A stretch of DNA of 64,000 nucleotides from Demequina flava (lineage in GTDB: Bacteria > Actinomycetota > Actinomycetes > Actinomycetales > Demequinaceae): positions 1,135,184 to 1,199,183 of the forward strand of contig NZ_BBRA01000001.1 of the NCBI RefSeq assembly GCF_000975035.1. The letters are read 5' to 3'. Positions within the stretch are counted from its first letter, which is position 1. Each line of letters starts with the position of its first letter. Positions 1-64,000 of the stretch are shown here, in pieces. The position numbers and the translations under genes are program-made. Under the pieces are notes generated by a model. The model was not told the origin of the DNA. It saw only the letters and a list, made by a program, of their open reading frames with translations, and did not search any database.

Positions 1-2
1 TG

Positions 3-2672
3 ACCCTGACGTCGACACTTGATGAAGGGCCCTTGCGAATTGGGGGTGGGCACGATGGCCTGCCTCTGGGCGAGGATCTTGTGGTCCCCTTGTTCCCCCA
101 GGCACTCACCCGGCACAGCGGGGACGTAGTCGCAGGCCAGACGCGACTTGTCGTGGGTGGAGACGTCTACCCGCCGCAGCACGGACTTGAGATCGACGGA
201 GCCGAGGTCGATACGGAGCTGTCACTCGAACACGAGCCCTTCTTCGCCTTTGAGGCGACCCTGACGGACCCGTACTTCCGGAACGGGATCGTGATGGGTG
301 ACGACGTGTTGCATGTGTTCGACACGGGAACCTACAGCGAAGTGGAAACGGTCGAGACCCGCCTGCCACTGGACGATATCCGTCCTGGTCAGCCCGTCAC
401 CGTCAGCATCGTCGCCGGCACCAAGGCCGCGCCTGAAGTTGACGACTTCGAGGCCAATGATGACTTCATCGCGATGAACCCGCGCCTGGCTTTGCCGGAC
501 GGCCGCGTGCTGACGGCCCGGGGCTACAGCGAGGGCCAGCTGTTGCCTATGGGCGACGGCGCTCGGACGCTCGCGACGTATGAGGCGACCTTCGACATCC
601 CCGACGATGCCTTCACTGCGGTCGCGCATGAGTGGGACACCACGGGCGTAGCGGACGGCCTGCACTCGGTTGTCTCTCGCAACGATGCCGGCGACACCGT
701 GACCATGGACTTGGCCGTCGACAACACCGCCCCCGCGGTGGAGACGTCAATTGCGGACAGCGCGGTGGTGCGCGGAGAGGTCACTCTCGATGCCACCGTT
801 ACCGATGCGGAAGCCGGCGTGGACGTCGTCACGGCAGCTCTTGACGGCCGCGCGGTGCGCCTCCCGCTGGAGATCTCCTCGCTCACCGCGACGCCAGGTG
901 CACACGACCTCACCGTGACGGCCACCGACGACGCCGGGAACGTCCGCACCGTGACGCGCGAGTTCACCGTCCCGGAAGAGCACCCCACGGTCGCGGAGGC
1001 CGCAACCGTGAGCGACGGCAACGACATGGTGCTCGAGGCCACCGTGGAGGACTCGTCAGGCGACACTCTGGACGTTGACTTTGCCCGTGGCGAGGCGCTC
1101 GCGGTCGGCGATGAGATTCAGGTGTTCGCGGGGACCACGAACTGGTCTGGAGATACCGAACGCACGGAGGCACGTGAACTTGCTGCGGGCGACCGCGCTG
1201 CGGTGACCAGCCCCGACGCACAGGTGGTGTCGACCACCAGCGACAGCGCGCTACCTTACGTCCTGCTCACCGCAGACGTCTCTGAAACGCAGGGAGATCA
1301 GCTGCGCCTCGTGTGGAACGGGACGGCCGAGCCCGATGCCCGCGTGACCCTCAGCCTCTTGGATCCGGATTCGGGTGAGTGGAGTCCCGTAGCCGCACAC
1401 GTGACCGCCGCTGCAGATGAGGACATCACGCTTGAGGCCGTCGTGCCCGTCTCGCAGTGGGAGAGCGACGGCGAGGTTCGCGGCCTGGTGCAGCACACCG
1501 AAGGGTATGCCGGCGAGGACCACTCAACCCGAGCATCGGCCGTGACCCCCAACCACCCCGAGGACACCCCACGCTCCGAGTACGACTTCTCCCTCGCGTG
1601 GGAGTCGGACACCCAGTACTACAACGCCCGCCCGGACATCTACGACCGGCAGCTCTCCATTCACGACTACGTCCTCAACGTGCGCGAGGACATCAACCTT
1701 CAGTACCTCATTCACACGGGGGACATCGTGGACTGGTCCACCGACGATGAGCAGTGGGATAGGGCCGATGCTGCCTATACCCCGCTCGATGACGCGGGGC
1801 TTCCGTACGGGGTTCTGGCAGGCAACCACGATGTGGATCACCGCACGAATGACTATGGGCCGTTCTCCGAGTGGTTTGGCGACAACCGCTTTGCAGACAA
1901 TCCCTGGTTTGGCGAGAGTCACCTCGACAACCGCGGCCACTACGACTTGGTCACGGCGGGCGGCATCGACTTCCTGTTCCTGTACATGGGGTGGGCGCCC
2001 GGCGATGAGCAGGTGGAGTGGATGAATGACGTGTTGAGCGCGTATCCGGAGCGCGTGGCTGTGGTGAGCCTGCACGAGTACATGCTCACGACTGGTGGCT
2101 TGGGCCCCGTGCCTCAGCAGATCTTCGACGAGGTGATTGCCACGCAACCCACTGTGAAGTTCGTGCTGTCGGGTCACTATCACGACGCCTACACGCGCCT
2201 CGATCACTTCGACGACGACGGCGACGGCGCTGACGACCGCACGGTCACGTCCATGTTGTTCGACTACCAGGACCTGCCCTATGGCGGACAGGGGTACCTG
2301 CGGCTCATGCACTTCGACAATGAGGCGGAGTCGATCCAGGTGCGCACGTACTCCGACTACCTCAGTGACTACACCGCGGTTCACACCGCACTCGATGACG
2401 TGAACCAGGACTTCGCAATTCCTTATGCGCAGGCCGGGATCACGGTGGCGCCCAAGGTGCTCACCACCGACTCGGTGTCCGTCGATGTGTTGTCGGACGA
2501 GGTCATTGCGAGCTTTGACCAGGTGGACGCCTCGACTTCTCTGAACGCCAGGTGGGACGAGGACGGGTCGTGGTACGTCCGGGCGACTGACCCTTACGGT
2601 GCGACGGCGGTGTCCGACGTCATTGATGGGCCTGGAGGGTCCGGAACCGTGTTGACGGCGTCCCGCGACTAG
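3..2672 (+). CDS. Surface calcineurin-like metallophosphoesterase with Ig-like domain (5' truncated)
   Basis: The reading frame is open from the window edge and no signal peptide is visible, so the true start lies upstream. The first part is beta-rich. An Ig-like/Big domain follows (about nt 650-990, with an ATDDAGN-type strand). The C-terminal part is a metallophosphoesterase: SDTQYY near nt 1607 at the first metal motif, GDIVD near 1720, GNHD near 1820, SLHEY near 2070 and GHYHD near 2172, the usual order of di-metal ligands. The protein probably cleaves phosphodiesters or phosphomonoesters outside the cell; the substrate is unknown. It is convergent with glpK and the two stop codons overlap inside one CTAG. 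Supply of glycerol phosphate to the neighbouring glp genes is possible but only inferred from position. Confidence 0.85.
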
Positions 2673-4183
2673 CGGCCGGCGTCGTCCCCGACCCAACCAA
2701 ACGAGCGCTCGACGCCCTTGTCCCATTGGCGTTGCGCGGCGTCCCGGTCCTCGATCGCCGACTGCGGAACCCAGCGGCGATCCTCGGCCCACAACTGCCG
2801 CAACTGATCGAGGTCTTCCCAGAATCCCACTGCAAGGCCGGCAGCAAAGGCCGCGCCGAGGGCGGTGGTTTCCGAGACCGCTGGACGGACCACTGGGATG
2901 CCCAGAGCATCGGCCTGGATCTGCATCAGAAGGTCGTTGGCGACCATGCCGCCGTCGACCTTCAATTCAGTCAACTCACTGTCCACGTCCTGCGCCATCG
3001 CGCCAAGGACGTCGCGAGTTTGCATCGCCACGGACTCAAGCGCCGCGCGAGCAATGTGACTGTGATTCGTGAATCTCGTGATTCCGAGAATGGCGCCGCG
3101 AGCATCGGACCTCCAATGGGGCGCCAACAGGCCAGAGAATGCTGGAACCACTACGACGCCGCCGGTGTCCGGCACTTGTGAAGCGAGCGCCTCGACCTCG
3201 GACGCGGTAGAAATGATGCCGAGCGAGTCGCGCAGCCACTGGATGAGTGAGCCGGTCACCGCGATCGAGCCCTCGATCGCGTAGATGGGCTGCCCGGCCT
3301 CCAGGCTGTACGCGACCGTGGTGATGAGCCCGTGCTCCGAGAAGACCGGCTCGGACCCAGTGTTGACCAGCACAAAGCTGCCCGTTCCGTACGTGCTCTT
3401 GGACTGGCCGGGGTCGAACGCCGCCTGGCCGAACGCGGCAGCCTGCTGGTCGCCCAAGATGCCCGTGATGGGCACGCCGCGGAGGAGACTGGATTCGGAA
3501 GCGCGGCCGAACGCATCCGACGAGGGGCGGATCTCAGGAAGCGCCTCGATGGGGATGTCGAAGAGTTCGAGCATGGTGGGGGACCACTCGCAGGTGCGCA
3601 GATCCATGAGGAGTGTTCGGGAGGCGTTGGTGACGTCGGTGGCGTGGACGCCACCTTCGGGCCCACCGGTGAGATTCCACAGCACCCAACTGTCTATGGT
3701 GCCAAGCATGAGTTGCCCGTCGCGAGCCAACTGCCGGCCGTTGGGGATCTCGTCGAGGAGCCACGCGAACTTTGAAGCGGAGAAGTAGGCGTCGAGCGGC
3801 AAACCGGTGATCGACACGAACCCGTCGCGACCGTGCTCGCGCGAGAGCTCGTCGATCTTGCCCTGAGTGCGGGTGTCTTGCCACACGATTGCGCGGTGCA
3901 GGGGCTGGCCGGTGGTCGGGTCCCACGCGACAACGGTCTCTCGCTGATTGGTGATGCCCACCGCGGCCAGGTCATGGCGGGTGATGTTGGCCTTCGCCAT
4001 CGCGAACCCAACGGCCTCGCGCACGTTGGTCCAGATCTCCACTGGGTCGTGTTCCACCCAGCCGGGCGCGGGGAAGTGTTGCTCGTGTTCAAACTGCCCC
4101 GACGCAACAATCTGACCGCCTTCATCGAAGATGATGGCGCGAGTGCTGGTGGTGCCTTGATCAATGGACACGATGTAGGCCAC
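2669..4183 (-). CDS. glpK: Glycerol kinase
   Basis: Phosphorylates glycerol to sn-glycerol 3-phosphate in the cytosol using ATP. The protein begins [17 protein letters not shown], the FGGY phosphate-1 motif, and carries [19 protein letters not shown] and a C-terminal [12 protein letters not shown] motif. At 504 residues it has the normal family length. The start is the GTG at 4183, preceded by AAGGAG seven bases upstream; an open frame extends further upstream but has no family similarity. A palindrome at 4252-4265, about 70 bp upstream, is a likely operator for the regulator encoded just upstream on the same strand. Its product is the substrate of the divergent glpD. Confidence 0.96.
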
Positions 4184-4251
4184 GGGGGACTCCTTTGTGC
4201 TCGGGGACTGAAGTGAAACTACGACGTGCGGAGCGAGGCGTGCCACCGCAG

Positions 4252-4265
4252 TGCACGAACGTGCA
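4252..4265. promoter_or_regulatory. Putative SorC-regulator operator upstream of glpK
   Basis: TGCACGAACGTGCA: perfect 5-bp arms TGCAC/GTGCA around a 4-bp centre. It lies directly after the regulator's stop codon and about 70 bp before the glpK start. Near-identical sites lie at 5248-5261 and 7052-7065. The link to the regulator is inferred from repetition and position. Confidence 0.7.
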
Positions 4266-5234
4266 TCACCGGGCCTCCGCAAGCTTGCGCGCGAGAGCTT
4301 CGTCCACGACGAGGTCGGTGACGAGGCGCCCTTCAAGGGCTCCCCTCACGCCGGCGAACTTTTGTGCGCCCGATGCAATGCACATGCGCCGCGGGACGCG
4401 CCGCAGTGTTGCCAATCGCGGCCCGCTGCTGCGCGTGTTGAGCGTGATGTTGTCGCTGGAGCCGTCTGCACGGAAGAACACCGTGGCGACGTCTCCCACC
4501 ACCTTGTCTTCCTTGAGGCTGCGATAGTCGGCCTGGCCTAGGTAGCCGCCAATGTAGACGTGACTGGGCACCTCTGAGAACGGTGACCCCACTCCGAACA
4601 CGGCGATGTCCAGACGTGTTTGGAGCTCCAGGAGCCTGCGGATGCTCCGCTCGCGCCATAGGGCGTCACGCGTAGCGGGGTCGTCGAAGAACGCGGGGAC
4701 CGGAAATTGCTGGACTCGGGCGCCAAAGGCCTGCCCGAACCGCTGCAAGATGTCTGAGGAGTACTCGATTCCCGTGCTTTGAGTGTTTCCGGCGCCGTTC
4801 ATCTGGACGATGACGCTGTGGCGAGTGGGTCGGGACACCAGGTGACGGCTGACCACGCTCATGGTTGATCCCCAAGCGACACCGACGTTCATGTGGGAGT
4901 CCACGAACTCGCTCACAAGCCGGGCCGCGTTCATCGCCACGCGTTCAAGTCGCTCCACGTCCGTGAGCGTGTCCGGTGTGGGTACAACGTGCGCGCGGAC
5001 GCCGTACCTGTCGCCCAACCTCTTCTCGGTGTCGCCCACGTGGTCGTCTGGAGCGGACACGTTGATCTCCACGATGCCGCTGTCGCGGGCGTGGGTCAGC
5101 AGACGTGACACGGAACTGCGGGAGACCGACAGCTCGCGGGCAATCGTGTCCATGGTCTGGTCCTGCACGTAATACAACTGTGCGGCCCTCAGCGCCTGTC
5201 GCGTTCGCCGGCCCTCTGAACTGAAATCTTCCAC
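4266..5234 (-). CDS. SorC/DeoR-family sugar-binding transcriptional regulator of the glycerol genes
   Basis: The N-terminal helix-turn-helix reads [20 protein letters not shown], typical of SorC-family regulators. It is followed by a sugar-phosphate-binding domain with GVAWGSTM and [13 protein letters not shown]. The GTG at 5234 is preferred because GGGAGG sits five bases upstream; an upstream GTG at 5252 would place the start inside the 5248 palindrome. It lies between glpK and the divergent glpD, so its effector is probably glycerol 3-phosphate or a triose phosphate. Three matching palindromes around it suggest that it controls glpK, itself/glpD and the downstream hydrolase. Repressor or activator cannot be decided from sequence. 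322 residues. Confidence 0.88.
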
Positions 5235-5247
5235 AGCGACCTCCCGT

Positions 5248-5261
5248 TGCACGTTTGTGCA
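5248..5261. promoter_or_regulatory. Putative SorC-regulator operator in the regulator-glpD intergenic region
   Basis: TGCACGTTTGTGCA: 5-bp inverted arms around GTTT. It lies just upstream of the regulator start and 64 bp before glpD, so it is well placed to control both divergent genes. In reverse complement it differs from the 4252 site at one base. Confidence 0.7.
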
Positions 5262-5324
5262 GTCGCATTGCGCGGCGGTGCACTGGGAGAGATTCTAGCC
5301 ACAGTGATCCGACGAGGAGGAAAG

Positions 5325-7049
5325 ATGATCGACACGCCGGCCGTGCCCGATGCGACCGCAGTGGCACAACGCTTGGACTTGGGTGCCGTAAAGAAGACCC
5401 AGGTAGTGGTGATTGGCGGTGGCATCAACGGCGCCGCGACTTTCCGCGACCTCGCGTTGCAGGGCATCGACGTTGTGCTGATCGAGCGCAACGATTTCTC
5501 CTCCGGCGCATCGGCGGCATCGAGCCACATGGTGCACGGCGGCTTGCGTTACCTCGAGAACGGGGAGTTGCGCCTGGTCCAGGAGTCAGTCCGGGAACGC
5601 AACGCGCTGCTGATGACCGCCCCGCACCACGTGAAGCCACTCGCGACGACGATCCCGCTGCGCAAGACCTGGAGCGGCGCGATCGCAGCGCCATTGCGTG
5701 TACTGCGCCATAAGCCGGGCAACAGCGGCACCGAGCGCGGCGCGATTCTGGCGAAGCTTGGCCTGATGATGTACGACTCGTACTCGCGTCGGAACGGCTC
5801 CGTGCCCGCGCACGTGATGGAGCGCCGCTCGTCATTCGAGGACAAGTTCCCGGACTTTGCGCCAGATATCTCTTGGGCTGCGACGTACTACGACGCTTCG
5901 GTCGGCCAGCCCGAGCGGGTTGCCATGGACCTCATTCTTGATGGTGTGAATGCCCACGCGGGCGCGCACGCGGTCAACTATGTGGAGGCGACGGGCCTCG
6001 ACGACGGGGTGGTGCGCTACCGCGACGGAATCTCCGGCTCCGAAGGTTCGATCGAGGCAGACGTGATCGTCAACGCCAGCGGACCATGGACTGACCTCAC
6101 CAATGCCTCCTTCGGGCAACCATCCGAATACATGGGCGGCACCAAGGGCTCGCACATCGTGGTGGACTCGCCTGAACTGCTGGACGCCACCCATGGTCAC
6201 GAGATCTTCTTTGAGCACCCCGACGGCCGCATCGTGCTCATCTACCCGCTGCACGGGCGAGTCATGATCGGCACCACCGACATTCCGGTTGATCCGCGCG
6301 AGCCAGCTGTCTGCACTCCGGAGGAGGTGGAGTACTTCCTGGATCTCGTGGGACTGGTGTTCCCTGACATTCCGGTGGCGCAGGACCAGATTGTGTACAA
6401 GTTCTCTGGCATCAGGCCCTTGCCCAAGGCGGAAGACTCCGCACCCGGAGTCGTGTCACGTGACTATCGCCTGGAGCAGGAGACTTCCGGTGACGCGCAC
6501 GTCATCAGCATTGTGGGCGGAAAGTGGACAACCTTCCGCGCCCTCGGTGAGCGCGTGACGGATGAGGTCTTGCCTCTACTTGGCGCAACTCGCAAGCGCT
6601 CGACGCTGCGTGAGTGGATCGGTGGGGGGCGGGGCTACCCCAAAACCCCCGGCGAGATGGCTGCCTGGCGGGATCGCAACATCCCAGGACTCGATGACCG
6701 CCGGCGTAACACATTGTTCGAGCGCTACGGCACCCGGGCGCGCGACGTCGCGCAGTTCATTGCGGCCGGGCCCGACGTGGACATTGAAGGAACTGACCTC
6801 AGCACTGCCGAAGTGCGTTTCCTTGTCCACGTCGAACACGCCGTCCGTGTGGCTGACGTGATCCAACGCAGGACTACGTCGGCATTCCGGGGAGGACTGA
6901 CTGCGAAGGCGGTCCGCGATGTTGCAGATGCCATGGCCCCGGCGCTCGGGTGGAGCGAAGAAGAGACCGCGAAACAGGCCCAAACCTGCATGGATGTGCT
7001 GGAAAGTGCACACGGCGTGGCCTGGAATCACACCTCCCAGGAGGTGTAG
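5325..7049 (+). CDS. glpD: Aerobic glycerol-3-phosphate dehydrogenase (FAD)
   Basis: Oxidises sn-glycerol 3-phosphate to dihydroxyacetone phosphate and passes electrons to the quinone pool at the membrane. The N-terminal dinucleotide-binding motif VVVIGGGINGAATFRDLA is followed by IERNDFSSGASAASSHMVHGG and GGLRYLENGELRLVQE, the GlpD/GlpA FAD-domain signature. The C-terminal part matches the DAO C-terminal domain. The ATG at 5325 is preceded by AGGAGGAAAG; an open frame to 5247 crosses the operator and is not used. 574 residues, normal for the family. It is divergent from the SorC regulator, with glpK nearby, so the locus converts glycerol to DHAP. Confidence 0.95.
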   Translation: MIDTPAVPDATAVAQRLDLGAVKKTQVVVIGGGINGAATFRDLALQGIDVVLIERNDFSSGASAASSHMVHGGLRYLENGELRLVQESVRERNALLMTAPHHVKPLATTIPLRKTWSGAIAAPLRVLRHKPGNSGTERGAILAKLGLMMYDSYSRRNGSVPAHVMERRSSFEDKFPDFAPDISWAATYYDASVGQPERVAMDLILDGVNAHAGAHAVNYVEATGLDDGVVRYRDGISGSEGSIEADVIVNASGPWTDLTNASFGQPSEYMGGTKGSHIVVDSPELLDATHGHEIFFEHPDGRIVLIYPLHGRVMIGTTDIPVDPREPAVCTPEEVEYFLDLVGLVFPDIPVAQDQIVYKFSGIRPLPKAEDSAPGVVSRDYRLEQETSGDAHVISIVGGKWTTFRALGERVTDEVLPLLGATRKRSTLREWIGGGRGYPKTPGEMAAWRDRNIPGLDDRRRNTLFERYGTRARDVAQFIAAGPDVDIEGTDLSTAEVRFLVHVEHAVRVADVIQRRTTSAFRGGLTAKAVRDVADAMAPALGWSEEETAKQAQTCMDVLESAHGVAWNHTSQEV

Positions 7050-7051
7050 CG

Positions 7052-7065
7052 CGCACGTTTGTGCA
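7052..7065. promoter_or_regulatory. Third putative SorC-regulator operator, before the membrane hydrolase gene
   Basis: CGCACGTTTGTGCA matches the 5248 site at 13 of 14 bases. It begins 3 bp after the glpD stop and lies 105 bp before the next gene. A perfect 7-bp hairpin (CAGTTTC/GAAACTG, 7064-7080) follows directly. Confidence 0.6.
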
Positions 7066-7170
7066 GTTTCGCTGAAACTGCGACCAGGTATTGCGGGAGC
7101 ACCATAAGGTTCCCAGCGAAGAGTGCGTCTTGGGCGCACGGTTAGTCCCCCAACAAAGGAGTTGACCCTC

Positions 7171-9027
7171 ATGAGTACCCCTGTCCTCAGGCGCAACGGA
7201 TTCTGGTTTGCCGTTGCCCTCATCATCTGTCTGGTGTCGGCCATCGGCGCCGCCACGGTCCAGAGTGACCGCGGCAACGTCGATATCAAGGACATGCAGT
7301 GGGAGACGTCATCCGGCCGGATGCTCAATGCGCTGCTGTTCCGTCCCGACACCGCGACCGCGGACACACCCGCCCCTGCCGTCGTCGTGAGTCACGGCTG
7401 GTGGAACAACCGCGAGATGCAGGACGCGAACTACACCGAGCTTGCACGCCGCGGCTATGTCGTGGTCTCGATCGACATGTACGGACACGGCAACTCAGAT
7501 CCCCTTCCGTCTGAGGAGATCGCAGTCAACGGCACCGGCATGTACGACGCCGTGCAACTGGTCGCCGACCTTCCCTACGTCGACACCGAGCGCATTGGTG
7601 TCGAGGGTCACTCCAACGGAGCCCGTGCCGCTAACTTCTCCATCGGGATCGACAACACGGTTGAGACGCCCTTGATCGCAGCAGCGTTCCTGGTCGACAA
7701 CGAAGCGTTCTACACGGACTCTGCCAATGACAACGCGTACTTCAACTACTACGGCTCCCGCGATGTGGGCCTGGTGGCCGACCAGTACGACGAGTTCTTC
7801 TTCCGTAGTTACTCCCCTGAGGGCGAGGCGCTCACACCACCCCGGGACTTCGCGACGACCCCGAACGCGCAGTCGTTCTTGCACTTCGGAGCAGATCCTT
7901 CGACGTTCGACGACGTGCGTGAGCCGGGCGAGTACTACTCGCAGGATGTCGACGGCGAAGAGGCAGTCCGTGTTCTGTACACGCCCAACGAGATTCACCC
8001 GTGGTCCACTGTCTCCGCGACGACCGTGGGCTCGATGCTCGAGTTCTTCGAAACCACGCTTGGCGCGCCTGACACCATTGCCCCCGATGACCAGGTCTGG
8101 CAGACCAAGGAGTTCTTCAACGCTCTGGGCCTGATCGGCTTTGGAATGTTCCTCGTGACCTTCACAAAGGTTCTGCTGCGTACCCCCTTCTTCGCGACGT
8201 TGCGCGTCAAGGAAGTCAAGAAGGCCGTGGCGCTCGACAAGGCAGGACACGGGTGGTTCTGGGGCGGTCTGGTATTCCTCGCGATCGTCTCCGCTTGGAG
8301 CTACGTGTGGCTGAGCAACCGTGAAGGCCTGTCTGGAACGGTGTTCAATGCCGCGCCATCCTTCTGGCCGCAGGGTGCGGTGTTCTTCATCGCGTTGTGG
8401 GCGGCGATCAACGGTGTAGTTGCGCTCGCACTCATGACGGTGATCTACCTGGTCCGAGTTCGGAAGCAAGGCACCTCCCTGCGGGACCTCGGTGTCCTTC
8501 CGGGCTGGGGTGCTGCTGGCAAGACCATCCTGCTGGGAATCGCGACGACTGCCGCCGCCTTCACCGTGGTCTTCATCGTGGACTACTTCTTCAAGACGGA
8601 CTTCCGCTACTGGGTCCTGGCCGTCAAGTGGTTCCCGGCAGACAAGATCGGCTACGCGCTCTACGTCATCCCGCTGTTCCTGATCTACTTCATCGGAAAC
8701 TCGATCGCCGTCAATGCCTTCAGCCGCTTCACGCTCTTCGGCAAGGAATGGGTCAACACGGCGGTCCTGGCACTGTTCAACGCCATGGGCCCCCTGGTGT
8801 TGGTCATTTGGCAGTACTCGACCTTCTTCTCCACGGGCTATCTCACGGACCAGTTGGGCGGAATCTTCAGCATCTGGCTGTTCCCAACCCTGGTGTTGCT
8901 CCCCGTCGCGGCGATCATCTCGCGCAAGCTCTACCGCGAGACGAACAACCCATACATCGGCGGCATCATCATGGCCCTGGTGGTGGCGCTAATCTCGTCG
9001 TCCAACACGCTCGTGACGACGTTCTAG
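7171..9027 (+). CDS. Membrane-anchored alpha/beta hydrolase with C-terminal multi-helix domain
   Basis: An N-terminal hydrophobic segment (residues about 11-28) precedes an alpha/beta-hydrolase domain. Visible are VVVSHGWWNN (oxyanion region), IDMYGHGNSD and the nucleophile elbow GHSNG with Ser148; the His of NEIHPW is the likely catalytic base. From about residue 310 the protein has around eight hydrophobic helices. The ATG at 7171 follows AAAGGAG. The domain pairing suggests an ectoenzyme or membrane esterase/peptidase-like hydrolase; the substrate is unknown. The glp-type palindrome upstream and the position after glpD suggest co-regulation with glycerol use, so a lipid or acylglycerol substrate is plausible but unproven. 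A strong hairpin follows the stop codon. Confidence 0.85.
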   Translation: MSTPVLRRNGFWFAVALIICLVSAIGAATVQSDRGNVDIKDMQWETSSGRMLNALLFRPDTATADTPAPAVVVSHGWWNNREMQDANYTELARRGYVVVSIDMYGHGNSDPLPSEEIAVNGTGMYDAVQLVADLPYVDTERIGVEGHSNGARAANFSIGIDNTVETPLIAAAFLVDNEAFYTDSANDNAYFNYYGSRDVGLVADQYDEFFFRSYSPEGEALTPPRDFATTPNAQSFLHFGADPSTFDDVREPGEYYSQDVDGEEAVRVLYTPNEIHPWSTVSATTVGSMLEFFETTLGAPDTIAPDDQVWQTKEFFNALGLIGFGMFLVTFTKVLLRTPFFATLRVKEVKKAVALDKAGHGWFWGGLVFLAIVSAWSYVWLSNREGLSGTVFNAAPSFWPQGAVFFIALWAAINGVVALALMTVIYLVRVRKQGTSLRDLGVLPGWGAAGKTILLGIATTAAAFTVVFIVDYFFKTDFRYWVLAVKWFPADKIGYALYVIPLFLIYFIGNSIAVNAFSRFTLFGKEWVNTAVLALFNAMGPLVLVIWQYSTFFSTGYLTDQLGGIFSIWLFPTLVLLPVAAIISRKLYRETNNPYIGGIIMALVVALISSSNTLVTTF

Positions 9028-9032
9028 AGGCC

Positions 9033-9065
9033 GCTGGCGGGCGCCCGACCGGGGCGCCCGCCAGC
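9033..9065 (+). terminator. Strong hairpin after the hydrolase gene
   Basis: Perfect 14-bp arms (GCTGGCGGGCGCCC and its complement) around a 5-nt loop, starting 6 bp after the stop. There is no T-tract, as is common in actinobacterial terminators. Confidence 0.75.
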
Positions 9066-9128
9066 AACCTCACTGGGTCGGAGGCCCCAGCCGGACAACT
9101 CCATGGGTGTCCGATGACCTCAGACACA

Positions 9129-9164
9129 ACGAGGCCCCGCAGCATATGTGCTGCGGGGCCTCGT
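9129..9164. terminator. 16-bp perfect hairpin between convergent genes
   Basis: Arms ACGAGGCCCCGCAGCA and its exact complement enclose a TATG loop. It lies 32 bp past the stop of the minus-strand repeat-protein gene and about 100 bp past the hydrolase gene, so it probably terminates the minus-strand transcript and may act in both directions. Confidence 0.75.
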
Positions 9165-9195
9165 CAGTTGAGCGGCGCTCAGGCCGCTAATTGGC

Positions 9196-10167
9196 TTACT
9201 TGCCGGACTTCTTCGAGGAGTCGCCCTTAGCGGTTGACTTCTTCTCTGCGGGGGTCTCGCCGGTCTCGTCCGAGCCGCCCTCGTCTTCCCACACGTCCTC
9301 GGCGTCATCGATCACGTCGACGGCAGCGTTGGTAGCACGCGAGCGAGCGGTGTCCACGGAGGACTTCACCTTCTCGGTCTCGGAGTCGAGCGTCGAACGC
9401 ACCTTGTTCACTGCGTCGTCCGTCTGCGACTTGACCTTGTTCACTGCGTCGTCCGTCTGTGCCTTGACCTTGTCTAGCGCGGGGCCAGCCTGCTCCTTGA
9501 CCTTGTCGATCGTGGGGCCGGCCTTCTCAAGGGCGTCCTTGCTGAGCACGGTCGCCTTGTCTGCGCCCTGCTTGGCGGCACCGGTCACGGTGTCGACGGC
9601 CTTGTTGACGCCATCGCGAACCTTTTGCGTGAGGTCGGGGTCGGTCTCAAGCTCCCACTCGTCGTCCTCGCCAGCCCAGGCGTCGCGGCCCGGGTCGCGA
9701 CGTGCCCAAACCACCAGCGCGGCGGTGCCGGCAGCGACCAGCGCTCCAGCGATGACGACCTTGCCGAACCCGCTCTTCTTCTTGGGCTCCTCGGCAGCGC
9801 TCTCCACGGCACCAATCACCGCGGGAATGGCAGCGCCAACAATGGCGGCGTGCGCAATGTCGGTCCACTCCTGAGCCTTGAGGCCAGCGCGGCGGACATA
9901 GGGGCTCGCCTTACGTGCGCCCTGGTGATAGGCCGTTTGTGCCTTGGGGGCGGCCCAGTCCTTCGCGTTCTTGACCTGGGGGCCAGCCCATTCCTTGGCG
10001 GTTCGCACCTGAGGCCCGGCCCAGTCCTGCGCGCGCTTAGCGGCGGCCTTGGCCGACCCTGAAGCATCCTTAGCCGCAGCCTTGGCCTTCTTGGCTGCGT
10101 CCTGCGCCTGGGCGCGATACTTGTCGGTGTCGGTGATGTTCTGAAGTTCCTTCTTCTTACGTCCCAC
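9196..10167 (-). CDS. Amphipathic-repeat (apolipoprotein/LEA-like) membrane-associated protein
   Basis: 323 residues, rich in Ala, Lys and Asp. Three near repeats of the type WAGPQVRTAKE lie near the N-terminus. One hydrophobic segment (VVIAGALVAAGTAALVVWA) follows about mid-protein. The C-terminal half is a run of 11-residue amphipathic repeats of the type DKVKAQTDDAVN, with an acidic then lysine/serine-rich tail. Heptad/undecad periodicity suggests long helices lying on a membrane or forming a coiled coil. The GTG at 10167 has GGAGG six bases upstream. It is divergent from ppiA. No enzymatic motif is visible and the function is unknown; a role in envelope organisation or stress protection is only an inference. 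Confidence 0.8.
   Translation of the reverse strand: MGRKKKELQNITDTDKYRAQAQDAAKKAKAAAKDASGSAKAAAKRAQDWAGPQVRTAKEWAGPQVKNAKDWAAPKAQTAYHQGARKASPYVRRAGLKAQEWTDIAHAAIVGAAIPAVIGAVESAAEEPKKKSGFGKVVIAGALVAAGTAALVVWARRDPGRDAWAGEDDEWELETDPDLTQKVRDGVNKAVDTVTGAAKQGADKATVLSKDALEKAGPTIDKVKEQAGPALDKVKAQTDDAVNKVKSQTDDAVNKVRSTLDSETEKVKSSVDTARSRATNAAVDVIDDAEDVWEDEGGSDETGETPAEKKSTAKGDSSKKSGK
9401..9532 (-). repeat. 33-bp tandem repeat, about four units, in the repeat-protein gene
   Basis: Units begin at 9401, 9434, 9467 and 9500. The first two are identical over about 25 bp and the last two are degenerate. Each unit encodes 11 residues, so copy-number change would keep the frame. Confidence 0.75.
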
Positions 10168-10250
10168 GAGTCGCCTCCGTCTAATAACCAGGTGTATTCC
10201 TGTCGTCCATCTTGTCACCTACTGTGTTTGAACGCGATACCCGTGTGACA

Positions 10251-10796
10251 ATGTTCCCTATGATCGCAACTCTTGAAACAACTGAAGGCGACATTCGCAT
10301 CGAACTGATGCCCAATGACGCTCCCGCAACCGTCAAGAACTTCGTGGGCCTCGCCACTGGCGAGAAGGAGTGGACGAACCCCCAGACCGGCGAGAAGAGC
10401 ACCGAGCCCTTCTACAACGGCCTCGTGTTCCACCGCATCATCGAAGGCTTCATGATCCAGGGTGGCTGCCCGCTCGGCACCGGCACCGGTGGTCCCGGCT
10501 TCACCTTCGACGACGAGATCCACCCCAACAACAACTTCTCCGAGCCCTACATGCTCGCGATGGCCAACGCTGGCAAGCGCCAGAACCCCATCACGGGTCA
10601 GCCTGCAGGCACCAACGGCTCGCAGTTCTTCATCACCGTGGGCGCCACGCCGCACCTGAACCAGGGCCACACCCTGTTCGGCAAGGTTGCGGACGAGGAG
10701 TCGAAGGCTGTCGTCGACAAGATCGCGACAACCGCCACGGACGGCCGTGACCGTCCCCTCGAGGACATCATGATCACCGCGGTGACCATCTCCTAA
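10251..10796 (+). CDS. ppiA: Cyclophilin-type peptidyl-prolyl cis-trans isomerase
   Basis: Catalyses proline isomerisation during protein folding. The cyclophilin core is clear: TVKNFVGLATGEK, FHRIIEGFMIQGG, GPGFTFDDE, LAMANAG, GTNGSQFFIT and LNQGHTLFGKV. No signal peptide, so it is cytosolic. 181 residues from ATG 10251; ATG 10260 is an equally plausible start and gives a typical N-terminus (MIATLETTEGD). There is no Shine-Dalgarno, so the mRNA may be leaderless. The rhomboid gene begins 10 bp downstream and is probably co-transcribed. ppiA, rhomboid and crgA form a conserved near-origin group in actinobacteria. Confidence 0.93.
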   Translation: MFPMIATLETTEGDIRIELMPNDAPATVKNFVGLATGEKEWTNPQTGEKSTEPFYNGLVFHRIIEGFMIQGGCPLGTGTGGPGFTFDDEIHPNNNFSEPYMLAMANAGKRQNPITGQPAGTNGSQFFITVGATPHLNQGHTLFGKVADEESKAVVDKIATTATDGRDRPLEDIMITAVTIS

Positions 10797-10806
10797 CTCT
10801 CTTCAC

Positions 10807-11601
10807 ATGAGCACACCCGCGCAGGGCTCCGCGCCCACCTGCCCGCGTCACCCTGATCGCGTCGCCTACGTTCGTTGCCAACGCTGCGAACGGCCGACGT
10901 GCCCCGAGTGCCAGCGGCCAGCTGCTGTCGGAGTGCTCTGCGTGGATTGCCTGAAGCAGGCTCAAGCCCAGGCGCGGCCCATCCGGTCGCGCCTGGGCTT
11001 CACCATGTCTGCGGGACCGCCCATCGCTACGTATGTGTTGATGGCGGTCAACATCGGACTCTTCATCCTTGGGCCGATGCTGATCGGCAGTGCGTGGGAG
11101 GGGTACCTCGGTCTGTGGCCGGGTTACACCGCGGAGTTGGGCGCCGCCTACGCCGACGTCGGCAACGAGTGGTACCGCTGGATTACGGCAGGCTTCGTGC
11201 AGTTCAGCTGGATGCACTTGCTCTTCAACATGCTCGCGCTGTGGCAACTGGGCCAGGTGCTCGAGCCTGCGCTGGGGCGTGTGCGATTTCTGGTGCTCTA
11301 CTTCGGATCCCTGCTGGGTTCCTCGGCCGGCGTCATGCTGCTCGCCGACTCGGGCGTTCACGGCGGTGCCTCTGGCGCCATCTTCGGCCTCATCGCGGCC
11401 TACGGCGTGATCCTCAAACGCATGAACCTCCCCGTGACGCAGGTGGTGGTGATCGCCGCGATCTTCATCGGCGCTCCACTGCTGGGCATCATGTCGGGGG
11501 TGTCGTGGGAGGGCCACCTCGGCGGTGCCGTGGTGGGACTCGTCATCATGCTGGCGATGTTCCGGGGCGTGGACAAGCGCGAGGCAGCTCAGCGCCGCTA
11601 A
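10807..11601 (+). CDS. Rhomboid-family intramembrane serine protease with N-terminal zinc-binding region
   Basis: The N-terminal 60 residues hold a B-box-like Cys/His pattern (CPRHP, CQRCERPTCPEC, CVDCL) likely to bind zinc. A rhomboid domain of about six helices follows, with the catalytic Ser in GGASGAIFG, the catalytic His in WEGHLGGAVVG and the WMHLLFNM motif. It should cleave substrates inside the membrane; the substrate is unknown. 264 residues, usual for actinobacterial rhomboids of this class. It follows ppiA by 10 bp and is convergent with crgA. The intervening 245 bp hold DnaA-box-like sites instead of an obvious terminator. Confidence 0.92.
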   Translation: MSTPAQGSAPTCPRHPDRVAYVRCQRCERPTCPECQRPAAVGVLCVDCLKQAQAQARPIRSRLGFTMSAGPPIATYVLMAVNIGLFILGPMLIGSAWEGYLGLWPGYTAELGAAYADVGNEWYRWITAGFVQFSWMHLLFNMLALWQLGQVLEPALGRVRFLVLYFGSLLGSSAGVMLLADSGVHGGASGAIFGLIAAYGVILKRMNLPVTQVVVIAAIFIGAPLLGIMSGVSWEGHLGGAVVGLVIMLAMFRGVDKREAAQRR

Positions 11602-11637
11602 GTCCCCGGCGTGCGCCCCTGTGCATGGCGGGCGGGG

Positions 11638-11817
11638 TTATCCACAGTTCCCCGAGCCCGATTGTCACATCTGTCACACACGTCACATCGACGGCGACTC
11701 GGGCGACCGGTCGAGGTAGATGAGCAGGGTTATCCCCAGATGACCTGTGGATAACCCTGGGGATATGTGAATGACACGGGTGTAGTTATCCCCACCGTTA
11801 TCCCCATCGGGGGATAA
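11638..11817. other. Cluster of DnaA-box-like 9-mers between convergent genes
   Basis: Perfect boxes lie at 11638-11646 (TTATCCACA) and 11746-11754 (TGTGGATAA, minus strand). One-mismatch boxes (TTATCCCCA) lie at 11730-11738, 11786-11794 and 11798-11806. A two-mismatch box (GGGGGATAA, minus) lies at 11809-11817. They are partly arranged as inverted pairs: 11-bp arms at 11726-11736/11749-11759, and 12-bp arms at 11782-11793/11810-11821. dnaA and dnaN are not in the window, so this is more likely a DnaA-binding or titration cluster near the origin than oriC itself. Confidence 0.65.
11663..11689. repeat. Three tandem 9-bp repeats beside the DnaA-box cluster
   Basis: TGTCACATC, TGTCACACA and CGTCACATC lie head to tail with an exact 9-bp period, 17 bp after the first perfect DnaA box. 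They resemble iterons; the binding partner is unknown. Confidence 0.55.
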
Positions 11818-11846
11818 CTACATGGGTGTAACTCCGTGGCGTGGCG

Positions 11847-12092
11847 CTATTTCCAGCGCGTCAGCACCACCATGCCGCCACCCAGGAAGACAAAGCCGAT
11901 CAGCAGGTTGTAGTTGCCGATGGGCAGCGGGTAGTTCGCGGCGGTGATGTAGTACACGACAATCCAGGCGAGACCGAAGATCAGCAAGCTGACGGCGGTC
12001 GGAACCAGCCACTTGGGGTTGTCCGACTGCGGCTTGCCCAGATTTCGGGGCGCCTTGTAGACGTCCTTGTCGCGCTTCTTCGAGACGGCCAC
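11847..12092 (-). CDS. crgA: Cell division protein CrgA
   Basis: 81 residues. A short basic N-terminus (SKKRDKDVYKAPRN) precedes two membrane helices (WLVPTAVSLLIFGLAWIVVY and IGNYNLLIGFVFLGGGMVVL) ending in TRWK, the standard CrgA architecture. CrgA sits at the septum, contacts FtsZ, FtsQ, FtsI and RodA-type proteins, and tunes septation in actinobacteria. The GTG at 12092 has GGAG seven bases upstream. Its place near ppiA/rhomboid and the pkn-pbp-rodA operon is the usual synteny. Confidence 0.92.
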   Translation of the reverse strand: MAVSKKRDKDVYKAPRNLGKPQSDNPKWLVPTAVSLLIFGLAWIVVYYITAANYPLPIGNYNLLIGFVFLGGGMVVLTRWK

Positions 12093-12160
12093 GCTGCTAC
12101 TCCGATGTCGTTGGTGCCCGCGATGTGCGGGAGGTGCTGCCACTAGCGTACCTAAGCCCA

Positions 12161-12172
12161 AGCATCGGCCCT
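12161..12172. repeat. Intergenic copy of the dispersed 9-mer motif (AGCATCGGCCCT)
   Basis: One of two clearly intergenic copies of GGCCGATGC/GCATCGGCC (the other is near 55735). It lies between the divergent crgA and sortase genes. About 25 further copies occur, mostly inside genes. Confidence 0.6.
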
Positions 12173-12218
12173 AGCGAGGTCACTTTGGCGCCCGCTCCAC
12201 AAGGCTTAACAGGTCGCG

Positions 12219-12224
12219 TAATGT
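12219..12224 (+). promoter_or_regulatory. Probable -10 element (TAATGT) of the sortase gene
   Basis: TAATGT lies 9 nt before the sortase ATG and no Shine-Dalgarno is visible, consistent with a leaderless or very short-leader mRNA. No convincing -35 was seen. Confidence 0.5.
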
Positions 12225-12233
12225 AAAGGCACG

Positions 12234-13025
12234 ATGAGTGTCCCGACAGACCTGAAGCCCGCCGAGCACCCGCCCTCTCACGCGCGCACGCGCACTGGCG
12301 TCAGTGTTGTCGGCATCCTGGGCGAGCTGCTGATAGCCGCCGGGGTGCTGCTGGGCCTGTTCGTGGTGTGGCAGCTGTTCTACACGGACGTCCAGGGTGA
12401 GCGCGAGCAAGCGGAAATCGTCGACAACCTTGAATGGGCCGAGGACCCTGTGGCGCCGGCGGATGTCGAAACGACCGACGTCCAGCTGATCCCGGACGAC
12501 CTCAAGGTCACCGATGAGGACCCCGAGACCTCGCCCACGCCAGACTTCACGGAGACGTTCGCGACCATGATGGTGCCGCGCTGGGGCGACGACTACGTCA
12601 AGCCCGTGTCCGAAGGTGTGACGCGCCCCGACGTGCTGGACCCGCTGGGAATCGGCCACTATCCCGAGACCGCGATGCCGGGCGAGGCGGGCAACTTCGC
12701 GCTCGCCGCCCACCGCACCACGTACGGCAAGCCGTTCAATCAGGTGGACATCCTCGAAGTGGGCGACAAGCTGATCGTCCAAACCGAAGACATCTGGGCG
12801 GTCTATTCCGTGACGTCCTGGGAGATCGTCCAGCCTGAGGAGTACGACGTCGTCGCACCGACTCCGCGCGAGCCGGAGGCCGGCGTGACGGACCGCTTCA
12901 TCACCCTGACTACTTGCCACCCGCTGTACTCGGCCGCCGAGCGTTGGATTGTGTACGGGGAGATGGACTACTGGGCTCCCGTAGGACATGGTGTGCCCGC
13001 AGAACTCGTGGAGGTGCCCGCATGA
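12234..13025 (+). CDS. Class E sortase
   Basis: Membrane-anchored transpeptidase predicted to attach LAxTG-type sorting substrates to peptidoglycan. An N-terminal membrane helix (GILGELLIAAGVLLGLFVVW) is followed by the sortase fold. The catalytic triad is visible as His in LAAHRTTYG, Cys in TLTTCHPLYSAAERW and Arg in RWIVYG. 263 residues. It is the first gene of a run with 4-bp overlaps (sortase, small membrane protein, pabA), the arrangement common in actinobacteria. No sorting-signal substrate was seen in this window. Confidence 0.92.
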   Translation: MSVPTDLKPAEHPPSHARTRTGVSVVGILGELLIAAGVLLGLFVVWQLFYTDVQGEREQAEIVDNLEWAEDPVAPADVETTDVQLIPDDLKVTDEDPETSPTPDFTETFATMMVPRWGDDYVKPVSEGVTRPDVLDPLGIGHYPETAMPGEAGNFALAAHRTTYGKPFNQVDILEVGDKLIVQTEDIWAVYSVTSWEIVQPEEYDVVAPTPREPEAGVTDRFITLTTCHPLYSAAERWIVYGEMDYWAPVGHGVPAELVEVPA

Positions 13026-13189
13026 TCTCGTCGTGGATCTGGTCCCACCTGCCTGGACCGGCCATCGTGAAGCTGCTGATCCTGCTGATCGTGCTAGCGG
13101 CGTTGGTCCTGGTGCTGTTTGAATGGGTATTCCCCTGGGTGTCGGAGTCCCTCCCCATTCAGGATCCGACCATCGCGGAGGAAACATGA
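13022..13189 (+). CDS. Small single-pass membrane protein
   Basis: 55 residues beginning MISSWIWSHLPGPAIVKLLI, with one membrane helix of about 22 residues and a short acidic tail. Its ATG overlaps the sortase stop (ATGA) and its stop overlaps the pabA start (ATGA), which supports translation in series. Small membrane proteins are often found here between sortase E and pabA in actinobacteria. The function is not known; an accessory role for the sortase is an inference. Confidence 0.7.
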   Translation: MISSWIWSHLPGPAIVKLLILLIVLAALVLVLFEWVFPWVSESLPIQDPTIAEET

Positions 13190-13812
13190 CGCGCATCCTC
13201 GTCATCGACAACTACGACTCGTTCGTCTACACGATCGTCGGCTACCTGCGTCAGATGGGCGCAGAGACCACCGTCGTGCGCAACGATGCCGTGGTGGACG
13301 CCGGTCCGCTCGACGACTACGACGGCGTGCTGGTGTCACCTGGACCGGGCACGCCTGCTGAGGCCGGCTCCTCCAACGACGTGATCCGCGAGTGTGCCCG
13401 CACCGGCACCCCCATGCTGGGCATCTGCCTCGGGCACCAGGCCCTTGCCGAGGTGTACGGCGGCGTTGTGAGCCACGCACCGGAGCTCATGCACGGCAAG
13501 ACCTCCGCGGTCAGCCACCACGAAGACTCCGTTCTTGTCGGGCTTCCCTCCCCCTTCACCGCGACGCGCTATCACTCGCTCGCCGTCGAGGAGGACACCG
13601 TCGCGGCCGACCTCGAGGTCACCGCGCGCACCGACAACGGCATCATCATGGGCCTCAAGCACAAGGACCTGCCGCTCCACGGCGTGCAGTTTCACCCCGA
13701 GTCCGTTCTGACCGAGGGCGGTCACCGCCTCTTGGCCAACTGGCTTGAGGTGTGCGGGATGCCCGATGCCGAGGGTCGGTCCGCTGGCCTGTCGCCCCTC
13801 GTACGGGGCTAG
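13186..13812 (+). CDS. pabA: Anthranilate/aminodeoxychorismate synthase glutamine amidotransferase component
   Basis: Class I glutamine amidotransferase that supplies ammonia to the chorismate-using partner subunit (folate or tryptophan pathway). Begins ILVIDNYDSFVYTIVGYL. It has the oxyanion PGPGTP, the nucleophile Cys in GICLGHQ, and the His-Glu pair in QFHPES. 208 residues. The ATG at 13186 follows GGAGG. Near-origin copies next to sortase and pknB are usually annotated pabA/trpG; sequence alone does not settle which. It is convergent with the crt operon and separated from it by only about 18 bp. Confidence 0.9.
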   Translation: MTRILVIDNYDSFVYTIVGYLRQMGAETTVVRNDAVVDAGPLDDYDGVLVSPGPGTPAEAGSSNDVIRECARTGTPMLGICLGHQALAEVYGGVVSHAPELMHGKTSAVSHHEDSVLVGLPSPFTATRYHSLAVEEDTVAADLEVTARTDNGIIMGLKHKDLPLHGVQFHPESVLTEGGHRLLANWLEVCGMPDAEGRSAGLSPLVRG

Positions 13813-13830
13813 GTCACGAAGCGAGCGCTG

Positions 13831-14721
13831 TCAGAGCCAGCCGTTCCACACGACGATTAACAGCATCGTCACGAGGAAACCGACGGGCTGATTGAGCCAT
13901 AGGAACGTGCGCCAGCCCCGGTTGGCGGCCTCGCACGTGTCGTCGGTGACGTTCCACCAGCGCGAAGTCGATGCAACGTAGGCAAGCGGAAGCGCCGCGG
14001 CAAGCAGTCCCGGCCAGGGCAGGAACAGCAAGATGGCCGATGCCGCGAGATACAGCGCTACAGCCAGCCGCACCGTTGCGCGCGCGCCGATGACGGTCGC
14101 CACTGAACCGATCCCGCCAGCGCGGTCCGCCCGCACATCCTGCACGGCTCCGAACGCATGTGACGCCATGCCCCACAGCACGAAAGCGGCCCAGACCGGC
14201 CACACGCCCGCGGCGGTGAGCGAGACGTCGGCGAGGACGAGCGCGTAGATCAGGGGACCGGCGAAGTGCAGGGCAGAGGTGAGCGAGTCGAGGAACGGCT
14301 TCTCCTTGAACCGCAACCCCGGTGCCGAGTAGGCGATGACACCGAACACGACCAGTACCAAGGTGATACCCGCTGCGACATCTCCCACCCACAGCAGCCA
14401 CGCCATGAATGGCAGCACGGTGACGGCGCAGGCGATGAGAATCGCGCGGTGGACGCGCTTGGCCTGCGCACGGTCGCGCACCACGTCCCCTTCAACCCCG
14501 CCCTTGCGCGGGTTCGCGAGGTCGGACTCGTAGTCGAAGACGTCGTTGATCCCGTACATCAGCAGGTTGTAGGGAATGAGGAAGAACAGTGTGCCGACGA
14601 TGAGTGTGGCATCCACTTCCCGGGTTGCCATGAGGTAGCCGGCGGCGAAGGGGAAAGCCGTGTTGATCCAGCTAATGGGCCGCGAAGACTTGACCACGGA
14701 CATCACGAGAGAGGTCGTCAT
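13831..14721 (-). CDS. crtEb: Lycopene elongase, UbiA-family prenyltransferase
   Basis: Adds C5 prenyl units to both ends of lycopene to make the C50 precursor flavuxanthin-type carotenoid. Polytopic UbiA fold with the first Asp motif INDVFDYESD and the second motif DVRADRAG, both needed for Mg-diphosphate binding. 296 residues, eight or nine helices. The ATG at 14721 overlaps the stop of the upstream cyclase gene (ATGA). Last gene of the crtE-B-I-Yc-Yd-Eb operon. UbiA proteins also make menaquinone or heme intermediates, but the neighbours decide the function here. Confidence 0.88.
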   Translation of the reverse strand: MTTSLVMSVVKSSRPISWINTAFPFAAGYLMATREVDATLIVGTLFFLIPYNLLMYGINDVFDYESDLANPRKGGVEGDVVRDRAQAKRVHRAILIACAVTVLPFMAWLLWVGDVAAGITLVLVVFGVIAYSAPGLRFKEKPFLDSLTSALHFAGPLIYALVLADVSLTAAGVWPVWAAFVLWGMASHAFGAVQDVRADRAGGIGSVATVIGARATVRLAVALYLAASAILLFLPWPGLLAAALPLAYVASTSRWWNVTDDTCEAANRGWRTFLWLNQPVGFLVTMLLIVVWNGWL

Positions 14722-15056
14722 GATGTCTCACTTCCGTGAGGGTCAGCGGTGCCATCGGGCCGATGCCGTGGTCGCCACCCGCCGAGCAGTTCCCAGATCG
14801 TGGGCACCAGTAGGACAGCGCCGAGAGCGTAGGCGAGGTCCTCGATAGGCGCGATCGGCATCGTGACGCCGGAGATCAGTGACTCGTCGTAGTCCACGAT
14901 CCCGACTCCCACAATGATGTTGTCGAAGACCACCGTCAGGGCAATGAGCGCCAACGCGGTGAGCACGAGCGGCCGCCGCGGGAGATGTCGCAGCACCGGC
15001 AGACAACAAACAGCGAGTAGCGCGAGAACCACGACGGAGAGAACGACGTAGGTCAT
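14718..15056 (-). CDS. C50 carotenoid cyclase subunit (CrtYd/Yf-type)
   Basis: 112 residues with three hydrophobic helices and the lycopene-cyclase motif PIEDLAYALG. It pairs with the subunit encoded just upstream to form a heterodimeric cyclase. The ATG at 15056 overlaps the upstream stop by 4 bp. Next to crtEb, such pairs cyclise C50 carotenoids: epsilon (decaprenoxanthin), gamma (sarcinaxanthin) or beta (C.p.450) rings. The ring type cannot be read safely from the sequence, so no subtype letter is assigned. Confidence 0.85.
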   Translation of the reverse strand: MTYVVLSVVVLALLAVCCLPVLRHLPRRPLVLTALALIALTVVFDNIIVGVGIVDYDESLISGVTMPIAPIEDLAYALGAVLLVPTIWELLGGWRPRHRPDGTADPHGSETS

Positions 15057-15370
15057 GCCTTCTCTCCTCGCTTGGCGAACGCCCGCCACAGCAGCAGGGT
15101 CTGGTAGGTCAGGAGGACCAGGAAGAACACTTCTTCAAGTGGCACCTCGGGAGCAACCGTGATGCCTGATAGGTACTCGGCGTCGCCAATGAAGAAGATG
15201 CCAAGGCCCACGCCGATCAAGTCCCAGACCAGGAAGAACACGACCGCGATCCCGACGGTGACAAGAGCGCGGCGCGGCTGCTCAAAGGCGGCCACGCGGT
15301 AACGCCAGTCGAGTGTTGCCAGGCCCGCGAGGCTCACCACGAGGGCGATGAGGTAGAGCCAGGACGTCAT
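15053..15370 (-). CDS. C50 carotenoid cyclase subunit (CrtYc/Ye-type)
   Basis: 105 residues with three helices and the motif PLEEVFFLVLL, the first-half partner of a heterodimeric lycopene-type cyclase. It starts at 15370, overlapping the crtI stop by 4 bp, and overlaps the next subunit the same way, which fits equal translation of both halves. The two subunits are separate small membrane proteins and not a fused CrtY, as is typical of actinobacteria. Confidence 0.86.
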   Translation of the reverse strand: MTSWLYLIALVVSLAGLATLDWRYRVAAFEQPRRALVTVGIAVVFFLVWDLIGVGLGIFFIGDAEYLSGITVAPEVPLEEVFFLVLLTYQTLLLWRAFAKRGEKA

Positions 15371-17019
15371 CGGCCGGCCTCAGGCCTGGACTCAGGAGAC
15401 GAGTGTGACCCAGCCGCATTCCCGCCCAAAGCACGCGCGATCTGGCCAAGAGTGCCGCCCCGTCGCGACCGCGCAAGGTAGCCCTGAGGCAACGGCGCCT
15501 GCAGTGGCGAAGCGTCCGTGGCGCCAAGGAGTCGCTTGGCGACGAGCTCCGCGGAGATGAGGCAGATGGGCACGCCGATCCCCGGCACCGTCGAGGAGCC
15601 TGCGTAAAGGAGGTTGGGAACCGCGCCCGAGACGTTGGCGGGACGGAACATCGCCGACTGCCGCAGACTGTGTTCAAGCCCCAGCGCGCCGCCCTGCCAC
15701 GCATTGAGTTCGGATGCGAAGTAGTGCGGCGTGAGCACCTTCTTCACCGAGGTGCGGCGACGCAGCTCGGGAATCTGCGCCCACTGACCGACCTGATCGA
15801 GGTAGCGCCCAATGTGTTGGTCCAAGTCCGCGCGGGAGCCCGCGTCCGCGCCCAGCGCCGGATCAGCGGGGAAGGGCACCAACATCACGAGGTTCTCGTG
15901 TCCGGGGGGCGCGGTGTCATCGGTTGCAGACGTTCGTGAAACGTAGATCGACGCCGGTTGCGGCACGGCGCCACGGTCCATGATGTCCGAGAAGTTCTTC
16001 TCCCAATCGCGCGTGAAGAGCAGGGTGTGGTGCTCCAGTTCAGGCAGTTCTCCCTCCACGCCCGCCATGACGAGAAGCGCGCTGATACCTGGGCGTTTCG
16101 AGCTCCACGTGCGTTCGGGCCGCGACTGGAACTGGCGCTCAAGCAACGCTGTCTCCGTGTGGTGCATATCTGCGCCGGAAACCACGGCATCGGCCCTTAG
16201 CACTGAACCATCCTGCAGTCGCACACCCGTTGCGCGCCCCCGATGAACAATGATCTGTTCAACCGACGCCCCGGTCCGGATGCGAACGCCCTCCTCCTGC
16301 GCCACGCGGGCAAGGGCCTCGATCACCGCGTACATGCCCCCGCGCGGGTAGCTGACGCCCTCGATGAGGTCGAGGTGGCTCATGAGCGAGAACAGGCTTG
16401 GGAGGCGATCCGGCGTTGAGCCAAGGAACACGGCGTGAAAGGCCAAGATCTGGCGCAGCCGTGGATCTGCAACCTTGTCCGCGATCGCGTCGCCGAGCGG
16501 GCGGGTCAGCAGTCCGGCAAGTTCAGGCAGGCGCCGGGCCGTCGCGGCGTCCAGCGAGCGGGTGGGCTTTTCGAAGGTCGTGTACAGGAACCGGTCCAGT
16601 GCCAGGCGGTACCGCTCCCCCGCCGCATCTGCGTAGGCACGCATCGCGTCGCCATCGCCGGGGCTGAGGTCGTTGAACGCGGCCCAGTTGCGCGCGGCGT
16701 CAGCGCTGACATCGAGGGCCGATGCTGGCTCGCCCTGTCCTTCAAAGAACACGCGGTAGCGGGGGTCGAGGTCGATGAGGTCGAGCTCGTCGTTGACGTC
16801 CCGGCCAAGCAGGTCAAAGAAGTGCTCGAATGCGTCCCGCATCAGGTACCACGACGGCCCCGTGTCGAAGGTGAAGCCGTCGATCTCGAGCCGTCCGGCG
16901 CGGCCGCCCACTTGCTCTTGCTGTTCGACCAGCGTGACATCCGCGCCACCACGCGCCAGGAGGGCGGCGGTGGCGAGGCCGGAAACGCCGCCGCCGATGA
17001 CGACGACGCGACCGTTCAC
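15367..17019 (-). CDS. crtI: Phytoene desaturase
   Basis: FAD-dependent desaturase converting phytoene to lycopene. The N-terminus reads VVVIGGGVSGLATAALLARGG with GGRAGRLEIDGFTFDTGPSW, the CrtI signature. The C-terminal motif YAGSSTVPGIGVPICLISAELVAKRL is the bacterial phytoene-dehydrogenase signature. 550 residues; a Ser/Gly-rich C-terminal tail extends slightly beyond the usual end. The GTG start at 17019 overlaps the crtB stop (GTGA). It contains two copies of the dispersed GGCCGATGC motif in opposite orientations. Confidence 0.95.
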   Translation of the reverse strand: MNGRVVVIGGGVSGLATAALLARGGADVTLVEQQEQVGGRAGRLEIDGFTFDTGPSWYLMRDAFEHFFDLLGRDVNDELDLIDLDPRYRVFFEGQGEPASALDVSADAARNWAAFNDLSPGDGDAMRAYADAAGERYRLALDRFLYTTFEKPTRSLDAATARRLPELAGLLTRPLGDAIADKVADPRLRQILAFHAVFLGSTPDRLPSLFSLMSHLDLIEGVSYPRGGMYAVIEALARVAQEEGVRIRTGASVEQIIVHRGRATGVRLQDGSVLRADAVVSGADMHHTETALLERQFQSRPERTWSSKRPGISALLVMAGVEGELPELEHHTLLFTRDWEKNFSDIMDRGAVPQPASIYVSRTSATDDTAPPGHENLVMLVPFPADPALGADAGSRADLDQHIGRYLDQVGQWAQIPELRRRTSVKKVLTPHYFASELNAWQGGALGLEHSLRQSAMFRPANVSGAVPNLLYAGSSTVPGIGVPICLISAELVAKRLLGATDASPLQAPLPQGYLARSRRGGTLGQIARALGGNAAGSHSSPESRPEAGR

Positions 17020-17921
17020 GCGCGCTCCTTGCGCACTGCGGCGAGCGTGCGGGCGGTGATGGAGACCTTCACGCGGCGCGGCACGCTCACGCGGGTAGAG
17101 GTCAGGGCCGATGCCTGGGTCGCCTCGATGCGGTCCAGTAGCTCCTCGTAGATGGCCAGGGTGGAGGCGACCGATGCGTGCGCTCGCGGCGGTAGGGCGG
17201 GGAGGGTGGCCTTCGCGAGGGTGAGGTCGGCGCGGCAGCCCTGGGTGAGTGTCGCGATGTCGGCGTCGGTGAGGGTGTCCAGCGACAGCCCCGGAAAGTA
17301 GACACGGCCGCGCGAGGCTAGGTCGGCTCCCAGATCGCGCAGGAAGTTGATCTTTTGGTAGGCGGAGCCCAGTGCGCGGGCGCCGGCACGGACATCCTCG
17401 GGCGGGGAGGCGGGACCGTTGCCGTCGCCATCGCCGTCACCATCGGCGAGGAAGACGGCCAGGCACATCTCGCCGATCACCTCAGCGGACCCGTAGACGT
17501 ACCGGTCGAACGAGGCCTGATCGTGCTCCGTCTCAGTGAGATCCATCCGCATGGACTCAAAGAATGGGTCGACCAGGTCGTGCCCAATCCCGACGGCCGC
17601 CGCAGTGACGCCGAAAGCGTGCGCGATGACGTCCGAACAGAACTTGCCGTCGAGGGCTCGTGCCACCTGCGCCTCGAAGCCGGCAAGGACCTCGCCCGCA
17701 TCGGCCCCTTGGTAGGTGTCGACGATCTCATCGGCAACGCGCACCATCGCGTAGATCGACGCGATGTGGGTGCGCATGGCGGGCGTCAGCAGCCGCGCTC
17801 CGAGCCCAAAACTGGAGGAGTACTTGCGGATCACCTGGGCTGCTGCAGCCTGACACGCCTCGTCATAGAGCGCGAGCGACGTCTCGTTCGTGTGGTGGAC
17901 CTCTCGGCTGACCTGACTCAC
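17016..17921 (-). CDS. crtB: Phytoene synthase
   Basis: Condenses two geranylgeranyl diphosphates to phytoene. The squalene/phytoene synthase motifs are ASIYAMVRVADEIVD (first Asp-rich motif) and YQKINFLRDLGADLASRGRVYFP (second). 301 residues. An Asp-Gly run (DGDGDGDGNG) sits in a loop before the second motif and comes from a 6-bp degenerate repeat. The GTG start at 17921 overlaps the crtE stop. Second gene of the operon. Confidence 0.95.
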   Translation of the reverse strand: MSQVSREVHHTNETSLALYDEACQAAAAQVIRKYSSSFGLGARLLTPAMRTHIASIYAMVRVADEIVDTYQGADAGEVLAGFEAQVARALDGKFCSDVIAHAFGVTAAAVGIGHDLVDPFFESMRMDLTETEHDQASFDRYVYGSAEVIGEMCLAVFLADGDGDGDGNGPASPPEDVRAGARALGSAYQKINFLRDLGADLASRGRVYFPGLSLDTLTDADIATLTQGCRADLTLAKATLPALPPRAHASVASTLAIYEELLDRIEATQASALTSTRVSVPRRVKVSITARTLAAVRKERA

Positions 17922-19009
17922 GAGGCGCGTCCCTGTAGTTCATCGATCAATCGGACCAAGTACCCGCTAAGCGGCGCAGGTATGCGCTCGGCGGCAATGC
18001 GTGAAGCTTCCTTGCCCCGGCGGCGAGCTAGGCGGAGTGCGGCCTTGCGCGCGCCGGTGTCTTCCAGGACCGTGCGCACTTGTGCCGCGCCTTTCTCGGT
18101 GAGGTGAGGATCGCCGAGGTGCGCTTCCAGAACCGCCTTTTGGGCAGCATCGGCCCTCTCGAAGCCCAGGCGCATGAGTTCGGTGCGCTTGCCCGAACGC
18201 AGGTCGGACAGGGTCGACTTGCCAATGACGTCGGCCGAGCCAAACACGCCTAGGTCATCGTCGATCAACTGGAATGACACACCCAATGCGATTCCGAGCC
18301 GCTCCAGGTGGCTCTCCATCGTCGGATCCGCGCCCGCGAGCTTTGCCCCTGCCAGCAGTGGAACCACACAGGAGTACCAGGCGGTCTTCAGCGCTGACAC
18401 CATGATGGGATCAGACTGTTCCACGGGAAGAATGTCGCCGTAGACGTCGAGGAGTTCGCCGGCAATCGTGGCGCGAATCGCGCGCGTCACAAGGTCAAGG
18501 CACGCGACACGGTGGTGAGCGGGAAGCGCGGAGCGAATGATGAGGTCATATGCGCCGGAGATTGCGAGGTCGCCCCCCAGCAGGGCGGCAGCCATTACTT
18601 GGTCATCGACCTTGTCCTCAGGCAGGGTCGATGCGGCAAGATCTGACCGCCGCAGTCCAGCAATATTGGCTCGCCCGCGACGCACTTCGTCGTGATCGAG
18701 AATGTCGTCGTGGACAAGCATGGCTGTGTGGAGCATCTCCATCGCAGCCGCAACTGGGACCGCCGGAGTGGGCTCGTCACCGCTCAGGCCCACATACGCG
18801 GCGAGAGTCAACTGTGGCCGCAGGTTTTTCCCGCCGATGAATTGGGCGCCAAGGTGGTCCCACAAACGTGCATAGTCAGGGGCCGCGTGCGGGATAGCCG
18901 TACGGGCCTGGGAGACATGCTCAACTAGAGCGGCGTCAACGGCAGGCATCTGTCGCAACACGACTTCGTGAAGAGTCTCGCCGGTGAGCAACGGGGTCAT
19001 AGTGCCCAT
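17918..19009 (-). CDS. crtE: Geranylgeranyl diphosphate synthase (polyprenyl synthetase)
   Basis: Builds C20 GGPP for the carotenoid pathway. IspA/IdsA-type fold with GGKNLRP, the first Asp-rich motif HDDILDHDEVRRG and the second QLIDDDLGVFG. 363 residues. The ATG at 19009 follows AGGAGG. First gene of the operon and divergent from no gene; the pknB terminator lies just upstream. Chain length C20 is inferred from the operon. Family members also make C15 or longer products. Confidence 0.92.
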   Translation of the reverse strand: MGTMTPLLTGETLHEVVLRQMPAVDAALVEHVSQARTAIPHAAPDYARLWDHLGAQFIGGKNLRPQLTLAAYVGLSGDEPTPAVPVAAAMEMLHTAMLVHDDILDHDEVRRGRANIAGLRRSDLAASTLPEDKVDDQVMAAALLGGDLAISGAYDLIIRSALPAHHRVACLDLVTRAIRATIAGELLDVYGDILPVEQSDPIMVSALKTAWYSCVVPLLAGAKLAGADPTMESHLERLGIALGVSFQLIDDDLGVFGSADVIGKSTLSDLRSGKRTELMRLGFERADAAQKAVLEAHLGDPHLTEKGAAQVRTVLEDTGARKAALRLARRRGKEASRIAAERIPAPLSGYLVRLIDELQGRAS

Positions 19010-19052
19010 GAGAACCCTCCTGATCCTGACGATATTCCCTTATGAAACCAGG

Positions 19053-19097
19053 AAGAGCGTGGCTCGTGCGGCATGTCACCGCGCGAGCCACGCTCTT
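19053..19097 (-). terminator. Terminator hairpin after pknB
   Basis: Perfect 14-bp arms AAGAGCGTGGCTCG/CGAGCCACGCTCTT with a 17-nt loop, 34 bp past the pknB stop. The arm core GAGCGTGGCTC recurs in the hairpin at 29869-29906. Confidence 0.8.
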
Positions 19098-19130
19098 GGC
19101 TTGGGCGCCCAGGCCTCTCGGCCTGTGGCG

Positions 19131-21341
19131 CTACGGTGTTGGTGACGGGTTCGCGCCGCCGCCCGTGGGGGTGGGGTTCGGATCGGGATCCGGCTCCGCG
19201 CCCTGCGACAGCACCAGGGTCACCGTGGTGTCAGGCGCGACCTCGGTCCCCGGGTTCGGGTTCTGCGAAATTACGGAACCGTTCGGGATGTTGTCCGAGT
19301 ACTGCGGGCTGCCGTACGTGAAGTTCAGTCCTGCAGTGCCCAACTCGCGCTCGGCATCGGCCTGACTACGACCGGTCACGTCAGGAACGCTCACGAACGA
19401 CGGCGCGACGGCCACGTCCAACTCGACGGTGCTGCCCTGTTCAACGGTTCCCGCGCCGGGGCTCTGGTCAAGGACCGTGCCCTCAGACTCGGAGTCGTCC
19501 TCGACGTCGTTGATCGACGGAGTGAGGCCAAGCTCGTTGAGTGTGGAGCGAGCATCGTCCTCGTGCATGCCGACCAGGTCCGGAAGCTCAACCTCGCCGC
19601 TCGAGATGAACAGCGTGATCTCGGTGTCAGGGGCAACCTCTTCGCCCTCGGCGGGATCGGTCTCGATGACGCGACCAGCCTCTAGCTCGGGGTCGTCGAC
19701 CTCTTCGACGTCGCCCACTTGGAGCCCGGCGTCCTCGATCTCGAGGCGCGCACGGTCCTGAGTGAGGCCGCGAACCGAAGGAACCTCAACGGCGTCAGGA
19801 CCTGAGGAGACGAACAGGATGACCGTCGGAGGACCAGTGTCTGCAGAGACCGCGACGCGGCCGCTGGCGGACAGCGCGAGGGCTTCCGCCTCAGGCTCTG
19901 TGGTCCATTCCAGCTCGGTGCCCACGTCGGGGTCGGTGCGGGTGACCAGGCCCTCCTCTTGCTCCGTGCTGGTCTCTTGCTGCGTGTCGACCACGAAGCC
20001 GAGGTCCTCAAGCGTGGAGCGTGCCTCGGCTTCTTCCAGCCCCACGACATCGGGGATGGTTGCCGTCACGGTTTCGGGTTCCTCGTCACCGCCACCTGAC
20101 AGCAGAATCCACAGCAGCAAGATGATGGCCAGCAGGGCCGCTCCACCGAGCGACCACCACAAGATCTTCTTGTTGTTGCCCTCGTCCTCGAGCTCCTGCT
20201 CGTTCTGGACGGCCACAGGCGACGTCTGCGGTGGCGGCACAGTTCCGCCCGCGGGGCTCGAAGCCGAGGCTCCGGTGGTGCCCCACTGCTGAGCGCCGGC
20301 CGGCATTACCTCGGTCGCGCCGGAAGCGGGACCTGCCGACTGCGCGGGCATCGCCTGCGTGGGCTGGTCTTCGATCTCTTCCTTCGACATGTTCGCCGCA
20401 GCCATGCCTGCTGCAGCACCCACGGCACCCGCACCCAGCACGGCACCCGCGACGGGAATCGAGCCGGTCGTAGCGTCCACAGGCGCTCCGCCCTGGACAG
20501 CGCGGAGGTCAGAGAGGAACTCCTGTGCCGTCGAGTAGCGGGCGTCACGGCTCTTGGCGAGCGAGCGCAGGACCACCTGGTCAAGTTCCGTGGGAACGTC
20601 GGAGGCGAACTGCGAGGGAGCGGGCGGCTCCTCGCGCACGTGCTGGTAAGCGACGGACACGGGGGAGTCGCCAATGAACGGCGGGCGGCCCGTGAGGAGT
20701 TCAAACAGCAGGCAACCCGCGGAGTACAGGTCCGAGCGCGCGTCAACAGTCTCGCCACGCGCCTGCTCAGGCGACAGGTACTGAGCTGTACCCACGACTG
20801 CCTGCGTCTGCGTCATGGTGTTGCCAGCATCGGCCAGTGCCCTGGCAATACCGAAGTCCATGACCTTCACCGCGCCCGTGGGCGTCAGCATGACGTTCGC
20901 GGGCTTGATGTCGCGGTGGACGAGCCCTGCGTGGTGCGCGTAGTCGAGAGCGGTCAGCACACCCGAGGTGATCTCGATGGCCTCATCGATGGGCGCGGCG
21001 ACGTCACCCTTCAGGATGTCGCGCACCGTGTGGCCCTCGACGTACTCCATGACGATGTACGGAGTCGCGTGCGGATTGCCGTCCGGACCGGTGGTGTGCT
21101 CCTCGCCCGTGTCGTAGACGGCAACGATTGCCGGGTGATTCAGACCCGCAGCAGCCTGGGCCTCACGGCGGAACCGCGTCTGGAATGACGGGTCGCGGGC
21201 GAGGTCGGCGCGCAGAATCTTGATGGCAACAGTGCGTCCGAGGCGTGTGTCATAGCCGATATGCACCTCGGCCATGCCGCCTCGTCCGATGAGGTCGCCG
21301 ATCTCATACCGGCCACCCAGGATCTTCGCTTCGTCGTTCAT
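19131..21341 (-). CDS. pknB: Transmembrane Ser/Thr protein kinase with PASTA repeats
   Basis: Phosphorylates division and wall-synthesis proteins in response to muropeptides or lipid II. The cytosolic kinase domain has GRGGMAEVHIG, VAIKIL, HRDIKPANVM, MDFGIA and an activation loop with NTMTQTQAVVGT. A Pro/Gln-rich linker, one membrane helix (WWSLGGAALLAIILLLWILL) and four extracellular PASTA repeats follow, ending in a Pro/Thr-rich tail. The first PASTA repeat carries an insertion of about 28 residues. 736 residues from ATG 21341, chosen because GAAGGACAT precedes it. Last gene of the fhaA-fhaB-pstP-rodA-pbpA-pknA-pknB operon. Confidence 0.95.
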   Translation of the reverse strand: MNDEAKILGGRYEIGDLIGRGGMAEVHIGYDTRLGRTVAIKILRADLARDPSFQTRFRREAQAAAGLNHPAIVAVYDTGEEHTTGPDGNPHATPYIVMEYVEGHTVRDILKGDVAAPIDEAIEITSGVLTALDYAHHAGLVHRDIKPANVMLTPTGAVKVMDFGIARALADAGNTMTQTQAVVGTAQYLSPEQARGETVDARSDLYSAGCLLFELLTGRPPFIGDSPVSVAYQHVREEPPAPSQFASDVPTELDQVVLRSLAKSRDARYSTAQEFLSDLRAVQGGAPVDATTGSIPVAGAVLGAGAVGAAAGMAAANMSKEEIEDQPTQAMPAQSAGPASGATEVMPAGAQQWGTTGASASSPAGGTVPPPQTSPVAVQNEQELEDEGNNKKILWWSLGGAALLAIILLLWILLSGGGDEEPETVTATIPDVVGLEEAEARSTLEDLGFVVDTQQETSTEQEEGLVTRTDPDVGTELEWTTEPEAEALALSASGRVAVSADTGPPTVILFVSSGPDAVEVPSVRGLTQDRARLEIEDAGLQVGDVEEVDDPELEAGRVIETDPAEGEEVAPDTEITLFISSGEVELPDLVGMHEDDARSTLNELGLTPSINDVEDDSESEGTVLDQSPGAGTVEQGSTVELDVAVAPSFVSVPDVTGRSQADAERELGTAGLNFTYGSPQYSDNIPNGSVISQNPNPGTEVAPDTTVTLVLSQGAEPDPDPNPTPTGGGANPSPTP

Positions 21342-21428
21342 ATGTCCTTCAGTCTTCCACGTCACTCGTGCGTGTCGGGTGACATTGTCGCACTTGCGAG
21401 CGATGGGCTCTCGATGGGCATGGTCTAG

Positions 21429-22373
21429 TCACCGACCCCGGGGAACATCAGGACGGGGTCGAAACGCTTTGGGGGCAATGGTCGGCGGCATGGAGCGCTG
21501 GGGTGCCGCAGGCCGTTCGGGCTCGTGACCGGAGGGGGCCGGAGACACCATGTCATTGGACAGCGTGAGTGCCTCGATACGCTCCGCAAGGTCCTTCCCC
21601 GAATGCGGGCGCTTGCGCGGGTTCTTCTCAAGGAGGTCCGTGATGAGGGCCGCCATTTCGGGCGACACTGTGTCCGGCAGCAGCGGCACGTCTTCATTGA
21701 CGTGGGCGATTGCGATGTCTACTGCCGTCGCGGCGGTGAAGGGACGCTTCCCGACCACGCATTCGTAGGCAATGATGCCCAAGGCGTAGAGGTCCGATGC
21801 TGGGGTTGCGGGCTTACCCAGCGCCATCTCGGGTGCGAGGTACTGGGCGGTGCCCATCACCATGCCGGTTTGGGTCAGGGTGGTCTGGTCGTGGCTTCGC
21901 GAGACGCCGAAGTCGGTGATCTTGACCCGGTCGCCTTCGCGGACGATGAGGTTGCCTGGCTTCACGTCGCGGTGCATGACGTGGGCCTTGTGCGCGACGT
22001 CGAGGCCGCGGGCAGTCTGCGCGAGGATGGTCGCGATGCGTGCCTCGGGCAGCGTCTTCTCGCGCTCGATGATCGTGGAAAGCGGCTCGCCTTCGACCAG
22101 TTCCATGACCAGATACGCAGTGTGGTCCTGGTCGCCGTAGTCAAAGACTTGGGCGATGCGGTCGTCGATGAGCCCCGCGGCGTTGCGCGCCTCGTTGCGG
22201 AAGCGCTTGAGGAAGGTCTCGTTCGCGGCTGCGTGTTCTTTGAGCACCTTGACGGCGACTGGGCGGCCGAGCTCGGTGTCCTCTGCGCGCCACACTTCGC
22301 CCATGCCGCCCACTGCGAGCAGGGAGCGCAGGACGTAGCGCCCGCCTAGCGTTGTACCGGCGTGGATGCTCAT
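21429..22373 (-). CDS. pknA: Ser/Thr protein kinase PknA-like (soluble form)
   Basis: The kinase domain fills the protein: AVGGMGEVWRA, VAVKVL, MHRDVKPGNLIV, ITDFGVSR, and an activation loop with TLTQTGMVMGT. The C-terminal tail is short and Pro/Arg-rich with no membrane helix, unlike mycobacterial PknA. 314 residues. The ATG at 22373 overlaps the pbpA stop by 4 bp. Works with PknB, which it faces across a gap of about 90 bp, on cell shape and septation proteins. Confidence 0.92.
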   Translation of the reverse strand: MSIHAGTTLGGRYVLRSLLAVGGMGEVWRAEDTELGRPVAVKVLKEHAAANETFLKRFRNEARNAAGLIDDRIAQVFDYGDQDHTAYLVMELVEGEPLSTIIEREKTLPEARIATILAQTARGLDVAHKAHVMHRDVKPGNLIVREGDRVKITDFGVSRSHDQTTLTQTGMVMGTAQYLAPEMALGKPATPASDLYALGIIAYECVVGKRPFTAATAVDIAIAHVNEDVPLLPDTVSPEMAALITDLLEKNPRKRPHSGKDLAERIEALTLSNDMVSPAPSGHEPERPAAPQRSMPPTIAPKAFRPRPDVPRGR

Positions 22374-23839
22374 AGGTCGCCCTCCTGAGCAAGCTGGATG
22401 CCTTCTTGCATGACCGCGCGCGCAATCGGTGCGGCGACTGCGCCACCAGTCGCTTCATTTCCGACCGAACCGCCGTTTTCAACGATGACGGCGACGGCGA
22501 TCTTGGGGTCATCCGCAGGAGCGAAGGACACGAACCATGCGTGCGGGGCCGTGTCCTGACCCGTCTCCGCGGTGCCCGTCTTGCCCGCAACCTCGACTCC
22601 GCCGATCTGCGCGGCGGTGCCCGTGCCGTTGTCCACGACGCCGACCATCATGTCGGTGAGCGTGTTGGCATCGGCACGCGTCATCGCTTCTTTGTAGACC
22701 TCGGGTTCCGTCACATCGACCACGGTGAGGTCAGAGGCGCGCACCGTGTCGACCAGGTAGGGCTTCATGACCACACCGTCATTTGCGATGCCCGATGCGA
22801 CCATCGCCATCTGTAGCGGCGTGGCACGCACGTCGTACTGGCCGATCGCGCTCATGGCGGTCTGCGGCTCGTTGGGGTCCTCAGGCAGGCGGGAGGCGGT
22901 GACGGACAGCGGGATGTCGATTGAGTCGGTCCACCCAAAGTCCTCGGCCTTGCGCTCAATCGGGCCCCACTGCAAATCCATGCCGAGATCGGCGAAAGCG
23001 GTATTGCACGAGATGCGTAGAGCATCGGCCAGCGTCATTTGGTCGTCTGCCGAGCACGCCTCGCCGCCGTAGTTTCCGATGGTGTTCGATGTGCCAGGCA
23101 GTTCGAGTTCCTGTGGAGCGTAGAGCTCCGTGTCCTCGTCGTATCCAGCTTCGAGGGCTGCCGCGGAGTCGATCAGCTTGAAGGTTGAGCCGGGTGGGTA
23201 CGTGTCTCCGGCGATCGCACGGTTCACGAGCGGGCTGTCTTCGCGGTTGAGGAGGTCCTGATAGGCCTCGTTAACCTCGGTGGTGTCGTGGCTGGCCAAC
23301 AGGGCGGGGTCGTAGGTGGGGCTCGTCACCATCGCGAGCACCTCTCCCGTCTCCGGGTTGAGGGCGACGACGGAGCCGCGTTGGTCTCCGAGTTGCTCCG
23401 CCGCGACTTGCTGGAGGGAGTGACGCAACGTCAACTCGATGGCGGCGCCCTGCTGCTGCTCACCGGCGAACAAGTTGCCCAGGCGAGTCCAGAACAAGGA
23501 GTCGGCGGTGCCGTTGAGCAGTTCGTTCTCGGTCTGCTCGAGGGCCGTGCGGCCGTAGACGATCGAGTAGAAGCCAGTCGCTGCCGCGTAGAGCTCGCCG
23601 TTGGAGTAACTGCGCTGGTAGTTGTACGGGTCGTCGACGGGCTCGGACCACACCACGGATTCGCCATCGACCACGAACGTGCCGCGGTAGTTGCCGTACT
23701 CCCGGTACAGCGTGCGTACGTTGCGCGGGTCCTGGTTGAGGTCGCCAGCGTTGAGCACCTGGATCCAGGAGGCCGCCGCCATGAGAGTGAGGACCAACAG
23801 CAGGATGATGACGCTGACGCGCCGGACCGGTTCATTCAT
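22370..23839 (-). CDS. pbpA: Penicillin-binding protein 2-type transpeptidase
   Basis: Class B PBP that cross-links peptidoglycan during growth and division with RodA/FtsW. N-terminal membrane anchor (VSVIILLLVLTLMAAASW), a dimerisation region, then the transpeptidase domain with the active-site PGSTFK, ISCN and GKTGTAE motifs in order. 489 residues from ATG 23839, which has GAGGAGG upstream. One base separates it from the rodA stop. Standard member of the actinobacterial near-origin operon. Confidence 0.94.
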   Translation of the reverse strand: MNEPVRRVSVIILLLVLTLMAAASWIQVLNAGDLNQDPRNVRTLYREYGNYRGTFVVDGESVVWSEPVDDPYNYQRSYSNGELYAAATGFYSIVYGRTALEQTENELLNGTADSLFWTRLGNLFAGEQQQGAAIELTLRHSLQQVAAEQLGDQRGSVVALNPETGEVLAMVTSPTYDPALLASHDTTEVNEAYQDLLNREDSPLVNRAIAGDTYPPGSTFKLIDSAAALEAGYDEDTELYAPQELELPGTSNTIGNYGGEACSADDQMTLADALRISCNTAFADLGMDLQWGPIERKAEDFGWTDSIDIPLSVTASRLPEDPNEPQTAMSAIGQYDVRATPLQMAMVASGIANDGVVMKPYLVDTVRASDLTVVDVTEPEVYKEAMTRADANTLTDMMVGVVDNGTGTAAQIGGVEVAGKTGTAETGQDTAPHAWFVSFAPADDPKIAVAVIVENGGSVGNEATGGAVAAPIARAVMQEGIQLAQEGDL

Positions 23840-23840
23840 G

Positions 23841-25169
23841 TCAGTCCTCCTCTCCTGATGGGCGGCGGGCCAGATCGGACACACGCAGAAGGAGCGCGAT
23901 TACAAGCCAGTTTGCGAGCAGGGACGAGCCTCCGTACGCGAGGAACGGGGCCGTCAGGCCGGTCAGGGGGATGACGCGCGTCACGCCGCCGACCACGATG
24001 AAGACCTGCAGCGCGATGGCCACACCGAGGCCGCCTGCGAGCAACTTGCCGAAGCCGTCGCGCACGCCGATCGAGGTGCGGAACGCGCGCTGGACAATGA
24101 TCAGGTAGAGCGTGAGGATTGCCATCAATCCGGTCAGGCCCAGCTCTTCGCCGAGCGACGCGATGATGAAGTCGGATTCGGCGTAGGGGACAAGGTCGGG
24201 ACGTCCCTCGCCCAGCCCAGTGCCAAACAATCCCCCTGAGGCCATGCCGAACAGGCCGCGCACCAACTGCTCGGACGTGCCAGAGGAGTACACCTCGGGA
24301 TCGAGCGCGTGCAGCCAGGCGTCAAAGCGGGCACGGACGTGCGGAATGGTGAGAGCCGCGAAGGCGCCTCCGATGAAGAACAGGCCCATCCCGGTGAGCA
24401 CCCAACTGAGACGTTGCGTGGCGATGTAGAGCATTCCGAGGAAGATGCCGAAGAACAGCAGCGAGGCACCGAGGTCGCGCTCGTAAACCATGATGAGCAT
24501 GGCCGCGGCCCACACGAGCAACAGCGGCCCCATGTCGCGCGGCCGCGGGAAGCGCATCCCGAGGAACTTGGGTCCTGCGAGGGCCAACGTGTCGCGGTTG
24601 GTGACGAGGTAGCCGGCAAAGAAGATGACGAGCGCGATCTTTGCGAACTCGCCGGGCTGGACGGAGTGCCCCAGGACCGAGATCCAGATGCGTGCGCCGT
24701 TGACCGTGATGCCCAGGCCCGGCACCAGCGGCAACAGGTACAGGGCCAGCCCTACGAACCCAGCGGTGTAGGTGTAGCGGCGCAGCTTGCGGTGGTCGCG
24801 CAGGAGGAGCAGCGCCACGATCATTGCGGTCACGCCGACCACGGCCCAGATCATCTGCTGGCCGCCAAAGGACGTGCCCTCGGCGTAGTCGATCCGGCGG
24901 ATCTCCGCGATGCCGACGCCGTTGAGTGCGAACACGGCGGGCAGCAGGACAGGATCAGCGTGCGGTGCGACCTTGTCCAGCACGAAGTGCGCCGTGACCA
25001 TCATTGCGGCCCACACCGCGCCGTAGATTGCCAGATCGACCAGCTCGAGGTACGCAGCGTTGTAGTCGACCAGGGCGCGTGCGAGTACAACGATGACCCA
25101 CGTCAGGCCCATCAGCGCGAGTTCCGCGCGCCGCCCAGCACGGGCGGTCACCACCGCGACGGTCGCCAC
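23841..25169 (-). CDS. rodA: RodA/FtsW-family SEDS peptidoglycan glycosyltransferase
   Basis: Polymerises lipid II glycan strands in the membrane together with the adjacent PBP. About ten to twelve hydrophobic helices. SEDS signatures include GARIWISVLGHSVQPGEFAK and YAESDFIIASLGEELGL. 442 residues. The GTG start at 25169 directly abuts the pstP stop (TAA then GTG). RodA versus FtsW is decided here by the conserved operon and not by sequence alone. Confidence 0.93.
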   Translation of the reverse strand: MATVAVVTARAGRRAELALMGLTWVIVVLARALVDYNAAYLELVDLAIYGAVWAAMMVTAHFVLDKVAPHADPVLLPAVFALNGVGIAEIRRIDYAEGTSFGGQQMIWAVVGVTAMIVALLLLRDHRKLRRYTYTAGFVGLALYLLPLVPGLGITVNGARIWISVLGHSVQPGEFAKIALVIFFAGYLVTNRDTLALAGPKFLGMRFPRPRDMGPLLLVWAAAMLIMVYERDLGASLLFFGIFLGMLYIATQRLSWVLTGMGLFFIGGAFAALTIPHVRARFDAWLHALDPEVYSSGTSEQLVRGLFGMASGGLFGTGLGEGRPDLVPYAESDFIIASLGEELGLTGLMAILTLYLIIVQRAFRTSIGVRDGFGKLLAGGLGVAIALQVFIVVGGVTRVIPLTGLTAPFLAYGGSSLLANWLVIALLLRVSDLARRPSGEED

Positions 25170-26468
25170 TTACGCGTCCTCCGCGGGCGCCGATGCTGTG
25201 GGCGCCGGGCTGCTCCCCTCACCGGGGGTTGTCGAGGCCGAGGGTGTAGGGGTGGGTTCGGGAATGTCGGCCGTGGCTTCCAGGGACGTGACGATCCCGC
25301 GGGCGTCCTCGAAGCTGGTGGCCCGAATGCTGTCCTCGATGCGCTGCTGTTGATACGGCGGAAGGCTAGCGACGGGTATGCCGGTGTCCTCGACGAGCGT
25401 GTCGAGGTCGAGCAGGGGAAGGTCCTCGGGGATGCCCTGGTAGATGGCGATGTTCAGGCCATCGGAGCCCACGTAATACTGTTGCTGAGTCCACCAATAA
25501 GCACCCCAGGTGCCCGCGACTACGACAGCCAGGGCGATGAGGGGCAGTACCCAGGGGCGAATCTTGACCCAGCGGGACGATGCTCGGGAAGGCTCCTCGT
25601 CGTCGTCCACCTCTTCTTTGGCGGACAACTTTGCGGCCTTTCCTGCGGCGGAGTTACCGCCCGAGGTGGGGCGGTGACGATCGCGTGCGGCGGACCCTAC
25701 GATTTGCGTCGCAGTGGACGGACCCACGCCATCGGTCGCATCGATGTCGACGACGTCGGCCACGATGCACGTGACGTTGTCGGGCGCGCCTCCCGCCAGA
25801 GCAAGCGTCACGAGTTCGTCTGCGCAGTCGCCCGGGTCTTCGATCTCCGCCATGGTGTGCTCGAGCGTTTCCCGGCTCACGACGCCTGACAAGCCGTCTG
25901 AACACAGCATCCACCGGTCGCCCGCGCGCGTTTCGCGGACGGAGATGTCGACGGGAACGTCCGCATCGACGTCTCCGAGGACGCGAAGCAACATCGAGCG
26001 CTTGGGGTGGTTCTCGGCATCCGCAGCGCTAATGCGACCGGTGTCGACAAGGTGCTGCACGAACGAGTGGTCCGTGGTGACCTGATCGAGTTCCCCGTCG
26101 CGCATGAGGTAAGCGCGTGAGTCGCCGATGTGGGCCATGGACAACGTGGATCCGGCGCGCAGGAGTGCCGTGACCGTTGTGCCTAGTCCTGACAGTTCAG
26201 GGTCGTTCGCTGCGCGCTCGACGATCTCCGCGTGCGCGTCCGCGATGGCTTCCTTGAGCTCGTCCAGTGCCTCATCTGGCCCATGAGACTCGCCGTCCAA
26301 TGCGGCCAGTCGGCCCACCGCGATCGACGACGCGATGTCGCCACCGGCGGCGCCACCCATGCCGTCTGCCACGACCAACAGGTGCGGTCCGGCAAACGCG
26401 GAATCCTGGTTGTTCGAGCGCACCAGGCCAACGTCGGAGCGCGCGGCGTAGTGGAGGGACAGGAACAC
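25170..26468 (-). CDS. pstP: PP2C-family Ser/Thr phosphatase
   Basis: Dephosphorylates the PknA/PknB kinases and their substrates. PP2C motifs are visible: SDVGLVRSNNQDS, VADGMGGAAGGDIA, HIGDSRAYL, CSDGLSGVV and DNVTCIVADV, with Asp residues for two metal ions. One membrane helix follows (PWVLPLIALAVVVAGTWGAY), then an extracytoplasmic Ser/Thr/Pro-rich tail. 432 residues, GTG start at 26468 after GAGGAG. Confidence 0.95.
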   Translation of the reverse strand: MFLSLHYAARSDVGLVRSNNQDSAFAGPHLLVVADGMGGAAGGDIASSIAVGRLAALDGESHGPDEALDELKEAIADAHAEIVERAANDPELSGLGTTVTALLRAGSTLSMAHIGDSRAYLMRDGELDQVTTDHSFVQHLVDTGRISAADAENHPKRSMLLRVLGDVDADVPVDISVRETRAGDRWMLCSDGLSGVVSRETLEHTMAEIEDPGDCADELVTLALAGGAPDNVTCIVADVVDIDATDGVGPSTATQIVGSAARDRHRPTSGGNSAAGKAAKLSAKEEVDDDEEPSRASSRWVKIRPWVLPLIALAVVVAGTWGAYWWTQQQYYVGSDGLNIAIYQGIPEDLPLLDLDTLVEDTGIPVASLPPYQQQRIEDSIRATSFEDARGIVTSLEATADIPEPTPTPSASTTPGEGSSPAPTASAPAEDA

Positions 26469-26470
26469 TC

Positions 26471-26989
26471 TTAACTCCTCAGCTCAAGCGTCGTGGCGCC
26501 CAGGCGGACCTGGTCACCTCGCTTGAAGGGCATCGGATCACCGACGCGCTGATTGTCGAGGAAGGTGCCGTTGGTGGAGCCCAAGTCTTCGATGCGCCAG
26601 CCGCCCTCTTCAGGGAAGATGCGGCAGTGCTTGGCTGAGCAGTAGTCATCATCGATGACCAACGTACAGGTGGGGGAACGGCCAATCAGGATCGGCGCGG
26701 TTCCAAGCGGGATGGTGGTGCCCTTCAAAGCCCCGGTCACCACTGCCAAGTGGCCCACAGCATCGGCCCCTGTGGAAATGGAACCCGTACGGATGCCGGT
26801 CGCCGAACGGGACGGAGCCGCAACCTTGTTCGCGCGGGGCTCGGGCTTGCGTTTGTCGCGACCCCGGCCACGAGCGGTCACGCGCGTGCCGTAGAGGTCC
26901 GCGCGCAGCACGCCAATCGCCGACAGCACGAGGGCCCACAACAAAATGAGGAAGCCAAAGCGCAAGAGGGTGATCGAGAGTTCGCTCAT
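26471..26989 (-). CDS. fhaB: FHA-domain protein FhaB (FipA-like)
   Basis: Phosphothreonine-reading adaptor for the PknA/PknB pathway. An N-terminal membrane helix (FGFLILLWALVLSAIGVL) is followed by a basic linker and a C-terminal FHA domain: LIGRSPTCTLVIDDDYCSAKHCRI and LGSTNGTFL. 172 residues. It is 2 bp upstream of pstP in the transcript. In mycobacteria the equivalent protein links FtsZ/FtsQ to the division kinases. Confidence 0.93.
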   Translation of the reverse strand: MSELSITLLRFGFLILLWALVLSAIGVLRADLYGTRVTARGRGRDKRKPEPRANKVAAPSRSATGIRTGSISTGADAVGHLAVVTGALKGTTIPLGTAPILIGRSPTCTLVIDDDYCSAKHCRIFPEEGGWRIEDLGSTNGTFLDNQRVGDPMPFKRGDQVRLGATTLELRS

Positions 26990-26992
26990 CGG

Positions 26993-27700
26993 CTAGTCAT
27001 CCTCGTCCGCCGGGACACCGTCCCAGTACATGATGGTGGTGCGCCCCACCGTGACCACGTTGCCATCAAGCAAGGTGACCTCGTTGACGCGCTGGTCCTC
27101 CACCATCGTGCCATTGGTCGAGCCCAGGTCCGTGAGGATGGTGCCGAAGTCGGTCACTTCGAAGCGACAGTGCTGCCGGGACACGCCCGTATCGTCCACA
27201 ACGATGTCCGCTTCCTGGCCGCGGCCAATCACCGTCATGTCGCCAGTGAGGTGATAGCGCGCGCCGTCGATGTCGAGCAGCGGGTAGCGAGAGCGGTGGT
27301 CGCGCTCCGTCGCGGGGGCGACGGGTCCGCGCGTGGTGCGGCTCGTCACCGCTAGGCGCCCTGTCGCGAGCGACTCGTCCTGCGTGAACTCCACCTTCAC
27401 AGCACCCACGAAGGAATACTGCTGGCGGCTAGCGTGGTCGCGCAGCGAGTCCTCGATCTCGCGCGCCAGGGCCTCGTCGCCCCACTGCTCGATCGTGTCG
27501 TGGTCGGTTTCGGACAGCGCAATGGCGTACTCATTAGGCGCGACGGTGCGGTGACGATCCACAGCAGCGGCGCGCGCATCACATTCACGACGGACGGCGC
27601 TCGCGAGCTCCACGGGCTTAACACCCGACTTGAAGGTCCGCGCGAACGCTCCCTGCACGACGTTTTCAACGCCCTTTTCGAAGCGATCTAGGACTCCCAT
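26993..27700 (-). CDS. fhaA: FHA-domain protein FhaA with DUF3662 domain
   Basis: The N-terminal DUF3662 domain (GVLDRFEKGVENVVQGAFAR) is joined to a C-terminal FHA domain (VIGRGQEADIVVDDTGVSRQ, LGSTNGTMV). FhaA binds phosphorylated partners such as MviN-type lipid II flippase complexes in mycobacteria. 235 residues from ATG 27700. First gene of the seven-gene operon, divergent from tRNA-Leu across 48 bp. TACGAT sits 7 nt before the start and there is no Shine-Dalgarno, which suggests a leaderless mRNA. An open frame continues upstream through the tRNA and is not coding. Confidence 0.93.
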   Translation of the reverse strand: MGVLDRFEKGVENVVQGAFARTFKSGVKPVELASAVRRECDARAAAVDRHRTVAPNEYAIALSETDHDTIEQWGDEALAREIEDSLRDHASRQQYSFVGAVKVEFTQDESLATGRLAVTSRTTRGPVAPATERDHRSRYPLLDIDGARYHLTGDMTVIGRGQEADIVVDDTGVSRQHCRFEVTDFGTILTDLGSTNGTMVEDQRVNEVTLLDGNVVTVGRTTIMYWDGVPADEDD

Positions 27701-27707
27701 ACACCGA

Positions 27708-27713
27708 ATCGTA
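27708..27713 (-). promoter_or_regulatory. Probable -10 element (TACGAT) of the fhaA-pknB operon
   Basis: TACGAT reads on the minus strand 7 nt before the fhaA ATG. It lies in the 48-bp gap shared with the divergent tRNA-Leu gene, so both promoters must overlap. No good -35 was found. Confidence 0.55.
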
Positions 27714-27748
27714 TAGGGCCGCGCAAGCGTGCTAAAGTTACCCGGCAC

Positions 27749-27832
27749 GCGCGAGTGGCGGAATAGGCAGACGCGCACGGTTCAGGTCCGTGTGTCCGAA
27801 AGGACGTGGGGGTTCAACTCCCCCCTCGCGCA
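27749..27832 (+). tRNA. tRNA-Leu (anticodon CAG)
   Basis: 84-nt class II tRNA. Acceptor stem GCGCGAG pairs with CTCGCGC (27825-27831), followed by discriminator A. The anticodon stem CACGG/CCGTG encloses TTCAGGT with CAG at 27783-27785. A variable arm (TGTCCGAAAGGACG) and T arm (GGGGGTTCAACTCCCCC) are present. CCA is not encoded. A terminator follows at once. Confidence 0.96.
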
Positions 27833-27840
27833 CGTGAAAA

Positions 27841-27867
27841 AGGCCCCCAGGGATCTGGGGGCCTTTT
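27841..27867 (+). terminator. Rho-independent terminator of tRNA-Leu
   Basis: 10-bp arms AGGCCCCCAG/CTGGGGGCCT with a GGAT loop and a T4 run, preceded by A5; it could work in both directions. The remaining DNA to 28085 holds nothing recognisable apart from a short hairpin near 27968-27986. Confidence 0.88.
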
Positions 27868-28085
27868 GCTTTGCCAGGGTCCTTTGTGGGCGTTTCCGGG
27901 TGGTTTCCGGTGGCGCCCTTGTTGCCCCGTGGCGGATTGTTGATCCCCATGCACGCTACGAGTGGCCGAGCCCGACTTGCTCGGTGATCAGCGGGCCGTG
28001 GCACTTCCAGCGCGCAGTGCGCGACGCGACGGTCCGCGTCACTGCATCGCCCGACCCGCTCGCGGGCCTGCGTAGGGTGGGCGTC

Positions 28086-28646
28086 GTGAATCCCAACCCT
28101 CATGTTGTGCTCGTTGCAGGTCCGCCAGCCTCCGGAAAGTCTACGACTGGCGCTGCCCTGGCGAAGTCTCTCGGCGCGGCTCTGCTGGACCAGGACCGAC
28201 TCACGAACCCACTTATGGATGTCCTGACGGAACTGGTTGGGGCTCGCGAGTACTCGGACCCGGCTGTGGCGTCCATTGCGCGCGACGCTCGCTATGAGTG
28301 TGTCTTCAGGGCTGTCGAGGACTCTGCGCGAGCGGGTGTATCCGCTGTTGCAGTGGCGCCGTTTACGCGCGAGTGTCGAGACCCCGAGGCGTGGCGAGCG
28401 CTAGAGGCGCGGCTTGCGATGCTCAATACGCCCGTGAGGCTGGTGTGGATCGCGCTCGACCGCGAAGAAGTGGGGCGCCGGATGCGCGGTCGCGCCGCTG
28501 CCAGGGATGCAGAAAAGCTCGTGGAACTGGATGCGTATCTCGCGGGAGTTGAGCTGTCTGTGCCGGTCGGCCCGCACGTGGTGGTCGACGGCCGCACCTC
28601 CGCTGAAGAGCAGGTAGCCTCCCTGCGCACGGCGCTTGACCTGTAG
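28086..28646 (+). CDS. Small P-loop (AAA_33-type) kinase-like ATPase
   Basis: 186 residues. The Walker A motif is AGPPASGKST near the N-terminus, with LLDQDRL after the second strand and an Arg-rich lid (REEVGRRMRGRAAARD). This pattern fits the AAA_33/gluconokinase-like group that phosphorylates small molecules. The GTG at 28086 has TAGGGT 7 nt upstream, which fits a leaderless mRNA; GTG 28077 is an alternative. It is the first gene after tRNA-Leu and may or may not belong to the sugar block. The substrate is unknown. Confidence 0.75.
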   Translation: MNPNPHVVLVAGPPASGKSTTGAALAKSLGAALLDQDRLTNPLMDVLTELVGAREYSDPAVASIARDARYECVFRAVEDSARAGVSAVAVAPFTRECRDPEAWRALEARLAMLNTPVRLVWIALDREEVGRRMRGRAAARDAEKLVELDAYLAGVELSVPVGPHVVVDGRTSAEEQVASLRTALDL

Positions 28647-28692
28647 CCCTACCTGAGCCCAGGGTCCAAATATAACGAAAGCATCACAACAA

Positions 28693-28706
28693 TGACATCG
28701 GTGTCA
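28693..28706. promoter_or_regulatory. LacI-type operator O1 upstream of lacI-1
   Basis: TGACATCGGTGTCA: TGACA/TGTCA arms around a central YCGG. An identical copy lies exactly 23 bp downstream. Central CG palindromes are typical LacI-family targets. Confidence 0.75.
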
Positions 28707-28714
28707 TCTCCTGA

Positions 28715-28743
28715 TTGACATCGGTGTCATAGGCCTCCATGAT
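28715..28743 (+). promoter_or_regulatory. Promoter of lacI-1/transport operon with embedded operator O2
   Basis: TTGACA (28715-28720), a 17-bp spacer and CATGAT (28738-28743). Operator O2, TGACATCGGTGTCA at 28716-28729, covers the -35 and most of the spacer, so a bound repressor would block RNA polymerase. A weaker half-site region (TGACAACGATGACA) lies at 28761-28774. Confidence 0.7.
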
Positions 28744-28798
28744 GGGTGCCACGCAGTTGATGACAACGATGACATTTCTCGATGGAGAGGGCAGCCTG

Positions 28799-28891
28799 AT
28801 GCAACTTTGCATGGTGTGGGACGCGTCTAGCGCCCTCGCGGTCGCCCTCAGAGGTAGCGCCGGATCCTGGATGCGCGAGGTGCGCTCATGA
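28799..28891 (+). CDS. Possible 30-residue leader peptide before lacI-1
   Basis: ATG 28799, preceded by GAGAGGG, encodes 30 residues starting MQLCMVWDAS and ends in a TGA that overlaps the lacI-1 ATG (ATGA). The arrangement suggests translational coupling. There is no homology to draw on, so it may be a chance frame. Confidence 0.3.
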   Translation: MQLCMVWDASSALAVALRGSAGSWMREVRS

Positions 28892-29931
28892 CTGCCATGA
28901 AGGACGCCACGCTACGAGACGTCGCCGCACATGCCGGGGTATCCATCAAGACCGCATCGCGCGTTCTCAACGATGACCCCCGCGTCGCAGACGGAACTCG
29001 CGCATCGGTCACCGCCTCGATGGTTGCGCTTGCGTATCAGCCAGATCCCACCGCTCGGTCACTGCGTGCAGGGCGGGATCGCACAGTCGGCGTCGTGGTC
29101 GAGAGCATCGGAGACGTGTTCGTCGCCGCATTGGTGGCTCAGATTGAACGCCTTCTTGCGGAGGCTGGCTACCAAGTTCTCGTCGCGTCGAGCTATCGGG
29201 AACTGGAGCGCGAGCGTTCGATCGTCTCGAACTTCGTTCAGCGTCGATGCGCCGGCCTCATCGTCATGCCCAGTTCGCTTGACGCCTTGCAAGGTATGCC
29301 GTTGCGAGGCCTGCCGGTCGTATTCGTCGACCGCGAAGGTAGTGCCCCGGGCAGCCAGTCCGTGATCGTGAATGACCGCGATCTCGCTCGTGTGGCGACC
29401 TCGCACCTGATTGCGCAGGGGCATCGCCGCATTGCGCTCATGAGCGACGCACTCGTTGTCGATACCACCCGTCACCGCCACGAGGGTTACCTCGACGCCT
29501 TGCGTGACGCAGGCATCGAATCCGATCCAGAGCTGATTCGGGATGACTGCATCGACGAGCCACGCGTCTTCTCCGTCCTTGACGAGGTTTTTGCGCTCGA
29601 CGAGCCTCCGACTGCGATCTTCTCGGCGAACACCCGAGTGTCGCTCGGCATAGTGCCCGGCCTTCATGTCGCTGGGCGGACGGACATGGCCCTGGTGGCC
29701 TTTGGAGATTTCCCGATGGCGGCGAGCCTCAAGCCGGCTGTGACCGTCATCGACCACTCGCCCGCCCGAATCGGCGAAGTGGCCGCGCGCACTCTACTCG
29801 CGCGCCTTATTGAACCTTCTGACCAGCTACAGGGTGGGCCCGTCATCACGGTCCCCGCCCACTTGATCGAGCGTGGCTCAGGGGAGATCCCCGCTGAGCC
29901 ACGCTCTCGATCCCCTCGGGTTCGCCGCTAA
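28888..29931 (+). CDS. LacI-family transcriptional regulator 1
   Basis: The N-terminal helix-turn-helix DATLRDVAAHAGVSIKTASRVLN is followed by a periplasmic-binding-protein-like effector domain. 347 residues. It lies directly behind two TGACATCGGTGTCA operators and ahead of a sugar ABC importer, so it probably autoregulates and controls the transport operon. It is a paralogue of the LacI protein at 35329-36339; both end with a similar FGDFPxAxxLxPxV segment. The last 20 codons form a long hairpin (29869-29906). ATG 28888 or ATG 28897 could be the start. The effector is likely a sugar or sugar phosphate of the pathway. Confidence 0.9.
   Translation: MTAMKDATLRDVAAHAGVSIKTASRVLNDDPRVADGTRASVTASMVALAYQPDPTARSLRAGRDRTVGVVVESIGDVFVAALVAQIERLLAEAGYQVLVASSYRELERERSIVSNFVQRRCAGLIVMPSSLDALQGMPLRGLPVVFVDREGSAPGSQSVIVNDRDLARVATSHLIAQGHRRIALMSDALVVDTTRHRHEGYLDALRDAGIESDPELIRDDCIDEPRVFSVLDEVFALDEPPTAIFSANTRVSLGIVPGLHVAGRTDMALVAFGDFPMAASLKPAVTVIDHSPARIGEVAARTLLARLIEPSDQLQGGPVITVPAHLIERGSGEIPAEPRSRSPRVRR
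29869..29906 (+). terminator. Hairpin inside the 3' end of lacI-1
   Basis: 12-bp arms GAGCGTGGCTCA/TGAGCCACGCTC enclose an inner GGGG-AGAT-CCCC stem. It lies within the last codons of lacI-1, so it may reduce read-through into, or protect the 3' end before, the ABC importer genes. No T-run. Confidence 0.55.
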
Positions 29932-29974
29932 CGCGGTGATCCGGTGCAACACGGCAATCGACAAGGGAGTGGAA

Positions 29975-30016
29975 ATGCCAGCACAAGCGTCAAACGCAAA
30001 GGAGGTGCGCACATGA
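29975..30016 (+). CDS. Possible 13-residue leader peptide before the ABC ATPase gene
   Basis: ATG 29975, preceded by GGGAG, encodes MPAQASNAKEVRT. Its TGA overlaps the ATPase ATG by 4 bp, and its codons contain the ATPase Shine-Dalgarno. It may couple translation or be a remnant; too short to prove. Confidence 0.3.
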   Translation: MPAQASNAKEVRT

Positions 30017-30780
30017 GCACCCCACTGTACGAAGCCCGCGGAATCTCGCGGTCCTTCGGATCCGTTCAGGCACTGCAAGGCGCTGACTTTGATGTCCGCC
30101 CGGGCGAAGTGTCCGCACTCATTGGTGACAACGGTGCCGGCAAGTCGACCTTGGTCCGCATCCTGTCAGGAGCCGACAAGCCCGATGCTGGCGAGATCCT
30201 GTTCAAAGGTGAGCCCATCTCTCTTGAGACCCCCACAGATGCCCGCGTGAGGGGCATCGAAACCGTCTTCCAGGACCTCGCCTTGGCGAACCACCTCGAC
30301 CCGATCCAGAACATGTATCTGGGGCGCGAACTTCCGCGCTCAGGGGTACTCGGCAAGTTGGGTTTCATGGATCGCGCTCAGATGCGCGAAGTGGGCCAGG
30401 CTGCGTTCGCGGACCTTGGTGCGACTGTGCGTGACTTTGAGAGCCCAGTGGGCGGGATGTCGGGCGGGCAGAGGCAAGCGATTGCAGTCGCCCGAGCCGC
30501 TGCGTGGGCAAATGAGGTCATCTTCTTTGACGAGCCCACTGCAGCTCTTGGTGTTGTGCAGACCAAGGGAGTGCTCGACCTGATCCGCCGCATCCGTGAC
30601 AAGGGAATCGGCGTGGTGCTCATCAGTCACTCCATGCCGCACGTGCTCGACGTGGCAGACCGCGTTCACGTCCTCCGTCATGGACGGCGCGCCACGGTGA
30701 TGAATACCGCGGACACGAACGTCGAAGAACTCGTCGGTGCCATGACCGGTGCCCTTGATGGCAAGGAGGCCGCAGCATGA
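30013..30780 (+). CDS. CUT2-type sugar ABC transporter ATP-binding protein (single domain)
   Basis: 255 residues with one nucleotide-binding domain: Walker A GDNGAGKST, Q-loop FQDLAL, signature MSGGQRQ, Walker B VIFFDEPTA, H-loop ISHSM. Single-domain ATPases of this kind (FrcA-like) power CUT2 monosaccharide importers. The ATG at 30013 follows AAAGGAGG. It overlaps the permease start by 4 bp and forms an operon with the permease and binding protein. Confidence 0.92.
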   Translation: MSTPLYEARGISRSFGSVQALQGADFDVRPGEVSALIGDNGAGKSTLVRILSGADKPDAGEILFKGEPISLETPTDARVRGIETVFQDLALANHLDPIQNMYLGRELPRSGVLGKLGFMDRAQMREVGQAAFADLGATVRDFESPVGGMSGGQRQAIAVARAAAWANEVIFFDEPTAALGVVQTKGVLDLIRRIRDKGIGVVLISHSMPHVLDVADRVHVLRHGRRATVMNTADTNVEELVGAMTGALDGKEAAA

Positions 30781-31877
30781 CCGCGACGACAACAACGACG
30801 GCTCAGCAGAGTCCAGGCAACCAACAGCCCGGTCGCGTCCACACCATGACTGCGCGGGTTCAGCACATGGCGCGAGCCCAAGCCATGCAGATCGTCTTGG
30901 TCTGGCTGGGAATCGTGGCGGTCTTCACCGCTTTGGCGCCAGGAGCCTTCTTCGACGTCGCCAACTTCCGCAATATCGCGATCTCGGTGTCAATTCTCGC
31001 GATCCTCGGTGTCGGAACAACGTTCATTATCGTCACGGGCGGCATCGACCTCTCCATGGGCTCCGTCCTTGTGTTCAGCGGTGTGGTCTCGTCCCTCGTC
31101 ATGCAGTCCATTGGCGACGGGCAGGGCTGGTTTGTGTCAACAATCGGCATCTGTGTCGCGCTGTTCGCCGGCCTCGCGTGGGGTCTACTCAACGGCGTCC
31201 TGGTCGCGAAGGCGAAAGTCCCGCCAATGATCGTCACACTCGGAACATTCGTGGCGGCGTTGGGACTCGCGCAGGTGTTGACCGGCGGCCTCGACCTCCG
31301 CGCTGCGCCTGAGGTTCTCGTTGACAGCGTCGGATTTGGCGACGTGCTCGGTGTTCCAAGCCTCGTCATTATCTCCGCCGCGGTCGTCATTATCGGAATC
31401 ATCCTGCTGAACCGCACTCGCTTCGGTCTTCACACCTCGGCCGTGGGTTCCAATGCGGAAGCTTGCCGGCGAGTCGGCATCAACGTCGATCGCCAACTCA
31501 TCAAGGTTTACGCCTTCGCGGGCCTGTTGGCGGGTCTCGCGGGCCTCCTCAACTTGGCCTTCTTCCGCTCTACGACGATCGCAGGCCACAGCCTCACCAA
31601 CCTCGACGTCATCGCCGGAGTGGTGATTGGCGGCACGAGCCTCTTTGGCGGCGTTGGCTCGGTCTTCGGAACGGTGATCGGTTTGCTGATTCCCGCCACG
31701 CTTCGCAACGGCTTCGTCATTCTCGGCGTCGAGCCGTACTGGCAGCAGGTAGTCGTGGGCGCGTTCCTCATCGGAGCCGTGTACGTCGACCAGGCGCGTC
31801 GCGCCGCAGCGGCTCGTAACACCACACGAAAAACCTTGTTCGGCCAGCTCTTTAGACGTAATTCAGAACACAAATGA
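30777..31877 (+). CDS. CUT2-type sugar ABC transporter permease (RbsC/FrcC-like)
   Basis: 366 residues with about ten hydrophobic helices and the BPD_transp_2 motifs GIDLSMGSVLVFSGV and GVVIGGTSLFGGVGSVFGTVIG. N-terminal 35 residues are Thr/Gln-rich and cytosolic. Transports a monosaccharide or polyol delivered by the lipoprotein encoded next. Starts in ATGA overlap with the ATPase gene. Confidence 0.93.
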   Translation: MTATTTTTAQQSPGNQQPGRVHTMTARVQHMARAQAMQIVLVWLGIVAVFTALAPGAFFDVANFRNIAISVSILAILGVGTTFIIVTGGIDLSMGSVLVFSGVVSSLVMQSIGDGQGWFVSTIGICVALFAGLAWGLLNGVLVAKAKVPPMIVTLGTFVAALGLAQVLTGGLDLRAAPEVLVDSVGFGDVLGVPSLVIISAAVVIIGIILLNRTRFGLHTSAVGSNAEACRRVGINVDRQLIKVYAFAGLLAGLAGLLNLAFFRSTTIAGHSLTNLDVIAGVVIGGTSLFGGVGSVFGTVIGLLIPATLRNGFVILGVEPYWQQVVVGAFLIGAVYVDQARRAAAARNTTRKTLFGQLFRRNSEHK

Positions 31878-31891
31878 AAGGAAACACCACG

Positions 31892-32908
31892 ATGCGAAAG
31901 ACGCATGTTGTAAAGGCTGCCTCGGTAGCCACCCTTGCCCTCGCACTGGCTGCGTGCTCATCGTCGAGCGACGCTACTGACGAGGCATCGGCAACCGCAG
32001 GTGGAAGCAACGATGCTTCGTCCTCGGAATCCGTCAGTGTCTCGTTCATCCAGGGAGTTATCGGCGATAACTTCTACATCTCGATGGAGTGTGGAGTGCT
32101 CGCTGCGGCCGAGGACCTCGGCGGCATTGACGTGAGCGTTCAGGGTCCACAGAAGTGGGACCCTGCGCTTCAGCAGCCGGTGCTCGCATCGGTGACCGCG
32201 GCAGACCCGGACGCGATCTTGATTGCTCCGAATGACATTTCTGCCCTGCAGCGCCCCCTCGAGGAGGCTGCTGAAGGAAGCGAGATCGTGCTTGTGGACA
32301 CGACGGTCGAAGACCCGTCGTTTGCCGTGAGCGAGATCGCCTCCGACAACGTCGGTGGCGGTGCCGCTGCTTTCGATGCGATCAAGGAGATGGTGCCGGA
32401 AGGCGGCAAGGTTCTCGTGATCGACAACCAGCCAGGAATCTCGACGTCCGACGCTCGCGTCGAGGGGTTCGAGGGTGCTGTTGAGGCGGACGCCGACTTC
32501 GAGTACATCGGGGTTGAGTATGCCCAGAACCAGCCCGCGAAGGCCGCACAGATCGTGACCTCCACCCTGCAGGCCCACCCGGACCTCAAGGCGATCTTTG
32601 CCACCAACATCTACAGCGCTGAGGGTGCCGCGACTGGCATCGAGCAAGCTGGCGTTGCCGGAGACGTGCAGGTTGTCGGATTCGACGCGGGCCCGGCGCA
32701 GGTAGAGGCTCTCGAGGACGGCACGGTCCAGGCCATCATTGCGCAGCAGCCCTTTGACATTGGGTACCAGGGCGTCGAGCAGGCGCTCGCAGCTCTGAAC
32801 GGTGAAGCAACTGAGTCCAAGATTCAGACCGGCTTCACCATCGTCACCAAGGAAAGCCTCGACACTGAGGAAGGTCAGGCGGCTCTGTACGCCTCGACCT
32901 GCAAGTAG
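31892..32908 (+). CDS. Sugar-binding lipoprotein of the CUT2 importer
   Basis: The signal peptide ends in the lipobox LALAAC, so the mature protein is lipid-anchored at Cys22. A Ser/Ala-rich linker precedes a periplasmic-binding (RbsB/FrcB-like) domain with FIQGVIGDNFY, DPDAILIAPND and VQVVGFDAGP. ATG 31892 is preferred (AAAGGA upstream); an in-frame ATG at 31874 overlaps the permease stop and is possible. Ligand class is monosaccharides; the exact sugar is unknown. A strong hairpin after the gene probably sets its higher expression relative to the kinase downstream. Confidence 0.92.
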   Translation: MRKTHVVKAASVATLALALAACSSSSDATDEASATAGGSNDASSSESVSVSFIQGVIGDNFYISMECGVLAAAEDLGGIDVSVQGPQKWDPALQQPVLASVTAADPDAILIAPNDISALQRPLEEAAEGSEIVLVDTTVEDPSFAVSEIASDNVGGGAAAFDAIKEMVPEGGKVLVIDNQPGISTSDARVEGFEGAVEADADFEYIGVEYAQNQPAKAAQIVTSTLQAHPDLKAIFATNIYSAEGAATGIEQAGVAGDVQVVGFDAGPAQVEALEDGTVQAIIAQQPFDIGYQGVEQALAALNGEATESKIQTGFTIVTKESLDTEEGQAALYASTCK

Positions 32909-32920
32909 TACCCCCTCCCT

Positions 32921-32962
32921 GTGGTGGGTGCGCGCTCCCGTAGCCGAGCGCGTACCCACCAC
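32921..32962 (+). terminator. Strong hairpin between binding-protein and kinase genes
   Basis: 17-bp arms GTGGTGGGTGCGCGCTC/GAGCGCGTACCCACCAC (one G-T pair) with an 8-nt loop, 12 bp after the stop. No T-run; a partial terminator or mRNA-stabilising stem. Confidence 0.75.
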
Positions 32963-33028
32963 TCCCCCTCCTTTACTCGCCCCACGCGGCGGCACTGTGT
33001 GCTGCCCGAATGACCCGACGGAGCTAAT

Positions 33029-34405
33029 GTGACCACCCCACTTCTCATGGGAATCGACCTCGGCAGCACCGGCGTCAAGGTGCTCGTGAGCGACGCCGAC
33101 GGCGCCGAGCTGGTCGTGGAACAGGCCGCAACGCCGTGGATTCACGGTGCAGCTGGGGCAGCGGAACTTGATGGCCGGACACTCCTCGACACAGTGATTG
33201 AACTGTGTCGCAGCGCGTGTGCTCGCCTTGCGCCTCAGGTGGAGCCTGATCCGGTTCGCATCTCTGCCATCGGTGTGACCGGGATGGGTGAAGCCGGGTT
33301 CGTCGTCGGCCCCGATGGGGTGCCCCGTAGCCGCGCGCTTGCGTGGTTCGACCCGCGCGGCGAGAGCCAACTGAGCGCCATGCCCGCGTCTCTTGCCCGT
33401 GAGTTTGCCGGGAGAACTGGATTGCCCCTGGGCGTCCAGGTGTCCGTCATGAAGGTGCTCTACCTGCGTGACGAAGGGCTTGACCTTGAGGGATGCCACT
33501 GGGCGAATCTTCCGGAGTGGATTGTTGCGCAGTTGGGCGGGCGCGTCGCTGCTGAACGGTCCCTCGCTTCGCGCACGGGTTTCATTGACCAGGACTCCGG
33601 CGCACCGTGGGGGCCGATGCTTGCTCACCTGGGCGTGAAGCAGGACTTTGTGCCGACCTTGATGACGGCCGGGTCCTCGTGGGGAACCGTCGCCGGTGAG
33701 GGGTTGCCCGCCGCGATCGCTGGCGCGCACCTGACTGTGGCAGGCCATGACCACCTTGTGGCCGCTCGCGCAGGAGGCGAGATGCCCGCTGACCGTTATC
33801 ACGTCTCCATGGGTACTGCCGAGGTGATCCTGCAGGTGCTGGATGCCCCGTTGAGCGCAGGCGCCCGGGACCGCCTTGCGCAGCACTTCATTAATCACGT
33901 GAACCACGTGGTCCCCGGCCAATATGTGCTCGTCGCTGGGGTCAAGACAGGGCTGTTGATGCGGCGAGCGTTTGATCTCTTTGGTGTCACCGACTCCGAT
34001 CAGCGCACCGCTCTTGACCACTCCGCGCGACGGCTTCCCCCGGGCGGGACACTTCCGGACGGCGCGATTGATGTCCACGGAGCGCGCAACGACGACGGCA
34101 TGCTTTCGCTGGTCATCCGTGCAGATGGCGCCACCCCACCGGAGGTATTTGCACGGATTCTTGAGCACGGCAACGACGAGATTCGACTGCTACTGCAGGC
34201 GATGGCGCGTGAGGCTCCCGTGCCGTCCTCGACGCTCATGTCCGGAGGTTGGACGCGCATGGACAGTGTCGTGGATGCGCGCTCTCGGGTACTTCCGAGG
34301 GTCGAAGTCTCTCACCGCTCTCAAGACACCGCGCTGGGCGCGGCGCTCGCGTCAGCAGCCCTGGCGGGGACCGAACCCACCCCACATCTGACCCACCACC
34401 AATAG
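33029..34405 (+). CDS. FGGY-family carbohydrate kinase
   Basis: 458 residues. The N-terminal ATPase motif is MGIDLGSTGVKVLVSDADG. The middle region carries TVAGHDHLVAARAGGE, and the C-terminal half has LMSGGWTRMDSVVDARS. FGGY kinases phosphorylate ketopentoses, ketohexoses (including D-tagatose) or polyols. The GTG at 33029 follows GGAG. It lies between the importer and the LacD-type aldolase, so it most likely phosphorylates the imported sugar or its ketose. Specificity cannot be read from the sequence. Confidence 0.88.
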   Translation: MTTPLLMGIDLGSTGVKVLVSDADGAELVVEQAATPWIHGAAGAAELDGRTLLDTVIELCRSACARLAPQVEPDPVRISAIGVTGMGEAGFVVGPDGVPRSRALAWFDPRGESQLSAMPASLAREFAGRTGLPLGVQVSVMKVLYLRDEGLDLEGCHWANLPEWIVAQLGGRVAAERSLASRTGFIDQDSGAPWGPMLAHLGVKQDFVPTLMTAGSSWGTVAGEGLPAAIAGAHLTVAGHDHLVAARAGGEMPADRYHVSMGTAEVILQVLDAPLSAGARDRLAQHFINHVNHVVPGQYVLVAGVKTGLLMRRAFDLFGVTDSDQRTALDHSARRLPPGGTLPDGAIDVHGARNDDGMLSLVIRADGATPPEVFARILEHGNDEIRLLLQAMAREAPVPSSTLMSGGWTRMDSVVDARSRVLPRVEVSHRSQDTALGAALASAALAGTEPTPHLTHHQ

Positions 34406-34427
34406 AACACAAGAGAAGAGGATCGCT

Positions 34428-35327
34428 GTGTCTACAACACTCACCACCGCGCCATCGCTCACCACCCAGGAACGCCGGGGAATGAGCGCCATTTGTACAC
34501 CCGCAGGTCGCATGCTGATCGTTGCGGCTGATCAACGTAACGGCATGAAGGCCGTCATGACCGATGGCGACGGTTCGCCTGTCAGCCAAAGTCAGCTCGT
34601 CGAAGCGAAGTCTGATCTGGTTCGCTATCTCGGCAACCACGCAGCTGCCATTCTGCTCGACCCTGAGGTCGCGTTGCCTCACGTCGTTGATGAGGGCACC
34701 TTGTCGCGCGACACGGCGCTCGTCGTCGGCATGGATGCGTCGGGCTTTGAGGACGTCAACGGCATTCGCTACACGCGCTACGTCGACGGTGTCACGCCGG
34801 AACGGGTCCGCGAGCTCGGAGGGGATGTTGCCAAGATGCTCTGGTACTTGCGCCCAGATCGTCAGGACGAGTCGGACCGCGCCGTGCGCGAAATCCGGGA
34901 ACTGACCGAAGCGTGCAGTCAGGCTGGCCTGCTCCTCATCGTGGAGATCCTTACCTACCAACTGGAGGGTGAGACTGACGAAGAATACGCAGCGGCATTC
35001 CCCGGGTTGGTCGCTGACAGTGCGAAGATTGCGGTCGCCAATGGCGCGCGCGTCCTGAAGCTCCAGTACCCAGGATCTGCCGAAGCGAGTTCGGCCGTCA
35101 CCGAGGCTGCTGCGGGAGTGCCTTGGGCCGTTCTCTCCGCCGGTGTCGATCACGAGACCTTCATGAAGCAGGTCCGCACTGCGGTCGCGAACGGCGCGTC
35201 CGGCGCCATGGCCGGGCGCAGCCTGTGGAAGGACAGCCTGTCCGTTTCGCACGATGTGCGTGAGGACAAGCTCACGAATCTCGCGCAGCCGCGCTTGCGG
35301 GAACTTGCTGAGGCCGTCGAAGGCTAA
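34428..35327 (+). CDS. LacD/YihT-family class I aldolase
   Basis: 299 residues of TIM-barrel aldolase: LIVAADQRNGMKAVM near the N-terminus, AAAILLDPEVALPHV, AKMLWYLRPD, VEILTYQ, the likely Schiff-base Lys in RVLKLQYPG, and VPWAVLSAGVD plus GASGAMAGRSLWKD. By memory it resembles tagatose-1,6-bisphosphate aldolase (LacD) more closely than the sulfofructose-phosphate aldolase YihT. It would cleave a ketohexose phosphate or bisphosphate to triose units. The GTG at 34428 follows GAGG. Its stop is 1 bp from the convergent lacI-2 stop. Confidence 0.85.
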   Translation: MSTTLTTAPSLTTQERRGMSAICTPAGRMLIVAADQRNGMKAVMTDGDGSPVSQSQLVEAKSDLVRYLGNHAAAILLDPEVALPHVVDEGTLSRDTALVVGMDASGFEDVNGIRYTRYVDGVTPERVRELGGDVAKMLWYLRPDRQDESDRAVREIRELTEACSQAGLLLIVEILTYQLEGETDEEYAAAFPGLVADSAKIAVANGARVLKLQYPGSAEASSAVTEAAAGVPWAVLSAGVDHETFMKQVRTAVANGASGAMAGRSLWKDSLSVSHDVREDKLTNLAQPRLRELAEAVEG

Positions 35328-35328
35328 G

Positions 35329-36339
35329 TCAGTCCTGGGCCCGGTCGTGATCTGCGGCCGGGCCCTTTCGCGCACTGGAGTCGCGTGGGACGAGCGTTGT
35401 TCCCACGGTCACACGCGAGTCATACGCCCCATCGGGATCGTCAATGCGCGCGAGCAGACGCCGCGCTGCCTCTGTCCCGATCTGGGTCGGGTGTTGGTCG
35501 AGTGCGGCGACGCTCGGGGTCAGTGCGTCAGCAAGCGGGAAGTCACCGAATGAGATCACCGCGATAGGAATGCTCGCAAGGTGTGGGCCCAATGCCATGG
35601 CTGCGCGAGCGTTCGAGCAGATCACTGCGGATGCCGGCGGGGATGCTGCGAGCATCGTTTCTGCCATGGTGGGCGCGAGTGCGGGGTCGTCTCCATGGAA
35701 CTTGATCAGCTCTGGGTCTTCGGCGAGTCCCGCAGCCCCGAGTCCTTGGCGATAGCCGCGCAGTCGCTCTTGAGTTGTCGTGATGGCTGCGTCGTTCCCA
35801 ATGAAGCCGATGTGCGTGTGGCCGTTGGCTGCGAGGTGTGCCACTGCCTTTTCAGTCGCCTGAACGTCGTCGGAGAGCACAACGTCCGCATCGAGCCCCT
35901 CTGGAGGCCGATCAACAAACACGATGGGAAGTTGTGCCGTCCACGGGGCCAGATATGAGTGGTCGTGTGACGATGGCGCAATAACAAGGCCGCTGAGACG
36001 ACGGTTGAGGAGCGCCTCAACGCGGTCTTGCTCGTCGCTCGGGTCTGCGACGGCCGCAACGACGGTCATGAGATCGGCGCCGGCGACCGTCGCGTCGATT
36101 GCCTGCACCAGGCTCGCGAAGAAGTGATCGGTGAGAGACGGAACTACCACTCCTACCAGGGGAGAGGTGCCTTGGCGAAAGGTCGTGGCGAGGGCGTTGG
36201 GCAGGTAGCCCAGCTCCTTCATGGCCGCCTCAACGCGTTCCCGCGTCGCCGGCGCAACGTTCGGATCGGAGTTGTGAACGCGGGACACCGTCTTAAGGGA
36301 AACGCCCGCTGCCAGCGCGACGTCTCTCATGCTTGTCAC
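35329..36339 (-). CDS. LacI-family transcriptional regulator 2
   Basis: 336 residues with the helix-turn-helix MRDVALAAGVSLKTVSRVH and a PBP-like effector domain. Paralogue of the regulator at 28888. It lies behind the SDR gene on the same strand (70-bp gap) and convergent to the aldolase gene. The recognition helix differs slightly from regulator 1 (SLKTVSRV against SIKTASRV), so both may bind similar sites. Likely acts on the operator at 37214. The GTG start at 36339 has AGGAGG 11 nt upstream; ATG 36330 is an alternative. The 70-bp gap holds a small hairpin (GGCTAG/CTAGCC, 36379-36393). Confidence 0.9.
   Translation of the reverse strand: MTSMRDVALAAGVSLKTVSRVHNSDPNVAPATRERVEAAMKELGYLPNALATTFRQGTSPLVGVVVPSLTDHFFASLVQAIDATVAGADLMTVVAAVADPSDEQDRVEALLNRRLSGLVIAPSSHDHSYLAPWTAQLPIVFVDRPPEGLDADVVLSDDVQATEKAVAHLAANGHTHIGFIGNDAAITTTQERLRGYRQGLGAAGLAEDPELIKFHGDDPALAPTMAETMLAASPPASAVICSNARAAMALGPHLASIPIAVISFGDFPLADALTPSVAALDQHPTQIGTEAARRLLARIDDPDGAYDSRVTVGTTLVPRDSSARKGPAADHDRAQD
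35337..35368 (+). terminator. Terminator for the aldolase operon, inside the lacI-2 3' end
   Basis: 8-bp arms GGGCCCGG/CCGGGCCC followed by TTT, 10 bp past the aldolase stop. It overlaps the last codons of the convergent lacI-2. Confidence 0.6.
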
Positions 36340-36409
36340 GGCGGCGGCCCCCTCCTGTTACTCCGGCTGTGATTCAGAGGCTAGTGCCTAGCCCTCCGTT
36401 GGGCGCTCC

Positions 36410-37144
36410 CTACACGCAGGTGTAGCCACCATCGATCGGCAAGTGGGCTCCCGTGATCATGCTCGCTCCGTCACTCAGCAGGAACGCAATGGGTGCGGCG
36501 ATCTCGTCCTCGGTCGCCCACCGCCCAAGTGGCATGCGCGCGAGCGCGGGCCCTTCGATCTCCGGACGGCCCCAGTAGAACGCTGACATCTCTGTCATCA
36601 CGACTGTGGGGTGGACCGAGTTCACGCGAATTCCGTGCGGACCGAGCTCAAGAGCGCTGACCCGAGTGATGTTGTCGAGGGCGGCCTTCGACGAGCCGTA
36701 CGACACGTGATTGCGCAGAGCCACCAGCGAGGCCTGGCTCGAGACGTTGACGATCGAGCCGCCATTGGCAGCCTCGATCATCCGTCGCGCGGCGTGTTTG
36801 ATCACGAGCAACGCGCCACGCGCATTGACAGCCATGACTTTGTCGAAGACGTCGATATCAGTCTCGGTGGGCGAGGCAATCTCACCGCCGAAGCCTCCAC
36901 AATTCACGACACCCCACAACTCGAGGCCGGAGAGCGCATTGGCGATCTCCTCTTCGGACGTCAGATCAAACGTGACGGTGCTGCAGCCAGTCTCTTCGGC
37001 GATCTGAGTGAGGCTGTCGCTGGAGCGGCCGCTTGCGATCACATGGGCATTCGCCGCCGTGAGGTGACGAACGATGGCGCCGCCAATTCCGCCGGCCGCA
37101 CCGGTCACGAGAATGGGGCGGCCGTCGAGGTCGAGGTGAGTCAT
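36410..37144 (-). CDS. L-xylulose reductase-like short-chain dehydrogenase
   Basis: 244 residues. Rossmann motif VTGAAGGIGGAIV, catalytic Ser in NVSSQAS and YGSSK. The segments LGPHGIRVNSVHPTVVMT, PLGRWA, FLLSDGASMITG and the ending GGYTCV match the dicarbonyl/L-xylulose reductase group, which interconverts ketoses and polyols with NADP(H). ATG 37144 has AAGGAG upstream; the open frame before it is not used. It is divergent from the frcK-like gene and shares the palindromic operator at 37214-37227. The sugar alcohol it acts on is unknown. Confidence 0.85.
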   Translation of the reverse strand: MTHLDLDGRPILVTGAAGGIGGAIVRHLTAANAHVIASGRSSDSLTQIAEETGCSTVTFDLTSEEEIANALSGLELWGVVNCGGFGGEIASPTETDIDVFDKVMAVNARGALLVIKHAARRMIEAANGGSIVNVSSQASLVALRNHVSYGSSKAALDNITRVSALELGPHGIRVNSVHPTVVMTEMSAFYWGRPEIEGPALARMPLGRWATEDEIAAPIAFLLSDGASMITGAHLPIDGGYTCV

Positions 37145-37212
37145 GAGTGCTCCTTCGGTCTTGGGGACGGACAGCGGCGTCGGCATCCCGATGGCGCTCA
37201 CGATAGCCCAAA

Positions 37213-37242
37213 TTGACACCGGTGTCATCCAGTCGCTATCTT
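37213..37242. promoter_or_regulatory. LacI-type operator on overlapping divergent promoters
   Basis: TGACACCGGTGTCA (37214-37227) is a perfect palindrome. On the plus strand it begins inside TTGACA (37213-37218), with TATCTT 18 bp on. On the minus strand ATGACA is followed, 17 bp on, by TATCGT. One bound repressor could therefore shut off both the SDR and kinase operons. It matches the 28693 and 28716 sites at 13 of 14 bases. Confidence 0.75.
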
Positions 37243-37284
37243 CGAGCCAGGCACCCATACGCGTGTGCCGGAAGGGTGCTCAGC

Positions 37285-37941
37285 GTGGAACATCTATCGC
37301 CGTCGCTACCAGTGATGGATCTTGCACAAGCGTGCTCGCGCGCAGTGAGCTTGGCGAACTCCGGTGAGCGCGTCATCGTCGGCATTGTTGGGCCGCCGGG
37401 AGCGGGCAAGTCCACCGTTACTGCCTCTCTGATGGCTTCCATTGCGGATGCCGTGGCCGTGCCCATGGACGGGTTTCACCTATCCAACGAAGTCCTTACG
37501 GACCTGGGAAGGCGTGAGCGTAAGGGGGCGCCGGATACCTTCGACGTAGCGGGATATGTCGCCTTACTGAACCGCCTTCGCGGGGACGCTGGCACTATCT
37601 ACGCCCCCCGGTTTGACCGCAGTCTCGAGGAATCTATCGGAAGCGCGATCCCCGTGCCGCCGGAGTGCACCCTCGTGATTACGGAGGGTAACTACCTGCT
37701 CGCGGACGACCACGGATGGAGTGAAGTCCGGACCCTCCTCGATGAGGTGTGGTACCTGGATGTTCCGCGCGAGGTGCTCGTTTCGCGACTCGTCGCTCGC
37801 CGTATGAGCGATGGTCACCCCGAAGGCGAGGCACGCACGTGGGTCAAGGACGTCGACGTTCCCAACATGGCCCGTGTTGAGGCAACGGCCGCCCGCGCAG
37901 ACCGTGTACTGACCACTCCAGATCTTGAAGGAGAACGATGA
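37285..37941 (+). CDS. FrcK-like sugar kinase (PRK/uridine-kinase-like fold)
   Basis: 218 residues with Walker A GIVGPPGAGKST, VPMDGFHLSN, a KGAPDTFD segment, APRFDRSLEE and VITEGNYLL. This pattern belongs to the nucleoside/pantothenate-kinase-like family that includes FrcK of rhizobial fructose ABC operons. It probably phosphorylates a ketose such as fructose. The GTG at 37285 has AAGGG upstream; ATG 37315 is an alternative. Its stop overlaps the dehydrogenase start (ATGA). First gene of a three-gene operon under the 37214 operator. Confidence 0.82.
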   Translation: MEHLSPSLPVMDLAQACSRAVSLANSGERVIVGIVGPPGAGKSTVTASLMASIADAVAVPMDGFHLSNEVLTDLGRRERKGAPDTFDVAGYVALLNRLRGDAGTIYAPRFDRSLEESIGSAIPVPPECTLVITEGNYLLADDHGWSEVRTLLDEVWYLDVPREVLVSRLVARRMSDGHPEGEARTWVKDVDVPNMARVEATAARADRVLTTPDLEGER

Positions 37942-39428
37942 CTGACCGTTTGAATCGCGCGGTTGCGAGCGCGCGACACGAACTTCTTCCGGGGCCGGAC
38001 TACGACCCGGCAGATGTGGTGACCGGTATCGCGCACATTGGTGTCGGTGGCTTTCATCGTGCACACCAGGCCATGTATGTCGACCGCATGCTGGCGGAGG
38101 ATCCCACGTGGGGCATTGTGGGAATCGGTCTGCGCCCAGAGGACCGCTCGACTCTTGATGAACTTGCCGCGCAGGACGGCACGTACTCCCTGACCATTGT
38201 TGACCCGGCACAGCGCGAAACCACGCGGATTATCGGGAGCATTGTCGGGACTCGTCATCGAGACCGCGAAGGGGCAGCGCTCCTTGTCAGCACCCTCGCG
38301 GACCCGGCGATTCGCGTCGTCACGCTGACCATCACGGAGGGTGCCTACGGGATCGACCCAGACTCGGGAGAATACGTGCCCCGCGATGAAGCGGCGGTGG
38401 CTGACATGGCGGGGAGCGAGTCACCGCGCAGCGCGATGGGACTCATCGTCGATGCCTTGGCGGCAAGGCACAGGCAAGGACACTCGCCGTTCGCCGTGGT
38501 GTCGTGCGACAACATTCCTCACAACGGCGCGGTGTCTAAGGCTGCCGTGCTGGGGATGGCGCGGGTCCGAGTCCCCGAGATCGTGTCGTGGATCAGCGCT
38601 GAGGTGTCGTTCCCCTCCTCGATGGTGGACCGCATCACGCCTGCGCCAACTCCGGCGGTGCGCGAAGCAGTGGCAGATGCTTTCGGCATTGAGGACGCGT
38701 GTGCGGTCCGTTCCGAGTCCTTCGTTCAGTGGGTGCTCGAGGACGCGTTCCCTCACGGCCGTCCACCCCTTGGGTCAGCGGGCGTGATGATGGTCGAGGA
38801 TGTCGTCCCCTATGAGCTGATGAAGCTGCGGCTACTAAATGCCTCGCACCAAGTCATGAGTTACCCGGCGCTTCTTGCGGGAATTGAGTGGGTGCACGAT
38901 GCCTGCAGCGAACCGCGGGTGCGCTCGCTGATGGAGCAGTGGATGATCGCGGCGACCGGGACACTTCCATCTGTTCCGGGGGTTGACCTGGACCAGTACC
39001 GCGAGGATCTCCTCGAGCGTTTCTCTTCTCCGGCGGTCAAGGACACCTTGGCTCGCCAGGTTGCCTATTCCTCCGATCGAATCGCGACGTTTGTGCGGCC
39101 CGCTTTGGACGAGATGGCAGTCGCGGACCAACAGCGAGTGGGAGCCTTGGTGCTGGCGCTGTGGGGGCACTGGGTAAGGGCGCAACTTTCCGATGCGGAC
39201 GATCGCTGGAGTGATCCCCGCCGTGACGAACTCCAAGCTGCCATCGTTCGCGAACAGTCCGATGCGGCCGCGCTCCTCGACGTGTTTGACGTCGTCGGGG
39301 AAGCGGGACGGAACCCGGAGGTGCGTCGGGTCTATTGCCAGATTCGAGCAGACCTTGATCGCATCCCAGCGCTCGAAGTTATTGACCAGGCGCTCGCGGC
39401 GACGCCAGCCTCGGCGGCGCCGCAGTGA
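37938..39428 (+). CDS. Long-chain mannitol dehydrogenase-family polyol dehydrogenase
   Basis: 496 residues. N-terminal NAD-binding domain with IGVGGFHRAHQAMYVDRML and GIGLRP, and the C-terminal catalytic K-x4-N-x2-H motif in MKLRLLNASHQVMSYPALL. The family oxidises mannitol, arabitol or sorbitol to ketoses, or reduces fructuronate/tagaturonate. With a FrcK-like kinase upstream and an aldose-ketose isomerase downstream, polyol to ketohexose is the most likely reaction. Overlaps both neighbours by 4 bp. Confidence 0.9.
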   Translation: MTDRLNRAVASARHELLPGPDYDPADVVTGIAHIGVGGFHRAHQAMYVDRMLAEDPTWGIVGIGLRPEDRSTLDELAAQDGTYSLTIVDPAQRETTRIIGSIVGTRHRDREGAALLVSTLADPAIRVVTLTITEGAYGIDPDSGEYVPRDEAAVADMAGSESPRSAMGLIVDALAARHRQGHSPFAVVSCDNIPHNGAVSKAAVLGMARVRVPEIVSWISAEVSFPSSMVDRITPAPTPAVREAVADAFGIEDACAVRSESFVQWVLEDAFPHGRPPLGSAGVMMVEDVVPYELMKLRLLNASHQVMSYPALLAGIEWVHDACSEPRVRSLMEQWMIAATGTLPSVPGVDLDQYREDLLERFSSPAVKDTLARQVAYSSDRIATFVRPALDEMAVADQQRVGALVLALWGHWVRAQLSDADDRWSDPRRDELQAAIVREQSDAAALLDVFDVVGEAGRNPEVRRVYCQIRADLDRIPALEVIDQALAATPASAAPQ

Positions 39429-40690
39429 GCGATCAGGACCACGCACCTGTGGTGACCCCATGGCCTGATAGTGCGTGGTGGCTTAGGCGTCAAGACGAAC
39501 TGCTGTCGTTCGGGCGGAATTTCCCGATTGAGGTCGGCGCGGGCTATCTCGACGAACGCGGTGTTCCCATGCCGACTGAACCGCCTGGCACGACGGAACT
39601 GTATGTGACGTGCCGGATGACCTACGTGTACTCGTTGGCGCATCTGGCTGGCGATCAGCATGCATTGCCGCTTGTCGCGCATGGGTTGGCGTCTCTGACA
39701 GGTTCGCTCTACGACCACGAGTTTGGTGGCTGGCACGCAAAGGTGAGCCCTCAAGGACCCGTCATTTCGACGAAGGAAGCGTACGGACACGCCTTCGTGC
39801 TGCTCGCGACCGCATCTGCCTGCGCCACGGGCGTCCCCGAGGCCCGTCCGCTGTTGGATCAAGCCATCGCGGTGTTTGAACAGCACTTTTGGGACCACGA
39901 AAGTGGGATGGTCGTCGAGTCCTGGGACCGGACGTGGTCCGAGTGCGAGAACTACCGCGGAGTCAACGCGAACATGCATACGACGGAAGCGTTTTTTGCC
40001 GTCGCGCTTGCCACAGGGGATGACGTGTGGCGGCAACGCGCGCTCGGAATCCTTCGCAACGTCATCGCGTGGGCCTATGAGTTCAACGGCAGATTGCCCG
40101 AGCACTTCACTCCCCAATGGGAGCCCCAGCTCGACTACAACGAGGATTCACCGGCGCACCCATTTAGGCCGTACGGCGCGACAGTCGGCCACTGGTTCGA
40201 GTGGTCCCGTCTCGCGGTGCAGGCGTACACCAGCGAACTTCTTGGAGGTCGTGGCGCGGAGTCGCAGTGGCTCCTCGACGGAGCGCAGTATCTCTACGAT
40301 GCTGCGGTCCGGGACGGCTGGGCCGTTGATGGTGCGCCGGGGTTCGTGTACACGGTTGACTTTGGAGGTCGCCCAGTCGTGCGACAGCGAATGCACTGGG
40401 TTGCTGCCGAGGCCGTCGGTGCAGCCGCGGCGCTACGTATCGCCACCGACGACCCCCGTTTCGCCTCAGACGAGACCACCTGGTGGGGCTACATCGATGA
40501 GTACATGATCGACGGCTCCGGCTCGTGGATTCATGAACTCGACGCCAGGAACGTCCCCGCGGGAACGGTGTGGCCGGGCAAGCCCGACCTCTATCACGCA
40601 GTCCAAGCCACGATGGTTCCCCGGCTTCCGCTGTGGCCACCGCTCGCCTTCGCCCTGCGCGACAGCGCCCCGCCTCAACCCCCGAACTGA
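39425..40690 (+). CDS. AGE-family aldose-ketose isomerase (YihS/mannose isomerase-like)
   Basis: 421 residues of (alpha/alpha)6 barrel. Motifs recalled from YihS are present in order: LSFGRNFPIEVGAGYL, ESWDRTW, YRGVNANMHTTEAF with a catalytic-region His, FRPYGATVGHWFEWSRL, and PGKPDLYHAVQATMVPRLPL. Members interconvert mannose/fructose, lyxose/xylulose or talose/tagatose. YihS, as recalled, has KQDIYH where this protein has KPDLYH; the latter form is associated with mannose isomerases, so a sulfosugar is less likely. The GTG start overlaps the dehydrogenase stop. The 3' end overlaps the convergent YchJ gene by 16 bp. Confidence 0.87.
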   Translation: MSDQDHAPVVTPWPDSAWWLRRQDELLSFGRNFPIEVGAGYLDERGVPMPTEPPGTTELYVTCRMTYVYSLAHLAGDQHALPLVAHGLASLTGSLYDHEFGGWHAKVSPQGPVISTKEAYGHAFVLLATASACATGVPEARPLLDQAIAVFEQHFWDHESGMVVESWDRTWSECENYRGVNANMHTTEAFFAVALATGDDVWRQRALGILRNVIAWAYEFNGRLPEHFTPQWEPQLDYNEDSPAHPFRPYGATVGHWFEWSRLAVQAYTSELLGGRGAESQWLLDGAQYLYDAAVRDGWAVDGAPGFVYTVDFGGRPVVRQRMHWVAAEAVGAAAALRIATDDPRFASDETTWWGYIDEYMIDGSGSWIHELDARNVPAGTVWPGKPDLYHAVQATMVPRLPLWPPLAFALRDSAPPQPPN

Positions 40691-41073
40691 CTCCCCTCGA
40701 GGTAGACCCACTCGCCGTCCACCCGCACAAAGGTGCTGGTCTCGTGCAGGCTCGCGGGGTTCCCGGCCCCATCCTCATAGTGAGCCGAGAATGTCACGAC
40801 GCCTTCAGCATCGGCCGGACCGCCGTCCTCCGTTGAGGTCACGTCCAGCCCCCGCCACTGCGGAGCGGACAGGTCGCCAAGCTTTTCCGGCGCCGGGCGA
40901 GTATCCGGGTGCCACGTGCGCAGCACATAGGCCGGGTCGCGGCGCACATGCGCGGTGTAGCGCGAGCGCATGAGTTGCTCGGCGGTGTCGGGGAACCGTT
41001 CGCCGCGCAGAAAGGGACGGCAACACTCAGCAAACGAGGCCCCTGAACCACAGGGGCACGGCAACGAACTCAC
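40675..41073 (-). CDS. YchJ-family SEC-C motif protein
   Basis: 132 residues. The N-terminal SEC-C zinc motif CPCGSGASFAECC is followed by a compact YchJ domain (RSRYTAHVRRDPAYVLRTWH, SAHYED, HETSTFVR). The function is unknown; the SEC-C motif binds zinc and can contact ribosomes or SecB in other proteins. The GTG at 41073 overlaps the stop of the upstream gene by 4 bp, so the two are co-transcribed. It is convergent with the isomerase gene. Confidence 0.88.
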   Translation of the reverse strand: MSSLPCPCGSGASFAECCRPFLRGERFPDTAEQLMRSRYTAHVRRDPAYVLRTWHPDTRPAPEKLGDLSAPQWRGLDVTSTEDGGPADAEGVVTFSAHYEDGAGNPASLHETSTFVRVDGEWVYLEGSQFGG

Positions 41074-41708
41074 GCGGCCACCTCGCGCACCCAACGGTCA
41101 CCGTTTCTCACAAACCCCACCTTCTCCAAGTACGTGGTGTCGAGGCCCTCTCCGTGGGGCATCTCGACACGGCTGAAGCCAGCATCGGCCAGAACCGAGG
41201 ACTCACGGTAGACGAACTCCCCCGGGCTGAAGTCGCGGAAGCGCTCTTTCACCCAGTCCAGGTCAATGCGCCCCACGCCGTCGCCGGCATCGGTTAGAGA
41301 GACCACGCCGATCGCCTCATCGCCGTTGACCAGCATGAAGACCGTGCGCTTTTCGTCATCGAGAGGCAGCGCGTGGAAGTCCGAGCGTTGCTTGGTGATG
41401 TCCTCCGCGTGGACGCCAAGTAGGTGCTGAAGGTAGGTGTCATCGGGCTGGACTGGAAGCGCGCGGTACACCGTGGCGTCGTCGCGCTCGCGGTACAGGC
41501 GGCGGAGCCAGTAGGCGTCGATGATCGTGATCGCGAGGTTCATGAACGCGAACGGCCACACCTCGATCAGCCCGTTGTAGATCGTCGCGATGAATGCGCC
41601 GATGAAGTTCATCCACCGGAATTTGAGAACCCGTGCCTGCATCAGCGAGGCAACGATGAGGATCGAGCCGACCCATCCGAAGATTTCCAGGACTGTTTGC
41701 GTCGTCAT
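41070..41708 (-). CDS. YgjV-like membrane protein fused to GNAT-like domain
   Basis: 212 residues. The first 75 or so hold about three helices similar to YgjV/PnuC-like small membrane proteins (WVGSILIVASLMQARVLKF). The rest is cytosolic and ends like a GNAT acetyltransferase (YLEKVGFVRNGDRWVRE), but the acetyl-CoA loop is weak. TAGCCT lies 6 nt before the ATG with no Shine-Dalgarno, which suggests a leaderless mRNA. Function unknown. Confidence 0.75.
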   Translation of the reverse strand: MTTQTVLEIFGWVGSILIVASLMQARVLKFRWMNFIGAFIATIYNGLIEVWPFAFMNLAITIIDAYWLRRLYRERDDATVYRALPVQPDDTYLQHLLGVHAEDITKQRSDFHALPLDDEKRTVFMLVNGDEAIGVVSLTDAGDGVGRIDLDWVKERFRDFSPGEFVYRESSVLADAGFSRVEMPHGEGLDTTYLEKVGFVRNGDRWVREVAA

Positions 41709-41789
41709 TGATCAAGGCTACGTCCCACAGCCCCCTGCGCGCGCGCCTGACCGGGCGGCAGTTGCGTGCCGCCCGGCCAGGTGAGGTGG

Positions 41790-42323
41790 TTACGCGGCGG
41801 CCTTGACCACGGCGCCGGAGAAGGCGTCGAGGTCGTCGGGGTTGCGCGAGGTGAGGAGCGTCCAGCCGTGGGCTGGGCACTCCGCGAGCTCTTCATCGAC
41901 CCACGTGGCGCCCGCATTGCGCAGGTCGGTCTCGAGCGAGGGGTAGGACGTCATGGTCTTGCCCTCGGTCAGTTCGGCCTCGGCGAGGAGCCATGGGCCG
42001 TGACAGATCGACGCGATGGTCTTTCCGTCGCGCGCGAACGTCTGTGCGAGCGACACGGCCGACTCATCGGTGCGGAGGGTGTCGGCGTTGATGGTGCCGC
42101 CGGGGACGACGAGAACGTCGTAGTCGGCGGGGTCCACGTCAGCGAGAGAGACGTTGGGATCCACGGTCTGGCCGGGGTCCTTGTCGCTAACCAGAGTCTG
42201 AATGGGGTCCGCGTTGGGCGCGGCCACCGTGACGGGAACTCCGGCCTCCTTGAGAGCCGTGAGCGGTGCGAGCAACTCGTCCTGCTCAACACCGTAGTTC
42301 GTGGTGATGACTAGCGCGGTCAT
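41790..42323 (-). CDS. DJ-1/PfpI-family protein
   Basis: 177 residues of the DJ-1/PfpI fold with the nucleophile elbow SICHGPWLLAEA (Cys followed by His) and VLVVPGGTINAD. Similar proteins (YhbO, PfpI) act as deglycases, chaperones or general stress proteins. ATG 42323 follows AAGGAG; the open frame before it is not used. Monocistronic between the YgjV-like gene and the divergent S4 gene. Confidence 0.88.
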   Translation of the reverse strand: MTALVITTNYGVEQDELLAPLTALKEAGVPVTVAAPNADPIQTLVSDKDPGQTVDPNVSLADVDPADYDVLVVPGGTINADTLRTDESAVSLAQTFARDGKTIASICHGPWLLAEAELTEGKTMTSYPSLETDLRNAGATWVDEELAECPAHGWTLLTSRNPDDLDAFSGAVVKAAA

Positions 42324-42440
42324 GTCCTGCTCCTTCCGTCGTGACTTGCACAGCGGCGGCGGCACCGCCCCAGGTCTACGTCAACGGGGTGCGGCCGCTC
42401 AGACATTCCCGTGAATGGCAGATGGACGCTTGAGGCGGCC

Positions 42441-42446
42441 TACCCT
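42441..42446 (+). promoter_or_regulatory. Probable -10 element (TACCCT) of the S4-protein gene
   Basis: TACCCT ends 7 nt before ATG 42454 and no Shine-Dalgarno is visible, as expected for a leaderless transcript. Confidence 0.5.
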
Positions 42447-42453
42447 GGTGCGC

Positions 42454-42888
42454 ATGACTCCCGCACCCGAACGCACCACGGTGAGGGCCGATGCCTGGGT
42501 ATGGGCCGTGCGGTTAGCCAAGACTCGGTCGCAGGCCACGTCCGCATGCAAGGCGGGGCACGTGCGCATCAACGGAGACAAGGCGAAGCCCGCGACGCCG
42601 GTGCGCATAGGTGACCGCGTCGAGGTGACGCTCGTGCACCCCAACGGCCCGGCTCAGCTCAAGAAGGTCGAAGTGCGCCAACTCTTGCTTAAGCGTGTGG
42701 GCGCGGCGGTGGCTCAGGCTGCCTATATCGATCACAGCCCGCCGCCACCGCCCAAGGCCGAGCGCCCCGCAGCGATCGGAGTGCGCGATCGCGGCGCGGG
42801 GCGGCCTACGAAGAAGGAGCGGCGACAGTTGGACAAACTGCGCGGCCGGGCAGAGGCCAAGGAGAGGCGTGCCCGGCACGACAGGTGA
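42454..42888 (+). CDS. S4-domain RNA-binding protein (Hsp15-like)
   Basis: 144 residues. The S4 domain reads VRADAWVWAVRLAKTRSQATSACKAGHV with GDRVEVTL, the layout of Hsp15/YrfH, which recycles stalled 50S subunits carrying nascent chains. The C-terminal tail is Pro-rich then highly basic (KKERRQLDKLRGRAEAKERR), likely RNA-binding. The dispersed motif AGGGCCGATGC encodes its RADAW segment. It is convergent with glgP, with 3 bp between stops. Confidence 0.87.
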   Translation: MTPAPERTTVRADAWVWAVRLAKTRSQATSACKAGHVRINGDKAKPATPVRIGDRVEVTLVHPNGPAQLKKVEVRQLLLKRVGAAVAQAAYIDHSPPPPPKAERPAAIGVRDRGAGRPTKKERRQLDKLRGRAEAKERRARHDR

Positions 42889-42891
42889 GGC

Positions 42892-45354
42892 TTACGCCCG
42901 CCAGATGCGCTGCAGGTAGTCGCGGATCGAGCGGTCAGAGCTGAAGTAGCCCGTGCGCGCGGTGTTGAGAATCGCGGAGCGGGTCCAGCCATCCTCGTCG
43001 GCATACGCGGCCTCGACGCGAGCCTGAGCGTCCACATACGAGCGGAAGTCGGCCAGGGCCATGAAGCGGTCGCGCTCAATCAGGCTGGCAACGATGGACG
43101 ACACGAAGCCGCCGGTCTCGCCATCCGTGAAGCGACCCGACGCGATGAGGTCGAGCGCGTTGCGTAGGTCCTCGTCCTCGGCGTAGTACTTCTCAGGCGA
43201 GTATCCGGATGCCTGGAGGGCGGCAACGGCCGGCTCGTCCATGCCGAACAGGAAGAAGTTGTCATCGCCCACGAGTTCGCGGATCTCGACATTCGCGCCG
43301 TCATCGGTACCGATCGTCAGCGCACCGTTGAGGGCGAACTTCATGTTGCCGGTTCCGGAGGCTTCCTTTCCTGCAAGCGAGATTTGCTCGGACAGGTCCG
43401 ATGCTGGGATCAGTTTTTCTGCCAACGTCACGTTGTAGTTGGCAGGGAAGACCACCTTGAGCCGGCCCTGGAGGGCGGGGTCGTTGTTGATCGTCGCCCC
43501 TACGTGGTTAATCAGCGCGATGGTTTCCTTGGCGCGCACATAGCCGGGAGCGGCCTTGGCGCCAAACACGAAGGTGCGCGGCGTCACATCCTCGATTGCG
43601 ACCTTGTCCGTCGTGATGCGCTCGTACAGCGACACGATGTGCAGGAGCTTGAGGGACTGACGCTTGTACTCGTGCAGGCGCTTGACCATCGCGTCGATCA
43701 TGCCGTCCTGGGCGATCTCGAGGCCGTCGCGGGCGCGCAGGGTGTCTGCGAATCGACCGCGGTTGGCCTTCTTGATCGCGGCGTAGGCGCGGCGGAACTC
43801 GGCGTCGTCAGCCAGCGGCTCCAACTCGCGCAGGCGGTCCAGGTCGTCGACCCATCCCTCGCCGATCGCGGCGGTGATCAGGCCGGACAGACCGGGGTTA
43901 GCCAGAGCCACAAAGCGACGCGGCGTCACGCCGTTGGTGACGTTGGTGAACTTGTCCGGGTACATGTCCGCGAAGTCGCTGAGCACCTTGTCGGCGAGGA
44001 GCTGCGAGTGCAGCGCCGCGACACCGTTGACCTTGAAGGCGGCGACGGTAGCGAGGAACGCCATGCGCACGGCGCGCACGGGCTCTTCCTGAATGATCGA
44101 CATGTGGCGCACGCGCAGCGGCTCGTGAGGGAACTGCTCGCGCACCTGGGCGAGGAAGTCGTCGTTGATCCGGTAAATGATCTCGAGGTGCCGCGGAAGG
44201 AGGCGTCCCAGCAGCTCCACAGGCCACACTTCGAGGGCCTCGGGCAGCAAGGTGTGGCAGGTGTAGGCGAAGGTCTTCTGGGTCAGGGCCCAGGCGTCGG
44301 CCCACTCCCAGCCGCGCTCATCGACGAGGATGCGCATCAGCTCAGGCACCGCGATGACGGGGTGCGTGTCGTTGAGCTGGAACGTGATGCGGTTCGGCAG
44401 CTCGGCCAGGTCCGTGCCCTCGGGCAGAACGTGGTCGATGTAGTCGCGCAGCGAGCACGCGACAAAGAAGTACTGCTGCTGCAGGCGCAGTTCCTTGCCC
44501 TGAGGGGTGGAGTCCTCGGGGTAGAGCACCTGGGAGATGGTCTCGGCGCGAGTCTGGGCGCGGACCGCGTCCTCAAAGTCGCCGGAGTTGAAGATCTTCA
44601 GGTCGAAGGACTGCGTGGCGCGTGCGCTCCACAGACGCAGCGTGTTGACGCGACCGTTGCGGTATCCGGGAACCATGTAGGTGTACGGCAAGCCGACCAC
44701 GTGCGAACCGGGAACCCAGCGACGGCGCTCGCGGCCAGCATCGTCCGTATAGCCCTCAACGGTGCCGCCAAAGCCAATCTCGACCTCCATCTCGGGGTGG
44801 GGCATCTCCCACGGCGAGCCAAGGTGCAGCCAGTTGTCGGCGTGCTCGACTTGGTGGCCATCCTCAAAGGTCTGCTTGAAGATGCCGTGCTCGTAGCGGA
44901 TGCCGTAGCCGATCGACGGGACGTTCTCGGTGGCCATCGAGTCGATGAAGCACGCCGCGAGACGACCCAGGCCGCCGTTGCCCAGTCCGGGCTCCACCTC
45001 AACCTCACGCAAGACGTCGAGGTCCAGGCCCAAACCCTGCATCGATTCGCGAGCCAGACCCTCGAGGTCCTCTGTCAGCAGGTTGTTGTCGAGCTGGCGG
45101 CCCATCAAGTACTCGGCAGAAAGGTAGGCGACCCCCTTCTCGCCCCCCGGCTTGTCCTTCTCAAGCGTGGCGAGCCAGTCCGTCGTCAGGTACGCACGCA
45201 CGGTGCGCGCCAGAGCCTGGTACTGATCGTTCAGCGACGATCGCTCAAGAGAAATGCCCTGGGTAAAGGTGAGTTCGCGCAGGAACTCCCGAGTGAAGGA
45301 CTCGACGGAGCGCTCGCGCGCAGCGATGCTGGGGGTGACATCTGACGTGTTCAC
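42892..45354 (-). CDS. glgP: Glycogen/maltodextrin phosphorylase
   Basis: PLP enzyme releasing glucose 1-phosphate from alpha-1,4-glucans. 820 residues with AYLSAEYLMGRQLDNNL, GNGGLGRLAACF, FQLNDTHP, VTNGVTPRRF and the PLP-binding EASGTGNMKFALNGALTIGT. GTG 45354 (VNTSDVTPS) is preferred because GAGG lies 8 nt upstream; the upstream frame extension has no similarity. The length fits the glycogen phosphorylase group. The 121 bp upstream hold a small hairpin (CCAGG/CCTGG, 45448-45464) that may terminate the next operon. Confidence 0.94.
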   Translation of the reverse strand: MNTSDVTPSIAARERSVESFTREFLRELTFTQGISLERSSLNDQYQALARTVRAYLTTDWLATLEKDKPGGEKGVAYLSAEYLMGRQLDNNLLTEDLEGLARESMQGLGLDLDVLREVEVEPGLGNGGLGRLAACFIDSMATENVPSIGYGIRYEHGIFKQTFEDGHQVEHADNWLHLGSPWEMPHPEMEVEIGFGGTVEGYTDDAGRERRRWVPGSHVVGLPYTYMVPGYRNGRVNTLRLWSARATQSFDLKIFNSGDFEDAVRAQTRAETISQVLYPEDSTPQGKELRLQQQYFFVACSLRDYIDHVLPEGTDLAELPNRITFQLNDTHPVIAVPELMRILVDERGWEWADAWALTQKTFAYTCHTLLPEALEVWPVELLGRLLPRHLEIIYRINDDFLAQVREQFPHEPLRVRHMSIIQEEPVRAVRMAFLATVAAFKVNGVAALHSQLLADKVLSDFADMYPDKFTNVTNGVTPRRFVALANPGLSGLITAAIGEGWVDDLDRLRELEPLADDAEFRRAYAAIKKANRGRFADTLRARDGLEIAQDGMIDAMVKRLHEYKRQSLKLLHIVSLYERITTDKVAIEDVTPRTFVFGAKAAPGYVRAKETIALINHVGATINNDPALQGRLKVVFPANYNVTLAEKLIPASDLSEQISLAGKEASGTGNMKFALNGALTIGTDDGANVEIRELVGDDNFFLFGMDEPAVAALQASGYSPEKYYAEDEDLRNALDLIASGRFTDGETGGFVSSIVASLIERDRFMALADFRSYVDAQARVEAAYADEDGWTRSAILNTARTGYFSSDRSIRDYLQRIWRA

Positions 45355-45475
45355 AGGAGGTACCTCGGTGAATCGGGGACTTGAGGTGCAAGTCCGTTCA
45401 CCCCCCAAGTTAACGCCTCCCACAATCTCCCGCCGGCGCCTGTAGTCCCAGGTTCATGGCCTGGTGACGTGACGT

Positions 45476-46720
45476 TTACCTCACTGCGCTCGTCTGAACG
45501 TCGCCCTTCGCGGCCGCCTCAATCACATCGAGCTGTGCGAGTGCGGTCTCCTTGACGCCTGGAAGGCGGTCGGCGATCGCCTCCCGGATGGCGCCGGAGG
45601 TCCCGTCGAGCTCCGCGACCCGGGCCCGGAAGGCGGGCAGATCAAGGTCCGATGCTGCGGTCGCCCAGTCAGCAAGCCCAAACATGTCGAGCACTTCGCG
45701 GTACTTGTGCGACCAGCCCAGGACGAGCGTCGGCACGCCCATCGCGAGCGAGGAGACCATCGCGTGGAAGCGGGACGCGACAAAGAGGTCGCAGCGGCCG
45801 ATGAGGCTACGCAGCACCTGGCTGGACAACTCGCCATCCGGGAAGAACACCTTCTCGGGGGACTTCACCCGTGCCAGGATCGCGCGGCATACGGGCAAGT
45901 CGTTGTTGTGGAGCTTGTCGTCGCTGCGGCGAGTTGAGTGAGCCACCAGGTAGACCGGGCGACCCATCTCCTCGGTGATGATGTCGATCTGGGCCGCGAC
46001 CTCGCCCACGTAGTCCTCGCCGCGAGCCTCAGCGGCTGCGCGCAACACCTGCGAGGGCGAGATGCCCACCACGTTGCTGGAGTCAAAGAATGACCCGGCC
46101 ACGGCATCGGCCGTATCCACGTCGTCCTGCGTCACGTCCAGGGTGAACGCGAGGTCGGCGCCGGCGGTCGTGTTTGTCAGGCCAAGGAGGTCGAGGTGTT
46201 CCTGAGTCTTGGCGCCACGGGAGACGATCGCGGCCATCTTGGGCAGGAAGGTGGTGGCGGCCCATCGGTTGATGCGCCCCTCGAAGGGACCCAGCGCCTG
46301 GGCGCATTTCACGACGGGGGTTTTTAGGTTGAGGGCCGGCAGGACCGAGGCCACGTTGTAGATCAGGTACTTCTCGCGGCCGTCAACGAAGGTGATGCCG
46401 CCTTGGTCCAGGAGGACGTCGGCATCGGCGATCGCGCCAACCTCGGGCACCCATGAACGGATCTTCTCTCGCAGGAACGGTGCGAACCGCCATGCCAACG
46501 CGCCGGAGTTGATCAGCACGCCGAGGTGGAGCGGCGAGGCGTCCATGACGGTGACGTTCTCGTAAGGGTTGAGTTCATCGTCGGTGCGCGGATACATGCT
46601 GAGGTGCGTGATCTCCACGTCGGGGTGGCGCTCGGTGAGGTGCGTCACGGCGCTTTCCAGCATGGCGGCGGCGCCCTTGTTGCCCGCAAACGCGGATCCG
46701 ATGATGGCGACGGACTTCAT
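45476..46720 (-). CDS. Polysaccharide pyruvyl transferase family protein
   Basis: 414 residues. N-terminal IIGSAFAGNKGAAAMLESAV (family glycine-rich start), DVLLDQGGITFVDGR, and the C-terminal signature SRFHAMVSSLAMGVPTLVLGWSHKY. The family transfers pyruvate from phosphoenolpyruvate onto sugars of wall or exopolysaccharides (CsaB-like). ATG 46720 follows AGGAG and overlaps the stop of the flippase-like gene (ATGA). Last gene of a four-gene operon. The acceptor glycan is unknown. Confidence 0.88.
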   Translation of the reverse strand: MKSVAIIGSAFAGNKGAAAMLESAVTHLTERHPDVEITHLSMYPRTDDELNPYENVTVMDASPLHLGVLINSGALAWRFAPFLREKIRSWVPEVGAIADADVLLDQGGITFVDGREKYLIYNVASVLPALNLKTPVVKCAQALGPFEGRINRWAATTFLPKMAAIVSRGAKTQEHLDLLGLTNTTAGADLAFTLDVTQDDVDTADAVAGSFFDSSNVVGISPSQVLRAAAEARGEDYVGEVAAQIDIITEEMGRPVYLVAHSTRRSDDKLHNNDLPVCRAILARVKSPEKVFFPDGELSSQVLRSLIGRCDLFVASRFHAMVSSLAMGVPTLVLGWSHKYREVLDMFGLADWATAASDLDLPAFRARVAELDGTSGAIREAIADRLPGVKETALAQLDVIEAAAKGDVQTSAVR

Positions 46721-47730
46721 GATGACTCCTTGGGGGCGTGATGGCCGATCGACAGTAGGCCGTAGATGGCGGCGATGATGATGTCGGCAAAGGTGGCGAG
46801 AACGCGGGCGATGAGTGCGACGAGGATCGCCATCTCGGTGCCGAGGTATGGAGCGGCGAACAGGACGAACACGGACTCGCGCACACCCAGGCCGGACGGG
46901 ACAAAGACGGCCATGATCCCGACCGCGCCTGCGAGCGCGTAAGCGGCCGCGAGTGGAATCCATGAGCTGGGGGCGGCGTCTGCGAGAGCGACCGCGATCA
47001 CCACGACCCCGACTCCGTTGATGACGCGGGGAAGCAGGAACGCGAGTTGGTAGCGCAGGGCGCTGCCGGTGGTGAGCAGGGCCGATGCTGGCACGGCTCG
47101 ACCGAGGGTGCGTTTGCCCAGGACTGTGAGGACTTTGCTGAGGATGGCGGGGTGCATCGCGAGCGCGAGGGGCACCATCGCGGCGACAGCGATCCAGACG
47201 GTGGCGCTGACGGCTGTGTCGCCTCCGCGTGCCAGGAGCAGAATCAGGATGGTGGGGACGGTCGAGCCTAGGAGTAGGAAGGCGTTCTCGTAGACGACCG
47301 ACAGCAGAATCTTGAGCCGTGACAGTCCGCGTGCCTTGCCCCAGACCACCTTCGACATCACAAAGCCGACCTGGCCCGGGATGTACTTCAGGAGCCATGC
47401 ACGGTTGTGAGCGCGGATGGATTCCTTGAGGCCGATGCGCTCGTGGGTGAGGGTGTGGACGAGCCTGCCCCACAGTGCGCCGGATACGGCGACGGCGAGG
47501 ACGAACAGGAGCGTGGCTCCGGCCGCCCACCAGCCGAGTGAGAGGTCTTGCTCCTGGAGCGAGTCCCAGTTCTCGGCAAGGGTGGTGCCAAAGAACCACG
47601 CCACGGCGCCGATGACGGCAATGGCGATGACGGGGCGCCACCATGGTCGCCGTCTGCGCGACTGCGTGGGCTCCGCCCCTGGCGCGGGGGACGCCGCAGC
47701 CGCGCCGGATTCGCTAGCGCTCGAGTCCAT
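46717..47730 (-). CDS. LPG_synthase_TM/UPF0104-family flippase-like membrane protein
   Basis: 337 residues with about eight helices and the family motifs NRAWLLKYIPGQVGFVMSKVVWG and AGAVGIMAVFVPSGLGVRESVFV. Family members translocate or modify lipid-linked molecules (the MprF membrane domain is related). ATG 47730 lies 17 bp inside the nitroreductase gene, so translation is probably coupled. In this operon, moving a glycolipid intermediate across the membrane is a reasonable inference. It carries two copies of the dispersed 9-mer motif. Confidence 0.85.
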   Translation of the reverse strand: MDSSASESGAAAASPAPGAEPTQSRRRRPWWRPVIAIAVIGAVAWFFGTTLAENWDSLQEQDLSLGWWAAGATLLFVLAVAVSGALWGRLVHTLTHERIGLKESIRAHNRAWLLKYIPGQVGFVMSKVVWGKARGLSRLKILLSVVYENAFLLLGSTVPTILILLLARGGDTAVSATVWIAVAAMVPLALAMHPAILSKVLTVLGKRTLGRAVPASALLTTGSALRYQLAFLLPRVINGVGVVVIAVALADAAPSSWIPLAAAYALAGAVGIMAVFVPSGLGVRESVFVLFAAPYLGTEMAILVALIARVLATFADIIIAAIYGLLSIGHHAPKESS

Positions 47731-48802
47731 GGAAGGTGCGCAGGTTGGCGATGTCCTTCTTCTGCGAATATGCGACCAGGGCATCCGGGTCTGGGTAGCC
47801 GACCGCGAGCAACATGATCACGCGCTGGTGAGGCTTGAGGCTGAGGGTCTTCGCCATCTTGGCCTCGAGGGGCTCAAAGTCGGGCCAGTTGATGACTGAC
47901 GACGACAGCCCCAGCGTTTCTAGAGCGTAGATAAAGCCCATGGTCGCCAGTGAGGCGTCGATGTAGGGCACGTGACGGTCGCGGGGCGAGAAGTAGTTCG
48001 ACAGGTCGCCCTTGACGACGATGAGCGTCGGGATCTGGTGGGAGTAACCAGCCGCGCCGAACGGAATGCCGGCAACCTGCTTCACCTGCTCGGGTTCGTC
48101 GAAAACCTCGAACTCGTATGGCAGGCGGTTGCAGGCGGAGGGTGATTGGCGGGCGACGAGGAGGGCCTTGTCGATCAGTTCGCGCGGCACCGGCTTGTCT
48201 TCGAACCAGCGGATCGAGCGGCGTGACTGCGCCAGTTCGAGGACCTGGTCGTAGGTGATGTCAGTGCGCTTGAGCATCCGCTGGGGGTACGGGTGCACGT
48301 CCGACGGCGTGCCGTGGGGTGGAAGCCCGTTGAAGCGGGCGCGGGCGCGGGCAATCCCCTCGTCGCCATCGGTGACGATTGAGAAGTACTCCGCGAGGAC
48401 ATCGTGCGCCCACTGCATCTCGCCCGCGTCCATGTTGCTGAAGCTCGCCGGGCGCGCGGCGGCGGCCTCGTAAAACTCCACCGTCTCTTCAATGTAGTCG
48501 CGTGCAAACACGTCGCGACGGGGCTGCATGAGGATGCCCTTTTCGAGGCGGTGAACGTTGCGCCGCAGCTCGACGTGATTCGCGCGGTGGCGGCCAAGGT
48601 TGCGGTAGTAGCCGCGACGGCCGGACAGCACGGCCCATTGCTCGCGGTTAAAAGTCATGAACCCCGGCAGTGAGTAGAGGGTCGCGCCCACGCGGCTAGA
48701 GCCTGCGGCCTCCAGCACTGCGCGGTTGGCGGTGTTGTACGTCTTGCGAATGGTGGGATTGGCGAGCGCGTTCTTCGCGAAGCGCTTCAGCGTGCCGATC
48801 AT
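47714..48802 (-). CDS. Nitroreductase-family protein of a glycan operon
   Basis: 362 residues. The C-terminal 200 residues are an FMN-binding nitroreductase fold (SRRSIRWFEDKPVP, RQSPSACNRLPYEF, YIDASLATMGFIYALETLGLSS). The N-terminal 150 residues are an extra helical region with RRNVHRLEKGILMQPRR, seen in nitroreductases near exopolysaccharide genes. It could reduce a sugar or lipid intermediate, but no substrate is known. ATG 48802 follows AAGGAG and overlaps the glycosyltransferase stop by 4 bp. Confidence 0.85.
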   Translation of the reverse strand: MIGTLKRFAKNALANPTIRKTYNTANRAVLEAAGSSRVGATLYSLPGFMTFNREQWAVLSGRRGYYRNLGRHRANHVELRRNVHRLEKGILMQPRRDVFARDYIEETVEFYEAAAARPASFSNMDAGEMQWAHDVLAEYFSIVTDGDEGIARARARFNGLPPHGTPSDVHPYPQRMLKRTDITYDQVLELAQSRRSIRWFEDKPVPRELIDKALLVARQSPSACNRLPYEFEVFDEPEQVKQVAGIPFGAAGYSHQIPTLIVVKGDLSNYFSPRDRHVPYIDASLATMGFIYALETLGLSSSVINWPDFEPLEAKMAKTLSLKPHQRVIMLLAVGYPDPDALVAYSQKKDIANLRTFHGLER

Positions 48803-49860
48803 CTGTGCTCCTTGGCCGGGGCTCGGGCGGGTGATGGCGCGGACGGCACCGCCGTCGGTGTGGGGGCCGTGGGAGCGGACCGCGCAGACGTTGCCGACTG
48901 TGCCGCGACGCTTGCCGGATGGGCTGGGCCAAAGTGCTGCACCTTGAGGTGCTCGAGCGCCTGCTCCTGGATCGTGCGATTGGTGCGCATGAGGTCAGAG
49001 AGGACCCCCAAAGCGAACGACAGAAACGCCCCGACCAGGAGCACCGTGCCCAGCAGCAGTGACTGGTAGTGATTGCCGCTGTCGCCAATGAGTCTCAGGA
49101 TGAGGAACCGGACAAACGGAATCAAGCCCGCGACCAACAGCACGGTGCCGAGCGAAGCGAAGATTGTCCACGGCCTGAACATCACGAACGACCGCATGAT
49201 CGCTTGAGCAGACTTCAGCATGTGCTCGAAGCTGTTCTTGAACAGGCGGGACTCTCGCGTCTTGGGGTTGGTGTCGACGGGAATGGACACGATCGCGAGG
49301 CGCTTGTTGCCCGCCTGAATAATTGTCTCCATGCAATAGCTGAAGCGCGTCACGATGTTGAGGCGATACAGCGAGTACCGGGAGTAGGCGCGAAAGCCGG
49401 ATGCGGCATCGGGCAGGTCCGTTCCGGCGGCCTTGTTGACTACCCACGAGCCAAAGCGTTGCATCGACTTCTTAAATGCGGAGAAGTGCTCGATCTTGTG
49501 GGTCTGTCGGTCGCCCATGACGATTTCCGCATCGCCGCGCAGGATGGGCGCGACCAGGTCGCCGATGCGCTCTTGCGGGTATTGATTGTCGCCATCGGTA
49601 TTGACCACGATGTCCGCGCCGTGGGCGAGCGCGTAGTCGACGCCGTCGCGGAACGACTGTGCGAGACCCATGGGACGGGCATGCCGGAGCACGTGAGCAC
49701 CGTGTTCACGGGCGATGTCGCCGGTGCGGTCGGTGGATCCGTCATCGATGACGAGGAGCTCGATCTCGTCGATTCCCTCAATGCTTGTGGGGATTGATTC
49801 CAGGACGACGGCCAGCGTCGCCTCCTCATTGAGGCACGGCACCTGGACAACTAGCTTCAT
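48799..49860 (-). CDS. Family 2 glycosyltransferase, DPM1-like, with two C-terminal membrane helices
   Basis: 353 residues. GT-A fold with VQVPCLNEEATLAVVLESI, LLVIDDGSTDRT, NTDGDNQYPQ and SGFRAYSR, as in polyprenyl-phosphate mannosyl/glucosyltransferases. Two helices follow (WTIFASLGTVLLVAGLIPFV and LLLGTVLLVGAFLSFALGVL), then an Ala/Pro-rich tail. Likely charges polyprenyl phosphate with a sugar. First gene of the operon. TACGCT lies 8 nt before the ATG with no Shine-Dalgarno, which suggests a leaderless mRNA. Confidence 0.9.
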   Translation of the reverse strand: MKLVVQVPCLNEEATLAVVLESIPTSIEGIDEIELLVIDDGSTDRTGDIAREHGAHVLRHARPMGLAQSFRDGVDYALAHGADIVVNTDGDNQYPQERIGDLVAPILRGDAEIVMGDRQTHKIEHFSAFKKSMQRFGSWVVNKAAGTDLPDAASGFRAYSRYSLYRLNIVTRFSYCMETIIQAGNKRLAIVSIPVDTNPKTRESRLFKNSFEHMLKSAQAIMRSFVMFRPWTIFASLGTVLLVAGLIPFVRFLILRLIGDSGNHYQSLLLGTVLLVGAFLSFALGVLSDLMRTNRTIQEQALEHLKVQHFGPAHPASVAAQSATSARSAPTAPTPTAVPSAPSPARAPAKEHR

Positions 49861-49894
49861 GGTGGTCAAGCGTAGTGACGCGGGGACATCTCGA

Positions 49895-50239
49895 CTACGA
49901 CTGGTCGTTCTCGCTTGACTGGCGGGCCTGCTGAGCCTCGCTCCATTTGTCCCGCACGACCTCGATCAAGCCCGGCCCCCACCGGTCCCAGGCAGTCTTG
50001 AGCAGCCCGGCCGCGACACCAAAGACGATGCCCCCGACGCCGGCACCCGCGAGCTCGCCCGCCATCATGTGGTCACCGAGGGGGTCCGCGAAGGTTGCTC
50101 CCCACCAGTGTGCGCCTGCAGGGCCGCCGATGGCTCCAGCGATAGCTGCGATCAGCAGTCCCGGATTGACAGTGGGATGCACGCGGGAGGCGGTGGTGCC
50201 CAGCATGATGCCGACGGCGATGAGCGCCATGGTTTCCAT
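49895..50239 (-). CDS. Small membrane protein of unknown function
   Basis: 114 residues from ATG 50239 (GGGGAGG upstream). Gly/Ala-rich hydrophobic segments (ALIAVGIMLGTTASRV, LLIAAIAGAIGGPAGA, AGAGVGGIVFGVAAGLL) resemble short GlsB/YeaQ-type envelope proteins. The C-terminal tail is charged and Gln-rich (DKWSEAQQARQSSENDQS). It ends 34 bp before the glycosyltransferase start but may be a separate unit. Function unknown. Confidence 0.72.
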   Translation of the reverse strand: METMALIAVGIMLGTTASRVHPTVNPGLLIAAIAGAIGGPAGAHWWGATFADPLGDHMMAGELAGAGVGGIVFGVAAGLLKTAWDRWGPGLIEVVRDKWSEAQQARQSSENDQS

Positions 50240-50394
50240 GCTCAACCTCCCCTGTCGACGCCCTTATCTTCGCATACCCGCGTAGGTGTCGATTCGGAAA
50301 CGAGAGCGCCAATCTTTGGTCCCCAGCCTGCGTCTGAGCCGGTTTGCCTCTAACGTCGAAGCGGGTGACCAAACCCGGACAATAAGGAGAAAAC

Positions 50395-52704
50395 ATGACA
50401 CAGCTCACACGAGTGGGGTGGGGATCAGCAGCTGCGCTTGGCGCGCTTGCGGTCACCGCCGTCGCGGCTCCTGCCGCGGCTGATGTGACGGAGCCTGACA
50501 CGGGCGCGACCGTCCAAATCCTTGGTACCAATGACTTCCACGGGCGCATCCTGCCCGATGCCTTCGGAGGCAGCGCCGGCGCTGCGTCGTTGGCAGGGGC
50601 GGTGCAGACGCTAGAAGCTGACTACCCCGACAGCTCGGTCTTCGTGGCCGCGGGGGACTTGGTCGGAGCTTCGACATTTGAGTCGTTCATCGCTCAGGAC
50701 CAGCCGACCATCGACGCCCTCAACGCTGCGGGCCTCGACGTGTCAGCGGTCGGTAACCACGAGTTTGACACTGGTTATGAAGACTTGACCGACCGCATCA
50801 TGGTTGAAGCGGAGTGGGAGTACCTGGGTGCGAACGTGCGACTCCTCAATGGTGACCCCGCACTTCCCGAGACGTGGATGCAGACCTTCGGCGAGGGCGA
50901 CGACGCCGTCGACATCGGCTTCATTGGTGCTGTCACGGATGAGACGCCGTCGTTGGTGACACCGGAGGGAGTGGAGCACCTTCACTTCGAAACGGAGCAC
51001 GTGGCCGCGAATCGCTCGGCCGAGGTTCTCGAGAATGAGGGAGCCGAACTCATTGTGCTCCTCGTCCACGAGGGTGCTCCCACGACGTCCTACGCAGACG
51101 CTGTCGACACGTCCAACGACTTTGGTGAGATGTTGAGCGAACTGGACCCCAGCATCGACGCTGTGGTGTCCGGCCACACCCACCTCGCGTACGACCACCG
51201 CGTGCCCGTCCCTGAATGGGAGTCGGAGGGCCGCACGGTCACCGAACGCCCCGTCGTCTCGGCCGGTCAGTACGGCATGAACCTCAACCGCCTCCTCTTC
51301 TCGTTCGACGCCGACGGCAACGTGGCTGGCCTCGACACCAGCATCATCGACCTCTGGGAAGACGGCGCGGACGCCCCGGCCTACCCAGAAGACCCCGCCG
51401 TGGCGGACATGGTCGCGGAGGCCGTCGCAGAGGCCGACGAGCTCGGCGCAGTGGAACTCGGCACGCTCGACGACCCGCTCTACCGTGCTCGCCTTGCCGA
51501 CTCCGACCCGGGCTCATCGCGCGGCGCGGAGTCCACGCTCGGCAACTCGGTCGCGGACGTCCAGCTGTGGGCGACTCAGGAGCTTGAAACCGAGATCGCC
51601 TTCATGAACCCCGGCGGTCTGCGTGCAGACTTGCTCGGTGCAGCGCAGGGCGACCGTTCGGATTACCCCTCCACGGTGACTTACAAGGAAGCCGCTCAGG
51701 TCCAGCCCTTCGCCAACACCTTGGTCACGATGACTCTCACCGGCGATCAGATTGCACAGGTCCTTGAGGAGCAGTGGCAGCCCGAGGGCTCGTCGCGACC
51801 GTTCCTGCGCCTGGGCACCTCGGCCGGCTTCGAGTACACCTATGACCCCGAGGCTCCTGCGGGCGAGCGCATCCTGTCGATGTGGCTGGATGGCGAGCAG
51901 ATCACGGCAGACGGCGAATACACCGTTGTCGCGAACTCCTTCCTCGCCGCGGGCGGCGATAACTTCGCCACTCTCGCTCAGGGCAGCAACGTCACCGACT
52001 CCGGGCGTATCGACCTGCAGGCCATGGTCGACTACCTCGAGGAGTTCGGCTCGCTGAGCGCGGACTACCGTCAGCATGCCGTCTCGGTGTCAGGACTGCC
52101 CGATTCGCTGGTTGTCGGCGAGAACGTCAGCTTCGATGTCGGCTCGCTGCTGATGACGGACCCTGACGGGGTCACCGATAAGAAGGTCGCGGTGGAGATC
52201 GCAGGCAAGAGCCGTGGGGCCGATGCTGTGGTCAACGAGATCTCGGCCGAGCCATACGACGAGCACGGCACGGCGAACATCACCTTCAAGGTGCCGACCG
52301 CGGCCAAGGGAGATTCGGTCATCACGTTGACCGGAAAGCAGACCGGTACAACGGTCCGCATCCCCGTCACGGTCGATGCCAAGCCCCGTTGCGTTGTTGA
52401 CTACGAGGTCCACGGCGAGTGGCCCGGTGGCTTCATCGCTCAGGTCACCGTTGAGAACACGTCGAACAAGGACGTGGACGGCTGGAACGTGGGTTGGACC
52501 TTCACCGGCGATGAGTCGGTGCGTCAACTGTGGAACGGCGAGGTCAGCGAGGACGGCTCGACCGTCTCGGTTGCCAACCCGCACTGGGACACGGTCCTCG
52601 AAGCAGGCACGTCCGCGACCTTCGGGTTCCTGGGCAACACTGCGGATGGAGCGCAGACCCCTGAGGCGCTGACGCTCAACGGTGACAGCTGCCTGACCAA
52701 CTAA
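50395..52704 (+). CDS. Secreted UshA-like 5'-nucleotidase with C-terminal CBM2-like module
   Basis: 769 residues. A signal peptide ends near AAPAAAD. The metallophosphatase domain has [29 protein letters not shown] and [11 protein letters not shown]; the 5'-nucleotidase C-terminal domain has [11 protein letters not shown] and [12 protein letters not shown] linker Ig-like region follows, then about 100 residues matching a family 2 carbohydrate-binding module: [30 protein letters not shown] and NPHWDTVL, with the spaced Trp residues that bind cellulose or chitin. ATG 50395 follows AAGGAG. It likely releases nucleosides and phosphate outside the cell. The module would hold it on polysaccharide. 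Confidence 0.9.
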
Positions 52705-52751
52705 CACCCACCACTGGCGCCAACAGGCAGCGCCAGAACGGATTGCGACAC

Positions 52752-52796
52752 CCCGGCGCGTCGCCCCATTGGTTTTCAATGGAGCGGCGCGCCGGG
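52752..52796 (+). terminator. Hairpin after the nucleotidase gene
   Basis: 9-bp outer arms CCCGGCGCG/CGCGCCGGG, then an inner CCATTG/CAATGG stem with a GTTTT loop. A smaller hairpin (CTGGCGC/GCGCCAG) lies at about 52714-52736. No glycine-riboswitch pattern was recognised before gcvP. Confidence 0.65.
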
Positions 52797-52871
52797 CCTG
52801 TCTGTGGGTCAAAGCATGAGGAAAAGGGCCGCGGACGCGGGGCGGCATCGGCACTGGGCGGGCCGATGCGA

Positions 52872-52877
52872 CACAAT
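52872..52877 (+). promoter_or_regulatory. Probable -10 element (CACAAT) of gcvP
   Basis: CACAAT ends 6 nt before GTG 52884, with no Shine-Dalgarno. Fits a leaderless gcvP mRNA. Confidence 0.45.
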
Positions 52878-52883
52878 GGGCCC

Positions 52884-55730
<2,847 letters not shown>

Positions 55731-55889
55731 CCCCAGCATCGGCCCTCCACGCCCCACGCGTGCAATGAATCACACGTGCGCGTGAATGCTGGCGCTCTCA
55801 GATCGGTCGGTTAAAGTGGCCCAGGTTCCCACTGAGGTCGCAGGCTGAAGACTGCCTGCGCAGGCCGTGACGGGAGGGGGGCACGACTC

Positions 55890-57002
55890 ATGGCGCAAAG
55901 GCAGGCCCTGAAGCCACCCGTGTTGCCCGGGTTCACGTATGTGCGCCCGCTCGGCTCCGGCGGCTTTTCCGATGTGTTCCTCTTCCAGCAGGACATGCCG
56001 CGCAGGCTCGTGGCCGTCAAGGTGCTCCTGAGCAAAGTTGAGGACCAGGCGGCCGCCCTTGCGCTCGCTGCGGAGGCCGACGTCATGGCGCGCCTGAGCG
56101 CCCACCCCAGCATTCTCACGGTCTACCAGGCAGGTGTCTCCGCAGACGGTCGCCCCTACTTGGTGTCCGAGTACTGCCCGGCATCGCTCACGAACCGCTA
56201 TCGGCACGAGGCGCTCCCGGTCGCGGAGGTGCTGTCGATCGGCATCAAGATCGCCTCCGCGGTGGAGACCGCGCACCGCGCCGGGCTCCTCCACCGGGAT
56301 ATCAAGCCGTCAAACATCCTGCTGACCTCTTTTGGGCAACCTGTTCTGTCTGACTTCGGTGTGGCCTCCGCGCTCGAACACGGCGAGGACGACGTCATCG
56401 CGATGTCGCCGCCGTGGAGTGCCCCGGAGATCGTCGACCACAGGACATCGGGCACCGTGGCGACGGAAGTGTGGGCGCTCGCGGCGACTGTGTATACGTT
56501 GCTCGCGCAGCACAGCCCGTTCGACATCCCTGGTCAACGGCGCGATGACGCTCAGCTGACGTCGCGTATCAAGAAGGCGCGCTACACCGATATCGAGCGC
56601 GCGGACGTCCCCGATGCCCTTCAGCGCGCACTCGAAGGGGGAATGCGCAAGGTTCCCGGGGACCGCTATCCCTCCGCGCAGGCGTTCGGGCAGGCGCTCC
56701 AACAGGTTGAGAGGGAGATGGGCGTTCCTGTCTCTGCGCTCGAGACCCCCAGCGATGAGTGGGCCCAGTCCGCCGCCGAACTGCCTTCTGCTGCCGATGC
56801 GCGCCAGCCCGTGCGGTCGACGGTGCCCGTGGATTCTCCGCGTCGCCGCCGTGAAGGCACAACGGGGACCGGGGCGGGCACCGCCACTCAGCGTGAGCGC
56901 AAGGCTTCCAAGGTGGGACGCAGCATCGTCGTCGGCGTGGCTGTGGCGGGTGCCGCCGTCGTGGGGGTCACTGTTGCCGTGGTGTTGATGGTGGGCGGTT
57001 AG
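55890..57002 (+). CDS. Ser/Thr protein kinase with C-terminal membrane helix (Pkb2-like)
   Basis: 370 residues. Kinase motifs: GSGGFSDVFLF, VAVKVL, LHRDIKPSNILL, LSDFGVAS, APEIVD. A basic linker (RRRREGTTG to RERKASK) leads to one membrane helix at the extreme C-terminus and no extracellular domain. The activation segment is short. ATG 55890 follows GGGAGGGGGG. It is 3 bp before a giant FN3/Ig protein and two genes before a MoxR ATPase, the order of the bifidobacterial PFNA cluster (Pkb2, FN3, AAA-ATPase). It probably phosphorylates other products of this cluster. Confidence 0.88.
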   Translation: MAQRQALKPPVLPGFTYVRPLGSGGFSDVFLFQQDMPRRLVAVKVLLSKVEDQAAALALAAEADVMARLSAHPSILTVYQAGVSADGRPYLVSEYCPASLTNRYRHEALPVAEVLSIGIKIASAVETAHRAGLLHRDIKPSNILLTSFGQPVLSDFGVASALEHGEDDVIAMSPPWSAPEIVDHRTSGTVATEVWALAATVYTLLAQHSPFDIPGQRRDDAQLTSRIKKARYTDIERADVPDALQRALEGGMRKVPGDRYPSAQAFGQALQQVEREMGVPVSALETPSDEWAQSAAELPSAADARQPVRSTVPVDSPRRRREGTTGTGAGTATQRERKASKVGRSIVVGVAVAGAAVVGVTVAVVLMVGG

Positions 57003-57005
57003 CCG

Positions 57006-60000
57006 ATGAGTGCCGTGGACTCTGAGGTGGGGCGAGCCACAGCCGCGCGGTGGCGTACTGCCAGGCGCATTGGCGTCGGGGTTCTCGTGGCCGTGGTGGG
57101 CGTTGGAGCCTTCCTCGCGCCCGGTTTTGACGAAAGAGAAGTGACCCCGGACAGCCCTGCGGTGTGGGCGCTCCAGACGTCATCGGGCCAGCGCATGGCG
57201 CGCGTGAACACGTCCGTCGCGGAACTCGACACCGTGAAGGCCGTGGCCTCTCCCAGCGACATCGTGCAGGCCGACGACACGCTGCTGGTCTTCACGAACA
57301 ACCTCGGCTCCGTCACGACGATGAGCGCCGCCGCTCCGCACGACATCTCCGCCGAGGCGCCTCAGGGAACCGTGGGAACGCCGGCCGGAACTGACGTCGT
57401 GGTGAACTCCGGCGATTACGTCGCGTACCTGACTGATGCCGGAGAGATCTTCGCGGGGGCTGTGTCCGTAGGTACTGCCACCACGCCCGCACAACTCGAC
57501 CCCTTCGCAGACGTCGAGGTGGAAGAGGGCGAGGAAAGGCCCCAATTTAGGGCCGATGCTGTGGCCGTGTCGCCGACAGGGGCGGTGGCTGCGTACTCCG
57601 CGGAGCGGGGCGCAATGCTGACGTCGGAGTCGGTGACAGGCGCGGGACTGCGAACGAGCGCACTACCCGAGGGGCCTGAGGGCGACGAATTGCAGGTTGC
57701 GTGGGTCGGTCCGCGCTGGGTGCTTCTTGACCAGGAGAGCGCGCTGGTCTGGATGAGCGACCTTGACGAGCCGGTGGCTTCCGGCGCCGCCGAGGGTGCT
57801 GTCTTGCAGCGCTCGAGCGGTACCGCAGACTCCGTCGTGATCGCCGATGAGTTTGGCCTCGTCACTGTCGCACTGGATGGATCGGTGACCGAGCGCGTGC
57901 ATGGGTCCGCCGACTCCCTCGCGCTCGGCGTCGCGGCGCGGCCGATGGAAGATCCTTCTGCTGGCGGCATGGTGGCGGCGTGGCTACCCGAGGGCGCGGG
58001 CCCGGGAGCTTTGTGGCGAGAAGGTCAGTCGCCGTCCGAGCTTGATTTTGCTGGGCAGACGCTAGGAGATCGCGTTGTGCCGACGTTGCGGTCCAACGGC
58101 GCGCGCCTGATCTTGAATGAGGGGCGCTCGGGCTGGGTGTGGGATACGCGCACTGGGTTACTCATCTCGTCTTCGCAGCGCTGGGAAGACGACACCGTGG
58201 TGCAAGCGGCTGACGAGGACCGCGACGTTGCAATTGAGGTGACCGAGCCGCGTCCGCCTGTCGCCGTGGCGGACTCCTTCGGGGTACGCGCGGGGCGCCA
58301 TATTGCATTGCCGGTTCTGCTCAACGACCACGACCCGAATGAGGACGTGCTGGCGGTTGACCCGGAGTCGGTGCAGGGGATGGACGACAGCTTTGGCACC
58401 GTGACAGTTGCGGACGATGCGCAGACGATCGTGGTGAGCGTCGCGCCGGAGGCGACGGGGACGGCCACCTTCACCTATGCGATCACCGACGGCACTACAA
58501 GCGACGGCCTGCTGTCAGACCCCGCCAGCGTGACGGTGACCGTGCACGACGCATCGGAGAACTCTCCGCCCGTGTGGTGCGGTGTCGACGACTGCCAGCT
58601 GGAGTGGCCGGCTCCGCAGGTGGCGCCGGGCGGGACCGTGACCGTTGATGCGCTCACAGGCTGGGTGGACCCCGATGGTGACCCCGTCTACTTGGCCTCC
58701 GCAGCATCGGCGTCCAGCGTGGGCGTTGTGGCCGGGGCCCCCGACGGGACCGTGGTCTTTCAGCACACTGATGCGTCGTCAACGGACACCGGAGCCGTCC
58801 CGATCGACGTGGTGGTCTCCGACACCCATGGCGCCACAGAGTCTAAGGACCTCCCCGTCGCCGTGGTGAGCGAGACCGAGATGCGTGTCACGGATGCCAC
58901 CACGACGGTGACTGCGGGCGTGACGGCCAGCGTGTCACTTGCTGACCACGTGACCGGCGCTCGCGCACCCGTCTCAGTGACCGAGGCATCGGTCGGTCCA
59001 GACCACGACGCGCAGGTGGCGCCGTCTCAGGGCGATGCGGGCTTCACGTTCACGGCGGACGACCCGGGCAGCTATCTCGTAGAGCTCCTTGTGAGCGACG
59101 GGATGTCCGAGGCGCGCGGAACGGCCCGCATCACCGTCATCGACGAGGGCGACGAACAACTATCGACGGTGCCACTGACCGCGTTTGTGCGCTCCAAGGA
59201 AGACGTCACGATCGACGTCTTGGACGCAGTGACCAATCCGCGCCGATCCGTCTTGCTCCTGTCCGACCTACGGACGGATGTGGCCGATGGTGCGCAGTTG
59301 TCAGCGGACATCGTTGGCCACGCGGCGCTGCGCCTGAGCGGAGATACGTCAGACGGGCAGCCCGGCACGCTGGGAACGGTGCAGTACACCGTGTCCGACG
59401 GCACCGGCAGGCCCGCGGGCACCACCACGGGTGAGGTCACCGTGGTCCTCCTCGGAACGGACGTGCCGACCGCGCCGCTGGTTGTCGACGACGCTGTGAC
59501 AGTGCGAGCCGGTACGCAGGCGGACATTCCGGCGCTCGACAATGACGTCGCGCCCGCCGGTAACGTCATTGCACTCGACGCGGCATCGGTGTCGCTCGGC
59601 GAGGGCGGCGGACTCGCATTCCCGGCCGGATCCGTTGTGCGCTACTTGGCTCCCGATGTGCCGGGTACCTATGACATCGACTACGCGTCCTACGTGCTGG
59701 GTTTCCCCACGCAGGCGGACACGGCGACAATCCGGGTGACCGTGACGGCCGGCGACACGAATGCTGCCCCGTTGCCCGAGCCGATGCGCGGTCGCGTGGC
59801 GTCTGGGCAGGAAGTGCGCTTGCCGTTTGATGATGCGGGAATCGACCCTGACGGGGACGCCGTCTCGCTCGCGGCGATTGAGACGCAGCCGGTCTCGGGC
59901 TCGGCCCGCGTGTCCTCTGACGGCCGCTCGTTGGTCTACACCTCAGAGAGCGGGTTCGCGGGACAGGCCTCGTTCACCTTCACCGTAGAAGACGCTCGTG

Positions 60001-63000
60001 GGGCGACGGCCGTCGGGACGGCCACCATCGGCGTGCTCGACTCTCAGTTGGACCCCCGCCCCGTGACCTACACCGACTACGTGCAGGCGCAGGTGGGCGA
60101 GGACCGCCGTGTGGTGATCACGCCCGCGTCGAACGATCAGGACTTGGGTGGCGGGGAGCTGGCGCTCGTCAGTGTGGCGCCGGATGCGGAACCGGGGTCC
60201 GCCGAGTTCGCTGCGCTCGAGGAGCGCTTGATCGACGTCGATGACGGCCGGGTGACGCTGTCCGTTGGGACAGAGCCCGGCACTAGTGCCTACGTCTACA
60301 CCGTGGAGAACGAGTCCGGATCGACCTCGATTGGCCGGATCATCCTCAAGTCGGTGCGCGAACCCATCGCGGATGTGCCCATTGTGAGCGACACGATCCT
60401 CACGTCCGAGACCCGCGAGACCTTCGCAAGCGGTGTTGACGTCCTGACCGACAAGGTGGCGTGGGGCGCGGGCGACGCGAGTGATCTCTCCGTCGCGCTG
60501 TGGGGCGATGCTGGAGGAAATGCGGTCGACGGGTGGCAGATCTCGGGTTCACTCCCGGACGATTCGCTCCTTGTCCCCTTCCAAGTCAGCGGACTGAATT
60601 TCGCCCAGGAGGAAGTCGTCTCCTATGGGTTCCTGCGCGTTCCCGGCGATGAGGAGATCCGCGTCGCTCTGCGCGAAGGCTTCCAGGCACCGCAGGTGAA
60701 CGAAGAGGAGTCCGTCACGTTCGACATACGTGACCTCATCGCTCTCCCACCTGAGACGCCATTCACGATCGACGCAGACGCGATCGCAGCGAGCGGACAG
60801 CGCGCCGAAGGCGTGTGTGTGAGTGCAGGCGCAACGGAGGTTCGGTACGACGCCGGAGAGGGCGAGCCGTACACGGACACGTGCCGCGTCCCCGTCCTCG
60901 TTGAGGGGCTGGACGAGGCTGTCCTCCTGCCAGTGCCAATTGTCGTCGTCCCCAATGCTCCTCAACCGATTCTCACCGGCGCCGCGCTGGAGATCTCGCC
61001 CGGACAGACGTCCCAGTTCAACCTTGCTGACATGGTGACCTGGCCCCCGGGCGCACCGGGTCGTCCGGTCAGCGTTGCGATGAACTACGTGGGCGAGCAA
61101 TTCACCGTTGAGCGCGCGGGCGACACCATCACTGTGACGGCCGCCGACTCCGCACAACCCGGCAGTGCCGACGCCGTCACGGTCACCTTGCCCGATGAGC
61201 AAGAGATCGCTCCCGTGACGTTGACGCTCACGGTGGGTCCAGCTCCGTCGGCTTTGCCGAAGGGCGCGTCTGTCGTCAAGCAATGCTCGCAAGCTGACGG
61301 TAGCTCGTGCACTATCGAGGTCATCGGGGGATCCGGTGAGGTCAATCCGCTACCTGGAACCCCGCTGGAGCTGGAGTCCGTCAACGCGGCGGGCACCTGC
61401 ACTGGCGTGACGTTCTCGAAGGCATCGGAGACGTCGATCCGTGCCTCGTGGACCGGTTCGACGTCGGGCACTGTGTGTGACGCGACCTTCGTGGTGGTCG
61501 ACGCCCAGGGCCGCCAGAGCTCGGGAGACCGCGCGGGCCAGATCAGCCTCGACCTCCAGGGCTTCCCCGCGGGGCCGGCCTCAATCTCCCAGGCGGCCTA
61601 CGGCGATGGCTCGGTGACCTTGTCCGTTGACCCAGGTGCAGCATCGTCCGCATACCCGGCGATCACGGGGTTCACCATCACGTCCGGCGGCTCCGAAGTC
61701 ACGACGTGTTCCGCTCAGGGCGCCTGTGGCGAGATCACGGGCCTATCCAACGGCCAGAAGGCCCAGTACACGGCGGTCGCGCGCAACGACGTGGGGGCGT
61801 CGAAGTCCTCCGCGACAACGACTGCCTGGTCATACGCACCTCCAACACGTCCCGCGCTGGTGTCGTCAACACCGTCGAAGGCGGGCACGGAGGGACTGCG
61901 AGCTGACCTCGTATTCCAAGTGAACGATCCGTCCACGCGTCAGTTGGTTCTCACCAGCGCCAGTGGCGAAGAGCGCGTGCACACCGTGTCGGGTCGTGGA
62001 CAGCAGACGGTCAATAACTACCTCGTTGGGTCAAACGCGCCAACGACCGTGACGGTCACGCCGGTGACGGCGCATGAACTTCCGCCCGTCGGGTCAGGGA
62101 TTGCACAGGGGGAGTCGCTATCGGTCAGCGCCAATGGAGTTGGCGGTCCGCGCGTGTCTGACGTGACATGGAAGGCGAGCACCGACGGTGCACGCGTCAC
62201 GTTCAGCGGCAGCGTGGCAAGTGCCGGGGCGGGCTCTCAGACATGGGTCGGAGTGGCCCTGGAGGGCGAACGTTGCAGCACGTCCGTACAGTCGTCCGGT
62301 GGTTCCATGGCAGTCACGGTCGAGGTCGACGCCAACCGTTTGTACGACTACGTGGTGTGCGCGGAGAGCCAGTGGGAAGGTGAGACCTACGGCACCTCGA
62401 CAACGCAGGTCGACGGTGTGTACACCTTCGAAGAGCCGAGTCCGCCTCAGGTTGGCGGCTACGGCATCGACAACACGTGTGAGCCGGCGCAGCGGTCGTT
62501 TGAGTGCGAAACGGGTTGGGACGCCCCCTCCGTGTCGAGCAGTCCGAGTGGGTTCCAGACCCGCTATATCTACGACGGCGATCGCTCCAACGTGCTGCGG
62601 GACTTCACACTGAACAAGAGCTTTGGGCGCACGCCCGACATCGCAGCCGTGTACTGCCCGACCTTCCTTGGGGCAGACGCGCCGTGCAACGGGCCCGCGA
62701 CCCCGATTCCCGCGGCCGATTCCTCCCGCGCCTATCCGGTGGCCGTTGAGTTCACTCACTGTTCCGCCCTAGCGGGTACGACATCCGTCGAGATCTCTGG
62801 CGGCGGTGCCAATGCCACGGTCGTCGAACAGTGGTGGCAGGCAGGCTCTGGAAGCCAGCAAGCCGTCGAGCCATGGGAGCGCCGATACGCCTCTGTGAGG
62901 GTGTCATTCTCGGGCCCGCTGAGCGGGATCACGCCTTGGGAATCTGGCCGACTTCCGTGCAGCGAGATTCCACTGCCGCCCAACCCGACGCCCACGCCCA

Positions 63001-63059
63001 CTCCAACAACGTCACCCACGACACCAGCGCCCGATCCCAACGCAGGCGCGGGAAGTTGA
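57006..63059 (+). CDS. Giant membrane-anchored Ig-like/FN3 repeat protein
   Basis: 2017 residues. A short basic N-terminus and one membrane helix (IGVGVLVAVVGVGAFLAP) anchor it. Residues about 50-410 are beta-rich and propeller-like. Residues about 415-1400 are a string of cadherin/Ig-like domains (repeated NDxDP, ITDGTTSD and VTVTVHD-type strands). From about 1410 Cys-containing Ig/FN3-like domains follow, then a Pro/Thr tail. No sortase signal, so it is held by the N-terminal helix. Likely a surface adhesin or sensor of the kinase-FN3-MoxR cluster. No start-site ambiguity: ATG lies 3 bp after the kinase stop. Confidence 0.86.
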   Translation: MSAVDSEVGRATAARWRTARRIGVGVLVAVVGVGAFLAPGFDEREVTPDSPAVWALQTSSGQRMARVNTSVAELDTVKAVASPSDIVQADDTLLVFTNNLGSVTTMSAAAPHDISAEAPQGTVGTPAGTDVVVNSGDYVAYLTDAGEIFAGAVSVGTATTPAQLDPFADVEVEEGEERPQFRADAVAVSPTGAVAAYSAERGAMLTSESVTGAGLRTSALPEGPEGDELQVAWVGPRWVLLDQESALVWMSDLDEPVASGAAEGAVLQRSSGTADSVVIADEFGLVTVALDGSVTERVHGSADSLALGVAARPMEDPSAGGMVAAWLPEGAGPGALWREGQSPSELDFAGQTLGDRVVPTLRSNGARLILNEGRSGWVWDTRTGLLISSSQRWEDDTVVQAADEDRDVAIEVTEPRPPVAVADSFGVRAGRHIALPVLLNDHDPNEDVLAVDPESVQGMDDSFGTVTVADDAQTIVVSVAPEATGTATFTYAITDGTTSDGLLSDPASVTVTVHDASENSPPVWCGVDDCQLEWPAPQVAPGGTVTVDALTGWVDPDGDPVYLASAASASSVGVVAGAPDGTVVFQHTDASSTDTGAVPIDVVVSDTHGATESKDLPVAVVSETEMRVTDATTTVTAGVTASVSLADHVTGARAPVSVTEASVGPDHDAQVAPSQGDAGFTFTADDPGSYLVELLVSDGMSEARGTARITVIDEGDEQLSTVPLTAFVRSKEDVTIDVLDAVTNPRRSVLLLSDLRTDVADGAQLSADIVGHAALRLSGDTSDGQPGTLGTVQYTVSDGTGRPAGTTTGEVTVVLLGTDVPTAPLVVDDAVTVRAGTQADIPALDNDVAPAGNVIALDAASVSLGEGGGLAFPAGSVVRYLAPDVPGTYDIDYASYVLGFPTQADTATIRVTVTAGDTNAAPLPEPMRGRVASGQEVRLPFDDAGIDPDGDAVSLAAIETQPVSGSARVSSDGRSLVYTSESGFAGQASFTFTVEDARGATAVGTATIGVLDSQLDPRPVTYTDYVQAQVGEDRRVVITPASNDQDLGGGELALVSVAPDAEPGSAEFAALEERLIDVDDGRVTLSVGTEPGTSAYVYTVENESGSTSIGRIILKSVREPIADVPIVSDTILTSETRETFASGVDVLTDKVAWGAGDASDLSVALWGDAGGNAVDGWQISGSLPDDSLLVPFQVSGLNFAQEEVVSYGFLRVPGDEEIRVALREGFQAPQVNEEESVTFDIRDLIALPPETPFTIDADAIAASGQRAEGVCVSAGATEVRYDAGEGEPYTDTCRVPVLVEGLDEAVLLPVPIVVVPNAPQPILTGAALEISPGQTSQFNLADMVTWPPGAPGRPVSVAMNYVGEQFTVERAGDTITVTAADSAQPGSADAVTVTLPDEQEIAPVTLTLTVGPAPSALPKGASVVKQCSQADGSSCTIEVIGGSGEVNPLPGTPLELESVNAAGTCTGVTFSKASETSIRASWTGSTSGTVCDATFVVVDAQGRQSSGDRAGQISLDLQGFPAGPASISQAAYGDGSVTLSVDPGAASSAYPAITGFTITSGGSEVTTCSAQGACGEITGLSNGQKAQYTAVARNDVGASKSSATTTAWSYAPPTRPALVSSTPSKAGTEGLRADLVFQVNDPSTRQLVLTSASGEERVHTVSGRGQQTVNNYLVGSNAPTTVTVTPVTAHELPPVGSGIAQGESLSVSANGVGGPRVSDVTWKASTDGARVTFSGSVASAGAGSQTWVGVALEGERCSTSVQSSGGSMAVTVEVDANRLYDYVVCAESQWEGETYGTSTTQVDGVYTFEEPSPPQVGGYGIDNTCEPAQRSFECETGWDAPSVSSSPSGFQTRYIYDGDRSNVLRDFTLNKSFGRTPDIAAVYCPTFLGADAPCNGPATPIPAADSSRAYPVAVEFTHCSALAGTTSVEISGGGANATVVEQWWQAGSGSQQAVEPWERRYASVRVSFSGPLSGITPWESGRLPCSEIPLPPNPTPTPTPTTSPTTPAPDPNAGAGS

Positions 63060-63105
63060 CCATGGCCCCTCGACCTTCCGCCTTCGCCACACCCAAGGAG
63101 CACCC

Positions 63106-64000
63106 ATGACTGTTACCGACGAGCAAGTGCAATGGTTCGCCGCGTCCTTTTCCTCGCTGTGCGACAACGTGGAGCGCGCGGTGTTGGGCAAACGACACGT
63201 GGTGGAACTCGCCTTTACCGCGATGATCTCCGAGGGTCACCTGCTCCTCGAGGACGTGCCCGGCACGGGCAAGACGTCCTTGGCCCGCGCCCTCGCCCAA
63301 ACGGTCCGTGGCAGCTCGAGCCGCATCCAGTTCACGCCGGACCTGCTCCCCGGCGATGTCACCGGTATCACCGTGTTCGACCAAAAGCAGGGCAGCTTTG
63401 AGTTCCACGCGGGCCCCATCTTTGCGAACGTGGTGCTCGCAGATGAGATCAACCGTGCCTCCCCCAAGACACAGTCCGCGCTGCTTGAGGTCATGGAGGA
63501 AGGGTCCGTCACGGTTGACGGCGTGACGCGTGAAGCCGGGTCTCCGTTCATGGTCGTGGCGACCCAAAACCCGGTCGAGCAAGCGGGAACCTACGCGCTC
63601 CCCGAAGCCCAGCTGGACCGCTTCATGATGCGTACGTCGCTGGGCTACCCGGACCACGGTGCGACATTGCAGATCCTGGATGCGGGTCGGCCAGTGAAGG
63701 TCACGGTGCCCCAGATCGCCGAACTCCAGACGATCAGCGCCATGACGGCCTTGTCGCGGGAGGTCCACACCAGCCCGCTCATCCTGGATTACATCGCGAG
63801 GATTGTGGACGCGACGCGGTCGGCGACTCAGGTGCGGCTTGGAGTGTCGATGCGCGGCGCTATCTCGCTGTCTCGGGTCGCACGGACGTGGGCGCTTGCC
63901 CGCGGCCGCACGTACGTCACCCCGGACGACGTCAAGGAACTGGCCGAGCCGGTCCTGGCGCACCGACTGATTCTGGACCCCGAGGCTGAGTTCGATGGCG
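63106..64000 (+). CDS. MoxR-family AAA+ ATPase (3' truncated by window end)
   Basis: The frame opened by ATG 63106 (AAGGAG upstream) is open to the window edge, 298 codons. Begins MTVTDEQVQWFAASF. Walker A is VPGTGKTSLARA and Walker B is VVLADEINRASPKTQ, followed by LLEVMEEG, sensor 1 ATQNPVEQAGTYALPEAQLDRF and the sensor 2 region MRGAISLSR. MoxR ATPases act as chaperones that fold or load metal or cofactor proteins, usually with DUF58/VWA partners. It follows the giant Ig protein by 46 bp. A DUF58 gene, then a transglutaminase-type gene, would be expected downstream. Confidence 0.93.
   Translation, partial: MTVTDEQVQWFAASFSSLCDNVERAVLGKRHVVELAFTAMISEGHLLLEDVPGTGKTSLARALAQTVRGSSSRIQFTPDLLPGDVTGITVFDQKQGSFEFHAGPIFANVVLADEINRASPKTQSALLEVMEEGSVTVDGVTREAGSPFMVVATQNPVEQAGTYALPEAQLDRFMMRTSLGYPDHGATLQILDAGRPVKVTVPQIAELQTISAMTALSREVHTSPLILDYIARIVDATRSATQVRLGVSMRGAISLSRVARTWALARGRTYVTPDDVKELAEPVLAHRLILDPEAEFDG

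Follow-up and report, generated by a model that had tools for sequence, protein, structure and literature searches.

A putative mobile, LacI-controlled ketohexose cassette beside tRNA-Leu in Demequina flava, with an unusual pairing of two kinases and a class I aldolase

We read a block of 12 protein genes adjoining tRNA-Leu, in a 64,000-nucleotide stretch of Demequina flava DNA (the window), as a mobile LacI-controlled cassette for the import and degradation of ketohexoses, whose main substrate is likely to be D-tagatose or one of its close stereoisomers; the probability of this reading is put at roughly 0.45. The combination of the kinase pair with the aldolase is unusual, and one shared pathway for the block is well supported; we infer the identity of the sugar, the phosphorylated positions and the order of the two kinases. 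In the proposed pathway, the sugar would enter through the CUT2 importer, hexitols would be oxidised to a ketohexose by the SDR and the polyol dehydrogenase, and an aldose of the mannose or talose type would be converted to a ketohexose by the isomerase. The FGGY kinase would then form ketohexose 6-phosphate, which the AAA_33 kinase would phosphorylate again, at C1, and the resulting bisphosphate would be cleaved by the class I aldolase to dihydroxyacetone phosphate and glyceraldehyde 3-phosphate; fructose produced by the dehydrogenase and the isomerase would probably be handled by FrcK.

Table 1. Features of the block and its left border, in window coordinates.
Feature	Position	Strand	Basis
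tRNA-Leu (CAG), left landmark of the variable site	27749..27833	+	ARAGORN
Block, segment replaced relative to Demequina G006	27880..40693		blastn
AAA_33 P-loop kinase, 186 aa, GTG start read from sequence	28086..28646	+	Pfam AAA_33, 2e-15
Predicted operator TGACATCGGTGTCA	28693..28706		exact match
Promoter-like TTGACA-17-CATGAT, overlapping the second operator	28715..28743	+	consensus scan
Predicted operator TGACATCGGTGTCA, second	28716..28729		exact match
Operator-like, one mismatch	28761..28774		match scan
LacI-family regulator 1	28888..29931	+	family models
Single-domain CUT2-type ABC ATPase	30013..30780	+	ATG with AGGAGG
CUT2 permease	30777..31877	+	family models
Sugar-binding protein	31874..32908	+	best solved relative 5dkv, 1e-50
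Divergent FGGY carbohydrate kinase	33029..34405	+	FGGY_N, 7e-19
Class I LacD/YihT-type aldolase (PRK12858-related), Lys in LKLQYP	34428..35327	+	DeoC/LacD, 2e-24
LacI-family regulator 2	35329..36339	-	family model
SDR, L-xylulose-reductase-like	36410..37144	-	best solved relative 4egf, 1e-46; start read from sequence
Predicted operator TGACACCGGTGTCA, between the divergent SDR and FrcK units	37214..37227		exact match
FrcK/uridine-kinase-type P-loop kinase	37285..37941	+	NF006743, 270 bits, cut-off 227
Long-chain polyol (mannitol/arabinitol-type) dehydrogenase	37938..39428	+	family models
AGE-family aldose-ketose isomerase, D-mannose-isomerase-like	39425..40690	+	NF051846, 429 bits; YihS 7ag4

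Comparison with the related genome Demequina G006 shows the block as a single substituted stretch with sharp ends; by blastn, window positions 26500-27879 and 40694-41722 both match that genome, in which they are separated by 2.0 kb. The limits originally proposed, 27833-40690, nearly equal these breakpoints, and all of the genes named at that time are present in the order given, although the AAA_33 kinase, whose gene separates the tRNA from that of LacI-family regulator 1, had been overlooked. tRNA-Leu(CAG) was found in 12 of 16 stretches from relatives, and in 12 of the 13 among them that include FhaA. Integration directed by the tRNA was rejected, because no second copy of the tRNA 3' end of at least 12 nt occurs in the window and family models recognised no integrase among the 12 block proteins scanned.

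The aldolase was carried by only five of 44 Demequina genomes (E <= 1e-60), at more than one genomic place and in two diverged versions, and we take this patchiness to indicate that the block moves. The two block types, moreover, conflict with core-gene kinship. A 9-mer had been described as scarce in the block without being spelled out; the over-represented 9-mer found here, GCATCGGCC, which is genus-wide in Demequina, has 29 copies in the window, of which one lies in the block versus 5.8 expected by length. D. sediminicola, whose 12.8-kb block holds 3 copies and 8.1 kb of flanking sequence 2, exhibited no such depletion. The acquisition put forward in the original prediction is thus supported by the aldolase distribution, the short-site relative G006, the conflict with core-gene kinship and the scarce 9-mer; the block is a mobile cassette, patchily distributed and movable, and the site is marked out as a place of sugar-cassette exchange in Demequina.

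One operator, TGACAnCGnTGTCA, lies ahead of both transcription units. Between positions 27700 and 41000 a consensus scan returned six promoter-like sites against 1.5 expected, and the operator between the divergent units is overlapped by such sites on both strands. When up to two mismatches were allowed, the operator scan gave 13 matches versus 3.7 expected; these include a one-mismatch match at 36584, within the SDR gene, as well as eight further two-mismatch matches located both in the block and outside it. Of 86 loci, 16 hold exact operators, 31 in all, and every one of these sites lies immediately ahead of a block gene, even where the FGGY-aldolase and SDR/FrcK units sit apart; the other 70 loci lack an exact operator. 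The block is predicted from these sites to be controlled by LacI-family regulators, presumably through repression.

By family likeness, the RbsB-type binding protein, CUT2 permease and single-domain ATPase together constitute a CUT2 monosaccharide importer, for which models of single sugars scored below their cut-offs; the best NCBIfam matches of the ATPase cover only the first half of the YtfR, AraG and RbsA models. A fold search with the binding protein placed 5dkv chains at ranks 1-3; the ligand of 5dkv is one which we take to be D-tagatose, but the window's protein is only about 38% identical to it.

That the block encodes a single pathway, as first suggested, is supported by the common operator, by the identical presence of aldolase, FGGY and AAA_33 in the same five of 44 Demequina genomes, and by FGGY and aldolase genes that share a frame. 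Among 80 loci, FGGY was present in 66 and in every one of these lay no more than 400 bp upstream of the aldolase, the two occupying a single stop-free frame in seven. The FGGY_N domain scored above the Pfam cut-off and FGGY_C had no Pfam match; the structure model (pLDDT 90.7), which matched FGGY-family structures over its whole length at 16-22% identity, points to a two-domain FGGY fold. Where FGGY was missing from the locus, 11 of 12 such genomes had none elsewhere (1e-30), and the first kinase there must therefore be another one. By tblastn, AAA_33 was absent from 15 of 68 long loci; a more sensitive search of 24 actinobacterial genomes, drawn from those of the 80 loci with and without a tblastn match, was positive in all 24, with a single copy in 23. 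Its coordinates fell within the fetched aldolase locus in 21 of these genomes, and in the remaining three it lay 1.6-9.4 kb away from a match to FrcK, on a contig of the same number.

Similar partnerships accompany the aldolase in other phyla. In five alphaproteobacterial plasmid loci, opened from 24 such records listed, the aldolase was invariably followed by a ROK protein of 477-487 aa; all three of those scanned combined ROK with AAA_33, the latter exceeding its cut-off in one. A relative of 5dkv adjoins the aldolase in most rhizobial plasmid clusters, and the binding proteins of two of these are 84-86% identical to 5dkv; through these clusters, and given the presumed ligand, the tagatose-type intermediates proposed earlier are plausible. 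The actinobacterial and rhizobial AAA_33 sequences are similar at the profile level only (25% identity; hhalign 1.3e-15, compared with 2.1e-6 for the P-loop kinase FrcK in the same kind of alignment). In Sodalis, a PTS, a PfkA-like kinase and AAA_33 accompany the aldolase, which is one kinase beyond what our best scheme needs. ROK kinases normally act at C6, so that C1 would be left to AAA_33. We tentatively propose, at a little under even odds, that AAA_33 is a ketohexose-phosphate 1-kinase (or triokinase) that has gone unrecognised and that invariably accompanies a distinct family of class I aldolases, the first kinase being swapped freely among FGGY, ROK, FrcK and PTS across phyla. On this proposal the system would be a modular ketohexose route which replaces the PfkB/PfkA step and accepts several rare sugars.

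A fructolysis-like scheme, in which FGGY would form ketohexose 1-phosphate, the aldolase would release dihydroxyacetone phosphate and glyceraldehyde, and AAA_33 would serve as glyceraldehyde kinase, is rather unlikely: the ROK-AAA_33 fusion joins two kinases, and C1 is seldom the position at which ROK kinases act. This must be weighed against the FGGY rhamnulokinases and fuculokinases, which act at C1, and against the FGGY and aldolase genes, which abut or lie in one frame as expected of consecutive steps. YihT likewise cleaves a 1-phosphate (PMC12890257), as this scheme would have it.

The kinases originally assigned to the pathway fared differently, in that the linkage of FGGY held, but FrcK, which matches the solved structure 3c8u ('fructokinase'), was rejected as a pathway-specific marker since 41 of the 44 Demequina genomes encode an FrcK-type kinase. 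This breadth, set against five of 44 for the aldolase, FGGY and AAA_33 triad, and the presence of FrcK in 27 of the 80 loci versus 66 for FGGY, would suit two unrelated routes within one cassette, one leading from mannitol or mannose through fructose to FrcK, and the other taking a ketose brought in by the ABC importer to FGGY, AAA_33 and the aldolase; the same operator is found on both units, however, and we regard this arrangement as unlikely. The isomerase, which scores 429 bits with its best model (D-mannose isomerase), below the cut-off of 600, is present as predicted, but with 11 of 80 loci carrying it the enzyme is accessory rather than pathway-wide.

Use of ketopentoses, with arabitol and xylitol as the polyols, FGGY forming ketopentose 1-phosphate and the aldolase yielding dihydroxyacetone phosphate and glycolaldehyde, would agree with the best solved relatives of the SDR, named L-xylulose reductase, and with the best NCBIfam model of the dehydrogenase, D-arabinitol 4-dehydrogenase (298 bits, cut-off 600). 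The aldolase family and the link to 5dkv, with its presumed ligand, instead indicate hexoses, and no glycolaldehyde enzyme was recognised among the families of the block proteins, making this option improbable. Sulfoquinovose degradation (sulfo-EMP), suggested by the YihS-like isomerase and YihT-like aldolase, was rejected as highly improbable on its missing partner genes (the block families include no PfkB kinase, sulfolactaldehyde enzyme or sulfonate exporter), on the 30% identity between the window's aldolase and that of an Arthrobacter plasmid cluster which does carry PfkB, aldolase, SSADH and TauE, and on the His and Pro aligned with YihS Gln362 and Gln379, presumably the sulfonate-binding glutamines.

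Such a pathway would provide a role for two groups of enzymes, namely the orphan kinases found with the aldolase in actinobacteria, rhizobia and Sodalis, and a divergent subfamily of FGGY. It would also explain the use of rare ketohexoses and hexitols by such bacteria, and offer a source of enzymes for rare-sugar work.

A limited search of open-licence PMC papers returned no description of this gene set. The tagatose-6-phosphate pathway (LacABCD) relies, as the proposed route would, on a class I LacD-type aldolase that yields two trioses; by the families of its 12 proteins, however, the block has FGGY and AAA_33 and lacks the LacAB isomerase and the PfkB kinase LacC, and its aldolase, although over the DeoC/LacD Pfam cut-off, falls far under that for LacD (61 versus 432 bits) and below that for PRK12858 (161 versus 184). 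Sulfo-EMP (YihS, YihV, YihT) shares an AGE-family isomerase, a kinase and a class I aldolase with the block, in which FGGY and AAA_33 stand in for PfkB and no sulfonate genes were found. The FrcBCA/FrcK fructose locus of Sinorhizobium resembles the block in its CUT2 importer and FrcK-type kinase but, to our knowledge, has no aldolase or FGGY. The D-altritol/galactitol pathway of Agrobacterium follows the same logic from hexitol to tagatose, but through a PfkB kinase and a PF08013 epimerase. The rhizobial clusters related to 5dkv (Agrobacterium vitis Avis_5339) differ in their first kinase, a ROK domain fused to AAA_33, in a SorC-like regulator, and in that no unit made up of the dehydrogenases and isomerase was observed; they share with the block an aldolase 42-46% identical, the AAA_33 domain and, in four of the five loci opened (the stretch from A. 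rubi being the one without), a CUT2-type importer.

Downstream of tRNA-Leu(CAG), the block contains genes for an AAA_33 kinase, a LacI regulator, an ABC ATPase, a permease, a binding protein, an FGGY kinase and an aldolase, followed by LacI and SDR genes on the opposite strand and then an FrcK-type kinase, a polyol dehydrogenase and an AGE-family isomerase; the start codons of AAA_33, ATPase, SDR and FrcK are our predictions from the sequence. The genes named in the original prediction were all present, but the AAA_33 kinase gene was absent from its list. Consistent with the assignment of the window to Demequina, its aldolase shares 91% identity with the D. sediminicola enzyme, and 43 further Demequina genomes were compared with that of the window (G000).

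Positions of the tRNA landmark, candidate operator sites and example 9-mer copies in the window
Feature	Position	Remark
tRNA-Leu(CAG)	27749-27833	5' landmark of the block
TGACAnCGnTGTCA, exact	28693, 28716, 37214	sequence match
TGACAnCGnTGTCA, one mismatch	28761	first promoter region
TGACAnCGnTGTCA, one mismatch	36584	inside SDR gene
GCATCGGCC, example copies	1533, 1763, 2907	

Among the best 80 of 152 confirmed loci with relatives of the aldolase, FGGY was found in 66, always <=400 bp upstream of the aldolase, and AAA_33 in 61; the polyol dehydrogenase (46), SDR (43), importer genes (43-46), FrcK (27) and isomerase (11) occurred less often. When 24 genomes from these 80 loci were searched in full, all 24 carried AAA_33, 23 of them in single copy, and in 21 it lay inside the aldolase locus, as judged by coordinates alone, contig numbers being unmatched to contig names. 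Within Demequina, aldolase, FGGY and AAA_33 occurred in the identical five of 44 genomes; FrcK-type kinases were present in 41 of 44. FGGY was missing from 14 of the best 80 loci, and genomes of 12 of these (ten Arthrobacter/Pseudarthrobacter, one Frondihabitans, one Glaciihabitans) were searched for it; at 1e-30, only the Glaciihabitans genome had an FGGY relative elsewhere, of 34% identity, and the other 11 had none. All ten Arthrobacter/Pseudarthrobacter loci combined FrcK, AAA_33 and aldolase.

On plasmids of Agrobacterium, Rhizobium and Aureimonas, the aldolase was followed in all five loci opened (out of 24 such records) by a ROK protein of 477-487 aa, and Pfam recognized ROK plus AAA_33 in 3/3 of those scanned, one of them above the AAA_33 cut-off. 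An importer of the block's kind was present in four of the five, and was not seen in the A. rubi L083 stretch. In Sodalis, a PTS, a PfkA-like kinase and a free AAA_33 adjoin the aldolase. Thus AAA_33 accompanies the aldolase, and the other kinase is the one that varies. Two rhizobial stretches (L083:5200-7452 and L138:4327-5832) additionally have an annotated pyridoxine 5'-phosphate synthase and an HAD-family gene adjoining the aldolase unit.

We favor an order in which FGGY would phosphorylate C6 and AAA_33 C1, because ROK kinases normally phosphorylate C6 and because of the fold matches of the FGGY predicted model, of which the first two were gluconate and xylulose kinases (17% identity), with glycerol kinases close behind. 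The main rival is that a ketohexose 1-phosphate is formed first, followed by a triokinase step. It gains from the joining of FGGY to aldolase, which share one stop-free frame in seven of 66 loci (L010, L015, L016, L017, L064, L067 and L069), some of which may also yield free aldolase from an internal start; the joining of ROK to AAA_33, however, argues for the C6/C1 order. In Mycetocola and Plantibacter (L069:3521-7361, with the same gene clusters in L073), the neighbors of FGGY-aldolase include a rhamnulokinase-like FGGY, SDRs and a protein resembling class II aldolases. No published account of the present gene set was recognized in a search of the open-licence literature.

The nearest solved relative of the binding protein, by both sequence and fold, is 5dkv from Agrobacterium vitis, whose ligand we take to be D-tagatose. 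Overall identity is about 38%; the binding proteins of the L082 and L084 clusters are 86% and 84% identical to 5dkv. At aligned places which, presumably, lie near the ligand, as known from ribose-binding protein, the window protein has FY, VDT, STSDAR and FDA, which resemble FY, VDT, STTDQR and FDA in 5dkv; ribose-binding protein has FF, LDR, SAARER and FDG there. For a class I tagatose-bisphosphate aldolase, a study listed by title among the references of PMC3755991 reports that stereospecificity is apparently lost; this would be in keeping with a route into which several ketohexoses are funneled.

Exact copies of the candidate operator TGACAnCGnTGTCA overlap promoter-like hexamers in two places, ahead of LacI-ABC-FGGY-aldolase and in the gap from which the SDR and FrcK units diverge, with no further exact copy in the 64-kb window. 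Among 86 fetched loci, which are centered on the aldolase and much of whose length is taken up by block genes, 16 contained exact copies (31 matches, all just upstream of block genes) and 70 contained none. The site precedes FGGY units separate from SDR/FrcK in L039, L042, L060, L067 and L069, and an AAA_33-aldolase unit in L071. Some sites were computed inside SDR or FrcK (L002, L063, L078), where the query has a false N-terminal extension; we read the true starts as lying downstream of the site. This distribution shows the units as a putative single regulon. Since LacI-family operators resemble each other family-wide, TGACAnCGnTGTCA indicates control of a shared kind and does not single out either of the two regulators as the one that binds.

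Relative to G006 and G038, the block spans 27880-40693, because the aligned flanks end there: G006, whose core protein FhaA is 90% identical to that of the window, aligns to 26500-27879 and 40694-41722, with only 2.0 kb, containing a PHO4-family transporter, in between, and G038 has the same short arrangement. Aldolase carriers numbered 5/44 Demequina genomes at E <= 1e-60 (5/41 among high-quality genomes). The block lies behind the same tRNA in G016 and G003; in G021 it occupies the same interval, but is preceded by about 15 kb of other DNA, and in G002 it and the FhaA site are on different contigs, so that its place differs among relatives. ARAGORN found tRNA-Leu in 12 of 13 fetched stretches containing FhaA, and not in L130, that of G002. 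The interval from tRNA-Leu to a YchJ-like gene (window 27749-41094; L121-L136) is a variable site in Demequina, whose content is a PHO4 transporter alone, ABC cassettes accompanied by a LacI-like gene, or the present block. A LacI-like match amid ABC-type genes occurs in L125, L126, L127 and L133, the scanned proteins of L125 and L133 being SBP_bac binding proteins and their permeases; in L125:7924-9999, a LacI regulator and a DUF6807 domain are encoded in one open frame.

The block exists in two types within Demequina. By core proteins, G002 is nearer to G000 (FhaA 85, FhaB 82, PP2C 78, RodA 74%) than to G016 (76, 75, 75, 74%), but block kinship is reversed: the G002 proteins match those of G016 better than those of G000, with identities of 78% versus 58% for FGGY, 88% versus 72% for aldolase and 74% versus 52% for LacI2, and a smaller gap for the importer genes (85, 84, 76% versus 81, 78, 74%). 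Core identities of G002 to G003 were FhaA 77, FhaB 75 and PP2C 79% (PP2C incomplete). In a tree of FhaA and FhaB from 33/44 Demequina genomes, carriers were scattered, requiring four changes, at least three of them forced by well supported branches; shuffled labels gave a mean of 4.8 changes, with 85/500 as low, and the scatter therefore says no more than that carriers are not one clade. In the aldolase tree (80 loci plus the window), the five Demequina sequences join (94/92, not starred) and the rest broadly tracks families. We read this as movement within Demequina or between closely related bacteria rather than as a recent arrival from a distant source. The few carriers, the short-site relatives and the conflict between block and core kinship support the proposed acquisition.

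A single copy of the dispersed 9-mer had also been claimed for the block, and GCATCGGCC indeed occurs once there against 29 times in the window. Four other Demequina blocks had 3, 1, 1 and 0 copies per 12.8 kb, and their flanks 2, 3, 2 and 6 per about 8 kb. The 12 block genes have a third-codon-position GC of 0.67-0.78, compared with 0.76-0.86 for seven genes measured in the flanks. Genome-wide, GCATCGGCC is even on both strands (635 + 626; 1261 copies in 2.55 Mb), against 33 + 40 (73) for the reversed control. The word is also frequent elsewhere in Demequina, at 2-15 copies per 20 kb of the stretches fetched (control 0-3), but not across 1.47 Mb of other loci, with 65 copies against 48. The GCATCGGCC-rich window genome encodes a ComEC-family protein. 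In its abundance, the 9-mer resembles a DNA uptake sequence.
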